From the IMG/VR virus record IMGVR_UViG_3300025769_000256, positions 1 to 41,986 of that record: a DNA stretch of 41,986 bases, one strand, 5' to 3'. Shown here one piece after another: positions 1 through 41,986 of this stretch (the stretch's first letter is position 1; each line of letters opens with the position of its first letter). The notes beneath the pieces were generated by a model. The model worked only from the letters and a program-made list of their open reading frames with translations. It was not told where the DNA came from and made no database searches. The stretch is from a virus. A program made the translations under genes and the position numbers.

Positions 1-258
1 CTTCACCTCTATTGCTGTGAACACTGGCAACTCCTGTCCAACCATATCCTCTGTGATCTTGATCATATGGAACCCAATGAGATCACTGCTCCCCTTACAT
101 AATCCATAGCTGATACCTTGGACGTTGTTGATCACAGCGCTGTTACCCATGCGTGTCACCTTCCCCTGGTATGCCATGCCCGTGTCGTTAACCCATAGCC
201 TCGTGCGCTTACCGCACATCTCCATAGCTATGGTCTTTTGTAGATCCATTTCATTCAT
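1..258 (-). CDS. VRR-NUC family nuclease, left-hand copy, cut by the window edge
   Basis: This is the first 86 codons of the gene that is complete at 41152-41541. The reading frame is open to the window edge, so the catalytic Lys and C-terminus lie outside. The start is the ATG at 258-256, which overlaps the TGA of the helicase gene by one base, indicating translational coupling. It begins MNEMD, where the other copy begins MGNEM. The six substitutions between the copies over bases 1-252 all fall at silent codon positions, so this is a functional strain variant and not a decaying pseudogene. If the genome is circular this is the same locus as 41152-41541. If it is linear with a real duplication, the rest lies upstream of this window. 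Confidence 0.8.
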   Translation of the reverse strand, partial: MNEMDLQKTIAMEMCGKRTRLWVNDTGMAYQGKVTRMGNSAVINNVQGISYGLCKGSSDLIGFHMIKITEDMVGQELPVFTAIEVK

Positions 259-582
259 CAATACCTCTTCCTCCTTGCGTTCCATCTATAGATAGCCCAA
301 CCTGGCTTGTAACCTAGTGATCTACCTAATGCTTGCAACTCCTCTAGCGTCCGACAATCAGCAGCCTTCATGTTAAGCTCAGGCTTCTTCAACGTCTGCT
401 TAGTAACCTCAACCAGGTCCCCATCCACCTCTTCTAACTCAGCCTTTGGCTTACGCTTCGGTACCTTGTAACAGTATGGGCACATCTTTTGCTTACTACT
501 ATATACATTAAAGCAACCTTCGCAAACTGTCACGGCTACAGGTGCAGTCTTTCTCTGCCCCTTCTTCTTACCCTCTAGGGTC
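1..582. repeat. Left copy of the near-terminal direct repeat
   Basis: Bases 1-252 match 41281-41532 with six mismatches. Bases of about 264-395 match the segment starting near 41673 at clearly lower identity. Bases of about 396-582 match to the window end (41986) almost perfectly. Relative to this copy the right-hand copy carries about 125 extra bases between the nuclease and helicase genes. I read this as the overlap of a circular or terminally redundant genome assembled from two strains. The alternating identity (high, low, high) points to past recombination between relatives. Confidence 0.9.
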
Positions 583-1628
583 CACTGTCGGTCATCGTCT
601 GGAAGCCCGTGCCTGACACAGTTACCGACGTGGTCTAGTATGATCGCCGTCTTCCCCTCGACAGGTCTCAGTCCCCTGCCTACCATCTGTAGATACAGAC
701 TTAAACTTTGGGTGGGACGCAATAAGATTACACCCGAACAGTCAGGGACATCGAACCCCTCACTGATTAGAGAACAGTTGCATAGCACCTTACACTTTCC
801 CACCCTAAAATCTTCAATCACCTGGTTGCGCTCACGCTTACTCATCTTCCCATCCACATGAGCAGCTGCAATACCAGCCTCGTTAAACTTCCTCGCTACC
901 TCAATGGAGTGAGAGATCTTTGTGCAAAAGACCAACGCCTTCTCGCCACTAAGGAATCTCTTGTAATGCTTGACCGCATCACCAAGGATACAACTCTTCT
1001 CCACCTGCTCAGCTAACTCCTTAAGGTTGTAGTCACCAGCCATAGTATGTACCTTGCTTAAGTCCAGGTCACTAGGTACACTGAACAATCTGTAAGGACT
1101 GAGGTGACCACGCTCTATCAAGTCCTCAACCTTAGGACCTCGCACTATCTTGTCATAGATTAACTTCAATCCCTTGCCATCTAATCGCTGAGGTGTAGCC
1201 GTTAACCCTATCTGATACGCATCAGGGAAGTGGTCATAGATCTTCTTGTACGTAGCACTGGTACAATGGTGCGCCTCATCTGTCAGGATTAAGTCGAAGC
1301 CTATAGGTAAGCTATCCAACCGCCTGTTCAAGGTCTGCACCATCGCCAGCTGCACTGGCTGACCGTAGTTAGTGTCAGCGTTGGATGTAATAAGGCCATA
1401 CTCAACACCAACCATGTCTAACTTCTCCCTTGTCTGGTCAACTAATTCTTTCAAGTGTACTAAGAACAACACCTTAAGCCCCCGCTCAACTGCATTCTTC
1501 ATCATGAACGCAGCAAGGATAGTCTTCCCTCCACCTGTTGGTAGTTGGAAACAAATCTTCCTGTGCCCCTCGGCGAATGCTTTCCTTATGTTCTCAATAG
1601 ACTTACTCTGGTAGTCCCTAAGCTCCAT
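258..1628 (-). CDS. SF2 DEAH-box DNA helicase
   Basis: A 456-residue ATP-dependent helicase of superfamily 2 (the phage/restriction ResIII-like group). Visible motifs are the Walker A PTGGGKT at residues 30-36, DEAH at 117-120, TATPQR at 143-148 and the motif VI string QMVGRGLRP at 314-322. Two CxxC pairs at Cys369/372 and Cys383/386 form a probable zinc ribbon after the helicase core. The basic C-terminus ends RRKRY. The ATG at 1628 overlaps the upstream gene by 11 bases. It sits between the annealing protein and the VRR-NUC nuclease, so a role in unwinding or remodelling DNA during recombination-dependent replication is likely (inference). The last ~45 codons are diverged in the right-hand copy. 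Confidence 0.93.
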   Translation of the reverse strand: MELRDYQSKSIENIRKAFAEGHRKICFQLPTGGGKTILAAFMMKNAVERGLKVLFLVHLKELVDQTREKLDMVGVEYGLITSNADTNYGQPVQLAMVQTLNRRLDSLPIGFDLILTDEAHHCTSATYKKIYDHFPDAYQIGLTATPQRLDGKGLKLIYDKIVRGPKVEDLIERGHLSPYRLFSVPSDLDLSKVHTMAGDYNLKELAEQVEKSCILGDAVKHYKRFLSGEKALVFCTKISHSIEVARKFNEAGIAAAHVDGKMSKRERNQVIEDFRVGKCKVLCNCSLISEGFDVPDCSGVILLRPTQSLSLYLQMVGRGLRPVEGKTAIILDHVGNCVRHGLPDDDRQWTLEGKKKGQRKTAPVAVTVCEGCFNVYSSKQKMCPYCYKVPKRKPKAELEEVDGDLVEVTKQTLKKPELNMKAADCRTLEELQALGRSLGYKPGWAIYRWNARRKRY

Positions 1629-1830
1629 CGTCTATTGGCTGGTGGAAACGGAACGTGAACCCCGATCTCTCTAGTGCCTCTCTCCCTTCTAGTACCTGAG
1701 CTAACACCCTTAGTGCTGCCACGTACATCTCTGTATTCCTTGCCACTTGGAACAGGTCGTGTCGCCTGATCAACTCCTCTAACATGTCAGACTCTGCGGT
1801 CCTCACAAATAATCTCTTCTTCTCACTCAC
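1618..1830 (-). CDS. Small conserved-context protein, function unknown
   Basis: A 70-residue soluble protein, predicted mostly helical, beginning MSEKKRLFVR. I recognise no family. It overlaps the annealing-protein gene upstream (8 bases) and the helicase downstream (11 bases). Tight coupling on both sides supports a real gene and suggests it works with the recombination proteins. Its size would suit a helicase or annealase accessory factor, but nothing in the sequence proves this. Confidence 0.75.
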   Translation of the reverse strand: MSEKKRLFVRTAESDMLEELIRRHDLFQVARNTEMYVAALRVLAQVLEGREALERSGFTFRFHQPIDDGA

Positions 1831-2569
1831 TTAATTCTTTCTCCTTCTCTTGATACACCACCCATAACTCCTGCTTCTCAGCCTGCGTCAACGAGCTGTG
1901 CTCCTTCAATGTGATAGCTAACTCCTTCAACTCCTCACTCGTAGCGCATGCGTTCACACTCTCTATGGATGTCTTCAGTTCATCTGATTGTCCCTTGAGC
2001 TTAGCCTTGATCGCGTCAACACCACTGTTATCCACCGCCTCTTGCGGAGTGTAGATAGACTCCTCTTCAGCGTAAGCATGAGCCAACTCCTCAGGGAACG
2101 CAAGCCTTAACGCTGCCGCTGTTGCACACTTGTTGATCATGGCAATTGGTTGCTTAGCCCAGCTGCTCTTACCAGTGGAGCGCTCCGCGAAGTACACCCT
2201 TGGTCCAGTGAACGGACAACGGACGCCGTTCACCATCTTGTACACTGTCTGCTGTGCCCACTGTGGCACCTTTGCACTGCCAGCCTGAACAGTTGGACCA
2301 TACTCAATTGGATCCTGACCTGCCCAGCCAGCACGGCTAGCGATAGTGGTGATAGCCTGGATTGTAAACACAATCTCATACTTGTCACCATACGCAATGA
2401 TTGCCACTGGCTTCTTCATCGGATCTAACTTAGCCGCTTGACAATAACCTATTGCTGTCTTCACTACATCGTCAGGTGTCTTGTCATCTACACTCAACAC
2501 CGATTTGATTAGCTTGTATTGCTCTTCAGTGTACTGTACTAGCTCACTAGAATGGGAGATCTGTGTCAT
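1823..2569 (-). CDS. bet: Single-strand annealing protein, Bet/RecT family
   Basis: A 248-residue homologue of the phage recombination protein Bet (lambda Red beta/RecT superfamily), which anneals complementary single strands coated on exonuclease-processed DNA. The N-terminal half shows the family pattern: YTEEQ near residue 14, a cysteine-containing helix followed by KLDP, a KYEIVFTIQA strand, then a RAGWAGQDP turn. The middle contains a conserved KxPxAMINKCATAxALR helix, followed by an acidic EEE stretch. The C-terminal ~60 residues are charged and variable. It overlaps the SSB-like gene by 23 bases. With the PD-(D/E)XK nuclease at 3629-4357 it makes a classic exonuclease/annealase pair. 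Confidence 0.93.
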   Translation of the reverse strand: MTQISHSSELVQYTEEQYKLIKSVLSVDDKTPDDVVKTAIGYCQAAKLDPMKKPVAIIAYGDKYEIVFTIQAITTIASRAGWAGQDPIEYGPTVQAGSAKVPQWAQQTVYKMVNGVRCPFTGPRVYFAERSTGKSSWAKQPIAMINKCATAAALRLAFPEELAHAYAEEESIYTPQEAVDNSGVDAIKAKLKGQSDELKTSIESVNACATSEELKELAITLKEHSSLTQAEKQELWVVYQEKEKELSE

Positions 2570-2789
2570 CTGTCTGAACCTCCGTCACCTCTGGCTTTAC
2601 ATAAGGTGCTTGCAATGAAAGACTAAAGAACTTCTCGCCCGTTGTCTTGTTCGTTTGTATCCACGCTGAGATATCAAAGTCCTTACCATCAAAGTTACCC
2701 TTGCCTGTATACTGTGGCTTCCTACTGCCCTCTTCATAGTACTTGTTCTTACCAAGTGTAGCCCTGTTACTGTTGTCGTATTCTGTCAT
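2547..2789 (-). CDS. Probable small single-stranded-DNA-binding protein
   Basis: An 80-residue protein with a short beta-rich core (GNFDGKDFDISAWIQ, then KFFSLSLQ) resembling the DUF736-like/small SSB-like group. The acidic tail ends TDDTDLPF. A C-terminal Asp-rich run ending in x-Pro-Phe is the hallmark protein-docking tail of bacterial and phage SSBs (DDDIPF in E. coli), and this is the strongest clue. The start has a good Shine-Dalgarno (AAAGGAGAAGATAG before ATG). The position directly before the Bet gene fits a protein that coats the exonuclease product and hands it to the annealase. The SSB role is inferred from the tail and context, not from a full fold match. Confidence 0.7.
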   Translation of the reverse strand: MTEYDNSNRATLGKNKYYEEGSRKPQYTGKGNFDGKDFDISAWIQTNKTTGEKFFSLSLQAPYVKPEVTEVQTDDTDLPF

Positions 2790-3105
2790 CTATCTTCTCC
2801 TTTCCATCTATCGTGGCAGTGTATACCCCACGTCTTACTCTCTTTATGAAGTCTGCCTCTGTTAACTTCTTCAACTGCTTGTTGATACCAGAGGCACCCC
2901 GGTTCAATATATATATTATGTCCCGTGCCTCCATCTCCCCTCGCTCTACTAATAACTCTAGTACCTCGTAGCCTAACTCACTTGGCTCCATCACCCTGTA
3001 GTATTGGTAACACTCTAAGTGAAACCGATACTGCTTGCGACCACCCAAGTAATTAGCTTGATTGTACGTCTCTATATCCTGACCACATATCTCACAAGAC
3101 CTCAC
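2767..3105 (-). CDS. Zinc-finger plus winged-helix protein, putative regulator
   Basis: A 112-residue protein starting at GTG (3105), preceded by a strong AAGGAGGAG ribosome site. The N-terminus has a C-x2-C pair (CEIC, residues 4-7) and a later HLEC (His29, Cys32), which together could bind one zinc. Residues ~45-100 read as a winged helix-turn-helix: a helix, DIIYILNRGASGINKQLKKL as the recognition region, then a VRRGVYTA wing. Such proteins usually bind DNA. It overlaps the SSB-like gene by 23 bases. It could be an early/middle transcription regulator or a replication accessory protein, and the sequence does not separate these. Confidence 0.75.
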   Translation of the reverse strand: MRSCEICGQDIETYNQANYLGGRKQYRFHLECYQYYRVMEPSELGYEVLELLVERGEMEARDIIYILNRGASGINKQLKKLTEADFIKRVRRGVYTATIDGKEKIDDRIRQQ

Positions 3106-3253
3106 TTAACTCCTCCTTGATGATCTCTACTGCCATACGACAACCCCACACCAAGTACACTAAGAAAAATAAGAAGGACAACTGACCAGGGATTGCATCA
3201 CCCACGCCCATCACAATGACCATCAATGTTAACGCTGCTATCCACTCAATCAT
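3092..3253 (-). CDS. Small membrane protein, 53 residues
   Basis: A 53-codon open frame. It starts at the ATG at 3253-3251, which overlaps the stop of the previous gene as ATGA, and ends 14 bases inside the next gene. It is very hydrophobic: residues ~3-20 (EWIAALTLMVIVMGVG) and ~24-37 (LSFLFFLVYLVWG) give two probable membrane segments, followed by a charged tail MAVEIIKEELSEVL. The back-to-back overlaps at both ends and the membrane-like composition support a real gene. It carries the ribosome site for the downstream GTG start. Function is unknown. Holin-like and superinfection-exclusion roles are both possible for such proteins. Confidence 0.7.
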   Translation of the reverse strand: MIEWIAALTLMVIVMGVGDAIPGQLSFLFFLVYLVWGCRMAVEIIKEELSEVL

Positions 3254-3444
3254 GACCCCTCCCTCTTGGTTAAACCCAAAACATCTGGCTCCTTACCTTG
3301 ATAAGCAAGGAACTCATCGAACGTTAAACGTAATGACCTTAACTCTTCCTCTAAATCCTGAAGCTTACGCTCTATCCTACCAACGGGATCATCTGCTATC
3401 CTGCGCTGTGCCTCTACTATCCCTTGGATAATCTTGTTGATCAT
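3250..3444 (-). CDS. Small helical (coiled-coil) protein, function unknown
   Basis: A 64-residue charged helical protein. Residues ~20-45 (DPVGRIERKLQDLEEELRSL) have heptad-like leucine/isoleucine spacing expected of a short coiled coil. The start has a good site (AGGAGGTAGGTT before ATG). It overlaps the upstream membrane gene by 4 bases and the downstream membrane gene as ATGA. Lying between two small membrane proteins, it may form a complex with them, but no family is recognised. Confidence 0.75.
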   Translation of the reverse strand: MINKIIQGIVEAQRRIADDPVGRIERKLQDLEEELRSLRLTFDEFLAYQGKEPDVLGLTKREGS

Positions 3445-3632
3445 AACCTACCTCCTGTTGATACCTTCACCCACACATAGAACAAGGCTAAGTGTGCCAT
3501 CACCTCAATCGGAATCCAGATAGGGCTTGCTACCCACACCCATGACCAATCCAAGTAACCGAAGATCTTGCCCACTGCAAACACTAACGTTAACAGCGTC
3601 AAGAATAATAAACTAACTGCGTTCGTTCTCAT
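3441..3632 (-). CDS. Two-span membrane protein, 63 residues
   Basis: Residues ~5-25 (AVSLLFLTLLTLVFAVGKI) and ~32-57 form two transmembrane segments joined by a tryptophan-rich loop containing DWSWVWVASPIWIPI. The W-x-W...P-x-W-I-P pattern is typical of small phage membrane proteins annotated as 'transmembrane Fragile-X-F', whose role is not established. The ATG overlaps the stop of the exonuclease gene by four bases, so the two are probably translationally coupled. A holin-like activity cannot be excluded but is not indicated. Confidence 0.78.
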   Translation of the reverse strand: MRTNAVSLLFLTLLTLVFAVGKIFGYLDWSWVWVASPIWIPIEVMAHLALFYVWVKVSTGGRL

Positions 3633-4357
3633 AGCTCTATCACCTCCTTGCTATACCCATGCCATACACCACTAGCACTACACTCCTTGTATAAAGCTAA
3701 CAACCTACGCCTGTGCTCATGTGCCTCGTCAATCAACGCTTGATTAATTGAATACACCTGCACTACATATGGTGACTCCTTCTCCTGAGCTATCACCATC
3801 GCACCAGGGTATGCGTCACGACCAGTTGACTGCTTCACTGCCGCTTGGTAGTGTGCCAACTGTAACAAGTAACCCATGTCCAACACCTTATACCGAAACT
3901 TCTCCGGACTCGCATCAATACATGTCTTATAGTCCGCTATGTAATACGCCTCTGCATTGTATATGTCTAGCTTACCCTTGCACTGAACCTCATCCTCTAC
4001 CCAGAAGAAAGGTGCCTCAAACTCTGAGTCTGCCATCACTAAACTACTAGCCTGATCTAAACGTACTGCATCTACCATCTCCTCGGCAGCTGCCATGTCC
4101 TGATGGCGGACAAGAGGACGACCAGTCGCTAACAACGCAGCGTAATCCTTGTTCCTCTTGTCCCTTCGCATGCCCTCAGGTAAGACAAGGTAGTTGCTAC
4201 TGCCTGGCTCCAACAGTAAACTGTGCACGAGAGAACCAAACTGCATTGCCTCTGTTGGCTCCTTAGGATTGTCAACTGCCTCCCTATAATGAGCCGGACT
4301 CCTAGCTAGTAACCCCAACCTTGATCCACTTAATCCTTCTTGTTCGTAATATTCCAT
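3629..4357 (-). CDS. PD-(D/E)XK exonuclease, RecE/exonuclease VIII-like
   Basis: A 242-residue nuclease of the PDDEXK_1/exodeoxyribonuclease VIII-like group. The expected sites are visible in order: GSLVHSLLLEP (His45), Glu114 in SEFEAPFFW, CKGKLD with Asp131, DYKT with Asp142 and Lys144, and the QLAHYQ helix at ~166-171. Such enzymes chew one strand of duplex ends to give the single strand that a Bet/RecT protein anneals. The gene lies in the same operon as Bet. It starts at an ATG after the phage's standard leader (AAGGAGTAGAATAG). It is a few genes downstream of an intrinsic terminator, so its level may depend on readthrough. Confidence 0.9.
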   Translation of the reverse strand: MEYYEQEGLSGSRLGLLARSPAHYREAVDNPKEPTEAMQFGSLVHSLLLEPGSSNYLVLPEGMRRDKRNKDYAALLATGRPLVRHQDMAAAEEMVDAVRLDQASSLVMADSEFEAPFFWVEDEVQCKGKLDIYNAEAYYIADYKTCIDASPEKFRYKVLDMGYLLQLAHYQAAVKQSTGRDAYPGAMVIAQEKESPYVVQVYSINQALIDEAHEHRRRLLALYKECSASGVWHGYSKEVIEL

Positions 4358-4385
4358 TCTATTCTACTCCTTATATCCTACCACA

Positions 4386-4532
4386 CTATTGGTAGCTGTT
4401 CCATCCTCTTGCGTGTATGTGTAAATGATTGATGTCCAATTCAAATTGATAACCCAATACCAATAACAACAACAACACTACACCCAACACTACTGCTACA
4501 TCTGTACCCGCTTGCTTTAATCTATCCAACAT
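4386..4532 (-). CDS. Small single-span membrane protein, 48 residues
   Basis: I start this gene at the ATG at 4532, because GGAGAGAGGAAG precedes it. A longer frame to 4586 would run through the terminator hairpin and has no ribosome site. Residues ~10-28 (AVVLGVVLLLLLVLGY) form one membrane helix preceded by a charged MLDRLKQAGTD N-terminus. A short tail follows that contains histidines (HLHIHARG). No family is recognised. It is the first gene after the terminator at 4548-4590. Confidence 0.65.
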   Translation of the reverse strand: MLDRLKQAGTDVAVVLGVVLLLLLVLGYQFELDINHLHIHARGWNSYQ

Positions 4533-4547
4533 CTTCCTCTCTCCTTT

Positions 4548-4590
4548 AAAAAAATAGAGCCGGCGGAGAATGATGAGAAAAACCACCGGC
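4548..4590 (-). terminator. Intrinsic terminator inside the early operon
   Basis: Read on the minus strand, an 8-bp stem GCCGGTGG / CCGCCGGC (one G-U pair; arms at 4583-4590 and 4559-4566) encloses a 16-base loop and is followed by TCTATTTTTTT. This is a textbook rho-independent terminator between the secreted coiled-coil gene (4604-5077) and the small membrane gene. It separates the immediate early cluster from the recombination and replication genes. I saw no obvious promoter directly after it, so readthrough or antitermination would be required. Confidence 0.85.
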
Positions 4591-4603
4591 CCATAACTGT
4601 TAA

Positions 4604-5077
4604 CTACTTGCGCAAGTACCCCGTCTCTTCGAGGTAAGGATTAGGCACACTCTCCGCTAACCTATCTTTCTTACCACCATAGTTGACGTTGTTCTCCGCT
4701 CTAGCTCTGTCATCTCTACGAAGATCTGCTCTAGCGCCTACTGTCATCTCATGGACACCAACTCTCTCGATCCTGCCCGAGGTCCTCTTTGTCTCAGCTA
4801 CTAAGAACTTCTCGTTAGCTGCGTACCTGCGCTTACATGCCTTGATCGAATCCTTTAACCTATCAATCTCTGCTGCTGTTGCATCAATTGCGTTGTTATA
4901 GTCCTCTCTTCTAGCTTGTAAGTCTTTCTTGTGGCTCTTATACATAGCTATCTTTTGCTCGTAATCTCTAATCTCTGGCGTTGCAATCCTGTGCTTGCTC
5001 CATGGCATCGCACTAGCCTGCCCAACACTGCCAATCAATACCCCTGCTATTCCTATTACCTTTACTATTCTATCCAT
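4604..5077 (-). CDS. Exported coiled-coil protein, function unknown
   Basis: A 157-residue protein with an N-terminal signal peptide: a basic start, a hydrophobic core VIGIAGVLIGSVG and a probable cleavage site after ASA at residues 21-23. Residues ~35-95 are a charged helical region with coiled-coil spacing (EQKIAMYKSHKKDLQ, EIDRLKDSIKACKRR). The C-terminal third is polar and arginine-rich. The start is well supported by GGAAGGAGAACAGAACA before ATG. It is the last gene before the terminator at 4548-4590. It would act in the periplasm or cell envelope. A spanin-like or exclusion role is conceivable, but the early position argues against a simple lysis role. Confidence 0.78.
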   Translation of the reverse strand: MDRIVKVIGIAGVLIGSVGQASAMPWSKHRIATPEIRDYEQKIAMYKSHKKDLQARREDYNNAIDATAAEIDRLKDSIKACKRRYAANEKFLVAETKRTSGRIERVGVHEMTVGARADLRRDDRARAENNVNYGGKKDRLAESVPNPYLEETGYLRK

Positions 5078-5104
5078 TGTTCTGTTCTCCTTCCTTCAAC
5101 GGGC

Positions 5105-5476
5105 TCACACCCATAACTGCTCCAACTGCAACGCACATACTGCCACGTTGCCCATCTCATACTCACGCAACACCTTAAGAAACGCGCTCTCGATCTCCTC
5201 AAGTACACTCTCCACGTTCAACAAGATACCCGCGGCATCATGGAATCCCGTGTCATCCTGAATCTCATTGATCAACTGATCAATCCTATCCTGTGCCTGG
5301 TCACGTAACCGAGCACTAAGACTAGTCAACTCCTCCACATTCTCATCCGTCAACGCCATAAACTGTCCGCTATCCTCATAAGGCTCACTTGCAAAGTTCA
5401 ACAACTCAGTCTGAGATCGCTGTATACTCGCTAGTCTACGATCGTATCGCTTCCTGATTACACCTTTGTGCCACAT
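5105..5476 (-). CDS. Acidic helical protein, function unknown
   Basis: A 123-residue protein with a basic N-terminus (MWHKGVIRKRYDRR) and an acidic, helical remainder rich in Glu, Asp and Leu (for example SLSARLRDQAQDRIDQLINE and VESVLEEIESAFLKVLREY). Its start overlaps the end of the preceding gene by 19 bases. I recognise no family. Small acidic early proteins of this kind are often host-takeover or anti-defence factors, but there is no direct evidence for either here. Confidence 0.72.
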   Translation of the reverse strand: MWHKGVIRKRYDRRLASIQRSQTELLNFASEPYEDSGQFMALTDENVEELTSLSARLRDQAQDRIDQLINEIQDDTGFHDAAGILLNVESVLEEIESAFLKVLREYEMGNVAVCALQLEQLWV

Positions 5477-5802
5477 AACTGTACCTCCCTCAACATCACT
5501 TCAATTGCTCGCATCCTATCCTGTCCTATCATCTGTCGCACTAAGCTTGGCTCCCAATCTTCATCGAACACGTTCAACTCACCCTCACGATAGACAAACT
5601 CTAAGCGCCTCTTGTTCAACTCATTCCATGGAACCAATTCAAAACCATGGCGAGTCCACTCTAAGTCGAAACCTAACTCAACATCACCATGATAACCAAA
5701 GCTAGGGTCATGCAGCCAACGCTCCAGTATGCCCTTCAATCCCTCACCATCACAGTGCTGAAACACCAAGTCATCTACTACACTCTGCCAGAAATCTTGC
5801 AT
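5458..5802 (-). CDS. Early protein of unknown function
   Basis: A 114-residue, acidic, tryptophan-rich protein beginning MQDFWQSVVDDLVF. The start is preceded by GCTGAGGAGAGACG, a good ribosome site. It overlaps the upstream gene by 25 bases and the downstream gene by 19, showing tight packing in the early operon. The mixed alpha/beta composition (VELGFDLEWTRHGFELVPW reads as paired strands) suggests a compact folded domain. No family is recognised. Confidence 0.72.
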   Translation of the reverse strand: MQDFWQSVVDDLVFQHCDGEGLKGILERWLHDPSFGYHGDVELGFDLEWTRHGFELVPWNELNKRRLEFVYREGELNVFDEDWEPSLVRQMIGQDRMRAIEVMLREVQLCGTKV

Positions 5803-5963
5803 CGTCTCTCCTCAGCTAACGCTTCCCCTACTACCTCTGCTACAACCATCAAGTTGCTACTAACCACCTTGAGAAGATGATCGTTCAAGCCATGCTTAAA
5901 CCAAAACTCCCTCAGATCATTCAAGTACTGATAAGTCTTGTCTTCCATCTTAACTATACTCAT
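5778..5963 (-). CDS. Small early protein, function unknown
   Basis: A 61-residue helical protein. The frame is open from 5978, but I place the start at the ATG at 5963 (MSIVKMEDKTYQYL), which has a GAGG nine bases upstream. A third in-frame ATG at 5948, just after the stop of the small frame 5950-6027, is also possible. The sequence reads as two amphipathic helices (FWFKHGLNDHLLKVV and LMVVAEVVGEALAEE). It overlaps the next gene by 25 bases. No family is recognised. Confidence 0.6.
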   Translation of the reverse strand: MSIVKMEDKTYQYLNDLREFWFKHGLNDHLLKVVSSNLMVVAEVVGEALAEERRCKISGRV

Positions 5964-6027
5964 GCGCCAATACCTCACACTCTAACTGCTCCAATAACTC
6001 TTTATCTATCTCTATTACATATTCCAT
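5950..6027 (-). CDS. Possible very small early protein, 25 residues
   Basis: A 25-codon open frame from the ATG at 6027 to the TAA at 5950. AAAGGA lies eight bases upstream of the start. The product is strongly acidic and helical (EIDKELLEQLECEVLAHEY). It overlaps the start of the next gene, which is the arrangement used throughout this operon. The small size keeps confidence low. Ribosome profiling or conservation in relatives would decide. Confidence 0.4.
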   Translation of the reverse strand: MEYVIEIDKELLEQLECEVLAHEYS

Positions 6028-6166
6028 TCCATCATTCCTTTGTTTGTTCTACTGTTATCTATTGAGTAAGCAATACACGAAGATAATAAATATTACTGCT
6101 AATACTATCCATAACACTGTTTCTATCATTGCCATACCCTATCGAGTTCCTGGTATCAGGAACACG

Positions 6167-6352
6167 TTATACTCTCACCCTTCTATATGGGCTTAATTGA
6201 ATATACTCATAAGCATGACCCGCTGCTAAAAACTCATACTTAGTGCCAGTGAACCCACAGCTAGGACTATAAAATACTTGTTCACATTGGAACCTATTAG
6301 TATTCTTCCAGCCCTTTGATTCTATATCGTTTGGTAATTGTATCTCTATCAT
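6167..6352 (-). CDS. First early gene, 61-residue protein of unknown function
   Basis: It starts at the ATG at 6352 with AAAAGGA seven bases upstream, and lies about 28 bases after the predicted start of transcription from the promoter at 6387-6415. It is therefore likely to be the first protein made after infection. The product is a small soluble protein with two cysteines (Cys23, Cys32) and several aromatic residues (FYSPSCGFTGTKYEF). No family is recognised. Position alone suggests a host-takeover or counter-defence role (inference). Confidence 0.68.
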   Translation of the reverse strand: MIEIQLPNDIESKGWKNTNRFQCEQVFYSPSCGFTGTKYEFLAAGHAYEYIQLSPYRRVRV

Positions 6353-6366
6353 GTCATCATTCCTTT

Positions 6367-6424
6367 TATAACTTTGTTATACCCAAAGTATATCATTATA
6401 TAACGGTATATGCAAGGATATAAC
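6367..6424. promoter_or_regulatory. TATAAC operator-like cluster over the early promoter
   Basis: The hexamer TATAAC occurs at 6367-6372, 6399-6404 and 6419-6424, and in inverted form (GTTATA) at 6376-6381. The first and the inverted copy form a perfect dyad, TATAAC-TTT-GTTATA, over the predicted transcription start of the early arm. The other two lie in and just upstream of the -10/-35 region. This is the arrangement expected for a repressor that shuts off the early promoter. AT-richness makes chance copies more likely, so confidence is moderate. Confidence 0.4.
6387..6415 (-). promoter_or_regulatory. Sigma70-type promoter of the early (minus-strand) arm
   Basis: Read on the minus strand: TTGCAT (-35, bases 6415-6410), a 17-base spacer, then TATACT (-10, bases 6392-6387). 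Transcription would begin near 6380, leaving a leader of about 28 bases before the ATG at 6352. Five of six matches in the -10 and four of six in the -35, with ideal spacing and the correct position before the first early gene, make this convincing. Use by the host RNA polymerase fits the lack of a phage RNA polymerase gene. Confidence 0.7.
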
Positions 6425-6546
6425 TATTAAATTTCCTTAATGTAACCAAGGAAGATAACAAGTACCATACTACCATATTGCTACCATACGCTGTAACGCA
6501 CTCTAGGAAAGGGATACAAAGGAATTTGAACGAAAATATGGTAGGC

Positions 6547-6566
6547 AGCTAGGTTAAGCTAGGGTA
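6547..6566 (+). repeat. Tandem 10-bp repeat
   Basis: Two adjacent decamers, AGCTAGGTTA and AGCTAGGGTA, differ by one base. A 10-base period places both copies on the same face of the helix, which suits cooperative protein binding. It lies four bases after the inverted TACCATA copy. Confidence 0.5.
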
Positions 6567-6670
6567 AATTGAAAAAAATTGGAGCGGGAGTAGATTTAGC
6601 AAAAAATCATTGGGCTATCGAGTGGAAAACTACCATATTTACTAACTTTATATATTATTTATTAGTTATT

Positions 6671-6688
6671 AGTAGTAGTAGTAGTAGT
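6671..6688 (+). repeat. (AGT)6 trinucleotide repeat
   Basis: Six uninterrupted AGT units, followed by degenerate TGT/AGT units to about 6696, between AT-rich sequence and the TGTAAG sites. It is non-coding. Repeats like this can vary in length between strains by slippage. Confidence 0.9.
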
Positions 6689-6769
6689 TGTAGTTGTTTT
6701 TCTTCCTTTGTGTAAGGTGGGCGGATAGTGAGATAGAGCGTTTGTAAGAGTGGTAAGATAAGAGTTTTC

Positions 6770-6789
6770 ATGTAAGGGTACCCTTACAT
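6770..6789. promoter_or_regulatory. 20-bp perfect palindrome with flanking TGTAAG half-sites
   Basis: ATGTAAGGGTACCCTTACAT is a perfect dyad. Related TGTAAG half-sites occur upstream near 6711 and 6742, and inverted (CTTACA) at 7009-7014. This looks like an operator for a dimeric repressor or activator. It lies next to a TACCATA copy (6791-6797), so two proteins could compete. The product of the gene at 7193 is a natural candidate binder, but this is only inference. Confidence 0.55.
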
Positions 6790-6919
6790 CTACCATATTC
6801 GCTATGAAACAGGGGAATTGATGGTAAGCACGCAGCGGCCGCTCTGTGCCCCGTCACGCTGCGAAAACGTGCCCCGACCAATAAGAACCTACCAAAAGTC
6901 AAAAACGGCTCAGGAAAAG

Positions 6920-6960
6920 CCCCCCACCCCCCCCTCTGTGACAGGCCTAACGTTCCCCCC
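6920..6960 (-). other. G-quadruplex-capable tract (G runs on the minus strand)
   Basis: The plus strand has C6 (6920-6925), one A, C8 (6927-6934), then C6 (6955-6960). The minus strand therefore carries G6, G8 and G6 runs, with only one base between two of them. That is enough for four or more G-triplets. It sits in a GC-rich island (about 6810-6965) within AT-rich surroundings. An identical GTGCCCCG octamer is present twice just upstream (6846-6853, 6869-6876). Confidence 0.6.
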
Positions 6961-7157
6961 TCGCAAAAAATTTTATAAATACGGGTTAGGACTATGTATT
7001 TCACCCCTCTTACATGGGAGTGTTTCGATATCATTTCACATATTGTTTCATGTTAATATACCTAATTGCATCACTACGTAATCTTAGTGTTTCGCTACAT
7101 GTTTTAATATCTTTTAACTTGGATATAAGAGTTACAAAGGTAAGAGACATATAGTGG

Positions 7158-7186
7158 TTGACTTTATATTTCAATTGTGTTACGAT
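7158..7186 (+). promoter_or_regulatory. Sigma70-type promoter of the late (plus-strand) arm
   Basis: TTGACT (7158-7163), a 17-base spacer, and TACGAT (7181-7186). Seven bases beyond the -10 is 7193, the A of the ATG of the first late gene, so the message is predicted to be leaderless. There is no Shine-Dalgarno in the preceding bases, which agrees. A small inverted repeat TTGCA-GTA-TGCAA (7186-7198) spans the start site and could be an autoregulatory operator. Confidence 0.65.
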
Positions 7187-7192
7187 TGCAGT

Positions 7193-7549
7193 ATGCAAGA
7201 CAAAAAGAAAGCGTTTAACGTAGTTGTAAGAGGGGTGGTTGTGGAAAAGATCCGCGAATTGTCAAAAGTGCATGATATTTCTCAGCCTAAGGTGATGGAG
7301 TATGTGTTTATGACGTACGGATCGGCGATCCCCGGGGTGCCATTAGCTCCTGGGAAACCCGTTGGTGGAAAGCTTTTCGACCCAGACGAGGTGCCGTTGG
7401 GAGTGTATAAGGCTATGTGCCGTGAGCGCATGGGATTCCACACAGATTTGCATCAAATGTTGGCAAGGGGCGAGGAGTTTGATCCGCTAGGGTTTCCCCT
7501 ACAATGGCAGCGTGAGATGGCAGAAGAGGTGTTAGCAGAGAGTGAGTGA
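7193..7549 (+). CDS. Putative ribbon-helix-helix DNA-binding protein, first gene of the late arm
   Basis: The frame is open from a GTG at 7154, but the promoter lies inside that extension. I therefore start at the ATG at 7193, giving 118 residues. The N-terminus is basic (MQDKKKAF), followed by a strand VVVRGVVV and two helices (EKIRELSKVHDIS and PKVMEYVFMTYG). This order resembles the ribbon-helix-helix fold of Arc/MetJ-type repressors. The C-terminal half (DPDEVPLGVYKAM) is of unknown type. It sits at the divergence point with operator-like repeats upstream, so it could regulate the switch or act as a terminase small-subunit-like DNA binder. The fold call is by eye only. Confidence 0.65.
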   Translation: MQDKKKAFNVVVRGVVVEKIRELSKVHDISQPKVMEYVFMTYGSAIPGVPLAPGKPVGGKLFDPDEVPLGVYKAMCRERMGFHTDLHQMLARGEEFDPLGFPLQWQREMAEEVLAESE

Positions 7550-8246
7550 GTACTACGCTACGGCTAAGGCATTAAAGGCAAAGGGTGAGGGTGATAGCGC
7601 AATGTTGGACAAGTTGCTTTCGTATCCGGCAACCCATGGTCATGCTATCAGCGTTGCTTGTCAACTGTTACCCGTTGTAGACCAGTGCTGGAGTGTGTTT
7701 CGTGAGCGTCATGAGTTAGACGCAGGTCAGCGGAACCGTTTTTGCGAGCAGGGTTTTACAGCGTTGATCAGTGAGTTAGACCGTCAGGCACCTAAGCGTT
7801 TCCCTTACCAGGAGAAGCGTTGGTGGCAGGAGTTATCTCGGTACTTATGTGGTGATGGTGATCCTATTGTATTGGGTGCAGCTAAGGAGAACCGTTGGCA
7901 GCCACTTCGTCAGCGTGTAGCCTCAGTTCCATTGGAGGCAATGCAGCGTGAGTTGGAGTTAGTTAGTTATACTGAGAGCAGTAGTGAGGAGCGTTTAGAG
8001 CCTTTAATCCAGGAGTTACAGATGAAGGCGTTGCAGGCGATTCGTGATGATGAGGTTCAGGGTCGTGATGCGGTGAAGACGTTTACGGATATGGTGAAGC
8101 TTCAGGCGCAGTTGAAGGGTGAGTTGAAGGAGAAGGTGGACATAGAGATCAGTCCTGGACAGGCATACAAGGAGTTGTTGTTGAACCCGGGTCGTTTTCA
8201 TGCAGAGGTATTGGAGGGTGACGAGCCCCCGAGGTTGATAGGATGA
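7542..8246 (+). CDS. Possible terminase small subunit
   Basis: A 234-residue, highly charged, mostly helical protein starting at GTG (7542), which overlaps the previous gene by 8 bases. The C-terminal third (AVKTFTDMVKLQAQLKGEL, then SPGQAYKELL) resembles the oligomerisation and tail region seen in many terminase small subunits. The middle is rich in Arg/Glu helices. Its place upstream of the large terminase and near the start of the late arm agrees. However, several unrelated small genes intervene, and I do not see a clear helix-turn-helix, so the assignment is tentative. Confidence 0.5.
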   Translation: MSEYYATAKALKAKGEGDSAMLDKLLSYPATHGHAISVACQLLPVVDQCWSVFRERHELDAGQRNRFCEQGFTALISELDRQAPKRFPYQEKRWWQELSRYLCGDGDPIVLGAAKENRWQPLRQRVASVPLEAMQRELELVSYTESSSEERLEPLIQELQMKALQAIRDDEVQGRDAVKTFTDMVKLQAQLKGELKEKVDIEISPGQAYKELLLNPGRFHAEVLEGDEPPRLIG

Positions 8247-8428
8247 TGGGTGACGAGTCAATATTCATAGGTATAAAGGACGGGGAGATGCAGATAACGA
8301 TTCCGGGGCATGTATCGGTAGAGATCCAGGAGGACATGATCAAGGTGAATCCTAGTGACACAGTGGTTTCCATCCGTAATGAGTCCTTGGACGAGTTGGC
8401 AAGAGAGGAGAACGAAGAGAATGGATAG
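8243..8428 (+). CDS. Small acidic protein, function unknown
   Basis: A 61-residue acidic protein (MMGDESIFIGIKDGEMQITI) with alternating hydrophobic strands in the first half and an acidic tail (LAREENEENG). It begins ATGA on the stop of the preceding gene and overlaps the next by 8 bases. The tail-end sequence GAGGAGAACGAAGAGA also serves as the ribosome site for the following gene. No family is recognised. Confidence 0.72.
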   Translation: MMGDESIFIGIKDGEMQITIPGHVSVEIQEDMIKVNPSDTVVSIRNESLDELAREENEENG

Positions 8429-8855
8429 AGCGAGAGGGTTCTTAGGCTTCAGTTTATTACCGGAGATTTATCCAGTTTCAATTCATGTGGTTTATTCAGA
8501 TGATGAGGAGAGGATTGGGAAGTTTTTCAGCAAGGCTGTTGGGGAGGATGAGTTAGTGCGTCAACCTTGTGATATAACAGTGAGACCAGATGCATTGGTG
8601 TCATCTTACGGCGAGCATATATTAATGGAGTTTCGTCCAGATGAAAAGCGTGGTGGTGCTGCATTGGCTGCATTAGTTGCACACGAGGCGGTGCATGCGA
8701 GCTGGCGGTTAGAGCGAATAGTAGGTGATTGTTTTGATATGAACATCCAGGAGCCCCAATGTTACTTCGTTCAATACTTAGTTGGGGAGATTACGAATCG
8801 TATATGGGAGCATCTAGAGAAAAGGAAGAAGAATGGAAAAAGAAATAAGAGATAA
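8421..8855 (+). CDS. Putative zinc metallopeptidase-like protein (HExxH)
   Basis: I start at the ATG at 8421 (144 residues), because GGAGAACGAAGAGA precedes it. The longer frame from 8355 reads through the previous gene. Residues 82-95 contain the zincin signature HEAVH (His88, Glu89, His92) on a hydrophobic helix (ALAALVAHEAVHASW). A glutamate ~20 residues later (Glu111 in EPQCYFVQYL) could be the third ligand, as in gluzincin-like enzymes. Similar HExxH proteins of unknown role occur in many phage genomes. A peptidase function is inferred from the motif only. It does not look like a prohead protease by position or fold. Confidence 0.7.
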   Translation: MDRARGFLGFSLLPEIYPVSIHVVYSDDEERIGKFFSKAVGEDELVRQPCDITVRPDALVSSYGEHILMEFRPDEKRGGAALAALVAHEAVHASWRLERIVGDCFDMNIQEPQCYFVQYLVGEITNRIWEHLEKRKKNGKRNKR

Positions 8856-9000
8856 GGTGGCGATACAGGAGATGATAAGGAGGGTTTGGGATGAGGCTTT
8901 TAAGGAAGGAAAACGGGCGGCTCGCGAGGAAATAACTCACGACAGGTTGGTAAACCAGTATATTAAGGAATTAATTCAAGAGGTTGTAGAGAATGGATAG
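8833..9000 (+). CDS. Small charged helical protein, 55 residues
   Basis: A 55-codon gene. The start ATG at 8833 follows AAAGGAAGAAGA and overlaps the end of the HExxH gene by 23 bases. The stop overlaps the next start (ATGGATAG). The product is a single charged helix (MEKEIRDKVAIQEMIRRVWD, later EEITHDRLVNQYI). Coupled overlaps on both sides support a real gene. No function is recognised. Confidence 0.65.
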   Translation: MEKEIRDKVAIQEMIRRVWDEAFKEGKRAAREEITHDRLVNQYIKELIQEVVENG

Positions 9001-9313
9001 AGTAAGAGAGTTAATGGGTCGTTACATGGATCGTATGGACGACGAAGCGGTTAAGGGGTTGGTTTACGAAATGTACTTGGAGTTAGGGGTGAGCTTTTTC
9101 GACCATCAAGTTCATAGTAGACAAGCGGAAATTAGTCACCTTCATCCAGAGGAGTTGCGAGACCTTTACTGGGCGCTAACCAAGGATATCGGTGAGTCAT
9201 GTCGAGGAGGGATGTGCCTGTCTACTTGGCAGGTAATAGAGAGAGCGGCTGTGTCGTACACGTTAGGCGGAGTTGTACCAGAGAAGGAGCGTCCATGGTG
9301 GAAGGTATGGTAG
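8993..9313 (+). CDS. Conserved-looking protein of unknown function
   Basis: A 106-residue helical protein starting MDRVRELMGRYMDRM. The ATG overlaps the previous stop (ATGGATAG), and GTTGTAGAGA lies upstream. Two cysteines (CRGGMC) lie near residue 70, and a Trp-rich C-terminus ends PWWKVW. No family is recognised. It is embedded in the run of small accessory genes between the terminase subunits. Confidence 0.72.
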   Translation: MDRVRELMGRYMDRMDDEAVKGLVYEMYLELGVSFFDHQVHSRQAEISHLHPEELRDLYWALTKDIGESCRGGMCLSTWQVIERAAVSYTLGGVVPEKERPWWKVW

Positions 9314-9582
9314 AGGTAAGTCGTGAGGAGTTTCTAAACGCGAGTAGTCGTTTACGTGGCAGGTATAAGGGCAGTCGTACAGCGAGGACTGAGCCAGTGC
9401 TGATGCGTAACTGGAAGGTATTTGAGACATTACAATCGAAGAGCGGTTTAGTGTTGGCTCAGGTGGAGTATACGTTTCCTAGTCAGGGAGTGGCACAGGA
9501 GGCGCATGATGAGATGCATCATGTGCAGCTGGCTAGTAGTGTGAAGTATGTGGTCAAGGACGCAGCCGATGACCAGAGTTAG
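9295..9582 (+). CDS. Small protein of unknown function
   Basis: The frame is open from 9199, but the ATG at 9295 has AAGGAG five bases upstream, giving 95 residues (MVEGMVEVSREEF). An ATG at 9307 is the alternative. The first half is basic (SSRLRGRYKGSRTART) and the second is mixed strand/helix (LVLAQVEYTF). It overlaps the previous gene by 19 bases. No family is recognised. Confidence 0.68.
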   Translation: MVEGMVEVSREEFLNASSRLRGRYKGSRTARTEPVLMRNWKVFETLQSKSGLVLAQVEYTFPSQGVAQEAHDEMHHVQLASSVKYVVKDAADDQS

Positions 9583-9608
9583 TAGATGGCTGTAATAAGG
9601 AGAATAAG

Positions 9609-9890
9609 ATGGAGACAGTAGATTTTGGTACAGTTCTTAATGAGCTTAAGAACTATAGTGCAACGGCATATAGAAAAGGATGGAACGGTAAAGGAATTTA
9701 CATTATGTTGCAGGTTCCTGATGAACATAGCAAAATGACATTACCTTATATTTATATCGTGACGAACGATTTAGAGGGGGATAATCCAGATGCCCCTAAA
9801 GGATGCGTCCCTTGGCTTGCGAGTCAAACGGACATGTTAGCAGAGGACTGGATAATTAGATCAGCGCAATCAAATATAAAAGGAGAATAA
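9609..9890 (+). CDS. tad2: Tad2-like anti-Thoeris protein (DUF2829 family)
   Basis: A 93-residue protein with the two signature blocks of DUF2829/Tad2: RKGWNGKG at residues 22-29 and PWLASQTDMLAEDW at 68-81, with the FG...L...L start typical of the family. Characterised Tad2 proteins are small oligomeric sponges that bind the glycocyclic-ADPR signal made by Thoeris defence, so the effector is never activated. The start has the standard leader (AAGGAGAATAAG). The gene's own stop lies in the ribosome site of the next gene. It is an early-looking anti-defence function placed in the packaging segment of the late arm, which is unusual. I am confident of the family. Activity against a given Thoeris type is inferred. 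Confidence 0.9.
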   Translation: METVDFGTVLNELKNYSATAYRKGWNGKGIYIMLQVPDEHSKMTLPYIYIVTNDLEGDNPDAPKGCVPWLASQTDMLAEDWIIRSAQSNIKGE

Positions 9891-9891
9891 G

Positions 9892-10089
9892 ATGGCGAGA
9901 ATAGTACGTAAAGCATTGGAGATAGATATGGAGAAGGTAAAAGAGATAGTACCTCCTTCAGAGATAGAGGGTTATATAATCATGGGCGGTCATTGTAACG
10001 CAAATGAGTTGACTTTAGATCTAATGCAGTTAGAGAAGAAGGAAGAGATCGAGGCGCTACAAGCAGAGCAACCTAGTGCGGAATCCTAA
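9892..10089 (+). CDS. Small protein upstream of terminase, function unknown
   Basis: A 65-residue protein (MARIVRKALEIDMEKVKEIV) with a short central hydrophobic turn (GYIIMGGHC) and a charged helical tail (LEKKEEIEALQAEQ). The start follows AAAAGGAGAATAAG. Its last 14 bases overlap the large terminase start, so the two are probably translated together. No family is recognised. Confidence 0.7.
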   Translation: MARIVRKALEIDMEKVKEIVPPSEIEGYIIMGGHCNANELTLDLMQLEKKEEIEALQAEQPSAES

Positions 10090-11662
10090 TTGGACAGATG
10101 AAGAGGTAACGCCCGAGTTTGTCATTGCTAAGTTTCAGCAGTGGCGTAAGGACCCATGGCGTTTCTACACGGATATGGTGTGGACGGCGGACGAATCGGA
10201 CATAGATGATCCGGTGAAGCCGTTCACTCCTTTCGCGTACTTGCATGAGTTTCATCGAGCAGTTGAGGACCACGACACTACTATAGTAGTGAAGGGTCGT
10301 CAGATGTTTTTCACTTGGGCAGTAGCTGCGAGGTTTGTTTACAACTTGTTGTTCAAGCCTTATAGCAGGTCAGTGTTCATGTCACAGCGTGAGAGTCAGG
10401 TAGAGGATGTGATTGCTAAGCGGATGGTGTTCATCTTGAGCCAATTAGATGACCGGTTTCCCTGGCCTGATTTCAGTAAGAAGTCGATTAAGCGGATGAG
10501 TATTGATCATCCTGATAGTGAGGTTCGCTCTTTAATAGTAGGTACCCCAAGTGGTGAGGATCAGGCTCGTGGTATGACGGGTACTGAGTTATGGTTTGAT
10601 GAGTTTGGCTTTCTAGAGAACCAGGATCTGATCTTGAAGACGGCGCGTCCTTTGATTAAGAAGGGTAAGACTAAGATGATCATTACATCTACCCCTAACC
10701 CTGACACTCATTACGAGGATTTAGTTAAGAGTGTAGAGGACGGGACTCACAAGGAGCACATGGAGGGTGTGTGGAGTCATGAGAATCAGAACGGTGACTA
10801 CGTGTTATCGGTTCGTTATGATGCACATCCAGACCAGAGAACAGAGGAGTGGGCAGAGGCTAAGCGTCGTGAGGTAGGTGAGCTTGCGTGGCGGATTGAG
10901 TATTGTTTGGAGTGGACATTACCGAAGGGTAAGCCGGTATTCCCGGAGTTTCAGTTTGACACTTACTGTTTACCTTATGAGAAGCATCGCACTCCAGATA
11001 GGGCAAACCCTATTGGTTTAGGCTTCGACTTTGGTGGTCATTTCCCTAGTATGGTTGCTCACGAGAAGGATTCATTGGGTAGGTGCGTAGTACATTTAGC
11101 TATCCTTGGCGAGGATGTTGACTTGGATTCGTTCTTAGTAGACATTGTCAACCCTGCATTGGCGGAGAAGTTCCCTGGTGTCACGAACTTTAACATCTCT
11201 TGTGACCCAGCTGGTGAGGCTATTAGTGGTCAGGGGGTTGGTGCCCCTGCAAAGGACGTGTTGGAGAATCACTTCCAGTTGCCAGTGAGTTGTCAGCGAA
11301 CAAACCCGGGTGACAGGGCAAGGGTGATTAAGATCTTGATGAACAAGATGAAGGGTGGTACACCTGGTATCTTGATAGCTCCTGACTTGGGTCATTACTA
11401 TAGGGTAGACGGTACGGTAATTAAGGGGGTAATGGTAGAGGGCTTTAAGCATGGGTACGTTTATGCTAAGAAGCGAGGGACTAAGGCGAACACATATCAC
11501 TTAGACCCATATAAGGACGGACTATATGATCATTTATTTGATGCGTGGGGCTATCGTTTTATTTATGATTTCCCTGCTTTGCTCGAGATGGTTAGCTACA
11601 CGGAGCGGAAGGCAGGTAGAGTTAAGAAGAAGAAGAGTCGCAAGCGACATTTTCGACGCTGA
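10076..11662 (+). CDS. terL: Terminase large subunit (packaging ATPase-nuclease)
   Basis: A 528-residue DNA-packaging motor. The N-terminal ATPase shows a divergent P-loop region VKGRQMFFTW at 72-81 (of the kind found in many terminases, lacking a classical GKT), a Walker B strand LWFDE at 172-176, and the coupling motif TSTPNP at 204-209. The C-terminal RNase H-like nuclease has acidic residues at Asp318 (GLGFDFGG), Asp377 (SCDPAG) and the late HLFDAWGYRF. The C-terminus is strongly basic (KKKKSRKRHFRR). Translation starts at a GTG with a weak ribosome site inside the previous gene, so coupling is likely. A different P-loop alignment is possible, but the family is not in doubt. Confidence 0.95.
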   Translation: MRNPNWTDEEVTPEFVIAKFQQWRKDPWRFYTDMVWTADESDIDDPVKPFTPFAYLHEFHRAVEDHDTTIVVKGRQMFFTWAVAARFVYNLLFKPYSRSVFMSQRESQVEDVIAKRMVFILSQLDDRFPWPDFSKKSIKRMSIDHPDSEVRSLIVGTPSGEDQARGMTGTELWFDEFGFLENQDLILKTARPLIKKGKTKMIITSTPNPDTHYEDLVKSVEDGTHKEHMEGVWSHENQNGDYVLSVRYDAHPDQRTEEWAEAKRREVGELAWRIEYCLEWTLPKGKPVFPEFQFDTYCLPYEKHRTPDRANPIGLGFDFGGHFPSMVAHEKDSLGRCVVHLAILGEDVDLDSFLVDIVNPALAEKFPGVTNFNISCDPAGEAISGQGVGAPAKDVLENHFQLPVSCQRTNPGDRARVIKILMNKMKGGTPGILIAPDLGHYYRVDGTVIKGVMVEGFKHGYVYAKKRGTKANTYHLDPYKDGLYDHLFDAWGYRFIYDFPALLEMVSYTERKAGRVKKKKSRKRHFRR

Positions 11663-11714
11663 TATAGACATTGAATACACGGCGTGTTAATCTATTTTTA
11701 GGAGAACATTAACA

Positions 11715-12287
11715 ATGGCATCAATTACTAAGAAAAATTCAATCCCTTATGACTTTACTACTGACGGTCAAGCGGGTTTAACAGCTACCTCTGGTGGCAT
11801 TAAGTCAGTTGGACTAAGCGGCGAATTAATCGCAACAGGTCTGGACACAGCTAACAAGACGCCAGCTATCAGTCATGGTGGTGACGTACTTGAGCTAGGT
11901 CTTAGAGGCAAGTGGTACTATGACTTTGCTACTGACGGTGGAGCAATTGGCGACGTAACCCTACGTGGTCCTAAGCTTCCTTTGGGCGCAGTTGTTACAG
12001 GTGGTTACATCTATAATACAACCGCTATGACTTCCGGTGGCTCGGCTACTGTAGCGATCAACATCCCTACAGATGACGCAGCTGGTATCAAAGCGGCAAC
12101 GGCTTATGGTACTATCGGCGCAGCAGGTCCTGTGGCGATCATCCAAACTGGCGCAGCAGCAAACATCTCTGAGATCACAACTGACGAGAGAGATATTACT
12201 ATTACAATCGCAACAGCAGCTTTAACTGCTGGAGCATTTGTTCTAGTTCTTAACTACGATATCGTGAAAGCAGATACGACTAGTTAA
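11715..12287 (+). CDS. Probable abundant virion protein (head decoration or fibre)
   Basis: A 190-residue, Gly/Ala/Thr-rich, beta-structured protein without cysteine. It contains strand-turn patterns (TSGGIKSVGLSGELIATGL, GAFVLVLNYDI). The sequence style and position (between terminase and portal) match small virion surface proteins of short-tailed phages. A strong ribosome site (TAGGAGAACATTAACA) precedes it and a strong intrinsic terminator follows directly, so the message end is fixed after this gene. This implies that more of it is made than of the portal. Decoration, head fibre or head-completion roles are all possible, and the sequence alone does not choose. Confidence 0.7.
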   Translation: MASITKKNSIPYDFTTDGQAGLTATSGGIKSVGLSGELIATGLDTANKTPAISHGGDVLELGLRGKWYYDFATDGGAIGDVTLRGPKLPLGAVVTGGYIYNTTAMTSGGSATVAINIPTDDAAGIKAATAYGTIGAAGPVAIIQTGAAANISEITTDERDITITIATAALTAGAFVLVLNYDIVKADTTS

Positions 12288-12302
12288 TTAGTCCCCCCGA
12301 CA

Positions 12303-12335
12303 TGAGGGTCGCTACGGTGGCCCTCACCCTTTTTT
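12303..12335 (+). terminator. Intrinsic terminator with a TACG tetraloop, abutting the next start codon
   Basis: Arms TGAGGGTCGC (12303-12312) and GTGGCCCTCA (12317-12326) pair over ten positions with two G-U wobbles, closing a C(TACG)G loop of the extra-stable UNCG class. CCC and six T follow (12330-12335), and the ATG of the next gene starts at 12336. Readthrough is required for everything downstream. Confidence 0.88.
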
Positions 12336-12773
12336 ATGGCAGACATCACAACAACATTATTGAACGCTGTCGATCCCAGTACCACTGGGACCTTTTACAG
12401 TTCACCGGTCTTTGACACTAAGGACTATCGAGACTTTGCTTTTGTGCTTTCTATGCCTTCACAGTCCGGTACTTCCTCGGACTTGCTTGACGTTTGGATC
12501 GAGCAGAGTAGCGAGAAGGCGTTCACGAACGCACATAAGACAACGACCTTGACTTTAACCGCAGCGGACGGGACAACCGCAACACAGTTCACGCAGGTGG
12601 CAGGTAACCTTACCCTACCTAGTGACACCCATACATCTACGAATCTACGCCAGGTCTTGTACTTCCCCGAGGTAAACATTGGGCGTTATATCCGAGTGAA
12701 GTATACAGTGGCAGGAACAGCAACTAACCTCACAGATATAACACTTGATGTATTATGTAATAGGAAGGTTTAA
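12336..12773 (+). CDS. Beta-rich structural protein before the portal
   Basis: A 145-residue protein with a jelly-roll or beta-sandwich look (DYRDFAFVLSMPSQ, LLDVWIEQSS, GRYIRVKYTVAG) of a type frequent near phage head genes. The start ATG directly follows the T-tract of the terminator and has no Shine-Dalgarno, which is exceptional here. No in-frame ATG with a better site lies near. Its stop overlaps the portal start as TAATG. Expression must depend on terminator readthrough, possibly with a leaderless or hairpin-exposed start. Role: probably a minor head protein. Confidence 0.75.
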   Translation: MADITTTLLNAVDPSTTGTFYSSPVFDTKDYRDFAFVLSMPSQSGTSSDLLDVWIEQSSEKAFTNAHKTTTLTLTAADGTTATQFTQVAGNLTLPSDTHTSTNLRQVLYFPEVNIGRYIRVKYTVAGTATNLTDITLDVLCNRKV

Positions 12774-15124
12774 TGGCTAAACAAGCACTTGATATCAATA
12801 ATTTAGACGAGAAACAAAAGGACTTGTTCGACTCGTTCATAGTGGGTATAACAGAGAAGGCGTTTATCAGGGAGCAGTTTGATTACAGACGCTGGCAAAT
12901 GGACTGTGCTTTAAAGCAGGAGTTCTTAGACGATGAGCTTTACAGGGGTAGTTATAGAGACTACGGTCTTAACGACGGCACGGTTGAGAGCTTGACAGGT
13001 GCTGAGTTAGATCAACTTGAGAGTCCTAACAAGGCTGATGAGTTCAGTGGTTTGTATATGCCTATGATGGTTAAGGCGTTCCGCACTTACGTGACTCACA
13101 TGTCTAACCTATCGTTCCCATCCAATGGTGACTGGTTGGATCTTCAGCGTGGGTTTAGCGAATACTTTTACAACACTGGCTTGGAGAAGTTCTTACCGTT
13201 CGTCAATGACGCATGGGTAGACATTATCAAGACAGAGAACCAGAGGTTCAACTTCAAGGATCGTTATAAGACGAACATGGCAGAGAGCATCAGCTATGGT
13301 AATAGTGTCCTAGGTCATTTCTATAACAACTCTGATCATGTGGTGGAGCCGTTCGTGCCAGGTGTTGGGCGATGTGGCTTGTACCCTATCACCGATGACT
13401 GGCGCAAGAGCAATCTTGTTCAGTATCATGACGTGAACTACCAAGATCTGGCGAACAGACCAGACCTAGATCAAGAGGTTATCAAGGCTATTAAGCCTCA
13501 GACAGCTGGTGAGGCATCTGATTACTCTCAAGCCCTTGGCAGTACTAGAGTTAAGGAGCACCAGGAGAACAACGTACCTTTCGGCAGGGTTAGAGTTCAC
13601 GAACTCTTCTGCCCTTCTATATATATTCAAGATGGAGAGAACTCGTTCACAGCTAAGAACGTGTACTTGACTTGCTTGATCAAGCCTTTTATTGATGACA
13701 ACAACATGGAGAGACAGAGAGTCTATGTACTTAAGGCGACTGAGAACGTTAGCCCTTATGAGCACGGTCTACTATTTGGTTCCTTTGGTACGAACATGCC
13801 AGGTGTGTTCTATCAACAAGGTCCATTGATGCCATTCTTATCGCACCAATACACAGCTAACCAGATGCTTAGTGGTATCTGCAGAACAGGAGCTATGCTT
13901 GGTGACCCACCTAAGAACTTGATGGACGGAGCTAGTGCTCTGCTTGACGAGTATGAGGTTGACATGCCTGACTTTGAGCCTGGTGCTTTATATAAGCACA
14001 AGGTTGAATCACTCTTTGGGCCTGGCATGATCGCAGGTATGAACGCATCCCTTGATGTGTTGCAGTATCTAGACAAGACATTTGAAGAGGGTGTTGGTTA
14101 TAGCAAGGGTCAGTCAGGGTCTATGCACCAGGGGCGTAAGACGGCGACTGAGATCAAGGAGAGTTACAGTGGCGCACAGATGAATATCGTTGAGGCGGCT
14201 GGCAACTATGATGAGAAGTTCCTTAGACCAAGTACGTCAACTCGAATCAATACGACACAGTTAATTTTAAGAGAGCAAGTCACTATGGCGGCGGAGTCTC
14301 TAATGGGTACAAGTGAACAGCCACTTGACCAAGACCAGTCCCTAGAGCAGGTTCTAGCTCAGAATCCATTGTTCCAAAGACTACTTAATTACTCTGGTAT
14401 CCAAGGTCATTACGATCAGTTCTATAAGAAGGTTCAACAGGAGAGACTTGAGGATATGCGTATCCTTCAAGAGGTTCAATCTATGGCAGCACAGATAGAG
14501 CAGCTTTATAACTTTGCTGATAGTGAGATTGACATCACGCCTGACGAAGAGGCTATCGAGATGATGGCGATGAGAATGTTCCCGCCTGCTCCTGGAGCAG
14601 AGGGCGAGGAGCCTAAAGAGTTTGAGTTCACTGATTATAAGATGGAGATGGCTTATCAAACTTATATCCAGGAAGAGGAAGGGCGCAGAGCTCAGGCGAG
14701 AGCTGAAGCTCAACAGTTAGAGCTTGAGATTAAGATTAAAGAGCTTACGTTCAAGGATACAAAAGAGGTGCCACCACCTTCTTTGAAATTGTTCTATCAG
14801 ATGTTGACGGCTCCTGTCTCAGACAGTGACGTTGTTGTGACAGGGTCTATGACTACGGTTAGTAAGGAGCTTGCGAGACAGAACTTGCTTATGTTCCTAG
14901 AGTCCGTTGGTAACTTCCCATCAGAGACTATACAGAAGATGGACTTCGATGGAGTCCTTATGATGTTGGCTAGAGCGAACGATGTAGCCCTAAGAGATTT
15001 ACTTAAAGATCAAGCACAGATCATGCGAGAAGAAGAAGAACAGAAGAGAATAGCGGCGCAGCAACAAGCTGCAATAGAGAGAGCACAACAGGGTGAACCT
15101 GGTTCTCAGCCCGCGCAATATTAG
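12773..15124 (+). CDS. Portal protein (head-to-tail connector)
   Basis: A 783-residue protein, in the usual size range for portal proteins of short-tailed phages, located between terminase and scaffold/capsid genes. Features include an acidic helical N-terminus, an alpha/beta core (for example AESISYGNSVLGHFYN, GVGRCGLYPITDDW), a long helical stem region (~560-660, QQERLEDMRILQEVQSM) and a charged Gln-rich C-terminus (EEEEQKRIAAQQQAA). It would form the dodecameric ring at one capsid vertex through which DNA enters and leaves. Assignment rests on size, composition and gene order. There is no short diagnostic motif for portals. Confidence 0.85.
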   Translation: MAKQALDINNLDEKQKDLFDSFIVGITEKAFIREQFDYRRWQMDCALKQEFLDDELYRGSYRDYGLNDGTVESLTGAELDQLESPNKADEFSGLYMPMMVKAFRTYVTHMSNLSFPSNGDWLDLQRGFSEYFYNTGLEKFLPFVNDAWVDIIKTENQRFNFKDRYKTNMAESISYGNSVLGHFYNNSDHVVEPFVPGVGRCGLYPITDDWRKSNLVQYHDVNYQDLANRPDLDQEVIKAIKPQTAGEASDYSQALGSTRVKEHQENNVPFGRVRVHELFCPSIYIQDGENSFTAKNVYLTCLIKPFIDDNNMERQRVYVLKATENVSPYEHGLLFGSFGTNMPGVFYQQGPLMPFLSHQYTANQMLSGICRTGAMLGDPPKNLMDGASALLDEYEVDMPDFEPGALYKHKVESLFGPGMIAGMNASLDVLQYLDKTFEEGVGYSKGQSGSMHQGRKTATEIKESYSGAQMNIVEAAGNYDEKFLRPSTSTRINTTQLILREQVTMAAESLMGTSEQPLDQDQSLEQVLAQNPLFQRLLNYSGIQGHYDQFYKKVQQERLEDMRILQEVQSMAAQIEQLYNFADSEIDITPDEEAIEMMAMRMFPPAPGAEGEEPKEFEFTDYKMEMAYQTYIQEEEGRRAQARAEAQQLELEIKIKELTFKDTKEVPPPSLKLFYQMLTAPVSDSDVVVTGSMTTVSKELARQNLLMFLESVGNFPSETIQKMDFDGVLMMLARANDVALRDLLKDQAQIMREEEEQKRIAAQQQAAIERAQQGEPGSQPAQY

Positions 15125-15135
15125 AGGAGAACAGA

Positions 15136-15399
15136 ATGGAACAGAAGAGAAAAACGCGGACGCATAGGACTGGGGACTTTAAACCTCCCGAGGATTTAGA
15201 GGATAAGGTCAAGGTCTCGGTCAACAAGATTATAGATCGCATGCCACAAGAGTGGGAGGCGGTTATGCAATGGCTTAGGTCTAAGGCTATAGCTGTGCCA
15301 GTTAACCCCAATGACGAAGAGGTGGTTAAGGCAGAGTACCATAGGAAATCACAAGTAGTACAAATAGTAAACAAGCTGCAAGGCTTTGAATTAGTTTAA
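15136..15399 (+). CDS. Small protein between portal and scaffold, function unknown
   Basis: An 87-residue protein with a very basic N-terminus (MEQKRKTRTHRTGDFK) and a helical remainder (DKVKVSVNKIIDRMPQEWEAV). It starts after GAGGAGAACAGA. The position between portal and scaffold suggests a minor head-assembly component. No family is recognised. Confidence 0.75.
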   Translation: MEQKRKTRTHRTGDFKPPEDLEDKVKVSVNKIIDRMPQEWEAVMQWLRSKAIAVPVNPNDEEVVKAEYHRKSQVVQIVNKLQGFELV

Positions 15400-15410
15400 G
15401 GAGAATAGAC

Positions 15411-16241
15411 ATGACAGAAGAACAGAACGTAAATACAGAAGCAGAAGTAGTACAAGAGCAAGAGGTTCAAGAGCAACCAGCTCAAGAGCAGTCGGCGGTT
15501 GAAGAACAGTCGGCAGTAGAGGAGAAGCCAGCCGTTGATTTAAGTATGAACTTTGGCGAGCCTGCCGCTCAACCACAACCGGTTGAACCATCCTTTGGAG
15601 AAGATGGGTACGATGATATCGTTGAAGAGCTAGCTGAGAGAATGGTGCAGAAGCAACAGGCTAAAGCCGCTCAGGGTGAGCTAGGTGAGGGTGAGGAAGA
15701 GTTCCTTACGAAGAGTCAGCTTAAGGAGATTAAGGAAGAGCTCAGGGCTGAACTAGTTGAAGAGGCAAGGAAAAAGCAAGAGGCTGAACACTACGTTCAG
15801 ACTGTCGTTGCAAAGAACCAAGAAGTTAAGACAGGATACGTCAAACAGATGACAGATAAGTTGGAGTCTTTGGGTATAAACTTAACAGAGAATACTATGC
15901 TGCAGAAGTCTGCTGATTATATATGGAGAACTATGGAGGCTGGCGCTCAACAGAAGCTAGGCAGAATGCTTACACCACAGGAGACCTCGTCTTTAAAGGA
16001 GCACCACTGGAATGAGTTCTCTCAAACCTATATAGCCCCAATGATACAGTCTGGTCAAGTTCAAACACAGGCACAACCATCAGGGTTAGGCTTGGCGGAG
16101 AACGCTGTTAATGAGCAACCTCAGAACATAGCACAACCAGATAATCCAATGGCAGAGTATCAGAAGAAAAAAGCAGCTGGTCACAAGCCTACAGCGGCTG
16201 AGGCACTACAACTTTTAAGTAGTCTCTCTAGCAAAAACTAA
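15411..16241 (+). CDS. Scaffolding protein
   Basis: A 276-residue, highly acidic, Glu/Gln-rich protein lying directly before the major capsid gene. The N-terminus is low-complexity (repeated QE, VEE, EQ), the centre is a charged helical region (LKEIKEELRAELVEEARKK), and the C-terminus is helical with a basic patch (EYQKKKAAGHKPT), the part that usually contacts the capsid protein. Composition, length and position all match internal scaffolds that guide procapsid assembly and are then removed. The start follows AAGGAGAATAGAC. Confidence 0.88.
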   Translation: MTEEQNVNTEAEVVQEQEVQEQPAQEQSAVEEQSAVEEKPAVDLSMNFGEPAAQPQPVEPSFGEDGYDDIVEELAERMVQKQQAKAAQGELGEGEEEFLTKSQLKEIKEELRAELVEEARKKQEAEHYVQTVVAKNQEVKTGYVKQMTDKLESLGINLTENTMLQKSADYIWRTMEAGAQQKLGRMLTPQETSSLKEHHWNEFSQTYIAPMIQSGQVQTQAQPSGLGLAENAVNEQPQNIAQPDNPMAEYQKKKAAGHKPTAAEALQLLSSLSSKN

Positions 16242-16277
16242 GTAGTTATGATACTTTAGTTATAGGAGAACAAAATT

Positions 16278-17501
16278 ATGGCATTAGCACAAAACAACGC
16301 AGCAACTTTTGATTCACTAGCAGCCAAGGTAGAGGTCATGCAAGACCTTATCAAGACAGCTAACGTGAACGTGCCGCTTTTCACAGACTACATGAAAGCG
16401 GTTCCAGAGACATCAACTAGAATAGAATGGTTTGATCAGTTTTTGAAGGTTGAGAAGGTAGAGATTGCAGCGACTCACACGTCGGGCGATGGCTCTTTTC
16501 AACTAGCAACATCTGGTTTAACTAACCCTTATTCTGTTGTCCCTGGTGTAACTCAGATCATGTTCGGAGATGGCACTTGCCGTTTCAATGTAACGGACTG
16601 GGATTCAGGAACCTCTACGGCTACAGTAACTGTAGACCAAGGTACTGATTCAACCCTAACCTATACAGCAACGGGCACACCGAAGATAAGATTAATTAGA
16701 AACACACCTATAGGTGGTGATGTTGGAGCTCAATCAGACGTATCTTATGCGACTTCTGACTACAACTACATTTCTAACTTCTCTTACACAGTAAGATTAG
16801 GCAACCCACAGAAGAACGGTCAGATCACTCATTACCTAGATGAGATCAGTTTTGAGAACCAGATGGCTAACAATACGCCTGAGGCTCTTAAGATCCTTGA
16901 GTTTAGAGGATGGAAAGACTTCCGTGTAGCAGGAGATGGAGCAGCAGCTCGTAATGGTAATACAATACAAGCTGGTAATAACTCTTCCGCTGGTGGAGTA
17001 CTTACTCTTGCTAACGCTAGAGGTTTGTACACAGCATCTTCTGGTTCAGCAACTGTAAGCGAGGACACTCTTGAGACAGACGTTATCGAACTTCGTAGTC
17101 GTGGCGCGTTCAATCAGGTAACTGACACTGAACGTAACATGAGCTCAGCTTCTTGTGACGTATACTGTACAGAGGCAACTCTTGGAGACTTGAACAAGAA
17201 CGTTAGAATGCTTAGAGATCCTTCTCAAGCTTTCAACGGAACGACTCTTGGTTCGTTCTCTAGTCAAGCTTACGTTAACGGTATCCTTCTTAACTTCAAG
17301 GTAACTGATGGTTTGGAAGATAACGAGATCGTTTACGTTCCACGTCAAGACCTTATTGAGCTTAGAGTTCTTCGTATGTTAGAAGAGCAACCAGCGATTT
17401 ACGGTGGAGACAACGAAGCTAGAATGTTCAGTGTAACTTACAGTGTTTGTGTTAAGAACCCTTGGTTACTTGGACACAGATCTAACCTCGTAAGATACTA
17501 A
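16278..17501 (+). CDS. Major capsid protein, HK97 fold (SU10/DUF5309-like)
   Basis: A 407-residue protein following the scaffold. The N-terminal helix is followed by a small inserted beta-barrel domain (~residues 75-150, with short strands MFGDGTCRFNV and ATVTVDQG), then a TYTVRL-like strand segment and long helix (ISFENQMANNTPEALKILEF), and a beta-rich C-terminal domain ending GHRSNLVRY. This order matches the DUF5309/SU10-type capsid proteins as I know them. No cleavable N-terminal delta domain or protease gene is seen. A strong ribosome site (ATAGGAGAAC) and a terminator directly after the gene fit very high expression. Confidence 0.88.
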   Translation: MALAQNNAATFDSLAAKVEVMQDLIKTANVNVPLFTDYMKAVPETSTRIEWFDQFLKVEKVEIAATHTSGDGSFQLATSGLTNPYSVVPGVTQIMFGDGTCRFNVTDWDSGTSTATVTVDQGTDSTLTYTATGTPKIRLIRNTPIGGDVGAQSDVSYATSDYNYISNFSYTVRLGNPQKNGQITHYLDEISFENQMANNTPEALKILEFRGWKDFRVAGDGAAARNGNTIQAGNNSSAGGVLTLANARGLYTASSGSATVSEDTLETDVIELRSRGAFNQVTDTERNMSSASCDVYCTEATLGDLNKNVRMLRDPSQAFNGTTLGSFSSQAYVNGILLNFKVTDGLEDNEIVYVPRQDLIELRVLRMLEEQPAIYGGDNEARMFSVTYSVCVKNPWLLGHRSNLVRY

Positions 17502-17520
17502 GAATAGATTACTACGGCCC

Positions 17521-17548
17521 GGGGAGGTGAAAGCCTCCCCCTTTTTTT
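17521..17548 (+). terminator. Intrinsic terminator after the major capsid gene
   Basis: Seven G-C/A-T pairs (GGGGAGG at 17521-17527 with CCTCCCC at 17534-17540) plus a T-G pair close a GAAA tetraloop. Seven T follow (17542-17548). This separates the capsid from the tail genes and would raise capsid message over tail message. Confidence 0.93.
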
Positions 17549-17581
17549 AGAACAGAACAGACATAAGGAGAATAGAATAGA

Positions 17582-18193
17582 ATGCCATTTGTAACTAAGA
17601 ACAGTTCACTGAGACTTAATTCAGATATAAAACACGCGAAAAGAGATTTTCAAACAGGAGAGATCACAGAGCCAGGGAACGGACTGAAAGAAGTCGTCCT
17701 CACCTCCTGTGATCATTTGTCTTTTAAGGCAGAGAGTACAGACTTTAGGGAGATAGTCTGGAGGGGACAGCCAGATCCAGTAAAGCTTTGTTGGAACAAT
17801 GGCATGCCAGTCTTTAGGGTATTGACTCATAAGTTTAATTCAGACTCAGACTGGGAGAGGTTCATGGCTGAGTATAAGATAGAGCGCAGTGGTCTTAAGC
17901 CGCGCAGTATACACTACGAGCCAGATATACAGGACATCAGAAGAGAGAGAGCGGACAATGATTTCGCTTTCCCATTGTGGGTTATCGAACAACTTGTTGA
18001 ATATGGAGAGTTTGAAGCTGCGCTTGAAGAAGCAAAAGTTGATATTCCTAAGCAGAAGAAGTTAACAAAGATCCAATATGAAGGTATAATGGAAGAGATA
18101 GAGAAACGTCGCGAAGAAGAAGAAGGCGTGAAACCTACAAAGGCGGAACCGATTGGCAACATATCTCGACATTTTAAACTCGGCCAGAGCTGA
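17582..18193 (+). CDS. Probable head or adaptor-associated structural protein
   Basis: A 203-residue protein. The N-terminal two thirds is mixed alpha/beta (EVVLTSCDHLSFKAEST, GMPVFRVLTHKF), and the C-terminus is strongly charged (EEIEKRREEEEGVKPTK). The start follows a 20-base leader, AAGGAGAATAGAATAGAATG, that is repeated exactly before the gene at 36242. Its end overlaps the next gene by 41 bases. Position after the capsid and before the tail-tube protein suggests a head-completion or decoration role. I do not recognise the family. Confidence 0.75.
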   Translation: MPFVTKNSSLRLNSDIKHAKRDFQTGEITEPGNGLKEVVLTSCDHLSFKAESTDFREIVWRGQPDPVKLCWNNGMPVFRVLTHKFNSDSDWERFMAEYKIERSGLKPRSIHYEPDIQDIRRERADNDFAFPLWVIEQLVEYGEFEAALEEAKVDIPKQKKLTKIQYEGIMEEIEKRREEEEGVKPTKAEPIGNISRHFKLGQS

Positions 18194-18845
18194 GTATGGA
18201 GCCACTCCACTAGGGGCTACAGCCGTAGGTGAGAACAGTGGCGATGCTTTACAGGGAGTTCAAGCTGCAAAGAAAGCGATTCAGCATTTCATTCAGGACA
18301 GCTTTGATATAGACGCAACAGAGAAGATAGAAGAAGTTTCTACGACTGTTGCAAATGGTGAGCTAACCTCACCGTCAGACACTTGGGACTCTAATGTTAT
18401 TAAGTGGATTAAGTATAAGAAGAGCGGAGAGACCTCTCTGTTGAAGATGGCTTTGATAAGTCCAGAGCAAGCAGAAGACTATAAGCTCAAGACGTTTCAA
18501 AGTAACGATCCACAGTATTGGTATGTCTTGGGGGGGAAGGTGTATATCCTACCGGTGCCCACCCAAGTCTATACCTTAGTTGTTTCCTATCAACAGATAG
18601 TTCCTTATATCACAGCAAGCAATATCACTGACACTATCGTACTTCCCGACTCTGCTCTGTTAGCTTTGCAGAGCGGGATGTACGCCTACCTGCGTAAAGC
18701 AGATGGCGACCCTGAGTGGCAGAGCTACTTCAAAGAGTTTGATTCACAAAAACAAAAGTTCTTCGAGAGGAACAAACATACCTATAAGCGCAAAGGCTGG
18801 AATAGGTTCCGAATGAACTACAACTACGCGGACAGAACGTTATGA
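18153..18845 (+). CDS. Tail adaptor (T7 gp11 / tail tubular protein A-like)
   Basis: A 230-residue helical and beta protein beginning MATYLDILNSA, an N-terminus common in head-tail adaptors of short-tailed phages. Translation must begin at a TTG (18153), since that restores this N-terminus and no ATG is available. This places the start 41 bases inside the upstream gene. The middle has strand pairs (YWYVLGGKVYILPVP, YTLVVSYQQIVPYI) and the C-terminus is basic with Tyr/Arg (RKGWNRFRMNYNY). It would form the ring below the portal that holds the nozzle. Confidence 0.82.
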   Translation: MATYLDILNSARAEYGATPLGATAVGENSGDALQGVQAAKKAIQHFIQDSFDIDATEKIEEVSTTVANGELTSPSDTWDSNVIKWIKYKKSGETSLLKMALISPEQAEDYKLKTFQSNDPQYWYVLGGKVYILPVPTQVYTLVVSYQQIVPYITASNITDTIVLPDSALLALQSGMYAYLRKADGDPEWQSYFKEFDSQKQKFFERNKHTYKRKGWNRFRMNYNYADRTL

Positions 18846-19354
18846 GATACAATCCTTACAATCCCTACGGCTTTCCTTACCAGGACTTTCGCTTCGGCGG
18901 CGGGTTCGGTGGACTGTTTGACCAACCAGTAACAGGGGGCGCCTTTAGTCCTAACATCACTTCCTTCGGACCTATGCATGGCGCCCCGGTTGGCACAGCG
19001 GGGTTACCATTTGGTTACCCAGAACAAGGCGCTGCGTCTGGTTACGCAGGTGCTCCGATTCCAATCTCTCGACCAACGGCTCAAGCCCCAGTAGGCGGCG
19101 GTGCATTTGGCGGCGCTCAACCTTATGAAGGGACAGATACAGGTGGGCTCTTCCCTCCTAAAGCTGCGAGTGTTTCTAACCCAGAGTATGATCAGTATGA
19201 CTTCGGCGGCAAGTTCTTTAACACTGGCAAGTTTGGCAAGAAAGGTAAGAGAAGAATTAAGGAGTTAGGTTACGGTGGCGCGAAGGAGTTCCTAGCAGAC
19301 AACCCTATGTTTGCAGCTCGTGGACCTCAGTCAACCACTGGCTACACTAGGTAA
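18842..19354 (+). CDS. Gly/Phe/Pro/Tyr-rich low-complexity virion protein
   Basis: A 170-residue protein whose first ~120 residues are disordered-looking and rich in Gly, Phe, Pro and Tyr (NPYNPYGFPYQDF, FGGGFGGLF). A short basic, folded-looking C-terminus follows (FGKKGKRRIKELGYGG). The aromatic/glycine spacing resembles sequences that form condensates or flexible linkers. The start overlaps the adaptor stop (ATGA) and its stop overlaps the nozzle start (TAATG), so it is firmly part of the tail operon. No family is recognised. Connector-stabilising or ejection-related roles are guesses. Confidence 0.78.
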   Translation: MRYNPYNPYGFPYQDFRFGGGFGGLFDQPVTGGAFSPNITSFGPMHGAPVGTAGLPFGYPEQGAASGYAGAPIPISRPTAQAPVGGGAFGGAQPYEGTDTGGLFPPKAASVSNPEYDQYDFGGKFFNTGKFGKKGKRRIKELGYGGAKEFLADNPMFAARGPQSTTGYTR

Positions 19355-21000
19355 TGACAGATCTAGCTACAACCCAGTCCTTTGCTTATGACTTCTTCAG
19401 AGGGCGTAATACTCGAGATGACGAGAATAGTTTGATCTATGGTCAGACACCTTCGGCTCAGAACTTTGAGATAACTAAACAGTTCGGGCTAGCCAAGAAG
19501 CTAGGCTGGACTGACAAATTCCCAGAGTATGGGATAGACACTCGACTAGAGAATCATTTTAATTACTCTGATCAAGATGGAACGAACTACTATATAACAG
19601 CTAGTTACCCCGAGATGAAGCTTGTGAATTCTGAGAATGGGTTCCATACGGTGATAGACACAACTCTAACTTCCGATGGGGACCCTTTCTTTTTCGAACT
19701 TACACATGGTGAGGGGATCTTTGTTGATGGGGTGAATAACCCTAAGCTAATTACCAACGGCGTTGCCGCTGATATACCGTGGCCTCCAACCTTTAACGTG
19801 GAGAATAACACCTTGCTTGACGAGTCTAATAACGCGACACAGGCGAACCCTACAACTTTAGGTACGGACATTGGGTACCCTAAGTTTGGTGCGTTCTATC
19901 AGAACAGGGCTGTGTTGTCAGGAGATTCCTTGCGTCCTTATCGCCTGTACTTTAGTAAGTTCTTTGACTATGATGACTTTGGTTCAAATAACTCTGGTAA
20001 TATCAACATTGCTTTCTGGTTAGATTTAGATGCTAGGTCGCCGATAACATCTATACATACAGTTAATAATGAGTATTTAATAGTCCTTTGTGAGCGAGAG
20101 ATACATGTTGTTACAGGTATTTTCCCTCCAGGCAATGGGTACCCTACTCCTAAGATTCAGATGAAGTGTTTAAACCGGGAGGTTGGATGTCCGCACCATA
20201 GACTTGTCGCCCCTAAAGGGGACAATGACATCTTCTTTGTGTCTAACTTTGGTACGGTTTATCACTTCCTAAGTACAGAGAACTTCCAAGACGTCAAGCC
20301 GAGAGGGATATCTAGTAAGATCTTCCCTGACTTTGAGTCCGTCACGCTTGAGCAGTTCAAAAGGGGTAGGTTGGTCAACCATTTTATTAAGGGCGAGCTG
20401 CACCTGTGGCTCCCGTCAGCGCCTTCTAAATCTTTCCCTGACAAGAAACATGTCTATGACTATGCGGACTCCAATGAGGACGAGGAGTGGGGGTTAGACG
20501 TAGGCTTTGGTGATGACTTCCATTTCGTTGACAGCTTTGTTGATAGAGCAACCAATGAGATGTTGATAGTGAGTAGGAATAAGATCTATCAAACTAACTC
20601 GGGCTTTGATTATGATGGGGAGCCTATCGACATGTGGTATCAACTTTCTCCGCTAGACTTTGGGAACCTAGATAACAACAAGGATATTAAGAAGATTATA
20701 ATTTACTACAGTAACCCTAGCGATACAGAAGGGTTGCTTGAGTTCTACCACATGTGGGAGGACGATAGATCTGGGTATGACAGGTTAACGATATCCACTA
20801 CAGGCCAGTCCCTGTTTGGGTCTGCGGTGTACGGCACGTCTAAGTACTCGTCCTTTGCCGGGCAACCTTTGAAGAGGATAGAGTTCACGCCCACGAATAA
20901 TATCGGGAAGATCTTGAAATGTAGAGTACGAAGCAATGATGCAGCATCTCCATTTATACACAAAATTGTGTTCCGATATTTGCCAATGGGTAAACAATAA
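19354..21000 (+). CDS. Tail nozzle (T7 gp12 / tail tubular protein B-like)
   Basis: A 548-residue beta-rich protein. It shows the nozzle-type repeated beta-propeller blades, including GAFYQNRAVLSGDSLRPYR followed by YFSKFFDYDDF, NEYLIVLCEREIHVVTG and DIFFVSNFGTVYHF. The Y-F-S...F-x-D-F segment after an N-R-L/V-like strand is typical of this family in short-tailed phages. It follows the adaptor and precedes the ejection proteins, as in T7-like and related phages. It would form the hexameric distal tube to which fibres attach. Confidence 0.87.
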   Translation: MTDLATTQSFAYDFFRGRNTRDDENSLIYGQTPSAQNFEITKQFGLAKKLGWTDKFPEYGIDTRLENHFNYSDQDGTNYYITASYPEMKLVNSENGFHTVIDTTLTSDGDPFFFELTHGEGIFVDGVNNPKLITNGVAADIPWPPTFNVENNTLLDESNNATQANPTTLGTDIGYPKFGAFYQNRAVLSGDSLRPYRLYFSKFFDYDDFGSNNSGNINIAFWLDLDARSPITSIHTVNNEYLIVLCEREIHVVTGIFPPGNGYPTPKIQMKCLNREVGCPHHRLVAPKGDNDIFFVSNFGTVYHFLSTENFQDVKPRGISSKIFPDFESVTLEQFKRGRLVNHFIKGELHLWLPSAPSKSFPDKKHVYDYADSNEDEEWGLDVGFGDDFHFVDSFVDRATNEMLIVSRNKIYQTNSGFDYDGEPIDMWYQLSPLDFGNLDNNKDIKKIIIYYSNPSDTEGLLEFYHMWEDDRSGYDRLTISTTGQSLFGSAVYGTSKYSSFAGQPLKRIEFTPTNNIGKILKCRVRSNDAASPFIHKIVFRYLPMGKQ

Positions 21001-21014
21001 ACTATAATTGAGGT

Positions 21015-22178
21015 ATGTCATCACCGTCATACGAAGCTTGGGCGCAACAGAATTTACCGCAGCCATCTACCGGAGGGGCAGTGGGAGGTGGACTACCTTT
21101 GGATCAACTAATGGCAGTGGCCGGACCAGCCATGACTTCAATGATGCAACCAGGAGTAGCTCCAACTGCAACGGGGATGTTTACTCCAGAGATGATGCAA
21201 GCAGCTCTTGATGACCTGGATCGTTTCGGGGGTGGTTTAGAGTCTTTATATGGTACGGCGAGTTACGGTCCTGGTGGGGCTCAAGTAACGCAAGCTCAGA
21301 AGATCCCTGGGCGGGACCTGAAGAAAGAAGCATTTAAGAAATACTTGATCAACAAGGGTGTAGATCCAAGTACAGCTGAACGCAAGGCTAACAACCTTAG
21401 GTTCAGAGATAGTAAAGGTTTTCGTAAAGCTATTAAGCGTGGAGAGTTTGAAGGTCTATCAGTAGATGATGGTCGCATTCGTGCGGAACAGCAGTTCACT
21501 CCTGGCGGGGTGCAAATGGGTGGTGAGTCGGAAAGATTATTGGACGCTTTAAGATCCCTTGGGATGACAGGGATTGGTGGCATGCAAGGTATGCTCAGTC
21601 AAGGTTTTAACCAACAAGGGTTGCTTCCAAGTCAACAGAAAAGTCTTGACGAAATGAAGGCTCGTTATATGGACGAGTTCTCTGATGTTTATAGAGACTC
21701 AACTCGATCAGCACTTGGTGAGCTGGTGGGGTCTGGTACATCAAAGAGTTCCTTTGCTCCAGGGTTTATCGCAGACACTGCTGGTAAGGCTCAGTCTAGG
21801 TTCTTAACTCAGGCAATGGGTGAACTTGCAGGCAGAGAGGAACAGATGCTCACTGGGCGAGCTGGTCGCCAGGCGCAGGCTTTACGTAATTACCAGTCCG
21901 GCATCATGAGCCCAGGAGCGGCAGGGTTATTTACTGACCCTCAGTCGGCTCAAATGGCAGCAACATTACAGCAACAGAACATAGCGAACAGGTTTCAACA
22001 ACAAGGGCTTAGAACAGCTTTACTTTCTTCCCCTGTAGATGTGATGCCAGGTGCTGGACCTGGTGGAGATGAGGGTGGTTTGAACTTAGGGGGAGCAGCA
22101 ACTGGTGCTCTCGCAGGCTTTGCAACTGGTGGACCGGTTGGTGCGATTATAGGTGGAGTAGGAGGGTTGTTAGGATAA
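21015..22178 (+). CDS. Internal virion (ejection) protein with glycine-zipper tail
   Basis: A 387-residue protein, first of three consecutive ejection-type genes. It is rich in Gly, Gln, Met and Ala. The N-terminus is low-complexity, the centre helical and charged (AEQQFTPGG..., SQQKSLDEMKARYMDEF), and the C-terminus is a glycine-rich hydrophobic segment (ATGALAGFATGGPVGAIIGG) typical of membrane-inserting glycine zippers. Such proteins leave the capsid with DNA and help form the channel across the envelope. The weak leader (AATTGAGGT) suggests modest expression. Overlap with the next gene is one base (TAATG). Confidence 0.82.
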   Translation: MSSPSYEAWAQQNLPQPSTGGAVGGGLPLDQLMAVAGPAMTSMMQPGVAPTATGMFTPEMMQAALDDLDRFGGGLESLYGTASYGPGGAQVTQAQKIPGRDLKKEAFKKYLINKGVDPSTAERKANNLRFRDSKGFRKAIKRGEFEGLSVDDGRIRAEQQFTPGGVQMGGESERLLDALRSLGMTGIGGMQGMLSQGFNQQGLLPSQQKSLDEMKARYMDEFSDVYRDSTRSALGELVGSGTSKSSFAPGFIADTAGKAQSRFLTQAMGELAGREEQMLTGRAGRQAQALRNYQSGIMSPGAAGLFTDPQSAQMAATLQQQNIANRFQQQGLRTALLSSPVDVMPGAGPGGDEGGLNLGGAATGALAGFATGGPVGAIIGGVGGLLG

Positions 22179-22786
22179 TGTCAAAGAAAATAGATGTATT
22201 AGCAAATGTCGCCGGAGCTCAAGGAGCTTTGGACAGACAGTATACACAAGAGAGAAGTTACAACCGAATGAAGGGAATGCTTGGGGGGTTAAGCTCTATA
22301 GCTACAGCAAGGAGAAATGCGGGGCGCGCGTCTTATGCTAAGCAGAATCTAGGGCTACAGATCAATGACGTGTTGGCGGCATCGGATGCAGAAGGGTTGA
22401 GCGCTCTAGAGAAGCTGGGATTGCAACAGCAAGCAAACAAACTCCAGATGATGAGGGACAATATAGATTACACTAATGTAGACAAGTTACCTGATATGTA
22501 TGGCAAGTTCTTTGAGAAGCAGCCAGACGTGCTGAAGCTCGCAAATGAGTTGAGGAAGTCAGAGATCGCTGGTAAGTACAGAGTTAAAGCTTCTGAGGCT
22601 TACGGTAAGGCTAGAGCACAAGACAACTTTGGTTTGCTCAGTGCGATGAAACAGTTTGATCAAGGGCAGTCCCAGCAGAACATGTTCCAGAATGTCTTCG
22701 ATAGTATCGGAGGTTTATTTGGTGGGGAAGGCTCTGATCTAGGGTTGCAATATGAAGCTCTGTTAGAGAAACACGGAGATCTTTAA
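22178..22786 (+). CDS. Second internal virion protein
   Basis: A 202-residue, mostly helical, Gln/Leu/Lys-rich protein (ALEKLGLQQQANKLQMM, SMYGKFFEK-type helices), ending in a short Gly/Phe segment (FDSIGGLFGGEGSD). It is the middle gene of the ejection cluster and shares TAATG stop/start overlaps with both neighbours. By position it corresponds to the smaller inner-core protein of short-tailed phages. There is no motif-level evidence, so the role is inferred. Confidence 0.75.
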   Translation: MSKKIDVLANVAGAQGALDRQYTQERSYNRMKGMLGGLSSIATARRNAGRASYAKQNLGLQINDVLAASDAEGLSALEKLGLQQQANKLQMMRDNIDYTNVDKLPDMYGKFFEKQPDVLKLANELRKSEIAGKYRVKASEAYGKARAQDNFGLLSAMKQFDQGQSQQNMFQNVFDSIGGLFGGEGSDLGLQYEALLEKHGDL

Positions 22787-25700
22787 TGGCAACCGAACCC
22801 TACAAACTTGGGATCTCAGAGTATGCAGACTTAGCTAAAGAGGGAGCCGGAGTAGGTTTCACGGCTGGGATTGCAGATCTTGTACAGGACGTGAGTGGCG
22901 GTGCCGCAAGAGGAGCACTGAGTCTTGAAGCTAATATCGAGGCGGCCCTGAAGAGTTTAGGTGAAGATGACGAAGCCTTTGAAGCAGAGAAGGAGAGAGC
23001 CCTGCTTCGCAATCTTTTGGCTTTGAAAGCTATGGAGCTTACAAGCCCTGTGCCTGAAGGGTTTTATACGGAGCCTGGGACTAGAGCCGACACGGCTGTG
23101 GAGAACTTATTTAAAGAGAAGCCACACCTACAGCAAATGATGGCAGAAGGTGGCACCCCTGCTGAACTAGCTTTTGGAATCCCCTTTGGTTTAGGGAAGT
23201 ATTCAGCCGTAGCTCCACTCAGTGCAGCCGCGGGGACAGGACTCTTCACGATGATGGGGGTCGGAGCTCTTGAGGGTGGAGCCTTAGGTCTCTTAGAGGG
23301 AGCCTCTAGGCAGCTGGACTTAGACCCGACAACCAGGGCAGACGTTGGAGAGATTGGTAAACAGACTGCGATGGGCACGGGGGCTGGTCTAGTTGGTGGA
23401 GTCCTTGGCAAGGGGTTGCACATGGGTGCAAGCGTTGGCAAGAGAGTTATAGGGAAAACCCTAGAAGGCGTAGCTCAAAGAGTACAAGCCTCGGGGCAAA
23501 GGCGTGTTCAACAAATGCAGAACATGAGCCGTAGAAGGTTCAAGAGTTTAAATGAAGCTAAGGCTGCTGAAGCTGACATGGTACAGGTGGAAGGTAAGCC
23601 TGTTTCTGAGAGAGATATACAGGTGTTGAAAGCTAGGAAGCAACAGCTTGATCAGCGTCAACAACTTGCTAGTGAGGCGGCTGAAGCTATTGAGACTCGC
23701 AAGCAGGATATCGCTAGTTTAAAAAACAAGCCTGCTGACATAGAAGACGCGGCAATGGCAAGAGAAACTATGGCTAGACTGGACGAGGTTAACGCTCAAA
23801 TCAAAGGTGTTAGAGGGCAAAAGGCAGAGGTTCAAACTAGATTAGATGAAGCACAGACTCGTATCAAGGAGCTGAAAGAGACTGTCGCGACTCGCAGGGA
23901 AGAGGTTAAGGAGCTGAAGGTAGCTAAGACTAAGGCTCAGAAAGAAGTCAAGAGGCTGAAGGGTATTAAGTCTAAGCGTAATGCCAAGCAGAGACCTGAG
24001 CAGATTAAAGCTTTGGAGAAAGAGCTTCAATCTCTAGACGGCAAGATTAGATCTAAAGAGGAGAGCTTAGTTAAACGTCAAGCTGAGTCTGTGGAGTGGG
24101 AGAAGGACGCTTCAATGGCACAAGAGTCGTTAAGCCAACTAGACAATACCACTCGCCAGTTAGAGATGAGGCACAAGAATACTCTTGATGCTTTAGATGA
24201 GTCCCTTGGCATTAAGCAGAAAGAGCAGGCGATGGAGCAGATGACCGAAGAGGTTGATACTCTGCAGAAGTATATTGACAACTCCAAAGAGAACTTGCCA
24301 ATGACTGAGACTGAGAGGGAGATTATTGAGAATGTCCGTGGTCTCAGGGATGCGGACCCTGAGCAGTACAAGGCTGTCGTTAAGACGGTTGAAGAAGATG
24401 TTGAGCTGCGGAAGCTTCAAGCTCAGAAGAAGGAGAAGCCAGGTAAATTTCAAAAGGAAGCAATGGTTCAAAAAGAATTCGAGGGAGCTTCGGCTCAATC
24501 GTTTCTCGGGAAGATGGTAGAAAAAGGAATGACTGTCTACCGGGCTGGGTCTGATGCCGTGACCTTCTTGAAGAAGATTGGGGCGGAAGACATTGCCAAT
24601 GACTATAACGCGGCAATGAACACCCCAGCCATCACGAGTCGCCTGTACAAGCAAAAAGTTGAAGATCTAACGGGGCTGAGCTTTAAGCAGTTCAGGCAAG
24701 TCTACAAGAAGCTAGACAAAAAAGCCTTGCAAAACGGGGAGTGGGACGGCTTTACTGACCTGGAAAGGAGAGTTGCTCTAGCAAATGAGGAGGTGCTTGG
24801 AGAGATTCATACTTCGTTAAGGGCAGCGGGAGTAGATGTACCTGATCGCATTCAAAACTATGCTCCACGTAAAAGAGTTCGCCCAGACAAGTATCTTAAA
24901 GAGCTGGAGAAGGAGGGGATCATCACTCGTGAAGAGCGAGAGTCTTACCTGCAACAGGTGCTAGATCAACTAGAGACTTCCGTCGAAACTGAAGACAGTA
25001 TCATGCAAAGAGTTGTTGGTGAAAGGCAAATTAAAAAAATTCCAGAGAAGATGTTAGATCTTTACGAGGACAACTTGGTTGCTCTAGATAGTCATCTGAA
25101 GAGTACGGGTACTCAGTTATCCTTGGCTAGAATGTTTAAAGGGCAGGACCTGAAGAAGAGCAAGTCTGTCGCGGACTTGATAACAGAGAAGATCTTGATG
25201 GGTAGGAAGTCTGGTAAGCTGACAGAGCTCCAGGGCATACAGGCTATGAAAGCTCTGACAGAAGCTTACACCCCTGGCGAGTACAACTCTTTCTGGAAGG
25301 TGTGGAACACAATGGTTAACGCAGGTTTACTTTCCAGTGGGCAAACTACAGCTATTCAGTTGACGTCCGTTCCTCGTAACATGAGTCGCTTTGGTCTGTC
25401 AGAAACTTTTGCGGCAATGTTAGACTACGTTAGACCAGGGAGTGGCAGGTTGAAAACTTCGGACCTTAACTTTAAAGTTTTAAATGACCTTGAAACAAAC
25501 GAGGGTGCGTTGCAGGTTATTAGTGACAGAATGGTTTTACTTCCTTTCCATAAGGCTAACCAAATGGAAGCAAGCTTAACCCTAAACACTGCACACAAGT
25601 GGTTGAGAAGAAACGCTGAACTTAAGCTGAAGAAGGGGACCGGGACTACAAACTTCGAGAGGTTTCTCGAGAACTGGGTAGCCCCTGAAGACCGGGTGGA

Positions 25701-26709
25701 GATACTTACTGACTTTGCGAGCAATAAAAAATTCACCGCAAAGACTTTGAACACGGTGCTTTCTGCTGCTAGAAATGTTGGAGGGCAGGTTCTGTCCAAA
25801 GGGGATAAGGCAAGTCTTGCGAGTACGAAGGTCGGGAAGAACTTCTTCTACCCTGTTAAATCTTTCCAGATCAAGAACGCAAACATACTATTGGATCGAA
25901 CAGTTGGTGAAGTTGGCCGCGACTTCGGGAACGCTGCGCAGAACTTTACGAGAGCCCTTGCTCTAGAGATTGCGCCGACCGTGGCTCTTAGGGTTTACTT
26001 TGCTTCTTTGGCAGGGTACGGGATTGCGGGCGCGGCAAGTTACGTTCAAGAGTTTGGCGATCAAATGCTTGAGAACTTTATTCCGTTGGCCAATAAATAT
26101 TCTTTTGATAATTTCATGGAGGGACGGGACCCTACGGGAGCCTTTCTGGACTTCTTGAGACCAGGCGCATCGAATGTAGTGAAGGGCACTGGCGAGGCTG
26201 TTAAGTTGGCTGCCGCTGGTGAGCCACTTGCTATCCTTGACCCTAATACGAATAAGCAGTTTGGGAAGCTTCCACCTCGCTGGATAACAGAGCCTATTGC
26301 GGCATCTTCAAGACAAGGCGCTTTCACAAAGGCGGAAAGGATGAAGCGGTCTGACATAAACGAAGAACTGGCTAAGTATAAGAGGGGAGAGAAGTATGCC
26401 AAACTAGGCATTGACCCAAGGGAAGCGGTGAAAGACAGCCCAACAGCGCAAGCAGAGTTCTCAAGGCGACAAGCAATGAAGAGTAGCTATGGGAAGTATA
26501 GGACAGCAGACCCAAGGAAAGCTGCTATATATGACAATAGACAGAAGGCTTACGAGTTGATTGAAAAGAAATTAAAGTTCAGACTCCTTGAGGATATAGA
26601 CCGAGGGCGTTTGACTAAGCAGCAGGCACGTAGGATAATGGAGGGAGCAAGGCGGGATGAGATCCCTAAGCTCTTACAGAAGCAGTTTAAAGAAGGGAAA
26701 TTTAGGTAA
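22786..26709 (+). CDS. Large internal virion (ejection) protein with long coiled coil
   Basis: A 1307-residue protein, the largest of the inner-core group. Residues ~130-215 are Gly/Ala-rich and hydrophobic (GTGLFTMMGVGALEGG). Residues ~245-500 form a very long charged coiled coil (RQQLASEAAEAIETRKQDIA, EVQTRLDEAQTRIKELKE). The second half is mixed helical (~550-1050), followed by a hydrophobic stretch (~1060-1090, LALEIAPTVALRVYFAS) and a basic helical tail. I found no lysozyme or transglycosylase active-site motif, unlike T7 gp16. It would be ejected to span the envelope. Overlaps at both ends are TAATG. Confidence 0.85.
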   Translation: MATEPYKLGISEYADLAKEGAGVGFTAGIADLVQDVSGGAARGALSLEANIEAALKSLGEDDEAFEAEKERALLRNLLALKAMELTSPVPEGFYTEPGTRADTAVENLFKEKPHLQQMMAEGGTPAELAFGIPFGLGKYSAVAPLSAAAGTGLFTMMGVGALEGGALGLLEGASRQLDLDPTTRADVGEIGKQTAMGTGAGLVGGVLGKGLHMGASVGKRVIGKTLEGVAQRVQASGQRRVQQMQNMSRRRFKSLNEAKAAEADMVQVEGKPVSERDIQVLKARKQQLDQRQQLASEAAEAIETRKQDIASLKNKPADIEDAAMARETMARLDEVNAQIKGVRGQKAEVQTRLDEAQTRIKELKETVATRREEVKELKVAKTKAQKEVKRLKGIKSKRNAKQRPEQIKALEKELQSLDGKIRSKEESLVKRQAESVEWEKDASMAQESLSQLDNTTRQLEMRHKNTLDALDESLGIKQKEQAMEQMTEEVDTLQKYIDNSKENLPMTETEREIIENVRGLRDADPEQYKAVVKTVEEDVELRKLQAQKKEKPGKFQKEAMVQKEFEGASAQSFLGKMVEKGMTVYRAGSDAVTFLKKIGAEDIANDYNAAMNTPAITSRLYKQKVEDLTGLSFKQFRQVYKKLDKKALQNGEWDGFTDLERRVALANEEVLGEIHTSLRAAGVDVPDRIQNYAPRKRVRPDKYLKELEKEGIITREERESYLQQVLDQLETSVETEDSIMQRVVGERQIKKIPEKMLDLYEDNLVALDSHLKSTGTQLSLARMFKGQDLKKSKSVADLITEKILMGRKSGKLTELQGIQAMKALTEAYTPGEYNSFWKVWNTMVNAGLLSSGQTTAIQLTSVPRNMSRFGLSETFAAMLDYVRPGSGRLKTSDLNFKVLNDLETNEGALQVISDRMVLLPFHKANQMEASLTLNTAHKWLRRNAELKLKKGTGTTNFERFLENWVAPEDRVEILTDFASNKKFTAKTLNTVLSAARNVGGQVLSKGDKASLASTKVGKNFFYPVKSFQIKNANILLDRTVGEVGRDFGNAAQNFTRALALEIAPTVALRVYFASLAGYGIAGAASYVQEFGDQMLENFIPLANKYSFDNFMEGRDPTGAFLDFLRPGASNVVKGTGEAVKLAAAGEPLAILDPNTNKQFGKLPPRWITEPIAASSRQGAFTKAERMKRSDINEELAKYKRGEKYAKLGIDPREAVKDSPTAQAEFSRRQAMKSSYGKYRTADPRKAAIYDNRQKAYELIEKKLKFRLLEDIDRGRLTKQQARRIMEGARRDEIPKLLQKQFKEGKFR

Positions 26710-28349
26710 TGGCAACAAACAAGACTGACGTAACAAGTGGTAAGCCACAAACTACAGACCTCATCACCGTTAACGATGGTGAGACGGTAGAGGCTGCAAC
26801 TGAGAACACGAACAATACAACTGTATTGACCCCTTTGATCACGGCGATGAACTGGATCATAGACCAGGGCTTGCAAGCAGGCGTTGAGTCTATCGCTACA
26901 GCTTTGCAGAGATTCCAAGGTGGCATCCAGGTTGATGACATTGATTCAGAGACAACCGGTGGAGATATAACTATCACTACAACTAGCACGGGTAAGTTGA
27001 AGTATGGGTCTGGAACCTCCACAGCGTCTGAAGTTATTACAACAGGTAACTACAGCACCTTAGTTACAGATCCAACTGGAGTGGTTGACATGACGGGGGC
27101 GACGAACAGTACTGCAGGGACAGGGGGGCTTGCGATTGAACCGACAGCAGGTACACAAAACCTAGCTCTCCATGGAGATGCCACGTATAAGACTGGATGG
27201 GAGAGCAAGACAACAAACTTTACTATTGAGAATGGCGGGAAGTATATAGTTGGATCAAGCGTTACCGAGATCACGTTAATAGATGATCCGGATGATCTAT
27301 CTTCTTTTGAACTGACAGCTGGTGACGCGACTGACCTAAGCGCAGTAACGTTGAAGCAAGCTGCGAGTGGCGAGAGAATTAACGGGGTGGCAAGTGATTT
27401 ACTTCTAAGTGCTGGGAGCGCTCATTATAAAGGGACATTAGTTAGTAGCTTGACATCCGGGACAGGGTGGAGGGTTGCGGTTGCCTCATCTTCTATAGCA
27501 GTTGTTAACCTCCCTCGAGCAGGACGTTTAACACTTGAGTCGGGAGAAGCTGTTAGCACGACAGACCAGACAGCAAAGACAACTGTCTATTTCACACCAT
27601 ATAAGGGTGATCGTATAGCTTTGTATGACGGCTCTGACTGGGTAGATATAGGCTTCTCTGAGGTTTCCGTCGCAGTACCATCTACGACTGACACTAACTT
27701 TGACATCTTTGGCTATAACAATAACGGGACGTTAGCTCTAGAGGCTCTTGACTGGACGGATGATACAAATAGGGCGACAGCTATAACTTTACAGAATGGC
27801 ATTTATGTCAAGTCGGGCGACGCAACTCGACGACTACTTGGGACGGGGCGAACAACGAGTTCAAGTGGAGAGACGCAGCAGACAGACAATAGTTGGCTGT
27901 TGTCAGACTTAGAGAGACCTCTTCCGAGGAGACTTTTTGCGGACGGTGACGCTGGTAATTGGAGCTATAGTAGTACGACGATACGTGCCGCAAATGCAAC
28001 GACAACAGTTGGAGAAACTCGTGTCGAATTCATTCTTCCAGTGGCGAGAGCGGTTAAAGCCGACCTCTTTGCTGTAATAAGAGCTGACAACGCTGCTTCG
28101 GATGGGTTTGCTGGGATTGCTTTGGATGCGACGAATGCGAATCATGCCCAGCTATTCAGGGGAGTAAGCAATACTACGGCAGTAAGTGTACACAGTACTG
28201 CGCTTGCCAGCTATGGTGGATACCCTAGCGCTGGGTACCACTACTTACAGTGGGTAGAAAAATCTAACGGTTCCAATAATATGCAGTTTTGGGCAGCTCA
28301 AACAGGGGGCTGGAGCCAGAGTGGGTTAGTAGCGGAGATTGAAGTATGA
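26709..28349 (+). CDS. Tail fibre/spike protein, virion-anchored
   Basis: A 546-residue Thr/Ser/Gly-rich beta protein. The start is polar (MATNKTDVTSGKPQTTDLI), followed by beta-helix-like repeats (ITITTTSTGKLKYGSG). At ~300-390 there is a widespread phage tail module with strands TTVYFTPYKGDRIALYDG and a YVKSGDATRRLLGTGRT segment. The C-terminus contains a beta-sandwich (KADLFAVIRADNAASDGFAG) that may bind a receptor or be a trimerisation tip. The presence of the module with known relatives in many tail proteins supports a fibre/spike role. It overlaps the neighbouring genes at both ends. Confidence 0.82.
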   Translation: MATNKTDVTSGKPQTTDLITVNDGETVEAATENTNNTTVLTPLITAMNWIIDQGLQAGVESIATALQRFQGGIQVDDIDSETTGGDITITTTSTGKLKYGSGTSTASEVITTGNYSTLVTDPTGVVDMTGATNSTAGTGGLAIEPTAGTQNLALHGDATYKTGWESKTTNFTIENGGKYIVGSSVTEITLIDDPDDLSSFELTAGDATDLSAVTLKQAASGERINGVASDLLLSAGSAHYKGTLVSSLTSGTGWRVAVASSSIAVVNLPRAGRLTLESGEAVSTTDQTAKTTVYFTPYKGDRIALYDGSDWVDIGFSEVSVAVPSTTDTNFDIFGYNNNGTLALEALDWTDDTNRATAITLQNGIYVKSGDATRRLLGTGRTTSSSGETQQTDNSWLLSDLERPLPRRLFADGDAGNWSYSSTTIRAANATTTVGETRVEFILPVARAVKADLFAVIRADNAASDGFAGIALDATNANHAQLFRGVSNTTAVSVHSTALASYGGYPSAGYHYLQWVEKSNGSNNMQFWAAQTGGWSQSGLVAEIEV

Positions 28350-28768
28350 CATATAACGTATCAGTATTGGGTAAAGAACTAAGGGACGCAGGGCTACCGG
28401 TGGTAGGTGTCAATAGTCGAGGAGAGGTCTCTTGGGAAGGTGAACCTTCAAAGAGTCAACTTTCAACAGCGAAGACTGTTGTTGAAGCTCACGACCCACT
28501 AAAGCAACTGAGCCTTGAGGTTAACATTCTTGAGCTTTTAGCAAAAGAGTTTCCTGAAGAGGAGGCTGAACTAAACAGTTGGGCAAATGAGAGCATCTTC
28601 GTTGCAAATATTTTGACAGACAAATCTTTCAAGGCGACGAAAGCAACGGTGGCAATGATTAAGGCGAGGGTGGAGAAGAGTAAAGAGGATGGGGCTTCAG
28701 CTTTAACGGCAACTTTAGCTGATAAATTACTAGCAAAAATTGCAGAGCTGGATGCTCAGTTAGTGTAA
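28346..28768 (+). CDS. Fibre-associated protein, possible assembly factor
   Basis: A 140-residue protein with a short beta N-terminus (YNVSVLGKELRDAGLPVVGV and a W-E-G turn) followed by a helical, Lys/Glu-rich remainder. N-termini of this type, with a V-D/E-A-H-D-P segment (~residue 47), are common in small proteins next to phage tail fibres. Assembly chaperone or collar roles are plausible. It shares ATGA with the preceding gene. The family is not firmly recognised. Confidence 0.65.
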   Translation: MTYNVSVLGKELRDAGLPVVGVNSRGEVSWEGEPSKSQLSTAKTVVEAHDPLKQLSLEVNILELLAKEFPEEEAELNSWANESIFVANILTDKSFKATKATVAMIKARVEKSKEDGASALTATLADKLLAKIAELDAQLV

Positions 28769-28791
28769 ATAAATTGAGGTAAAATAGAATT

Positions 28792-29157
28792 ATGAGTAGA
28801 AAAACAAATCACAGTAGACTAGGACTAGGTTCTCGAAGAGGTATCACAGTAACTGTGACCACCACTCCAAGTACACTAGACACCCTGTTAGACGCAGCGG
28901 TTACAGGTAGAACCCTTGGCGGGGCGACAAGGCAAGTGAACCTTCAGAACACAGGTGCGGCGACGATCTATATCTTAGAGAACGATTCGCAGACTGTAGC
29001 AGAAGGGGTTCAACTAAAGGCAAGTGGAGAGCGTTTCTATGAAACGAGTCCAACGGCCTGGGGCGAGAACGCTGCACTAGACACAGACTCTATCTCCGGT
29101 AGTTACTTTGCCGTCGCAGCTGGGACAGTAACAATGGTGGTAGAGGAGCTTGCTTAA
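28792..29157 (+). CDS. Small beta-sandwich virion protein
   Basis: A 121-residue protein with a basic start (MSRKTNHSRLGLGSRRG) and beta-strands with Thr/Val alternation (ITVTVTTTPSTL, TIYILENDSQTV, TVTMVVEELA). It resembles the small fibre-tip or decoration proteins frequent in marine phages. It is followed by the giant fibre gene with one-base overlap (TAATG). The leader (AATTGAGGTAAAATAGAATT) is weaker than the late consensus. The exact role is unknown. Confidence 0.7.
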   Translation: MSRKTNHSRLGLGSRRGITVTVTTTPSTLDTLLDAAVTGRTLGGATRQVNLQNTGAATIYILENDSQTVAEGVQLKASGERFYETSPTAWGENAALDTDSISGSYFAVAAGTVTMVVEELA

Positions 29158-32100
29158 TGTCCTTAGTTGGCGCTAGCTCAACAAGTCTAAACGTAACAGA
29201 ACCTGATGGAACTCCTAATGTATACGGCGTCTCGACGATAAAGTTTCCCAACGGAACGGTTACGGATAACGGTGACGGATCGGTTACCGTATCTAGTGGC
29301 GGGTCTACCGCACCAGGTGGTAGTAATAGACACGTCCAGTTCAATGACAATGGTTCCTTCGGCGGGAACTCTGGCTTCAGCTATGACTCAACAGGAGTTG
29401 TCAGTCTTGATGCAGGCGGTGCCACAGATACAATACTTAAGCTCCTTGGTTCAACGAACTATTCGATAAAATCGAACACTTCAGATGAGCTAGTCTTTCA
29501 TGACGCAACCGCTGTTGACGACAGGTTGAAGATCGGCAGTACTGGTGACTTGCACATATTAAACGATGATGCTCAGCTATACTTCGGTGAAGGTAGCGAC
29601 GCTGCTATATGGTATGACGGAACAGATTTAAACATAGACGCCGCGGTCATAGGCTCAGGGGTGTTGGCTTCAAGCACAGATATAACGGTTCCCGATGAGG
29701 CTTACGGAGTGGGTTGGGATAGTTCCCTAGAGGTTCCTACTAAGAATGCGGTATATGACAAGATTGAAGCTCTTTCTGTAGGCGGTGAGTCTAACACTGC
29801 TAGCAACGTAGGTACAGCAGGTACTGGTATCTTCAAGCAGAAGACAGGTGTTGACCTAGAGCTTTATAAATTGAACTCCACTAGCAGCCTTCTTGCTATC
29901 GCGCTAGACGGTACAGATAAGATTGATTTCACTGTCGATAATGACTTATCAAATTACAGCAATGCAACCTCAGCTTTCATAACAGCTAGTAGTGCAGATA
30001 CTCTAACCAACAAATCAGGAGATATCTCTCAGTGGACGAATGACTCTGGTTATATCACGGCGACCTTAACCCAAGAGCAGGTTGAGGATTATGCGGGTGC
30101 TTTGATGTCAGCTGGAACTGGCACTCATACAGGCATTACCGTTACATATCAAGACGCAACGGGTGATATGGATTTTGTCGTCGATCACAATGCGGCTACT
30201 AACTATGTAGCAAACGAGCATATTGATTGGACGACAGACCAGGGTGCTACAAACATAGATGCTGCGAACATCACGGGTCTTACGATTGGCACAGAGGTAA
30301 CAGGTGCTTCCACAGCTTTAAGTGATACGGCGGACATTACCTATAACGCAGACACTGATGTTTCTGGGAATGGCTGGGTATTAGATGAAGATGATCTTAG
30401 TTCTGATAGTGCTACTAAAGTACCAACACAACAGTCCGTTAAAGCATATGTAGATGCTGTTGCATCTGGATTGGATGTAAAAGATTCAGTAAGAGTCGCA
30501 ACTACAGCGGCTGGTACTTTAGCTACTGACTTTGAAAATGGAGATACGATTGATGGAGTTGTATTAGCAACTAACGATCGAATTTTAATTAAGGACCAAA
30601 GTAGCGGTCCTGAGAATGGAATCTATACAGTTAACGCAAGTGGTGCACCAACAAGGGCAACTGATTTTGATACAGATGCAGAGGTTACTGCAGGCGCATT
30701 TACATTTGTAGCAGAAGGTACAACTAACGCAGATTCAGGCTGGGTGTTAACGACTAACGATCCAATCGTAGTTGATACTACTGCTTTAGTATTCGCTCAA
30801 TTCTCTGGTGCTGGCCAGATCACAGCAGGTGAGGGTTTAATTAAAACCGGGAATACACTTGGCTTAAGGTTCAGTGAGTTAACAGAGGATTCTGCTCCGG
30901 CTACTGGTGACTGGTTTTGCTTCTATGATTCAACAGCCGGTGAGCATAAGAAGATTGATCAGAATGATTTATTGACTGCAATTGGTGGTCGTGCGATTGA
31001 TGCTGTTGAATTGGTTAATGATGAATCTGTTAGCAGTGTTGATACGATTAAGTTTAAAGCACAAGCAGATCTTACTACCCCTGCGGCTCTTAATTTAGTA
31101 GATGAGGGTTCTGGTAATGTTCGCTTAGATGGAGTTGGTGATGTAGCTTATAGTGGCGGCGTCTCAGTAGCAGATCATTCAATCGTTCGTTTCGATAACA
31201 CCACTGGTTACTTGATTCAGAGTGGGACTAATGCTCCCACTTATGATGATAGTGGTGCAGTGACTATTGGTAGTGGTGGTCTGTCAGTTACTGGTTTGAC
31301 TAATGCAATTGGTGGAATCTCGACAGCTTTAGATACAGATTTAGGTAGTACTACGATTGGTACAAAGTCAGGTGGTGGTTGGGTTACAGGTAAAGATACC
31401 AATGATGATTTATGGATTGAAGGTAATGGGACTGGTCAAGTGCGTCAGTCGGATACTTTATTCTCCGATGTGATCGCCTTTGAGGGAGCATTAAATTCAG
31501 GTTTACGTTTAGCTAATATAGCTTCAGGTTTAGAGAGTGGTATTACTAACATGGCAGAGGGGTCCCTCTATTACCAGACGGATACAGATGTACTTCGTGC
31601 TTATAACGGTAGTGCTTGGTTTACGATTGGAACTCCTGCTGAATTAAATGATGTAGGTGATGTAACTATTACTAGTGCTACTAGTGGTGATATGATCCGC
31701 TGGAGTGGTAGTGCTTGGGTTAATGTGCAGCCAGTTTTATCTCATATCACTGATGTAACAGCTACTAATAGTGAGGTTGATTACCTTGCAGGTTCAAGTG
31801 TGACTAACGGTCATGTAGTTTACGCAGATGGAACTAACTTTACAGGTGAAGATGCATTTACATTCACGACAGCAGGTAATACTTTACAGGTTGGAACAAC
31901 TGGTGAGGCTGGTGACATTTGGGCACATGGAGCTTTACAGGTTGGGTTAATAACCAAGGTTCAATTGATTGAAAGCTCAGGTGAGATGCAGGTTAGGAAC
32001 AATGCAGACACTGATTATGCAGATTTAAGATGCGAGAGTTTTTATTCAGAAGGTGGAACCTTTGAAGTTAAGGCAACAACAGTTAACTTTGATACAGATA

Positions 32101-34676
32101 CAATTGTCTTAAATGATGATGAGGCGGGGGTTCCTTCAGCTGATGTGGGGATTGAAGTTGAACGTGGTACTAGTACTAATTCAGCCTTATATTGGGATGA
32201 GAGCGCAGACGTTTGGACGGCAGGAGTTATTGGTTCTGAGCACCCATTGATTTATGATGCAGATTTACTAACTGAATTTACAGGTGTAGCATCTGGTGAT
32301 AAGTGGGTTTATTGGGATACATCAGCAGCTGAATTTAGAAAGATTGACAATGATGATGTACTGAGTGTAATAGGCGGTGGCGGTCGTAGTGGTGCTGATG
32401 CTGGTGAGCTTGTTTATACAGTTAGTGGTGGTGGTACAGAATCTGAAGCAGCTTTAACATGGGATCCTACAAACGATAGACTGTTTGTGGGTATTCCTAC
32501 TGATATTGGTGGCGCTTTAAATGTATTCCCAGCTGTCGTTGGTGACGATATAATCTTTGGTCGTTCAATCGCTTCTTACACTGGTAACTATTTACGGTTT
32601 GAAGATAACGGAGGAACCGCAGTCTTCAACCTTGATAAGGACTTGAAGCTCTCTGTCAATCAAGCTTCTAACACTCTTGGTCAAGTTGAGATTACAGCTG
32701 ACTCAGATACGATGGATGCAGCGGGTCACGATCATGCTGTTCCTTTATGGGCGCACGCAGATTATGCTCAAGGGCAGATAGTTTTAGATGGTCAAGCTGC
32801 TGGTTCTGACCTTGCTTATACTGTTCAAGAAACTAATGACGTTGACAATTCCAGTGTGATTTGGTTAGGGTCATTTAAAAATGGAACCTATGGTCCAACT
32901 GGTACTAGTGGAATTATTTCGGCTAAAAATGGTACTGGGACAACTAGGGATTTAATCTTACTGTCTAATGATAGCGCCTTCGCAACACCACAAGTGACGA
33001 TTGAAGCAAACACGGAATTTGTAGGGATTAATAATGCTTCTCCTGCTGCTGGTTTAGATATTGTAACTTCTTCAGGCTCAGTTCCTTTTTACGCAAAGCA
33101 AAACGCAGCAACTTCAACAGATCCAACACTTGCAACTTTCTATACAAGTACCGGCTGGGTGGGCCAGTTCTTCGCAACTGATGGTACTGGAGAAGATTCC
33201 TTTGGAATTGGTACAAATACCAGTCATGGTTTAGGGTTATATGTAAACAATGCAACAACTAATCCAGATATTTATATCAAGTCGGATGGGAATGTGGGTA
33301 TTCAGAACAGTTCACCAGTAGCGGCTCTTGATGTTACTGGGACAGGAGCTTTTTCTGGCGATGTAACAGTGCCGGATGAAGCGTATGGAGCGGGTTGGAG
33401 TGGTTCGTTAGAGGTTCCTACCAAGAAAGATATTTACGACAAGATCGAAGCCATTAGTGTTGGCGGTATCTCTAATATAATTGAAGATACTACACCGCAA
33501 CTGGGAGGGGACTTAGATACAAACGGATTTAATATCTCATTTGATCACCATAACGGGATAACTGATGATTCAGGTAATGAGCTGTTGATGTTTCACAAAA
33601 ACACTTCTGCGGTAAACTATCTCGAAATAGGAAATAGTGTAACAGGGAGTAGCCCTATACTTTACTCTTACGGAAGCGATACAAATGTCGGGCTTGCTTT
33701 TCAGTCAAAAGGTGCAGGGGCTTATGAGTTCCTAGGTTGGTCTGGTTCACAGGCTACAGTTAAATTGTTTGAAGACACAGCAAATGGAACGAATAGCATA
33801 GGATTAACAACAGCAGCTTCTCTCGCTTCTGACTATACGCTAACCCTTCCATCAGCAACAGACACTCTTGTAGGTAGAGATACGACTGATACATTTACAA
33901 ATAAGTCGGGTAATATTTCTCAATGGACAAACGATAGTGGGTATATAACTGCTACGCTCAGCCAAGAACAAGTAGAGGACTATGCAGGGGAGTTGATTTC
34001 AAACGCGACTGGTACGCACACGGGGATTACGATCACTTACCAAGACGCAACTGGTGATATGGACTTTGTAGTGGACCACGATGCGGCTGCTAATTTTGAT
34101 GCTAATGAGCATTTTACTCAAGCTAATATCACAACTGTAGGAACTGTTACGACTGGTAATGTAGATGCAGTTGTTAGTGCTGCTAGTACCACTACTGCTG
34201 GTAAAGTTGAGCTTGCAACAGCTGCTGAGACAGATACTGGTACTGATGCTACGAGAGCATTGACCCCTGATGGGTTCCAAGATTCAAAGAGAAACATTAG
34301 ATGGCTCACGTTCAACCTTGTAGAGAAAGATACAGACTGTGCGGCTGCAACCAATATAGCTGGAGACTTTGTCTCTCCAATAGCAGGTACGATCTTACAG
34401 AGTGATAGCTCTCCATTCTATTTATATGCAACTAACTCTACAGCTGGTACAACAGGTACAATGGTTGTAGATATAAGTATTGGTGGCACAAGTATCATGA
34501 CTACCAATAAATTAGATTTCGATTCAGCGGAGAAGACGACGACCACTGCTACAACGAAGCCGGATTTGACAACCACGTCTTTATCAGTAGGGGATATAAT
34601 AACAATAGATATTGACTCTGTTCACACAACAGCAGCAAAAGGTTTAACTGTATATATGGCAGTAAGGGAGAGTTAA
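29157..34676 (+). CDS. Giant modular tail fibre protein, 1839 residues
   Basis: The longest gene in the window (5.5 kb). It is Gly/Ser/Thr/Asp-rich throughout, as in phage fibres, with many short modules. The VPDEAYG...GSLEVPTK module occurs near residues ~178 and ~1405. The NKSG-ISQWTNDSGYIT...DFVVDH module occurs near ~280-355 and ~1576-1652. A widely shared module with SGLDVKDSVRVATT and a NDRILIKDQ...NGIYTVNASG segment lies at ~438-560. The last ~125 residues form a tip domain like the product at 36420. DNA of the duplicated modules has diverged far more than protein. It would be a long side fibre or receptor-binding fibre. No chaperone self-cleavage domain is visible. Confidence 0.9.
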   Translation: MSLVGASSTSLNVTEPDGTPNVYGVSTIKFPNGTVTDNGDGSVTVSSGGSTAPGGSNRHVQFNDNGSFGGNSGFSYDSTGVVSLDAGGATDTILKLLGSTNYSIKSNTSDELVFHDATAVDDRLKIGSTGDLHILNDDAQLYFGEGSDAAIWYDGTDLNIDAAVIGSGVLASSTDITVPDEAYGVGWDSSLEVPTKNAVYDKIEALSVGGESNTASNVGTAGTGIFKQKTGVDLELYKLNSTSSLLAIALDGTDKIDFTVDNDLSNYSNATSAFITASSADTLTNKSGDISQWTNDSGYITATLTQEQVEDYAGALMSAGTGTHTGITVTYQDATGDMDFVVDHNAATNYVANEHIDWTTDQGATNIDAANITGLTIGTEVTGASTALSDTADITYNADTDVSGNGWVLDEDDLSSDSATKVPTQQSVKAYVDAVASGLDVKDSVRVATTAAGTLATDFENGDTIDGVVLATNDRILIKDQSSGPENGIYTVNASGAPTRATDFDTDAEVTAGAFTFVAEGTTNADSGWVLTTNDPIVVDTTALVFAQFSGAGQITAGEGLIKTGNTLGLRFSELTEDSAPATGDWFCFYDSTAGEHKKIDQNDLLTAIGGRAIDAVELVNDESVSSVDTIKFKAQADLTTPAALNLVDEGSGNVRLDGVGDVAYSGGVSVADHSIVRFDNTTGYLIQSGTNAPTYDDSGAVTIGSGGLSVTGLTNAIGGISTALDTDLGSTTIGTKSGGGWVTGKDTNDDLWIEGNGTGQVRQSDTLFSDVIAFEGALNSGLRLANIASGLESGITNMAEGSLYYQTDTDVLRAYNGSAWFTIGTPAELNDVGDVTITSATSGDMIRWSGSAWVNVQPVLSHITDVTATNSEVDYLAGSSVTNGHVVYADGTNFTGEDAFTFTTAGNTLQVGTTGEAGDIWAHGALQVGLITKVQLIESSGEMQVRNNADTDYADLRCESFYSEGGTFEVKATTVNFDTDTIVLNDDEAGVPSADVGIEVERGTSTNSALYWDESADVWTAGVIGSEHPLIYDADLLTEFTGVASGDKWVYWDTSAAEFRKIDNDDVLSVIGGGGRSGADAGELVYTVSGGGTESEAALTWDPTNDRLFVGIPTDIGGALNVFPAVVGDDIIFGRSIASYTGNYLRFEDNGGTAVFNLDKDLKLSVNQASNTLGQVEITADSDTMDAAGHDHAVPLWAHADYAQGQIVLDGQAAGSDLAYTVQETNDVDNSSVIWLGSFKNGTYGPTGTSGIISAKNGTGTTRDLILLSNDSAFATPQVTIEANTEFVGINNASPAAGLDIVTSSGSVPFYAKQNAATSTDPTLATFYTSTGWVGQFFATDGTGEDSFGIGTNTSHGLGLYVNNATTNPDIYIKSDGNVGIQNSSPVAALDVTGTGAFSGDVTVPDEAYGAGWSGSLEVPTKKDIYDKIEAISVGGISNIIEDTTPQLGGDLDTNGFNISFDHHNGITDDSGNELLMFHKNTSAVNYLEIGNSVTGSSPILYSYGSDTNVGLAFQSKGAGAYEFLGWSGSQATVKLFEDTANGTNSIGLTTAASLASDYTLTLPSATDTLVGRDTTDTFTNKSGNISQWTNDSGYITATLSQEQVEDYAGELISNATGTHTGITITYQDATGDMDFVVDHDAAANFDANEHFTQANITTVGTVTTGNVDAVVSAASTTTAGKVELATAAETDTGTDATRALTPDGFQDSKRNIRWLTFNLVEKDTDCAAATNIAGDFVSPIAGTILQSDSSPFYLYATNSTAGTTGTMVVDISIGGTSIMTTNKLDFDSAEKTTTTATTKPDLTTTSLSVGDIITIDIDSVHTTAAKGLTVYMAVRES
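29676..30225 (+). repeat. N-terminal copy of the duplicated fibre modules
   Basis: Encodes the VPDEAYG module (about 29676-29792) and the NKSG...DFVVDH module (about 29997-30225). Both recur in the same order near 33360-33476 and 33887-34115, but with different spacing between the modules. Protein identity is high while many third positions differ, so the duplication is old and maintained by selection. Confidence 0.85.
33360..34115 (+). repeat. C-terminal copy of the duplicated fibre modules
   Basis: Second occurrence of both modules (see 29676-30225). Here the inter-module segment is about 410 bases, against about 205 in the first copy. It contains extra sequence (a FQSKGAGAYEFLGWSG strand block) that looks like a further insertion. 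Confidence 0.85.
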
Positions 34677-34678
34677 GA

Positions 34679-35137
34679 ATGGCAACAAAGACTAGACAAC
34701 AAATAGTGACTGAAATAACAGGGAATGTAAGTGAGATTGGGGCGAGCTCTAGGGCTGAGACGAACAGCGGTGTAGTAGTTCAACTTGATGGCGGTAAAAC
34801 AATGGAGCGCCATGATATTCCTGTTTGGATAATTCAAGAGAGTGGTGCTTTAACCCCTGCTACTCAAGCTATCCAAGTCAAGTACGATGGCGAGACTGAG
34901 GTTGAAGCTTTCCTTAGTGGAAGGATAATGAAAGACTGGGTTGATCCTCCAAACAGAGAGCAAGATTTACTGGATAAGTTTAATGCTTTAGAAACAGCAA
35001 TGGGTGGACCAGTTAAGGTTAACCCTACTTCACTAGATACACTTGGGCTTAAGTACTTAGTCTTCTTAGCGGCGGATGGTATAGAGAGAGTACAGGTTAC
35101 ACTCAATGGAACAGTGGTGGTAAGAGAGACGTGTTAA
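34679..35137 (+). CDS. Fibre-cluster protein of unknown function
   Basis: A 152-residue protein, part helical and part beta (TRQQIVTEITGNVSEIG, AIQVKYDGETEVEAFL, GIERVQVTLNGTVVV). It lies two bases after the giant fibre stop, with a GGGAGAGTTAAG site upstream, and is followed without a gap by the LamG-like gene. It could be a fibre tip, chaperone or connector. No family is recognised. Confidence 0.72.
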   Translation: MATKTRQQIVTEITGNVSEIGASSRAETNSGVVVQLDGGKTMERHDIPVWIIQESGALTPATQAIQVKYDGETEVEAFLSGRIMKDWVDPPNREQDLLDKFNALETAMGGPVKVNPTSLDTLGLKYLVFLAADGIERVQVTLNGTVVVRETC

Positions 35138-36214
35138 ATGGCTTGGTTTGATGGCAGTTGGACGTATAGGTTAAAGCTTACGATTGACAATACTAAAGTC
35201 CCTGGTGACTTAACTGACTTCCCCATTGCGGTAGACCTCTCTGACATTGGAACCAGCCACGGCTTCTGGTCTAACGTCAAGTCCGATGGTGGAGATATAA
35301 GAGTTTGCAAATCTGATGGTAATACTCGTGTTGCCTGTGAGATGTATACGGTAGACACTGGTGCTGAGACTGGGCAGATCTACTTCACAACAGATGGCAC
35401 TCTTTCCAGTAGTAGCGATACTGATTTCTATATATACTACGGGAATGGCAGTGCTACGAAACCTAGTGACAGTGATACGTATGGGACATACAATGTTTGG
35501 GACAGTGACTTCCTAGGGGTGTATCACCTTGGGGAATCTAGTGCTGAGAATGTAGTTAGTAGTACTTCTCAACAGGTTAATGAAGGAACGGCTAGTTCAA
35601 GTGCTACAAGTGCTGCTGGTGTATTAGGTGGTGGTTTTGATTTCAATGGTAGTACTGATAATATAATTTTCGATACAGGTGTTGATACATACTTGTGTCC
35701 AACCTCCGCCTTAAGCTTTGAGGTTTGGTTTAATACTGATAATAAGGGCAATGATGTGCTGCTTTATTGTAGAGGTGATTCAACCAACAAGGGCTACGGG
35801 CTTTGGTTTTGGAATAGTTACCTAAGACCTTCCATTGGGATCAACGGGAACCCTTGGACTAATTTAACTTATGCAATGAGTAATATTAATACAGGCACTT
35901 GGTATCATGCCGCTGCTACGTGGGATGGATCAACTTCTAAGTTGTATGTGGATGGTGATGAAAAAGATAGTTATAATATCTCCGGGTCCATTAGTTACTT
36001 TGGTACTCAAATGAGTTTCGGCACTAGAAACAGTGGCGATGATTTCGATGGGACACTAGACGAGATAAGACTCAGCGGTGTTGCGAGGAGTGCGAACTGG
36101 CTGCTAACAACGTATAATAATATTAGTAGCCCTGGTACTTTCTATACTATTGGCGCAGAGGAGACAGACTCCGGTGGAGCTCCAACCTTTGTACCAAAGG
36201 TATTAATGGTGTAG
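35138..36214 (+). CDS. DUF2341 plus LamG/concanavalin-like domain protein (receptor-binding)
   Basis: A 358-residue protein. Residues 1-~105 match DUF2341 (WSYRLKLTIDN-like start WTYRLKLTIDNTKV, GGDIRVCKSDG, FYIYYGN). Residues ~150-330 are a LamG/laminin G-like jelly roll (SFEVWFNTDNKGND, TWYHAAATWDGSTSKLYVDG, GTLDEIRLSGVARS). Such pairs occur in surface-binding proteins and are usually carbohydrate-recognising. In a phage fibre cluster this suggests host receptor or capsule binding. No catalytic motif is seen. The start is adjacent to the previous stop (TAAATG). Confidence 0.9.
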   Translation: MAWFDGSWTYRLKLTIDNTKVPGDLTDFPIAVDLSDIGTSHGFWSNVKSDGGDIRVCKSDGNTRVACEMYTVDTGAETGQIYFTTDGTLSSSSDTDFYIYYGNGSATKPSDSDTYGTYNVWDSDFLGVYHLGESSAENVVSSTSQQVNEGTASSSATSAAGVLGGGFDFNGSTDNIIFDTGVDTYLCPTSALSFEVWFNTDNKGNDVLLYCRGDSTNKGYGLWFWNSYLRPSIGINGNPWTNLTYAMSNINTGTWYHAAATWDGSTSKLYVDGDEKDSYNISGSISYFGTQMSFGTRNSGDDFDGTLDEIRLSGVARSANWLLTTYNNISSPGTFYTIGAEETDSGGAPTFVPKVLMV

Positions 36215-36241
36215 AATAGGGGGTAAGGAGAATAGAATAGA

Positions 36242-36454
36242 ATGGAACAGAAACAACCAATGATACAGATACCTGCAAATTTAGTTAAACTAGCTTATGA
36301 CTATCTTTGCACAAGACCATACAAAGAGTGTGGCTTATTGATAAGAGCTTTCGAGATCTTGCTCAACCCTAATCCAGAGCCAGAAAAGAAAGCCAAGCCT
36401 AAGGTAAAGGAGAAAAAGAATGGCACTAGTGGGAAGCAAGGGACCTCAGACTAA
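36242..36454 (+). CDS. Small lysine-rich protein, function unknown
   Basis: A 70-residue protein. The first ~45 residues are helical (IPANLVKLAYDYLCTRPYKE), and the tail is a Lys/Pro/Glu-rich low-complexity segment (KKAKPKVKEKKNGTSG). Its leader, AAGGAGAATAGAATAGAATG, is identical to that of the gene at 17582. It overlaps the next gene by 35 bases. No family is recognised. Confidence 0.68.
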   Translation: MEQKQPMIQIPANLVKLAYDYLCTRPYKECGLLIRAFEILLNPNPEPEKKAKPKVKEKKNGTSGKQGTSD

Positions 36455-36821
36455 CGTAAGAGAAACCTTTACAGTAATAGATTACACAACGAATGTAACT
36501 ACTGGAGACGGCAAGTACTACTACAGAGTGCCTGACACCCTTGATGGTGCGAACCTCTCCTATGTTGCATTCGCTGTGATCACAGCGGGAACAACAGGCT
36601 CTACAGATATACAGATACACAACGTAACTCAGGCGGCAGACATGCTTTCAACGGTAGTGATAGTGGAGACAGGCGAGACAGACAGTTCTACTGGAGCCGC
36701 AGCTGTTATTGATGTCGCGAATGACGATGTCGCAGAGGGTGACATCCTTCGTATTGATATTGACGCAGTGTCTACGACCCCACCACAAGGAGTTGTTATG
36801 ACCCTTGGGTTTACACTTTAA
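36420..36821 (+). CDS. Fibre-tip-like beta protein, paralogous to the giant fibre's end
   Basis: A 133-residue beta-sandwich protein. Its second half (GDILRIDIDAVSTTPPQGVV) aligns by eye with the C-terminal domain of the giant fibre (GDIITIDIDSVHTTAAKGLT), including the strand before it (a DMLSTVVI-type block against IMTTNKLDF). This indicates a shared tip module existing both as a domain and as a separate protein. It may be an exchangeable receptor-binding tip. The ribosome site (AAAGGAGAAAAAGA) lies within the previous gene. Confidence 0.75.
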   Translation: MALVGSKGPQTNVRETFTVIDYTTNVTTGDGKYYYRVPDTLDGANLSYVAFAVITAGTTGSTDIQIHNVTQAADMLSTVVIVETGETDSSTGAAAVIDVANDDVAEGDILRIDIDAVSTTPPQGVVMTLGFTL

Positions 36822-36823
36822 CC

Positions 36824-37228
36824 ATGAACTGGCAAAACCTACGTACCAGGAATTTCACAATACAGGAGGTGATACACTCTCCTGTTGACTTGTTTCCTGA
36901 GAGGCTGGCGCCCGTAGCTATAGCAGCTATGCACTACATGCAAGCTTGTCGGGATTACTTGGGAGTACCCTTGGTTATTACGAGTGGGTACCGCAGCCCT
37001 GCTTACAATGAAGAGATAGGTGGTAGCGAGAATAGCTATCACGTGTGGCGATTCACAGAGGATGGTCATCTTATCTTCGCTGTTGATTGCTATAGTTCTA
37101 AACTCGAGATACAATTATTATACGAGGACTTGAAGAAGCTAGTAGTAGGCGAGGTCTACTGGCACAAGGGCAGAGGTTTTGTTCATGTTAGTCCTTATGG
37201 TAAGGATGAAAGTTGGATACAATCATGA
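36824..37228 (+). CDS. Endolysin, peptidase M15 (D-alanyl-D-alanine carboxypeptidase-like)
   Basis: A 134-residue single-domain murein peptidase of the M15 zinc group. Zinc-ligand pattern: ITSGYRSPAYNEEIGGSENS then His73, Asp88 (in AVDCY) and His121 (in FVHVS). It would cut peptidoglycan stem-peptide bonds during lysis. No signal peptide is present, so a holin must release it. The candidate holin/antiholin-like membrane protein is on the opposite strand at 37965-38309. The start is weakly marked by a Shine-Dalgarno two bases after the previous stop. It shares ATGA with the next gene. Confidence 0.93.
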   Translation: MNWQNLRTRNFTIQEVIHSPVDLFPERLAPVAIAAMHYMQACRDYLGVPLVITSGYRSPAYNEEIGGSENSYHVWRFTEDGHLIFAVDCYSSKLEIQLLYEDLKKLVVGEVYWHKGRGFVHVSPYGKDESWIQS

Positions 37229-37605
37229 AAAAAAAGAACGGTAAGTTTAACGGGCAGGTACAGATAAAGTTATTGAGGGAGAAAGGGATTGACAAGTCAG
37301 CTCAGTTACTAGCCCCCTTCTCTTATCGAGACAAGTATGGCAAGCTATGGGTGGCTCGCAAGGGTGAGAAGATAAACGGAGCTAGTATCCCTAAGCTCTT
37401 TTGGTCAATCATTGGTAGTCCATTGACGGGAGACTATCGCGAAGCCTCCGTTATACATGACGTATACTGCGAGAGAAAGTCTCGCCCTCACAAGAGGGTG
37501 CACCAGGTCTTTACCGAAATGCTCGAGGACTTAGGGGTTCCCTTCATGAAGAGGGTCGCGATTAGTAAGGCGGTCAAGTGGTTTGGTCCAAGGTGGAAAT
37601 CTTAA
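37225..37605 (+). CDS. DUF1353 family protein
   Basis: A 126-residue protein with the DUF1353 pattern: PFSYRDKYGKLWVARKGEK, then NGASIPKLFWSIIGSPLTGDY and a VIHDVYC block with conserved His/Asp. This family is common in phages next to lysis or tail genes, and its function is not established. I start at the ATG (ATGA overlap with the endolysin). A TTG at 37213 has the better Shine-Dalgarno (AAGGA) and would add four residues. It is the last plus-strand gene and converges with the minus-strand gene at 37574-37786. Confidence 0.85.
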   Translation: MKKKNGKFNGQVQIKLLREKGIDKSAQLLAPFSYRDKYGKLWVARKGEKINGASIPKLFWSIIGSPLTGDYREASVIHDVYCERKSRPHKRVHQVFTEMLEDLGVPFMKRVAISKAVKWFGPRWKS

Positions 37606-37786
37606 TATCAAAGAACTCTGACAGGTAATTGTCGTGCCGGTTCTCAACCCACCCCTTCATATAATAGTCTGGGAACTTTTGATTATAAAAAATTAATCTA
37701 CCAGCGTAGACTATACACAGGTTTAGGTAGCAGAAGAACACATCCTCTTCATCCGTTAAGGGTGTCATTCCATCTGTGGTCTGCAT
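37574..37786 (-). CDS. Last gene of the minus-strand arm, unknown function
   Basis: A 70-residue acidic protein (MTPLTDEEDVFFCYLNLC near the start, aromatic-rich throughout). The standard phage leader AAAGGAGAATAGGAAGAG lies directly before its ATG, which strongly supports it as a real gene. The 3' end overlaps the plus-strand DUF1353 gene by 32 bases, so the two arms collide here. No terminator is visible between them. No family is recognised. Confidence 0.68.
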   Translation of the reverse strand: MQTTDGMTPLTDEEDVFFCYLNLCIVYAGRLIFYNQKFPDYYMKGWVENRHDNYLSEFFDIKISTLDQTT

Positions 37787-37940
37787 CTCTTCCTATTCTC
37801 CTTTGGTATATATACTTGCAAGGGTTGGAGCAGAAGTGCCTGATAGATTGAGATACAACATGTCTAGCTTTTACAAACTCTTTCTCGCAATGATTGCAAG
37901 TTACCAAGATTAACTTTGGTTTACTATTGTTTAACATCAC
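37749..37940 (-). CDS. Small zinc-finger-like protein
   Basis: A 63-residue protein with a treble-clef-like cysteine pattern: CNHCEKEF (Cys15, Cys18) and HFCSNPCKYIYQRR (Cys37, Cys41). The consecutive FCS-x2-C and a basic YQRR tail are common in small phage zinc proteins and HNH-related fragments, but the catalytic HNH residues are absent. The start is GTG or ATG near 37940, with no Shine-Dalgarno. A TATAAT hexamer lies about 10 bases upstream on the minus strand, so a local promoter is possible. DNA binding is inferred. Confidence 0.62.
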   Translation of the reverse strand: MMLNNSKPKLILVTCNHCEKEFVKARHVVSQSIRHFCSNPCKYIYQRRIGRDADHRWNDTLNG

Positions 37941-37964
37941 TATAATTATTATACAAAAATAAAA

Positions 37965-38309
37965 CTATTTAATATATAAGTTTACCAGAACTTCAACCGT
38001 ACCCATGACAGCTATCCCGACAGAAATGGCTGCAACCATATAAGCTTTCCATTTCTTGAGGTCTTCAATGTCTTCGTTGTGATCTCGGACAATCTCTTGT
38101 AAAGGTTCTATCGCCGCTGCGGCAATGCTTAGGTGGTGTATGTCCTCTCCGATCTTTTTTATATCAGTAGCCATGGACTTCATGTAGCCCTTAATGTCTT
38201 GCTGCAGTTCAGAGATAGCTTCTACCCGTGCCTCTACTTTATAAACTTTTTCCTTCAGAGATTGGTCTGACATATTTCCAGTATAATCCATAGCAATATG
38301 AGCGGTCAA
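37965..38309 (-). CDS. Coiled-coil protein with one C-terminal membrane segment (holin-like)
   Basis: A 114-residue protein: a charged coiled coil (~residues 15-85, KEKVYKVEARVEAISELQ and later ELQQDIKGYMKSM) followed by one transmembrane helix (~90-110, MVAAISVGIAVMGTVEVLVNL). This layout matches XhlA-type holin-associated proteins and many phage small membrane proteins. The start is uncertain: TTG at 38309, ATG at 38291 or ATG at 38273, none with a strong ribosome site. It is the only membrane protein near the endolysin, so a holin or holin-partner role is the best guess. Confidence 0.7.
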   Translation of the reverse strand: MTAHIAMDYTGNMSDQSLKEKVYKVEARVEAISELQQDIKGYMKSMATDIKKIGEDIHHLSIAAAAIEPLQEIVRDHNEDIEDLKKWKAYMVAAISVGIAVMGTVEVLVNLYIK

Positions 38310-38310
38310 A

Positions 38311-38601
38311 CTAAGCCGCTTTCTTTCCCTTTGTTATTCTTCTCCACAAGGTGGGTTTCTTTGGACTAGGCAGCGGCTTTGGTCGACTGAAAGCTTTTAT
38401 CATTGCGCGGTTGCGCTCGAACCTGTACTCTAAGTTCTCAACTTGAGCATCAGATTTCTCTATTAGTTCCTGCGTTCTCTTTAATGCAGGCTTAAAGACA
38501 TTAGGCTCACGCTTAGCCAAGGTTTGCAACCTCTTTATCTGAGGTATTAAGTGTCCCTTCAAGGTATCCACTGAGCTCTCCATGTTTCTATTATACCTCA
38601 T
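38311..38601 (-). CDS. Basic helical protein downstream of primase
   Basis: A 96-residue, strongly basic, helical protein (KRLQTLAKREPNVFKPALKR) with a lysine/proline-rich tail (RPKPLPSPKKPTLWRR). It starts two bases after the primase stop, with GGAGGAATAAAC as ribosome site. The charge suggests nucleic-acid binding, which would suit a replication accessory protein. No family is recognised. Confidence 0.72.
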   Translation of the reverse strand: MRYNRNMESSVDTLKGHLIPQIKRLQTLAKREPNVFKPALKRTQELIEKSDAQVENLEYRFERNRAMIKAFSRPKPLPSPKKPTLWRRITKGKKAA

Positions 38602-38603
38602 GT

Positions 38604-41171
38604 TTATTCCTCCTTCACATCTGGGTCAACGAAGTGCTCTAATGGGACGAACAAACAGTTGCCTGTTCTCCCCTTGATCCCCAAGTACTGCTGCTTACTA
38701 GACTTCTCCGCCCCTTTGAGCCTCTTGAACACCTCGTTCCACCCAGTCTTAAGCTTAGGGTTGTCATTGAATAGCTTAGGTAGATTCTTATTGATGTTGG
38801 CTATGCGCACCATGCCACCCTTCTTGTCTACGTACAGTCCATATTGAGCCAGCGTATTAACAAGATCCTTCTTCTTAACAGTGGAATAGTTATCGCCATC
38901 CACCCTGAACTCATCACTAAAGACGTCATTCTCTGCCACGTTATAGATCATCTCTGCTATCACGTAGTCCTTACGACCCCCTGCCTCTGGCGTCACAGGC
39001 ACGACACTCTCCAACAGTAATGACAAGCCAAGCTTCTCCTCTGTCTCTGCTCCCACCTTCTCTTCCGTGTACTCCCAAAAGAAATCGTCAATCATAGTAT
39101 TTATCTCCTCCTGTGTTAACTCTCTACCTTCTTTAAATGTAAGTGCGGGACCTAGCATTGATGCGTACTTGTCTCCATACCTCTCGGACCCAAGCTTACT
39201 AGCCACATGCTTAGCCACCCTCTTAATATTAGCCTTCATTACAGGGATGTGCGTAACTGCCCAATGGAATAACCTATCCGACAACGCCTGATCTAGCTTA
39301 GCTATCTTACCCTGTAATATCTCCCAGTGGTCACCCTCCATAGGACGAGAGCTTATCTCTGCCTTGAACCACCTGTCTCTATCAGACTTGTACTGAATGG
39401 ATGCGTTAATACTAGACAGGCATAGTTGTGAGCAGGTGTGGTACGAGGATGCGTCACCACCAGCTGACCCTTTGAGCATCACACTCTCTGAGTTAGAACT
39501 ACAGGACCTACCAAACTTAATGATGCCAGCGTTTCTAACCGAGTCCTTGTAACTGTCCGACTCAGCCTCGTCGAAGATGACAGGCAATGCATCACACTTC
39601 AGCGCCTGCCTTAGCCCAGCCTCAGTAGTCTCACCCTCAACGTATAGGCTCCACCTGCCCTGCAGCTTCTTCAACACATCCCTAACGATAGTACTCTTAC
39701 CTACACCTGCTGCCCCTATGATCCAGAGGTGTGTCCTCCAGTCATACACTCCGCAAGTAATGCTACTAACGAGGTAACCTAGTGCCATGTAGGTAGAGAG
39801 TGAGCGCCCCTTGAAGTCTCTGTCATACCAGTTGACCGAGTCAAAGATATCAAAGATCAAAGCTCTATCCGTTGCGGACATCTCCTCCTCTGACCACTTA
39901 CCCATCCTCCTCCGTAGAGGGTAGATGAAGTCAGACTGAAACTCCACCAAGTTAGTAGGCTTGCCGTCTACTATCAGCTCATTACCCATGTGAACAACAA
40001 TCCTACCCTTGTCCACCCAGGCACCACAGCCACGGTTCTGCTCAGGATAATAGGCACCCACCCTCTTAGACTCTCGCAGTATCCACTCTCTCCCCTTCTC
40101 CCAGTTGATCTTGAAGTCCTCCTTGGGGAAGTGTGTCATCCAGAACGTACTGTCTGCCAGTGTGATCAGCACGTCCTTACCAAGGATACTATTACTTAGC
40201 TCTTGTACCTGTAGTGTAGAGCGTGGCATTAGGTATATCTTCTTGTCATTAAACCCAAGGACTTTTAATTCCTTGCGTATCTCTTCATCGTCAGAACCAC
40301 CAGAGAAATCCATCAAGGTCTCAGCGTTATCACGTATCCAGTTGAGAGTCTCTGTCTCATCCCACTCTACATCGGCTAGGTCCCACGCAAGAGGTAGCCC
40401 GTCAGGTATCTCTACTAACCTAGCGTTAGGTAACAGTCGCTTGATCTTCTTCGCTGCCTTGCGACCTGGCTCATCGTTATCAGGCACGATGAATATCGCC
40501 TTCATTCTTATTGTATTCCAGTCGCTCTTAGCTACAGCATTAGCACCACCTGTCCATGTGATCACTGGATTGTTAGGGCACATCTTAGCAACAGCCTGCT
40601 GTGTCTTCTCACCCTCGACAACAATCACGAATCCCTTGCGGTCCATAGTGTCAAGCCCAAAGAGTGGGCGGTTATCACCGACACTGCCTTGGAACCACTC
40701 ACCATCCTTCATGAAGATCTGATGGTGTACCTTGTTTGCCTTCCTGCCTACGTAACCAAAGAGATCCCCATTCTGTAATCTCCATTCGTACAGATGCTTA
40801 TATACAGAGTGATGGTAACTACCATTGGCTGTCTTCACATCTATAGAGACATCTTCCTTCTTAGTTATCTCTTGCTCTACCTTCTCATACTTATACTGTG
40901 TTGTTTGCATTGGCTTCCTCAGTCCGTGTCTCTCTTCTAACCAGGTGAGTGCACCTGCGTCTGTCATTTGCAGCACCGTCTTCACAAGTGCTAACCCCTG
41001 CCCTCCATCGGGGGTACAACCCCGACATATCCAAGTCCCGTTGCCATGGACGTTAGAGTAGGCAAACCTATCTGTACCACCACAGCTAGGGCACGGAGAC
41101 CCTACGTTCTTCTTCTTCCCAGGGCAAAGCTCATGGAAGATGTCATCCCAATTAACACGGCTTAGATCCAA
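38604..41171 (-). CDS. Bifunctional primase-helicase (zinc finger, TOPRIM, helicase)
   Basis: An 855-residue replicative protein. Domains in order: an N-terminal zinc finger with Cys27, Cys30, Cys49, Cys52 (CPSCGG and WICRGC); a TOPRIM-type primase core with EGEKT at 186-190 and DND at 231-233; and a helicase/ATPase with Walker A GAAGVGKST at 486-494 and Walker B IFDEAE at 532-537. This is the DUF927/D5-like fusion found in many phages. It would prime and open the fork. With no phage DNA polymerase, it presumably loads host polymerase. It overlaps the VRR-NUC gene by 20 bases. Confidence 0.93.
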   Translation of the reverse strand: MDLSRVNWDDIFHELCPGKKKNVGSPCPSCGGTDRFAYSNVHGNGTWICRGCTPDGGQGLALVKTVLQMTDAGALTWLEERHGLRKPMQTTQYKYEKVEQEITKKEDVSIDVKTANGSYHHSVYKHLYEWRLQNGDLFGYVGRKANKVHHQIFMKDGEWFQGSVGDNRPLFGLDTMDRKGFVIVVEGEKTQQAVAKMCPNNPVITWTGGANAVAKSDWNTIRMKAIFIVPDNDEPGRKAAKKIKRLLPNARLVEIPDGLPLAWDLADVEWDETETLNWIRDNAETLMDFSGGSDDEEIRKELKVLGFNDKKIYLMPRSTLQVQELSNSILGKDVLITLADSTFWMTHFPKEDFKINWEKGREWILRESKRVGAYYPEQNRGCGAWVDKGRIVVHMGNELIVDGKPTNLVEFQSDFIYPLRRRMGKWSEEEMSATDRALIFDIFDSVNWYDRDFKGRSLSTYMALGYLVSSITCGVYDWRTHLWIIGAAGVGKSTIVRDVLKKLQGRWSLYVEGETTEAGLRQALKCDALPVIFDEAESDSYKDSVRNAGIIKFGRSCSSNSESVMLKGSAGGDASSYHTCSQLCLSSINASIQYKSDRDRWFKAEISSRPMEGDHWEILQGKIAKLDQALSDRLFHWAVTHIPVMKANIKRVAKHVASKLGSERYGDKYASMLGPALTFKEGRELTQEEINTMIDDFFWEYTEEKVGAETEEKLGLSLLLESVVPVTPEAGGRKDYVIAEMIYNVAENDVFSDEFRVDGDNYSTVKKKDLVNTLAQYGLYVDKKGGMVRIANINKNLPKLFNDNPKLKTGWNEVFKRLKGAEKSSKQQYLGIKGRTGNCLFVPLEHFVDPDVKEE

Positions 41172-41541
41172 GTATCTTCCTCGCGTCTTCAGTTGAACGT
41201 GCTATGCCAGCATATCCATTGTTGTCCCTAACCATAGTTAAGAACGCCTTCTGCTCTTGTGTTGCTCGACCTGTCTTAGTCTTCACCTCTATTGCTGTGA
41301 ACACTGGCAACTCCTGTCCAACCATATCCTCTGTGATCTTGATCATATGGAACCCAATGAGATCACTGCTCCCCTTACACAATCCATAGCTGATACCTTG
41401 GACGTTGTTAATCACAGCGCTGTTACCCATGCGTGTCACCTTCCCTTGGTATGCCATACCTGTGTCGTTAACCCATAACCTCGTGCGCTTACCGCACATC
41501 TCCATAGCTATGGTCTTTTGTAGATCCATTTCGTTACCCAT
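41152..41541 (-). CDS. VRR-NUC family nuclease (PD-(D/E)XK fold), complete copy
   Basis: A 129-residue stand-alone VRR-NUC domain. Catalytic residues are visible in order: Asp60 in GSSDLIG, then Glu85 and Lys87 in FTAIEVKTKTG, with a Gln97 helix (QEQKAF) following. Such phage nucleases cut branched or flapped DNA during replication and recombination. The gene sits between the SF2 helicase and the primase-helicase, overlapping both neighbours. The start (ATGGGTAA...) overlaps the stop of the small gene at 41534-41668 with a GAGGAGAAAG site. Confidence 0.9.
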   Translation of the reverse strand: MGNEMDLQKTIAMEMCGKRTRLWVNDTGMAYQGKVTRMGNSAVINNVQGISYGLCKGSSDLIGFHMIKITEDMVGQELPVFTAIEVKTKTGRATQEQKAFLTMVRDNNGYAGIARSTEDARKILGSKPC

Positions 41542-41668
41542 ACTTTCTCCTCTTCCACTTTAGATTTCGCAACTTCCTTGCGTCCACTTTGCACCACGCC
41601 TCGAGCCAGTACCGAAACATAAACCAGGAGAGGTCTAACGTTGGACAGAACATATCTTCGTTACCCAT
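41534..41668 (-). CDS. Small Trp-rich basic protein, strain-variable, 44 residues
   Basis: This gene is present only in the right-hand copy. ATG at 41668 (MGNEDMFCPTLDLSW), TAA at 41534. The leader AAGGAGAAAGAGAT is a good ribosome site, and both ends overlap the neighbours through ATGGGTAA, so it is fully integrated in the operon. The product has four tryptophans (15, 21, 25, 38) and a basic C-terminus (KWKRRKYG). It is flanked by 12-base direct repeats that would allow gain or loss. Function is unknown. A role as a regulator of the adjacent helicase/nuclease or as a moron-like accessory gene is possible. Confidence 0.75.
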   Translation of the reverse strand: MGNEDMFCPTLDLSWFMFRYWLEAWCKVDARKLRNLKWKRRKYG

Positions 41669-41986
41669 ATCTCTTTCTCCTTGCATTCCATCTATAGATA
41701 GCCCACCCTGGTTTATAACCTAGCTCTCTGCCTAGCTGTTGTAGTTCTTCTAAGCTCCGACACTGACTGGCTTTCATGTTAAGCTCCGGCTTCTTTATCG
41801 TCTGCTTAGTAACCTCAACCAGGTCCCCATCCACCTCTTCTAACTCAGCCTTTGGCTTGCGCTTCGGTACCTTGTAACAGTATGGGCACATCTTTTGCTT
41901 ACTACTATATACATTAAAGCAACCTTCGCAAACTGTCACGGCTACAGGTGCAGTCTTTCTCTGCCCCTTCTTCTTACCCTCTAGGG
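41661..41986 (-). CDS. SF2 helicase, C-terminal part of the right-hand copy
   Basis: The frame continues past the window edge, so only the last ~108 residues are seen: the zinc-ribbon pair (CEGC, CPYC) and the C-terminal domain. Against the complete copy at 258-1628 it has about seven amino-acid changes (for example TIKK for TLKK, ASQC for AADC) and one extra Gly at the end. It is the second end of the near-terminal repeat. Confidence 0.85.
   Translation of the reverse strand, partial: LEGKKKGQRKTAPVAVTVCEGCFNVYSSKQKMCPYCYKVPKRKPKAELEEVDGDLVEVTKQTIKKPELNMKASQCRSLEELQQLGRELGYKPGWAIYRWNARRKRYG

Follow-up and report, generated by a model that had tools for sequence, protein, structure and literature searches.

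The window analysed here is the whole of IMG/VR record IMGVR_UViG_3300025769_000256 (41,986 nucleotides, one strand), and its two ends carry the same stretch of DNA in two versions. The question is whether both versions belong to one molecule or were brought together by assembly. Almost certainly, an assembly of short reads from a mixed population went once round the circularly mapping 41,406-bp genome of an uncultured tailed phage, with a strain variant attached as a tip. The finding that drew attention to this locus was a correct reading of an ordinary assembly effect.

Bases 1–580 matched 41281–41986, with copy lengths of 580 and 706 bp. The original prediction had let bases 1–582 recur at 41281–41986; the overlap itself was real, both in BLAST and in a base-by-base comparison, and the end of the left copy had to be moved, to 580. 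In a self-BLAST, 1–273 aligned with 41281–41552 (95%, E 4.5e-121), and 261–580 aligned with 41667–41986 (90%, E 3e-123). Besides the two ends, just one pair of 21-mers recurred across the whole window, so a chance match of the ends is excluded. The following features make up the overlap:

1–580, no strand: left-hand overlap copy; variant haplotype (minor or partly sampled), read as an assembly-graph tip
41281–41986, no strand: right-hand overlap copy; haplotype continuing into 581, 100% identical to contig 3300006810_009515
1–99, no strand: exact identity over 99 bases with 41281–41379; 99 is a metaSPAdes k value
454–580, no strand: exact identity over 127 bases with 41860–41986, the merge point; 127 is the usual largest metaSPAdes k

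Two genes of the phage, each cut by a window end, appear twice:

258–1628, minus strand: superfamily II DNA helicase, 456 aa (PHROG 16, E 2.4e-118; Pfam ResIII and Helicase_C); the final 43 codons belong to the variant haplotype
41661–41984, minus strand: C-terminal 107 codons of the same helicase in the right haplotype, ending in RYG*
1–285, minus strand: 5' part of the VRR-NUC nuclease gene, left haplotype, with the 3' end cut by the window edge
41152–41541, minus strand: complete VRR-NUC nuclease gene, 129 aa, right haplotype (Pfam PF08774, E 1.8e-8)

The end copies differed by 37 substitutions in total and one 126-bp indel, the extra bases being in the right-hand copy. The indel had gone unmentioned before. 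Six substitutions (at 100, 130, 166, 178, 181 and 198) fell in the nuclease part (bases 1–252), and all six were silent; the original prediction had likewise counted six, all silent. The C-terminal part of the helicase (bases 261–580) held 31 substitutions across 22 codons. Sixteen of the 22 codon changes were silent, and the other six altered the amino acid (L/I, A/S, D/Q, T/S, A/Q, S/E). In addition, the helicase C terminus was one residue longer in the right copy (RYG*, vs RY* in the left), and together these changes account for the roughly seven residue differences predicted. The silent bias and the preserved reading frames rule out random error, as had been argued from the letters alone. 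The left copy diverged from the right copy solely within 100–453, with all reading frames kept; this confinement may be only apparent, because any run of 127 shared bases would have made the assembler merge the strains, and they could also differ elsewhere.

Could the left end be a piece of another phage's helicase–nuclease junction that was misjoined to this genome? No exact match in IMG/VR viral contigs came up for two probes taken from the left haplotype, and both haplotypes are known solely as short pieces, which would be compatible with a chimera. A probe from the insert of the right haplotype had 3300006810_009515 as its sole match. Against a chimera, the left copy equals the main genome over 1–99 and 454–580 and keeps every reading frame, which makes it the corresponding locus of a close relative. 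A foreign misjoin is thus improbable, and a chimera between strains of the same phage, if one wishes to call it so, is the mixed-population explanation itself.

A second contig bears on how the circle closes. 3300006810_009515 (12,928 bp) was found by a helicase search of IMG/VR. It was 100% identical to window 41257–41986 (730 bp) and then ran unbroken into 581–12779. The right-hand copy was present once, and there was no second copy. With respect to window 581–11628, only two substitutions were found (3027 and 7672). When the comparison was extended to 261–11628, there were 33 substitutions: 31 were exactly the differences between the two end copies, and two were elsewhere (3027 and 7672). 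Those two show that the contig is not a copy of the window, and its sample is possibly not independent. As this contig runs from the right copy into 581, position 41986 joins 581 and gives a closed genome of 41,406 bp, with the reservation that the contig is a short-read assembly itself and may have been joined via the 127-bp identical stretch. The genome is complete at this length once closed at 41986/581. Two further contigs agreed with the window: 3300025630_000034 matched at 100% wherever compared (7007–21659 and 35500–37869), and 3300022183_001704 matched at 100% where compared (7264–14696).

The ends of the overlap carry the signature of a de Bruijn assembler. Only one 127-mer of the window occurred twice, at 454 and at 41860, the latter being the last 127-mer of the window, and no 128-mer was repeated. 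metaSPAdes has been run with k = 21, 33, 55, 77, 99 and 127, and it is documented to leave contig ends as long as the maximum k where there are repeats or within-population variants (PMC10914622). Strain bubbles can also end contigs early (PMC10563150). The following course of assembly would produce such a record. One sub-population would have carried a different version of the helicase–nuclease junction. In the k=127 graph, this variant would form a tip (1–580) that joins the main circle through the 127-mer 454–580. The assembler would start on the tip, go once round the circle and stop at 41986 on meeting that 127-mer again, which gives the path the shape of a lasso. The assembler was probably metaSPAdes, with k steps of 99 and 127. 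From one number, 99, we infer that position 1 may mark where a contig from the k=99 step stopped; this contig would have been passed on to the k=127 step because the variant was too thinly covered at k=127.

We checked this course on a toy graph consisting of the 41,406-bp circle and the left copy as a tip, walked from the tip with each edge used once. At k=127, all 41,986 letters of the window were reproduced exactly; as the graph takes the window as input, this is consistency and not independent proof, and the specific outcome is the k value. The walk gave a wrong length at k=119 and 141, and at k=77 and 99 the tip was absorbed into a bubble without a free end or source vertex. That the bubble closes at k=99 agrees with a left end fixed at that step.

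The exact k-length overlaps and the join in the second contig support a circular or permuted genome from a mixed population, for which about 41.3 kb had been predicted. The alternative named alongside it, a tandem duplication, was contradicted by the single-copy contig. It would mean that one linear molecule carries the helicase–nuclease junction twice, some 41 kb apart, as a true duplication whose copies have diverged. In its favour, one contig holds two diverged copies. However, the near-identical contig 3300006810_009515 passes from the right-hand copy into 581 without a second copy, each copy is truncated by a window end at an assembler k length, the window has no sequence outside the copies, and in related phages a single helicase gene precedes a single VRR-NUC gene. 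We consider a duplication highly unlikely.

Direct terminal repeats of the T7 type come in sizes that include 580–706 bp, so the presence of such a length at both ends falls in the range expected for physical repeats of a linear virion genome whose ends differ. This has hardly any probability either, as repeats made by packaging are copies of one sequence and identical in every virion (PMC10563150), whereas these ends are separated by all the substitutions and the indel given above, the limits of the overlap follow from identity runs of 99 and 127 and not from a packaging site or gene boundary, and both ends lie within coding genes. The overlap itself is no evidence of terminal redundancy in virions.

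With the window read as a lasso round a circular genome, bases 1–580 should be left out when copies are counted, and closing the circle leaves the nuclease whole. The IMG/VR record is listed as having no end repeats. The contig breaks described with COBRA (PMC10914622) and Phables (PMC10563150) show the same maximum-k end overlap where strain paths meet and are closable by overlap. Unlike in those cases, the k-length overlap here is no plain self-overlap but follows a diverged block of about 580 bp, and for this reason tools that look for identical end repeats miss the overlap and class the record as none. A terminal overlap ending in an exact assembler-k run is hence a testable sign of complete phage genomes overlooked by the identical-end-repeat test.

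Across the join, the leftward gene block from 6352 through 581/41986 to 37965 becomes one run, which, like the gene order shared with other phages described below, speaks for the closed circle. It includes exonuclease VIII-like, RecT-like, helicase, VRR-NUC and primase genes. Two further features belong to this block:

38604–41171, minus strand: primase/helicase, the next gene in the same leftward operon (PHROG 35358, E 3.9e-84; Zn_Ribbon_Prim)
41534–41668, minus strand: 44-codon ORF, right haplotype only, coupled to the helicase stop on one side and the nuclease start on the other by ATGGGTAA overlaps

Bordetella phage PBb001 and Serratia phage MQ-4 have the same order of helicase, VRR-NUC and primase on one strand. 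Their helicases were ~39% identical to the window helicase over the full length, and the VRR-NUC match of PBb001 was weak (17.3 bits, under the Pfam cut-off). Overall, both are different phages from the window phage. The gene between helicase and VRR-NUC encodes 109 aa in PBb001 and 63 aa in MQ-4, and Synechococcus phage S-LBS1 has a 636 bp hypothetical protein gene at this place. As these three phages carry differing small genes there, a variable slot between helicase and nuclease is unsurprising.

The 44-codon ORF is restricted to the right copy because of the 126-bp indel. In that copy, the helicase stop, the 44-codon ORF and the nuclease start were chained via ATGGGTAA overlaps, with a AGGAGAAAG-like site ahead of each overlap, and the ORF had identical AGGAGAAAG / ATGGGTAACGAA joints on either side. 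In the left copy, without the ORF, the start of the nuclease ORF fell within the helicase gene. The 44-residue peptide had no tblastn match among phage records. Tentatively, the helicase–nuclease junction might be a small gene-exchange slot, in which co-occurring strains gain or lose a coupled 44-codon ORF, bounded on both sides by the same ribosome-binding-site-like AGGAGAAAG and ATGGGTAACGAA, along with a local block of changed helicase C-terminal codons. The biology that remains is a localised strain difference with presence or absence of a small ORF; it is of modest interest and amounts to ordinary phage microdiversity.

Window DNA 1–700 had no blastn match among phage records, and for 1–12000 there was no close phage record. 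The large terminase (10076–11662), looked at for signs of headful (pac) packaging, had a T4-type N-terminal domain (PF03237) and weak matches to terminases of T4-like and jumbo phages. Among 50,697 phage records, its relatives were remote only (23–27% over about half the length). Judged by these comparisons of sequence, the window phage is far from described phages. No host is proposed, because a search of viral contigs with the primase and a search of bacterial and archaeal genomes with the large terminase gave no relative.

Two further genes were observed outside the overlap. A virion-like protein of 1839 aa (29157–34676) contained internal repeats, with 29997–30224 resembling 33888–34115 (73%) and 29679–29794 resembling 33360–33475 (75%). 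A protein of 358 aa (35138–36214) combined a laminin-G-like/concanavalin-type domain with DUF2341 and is possibly a host-surface or glycan-binding virion protein.
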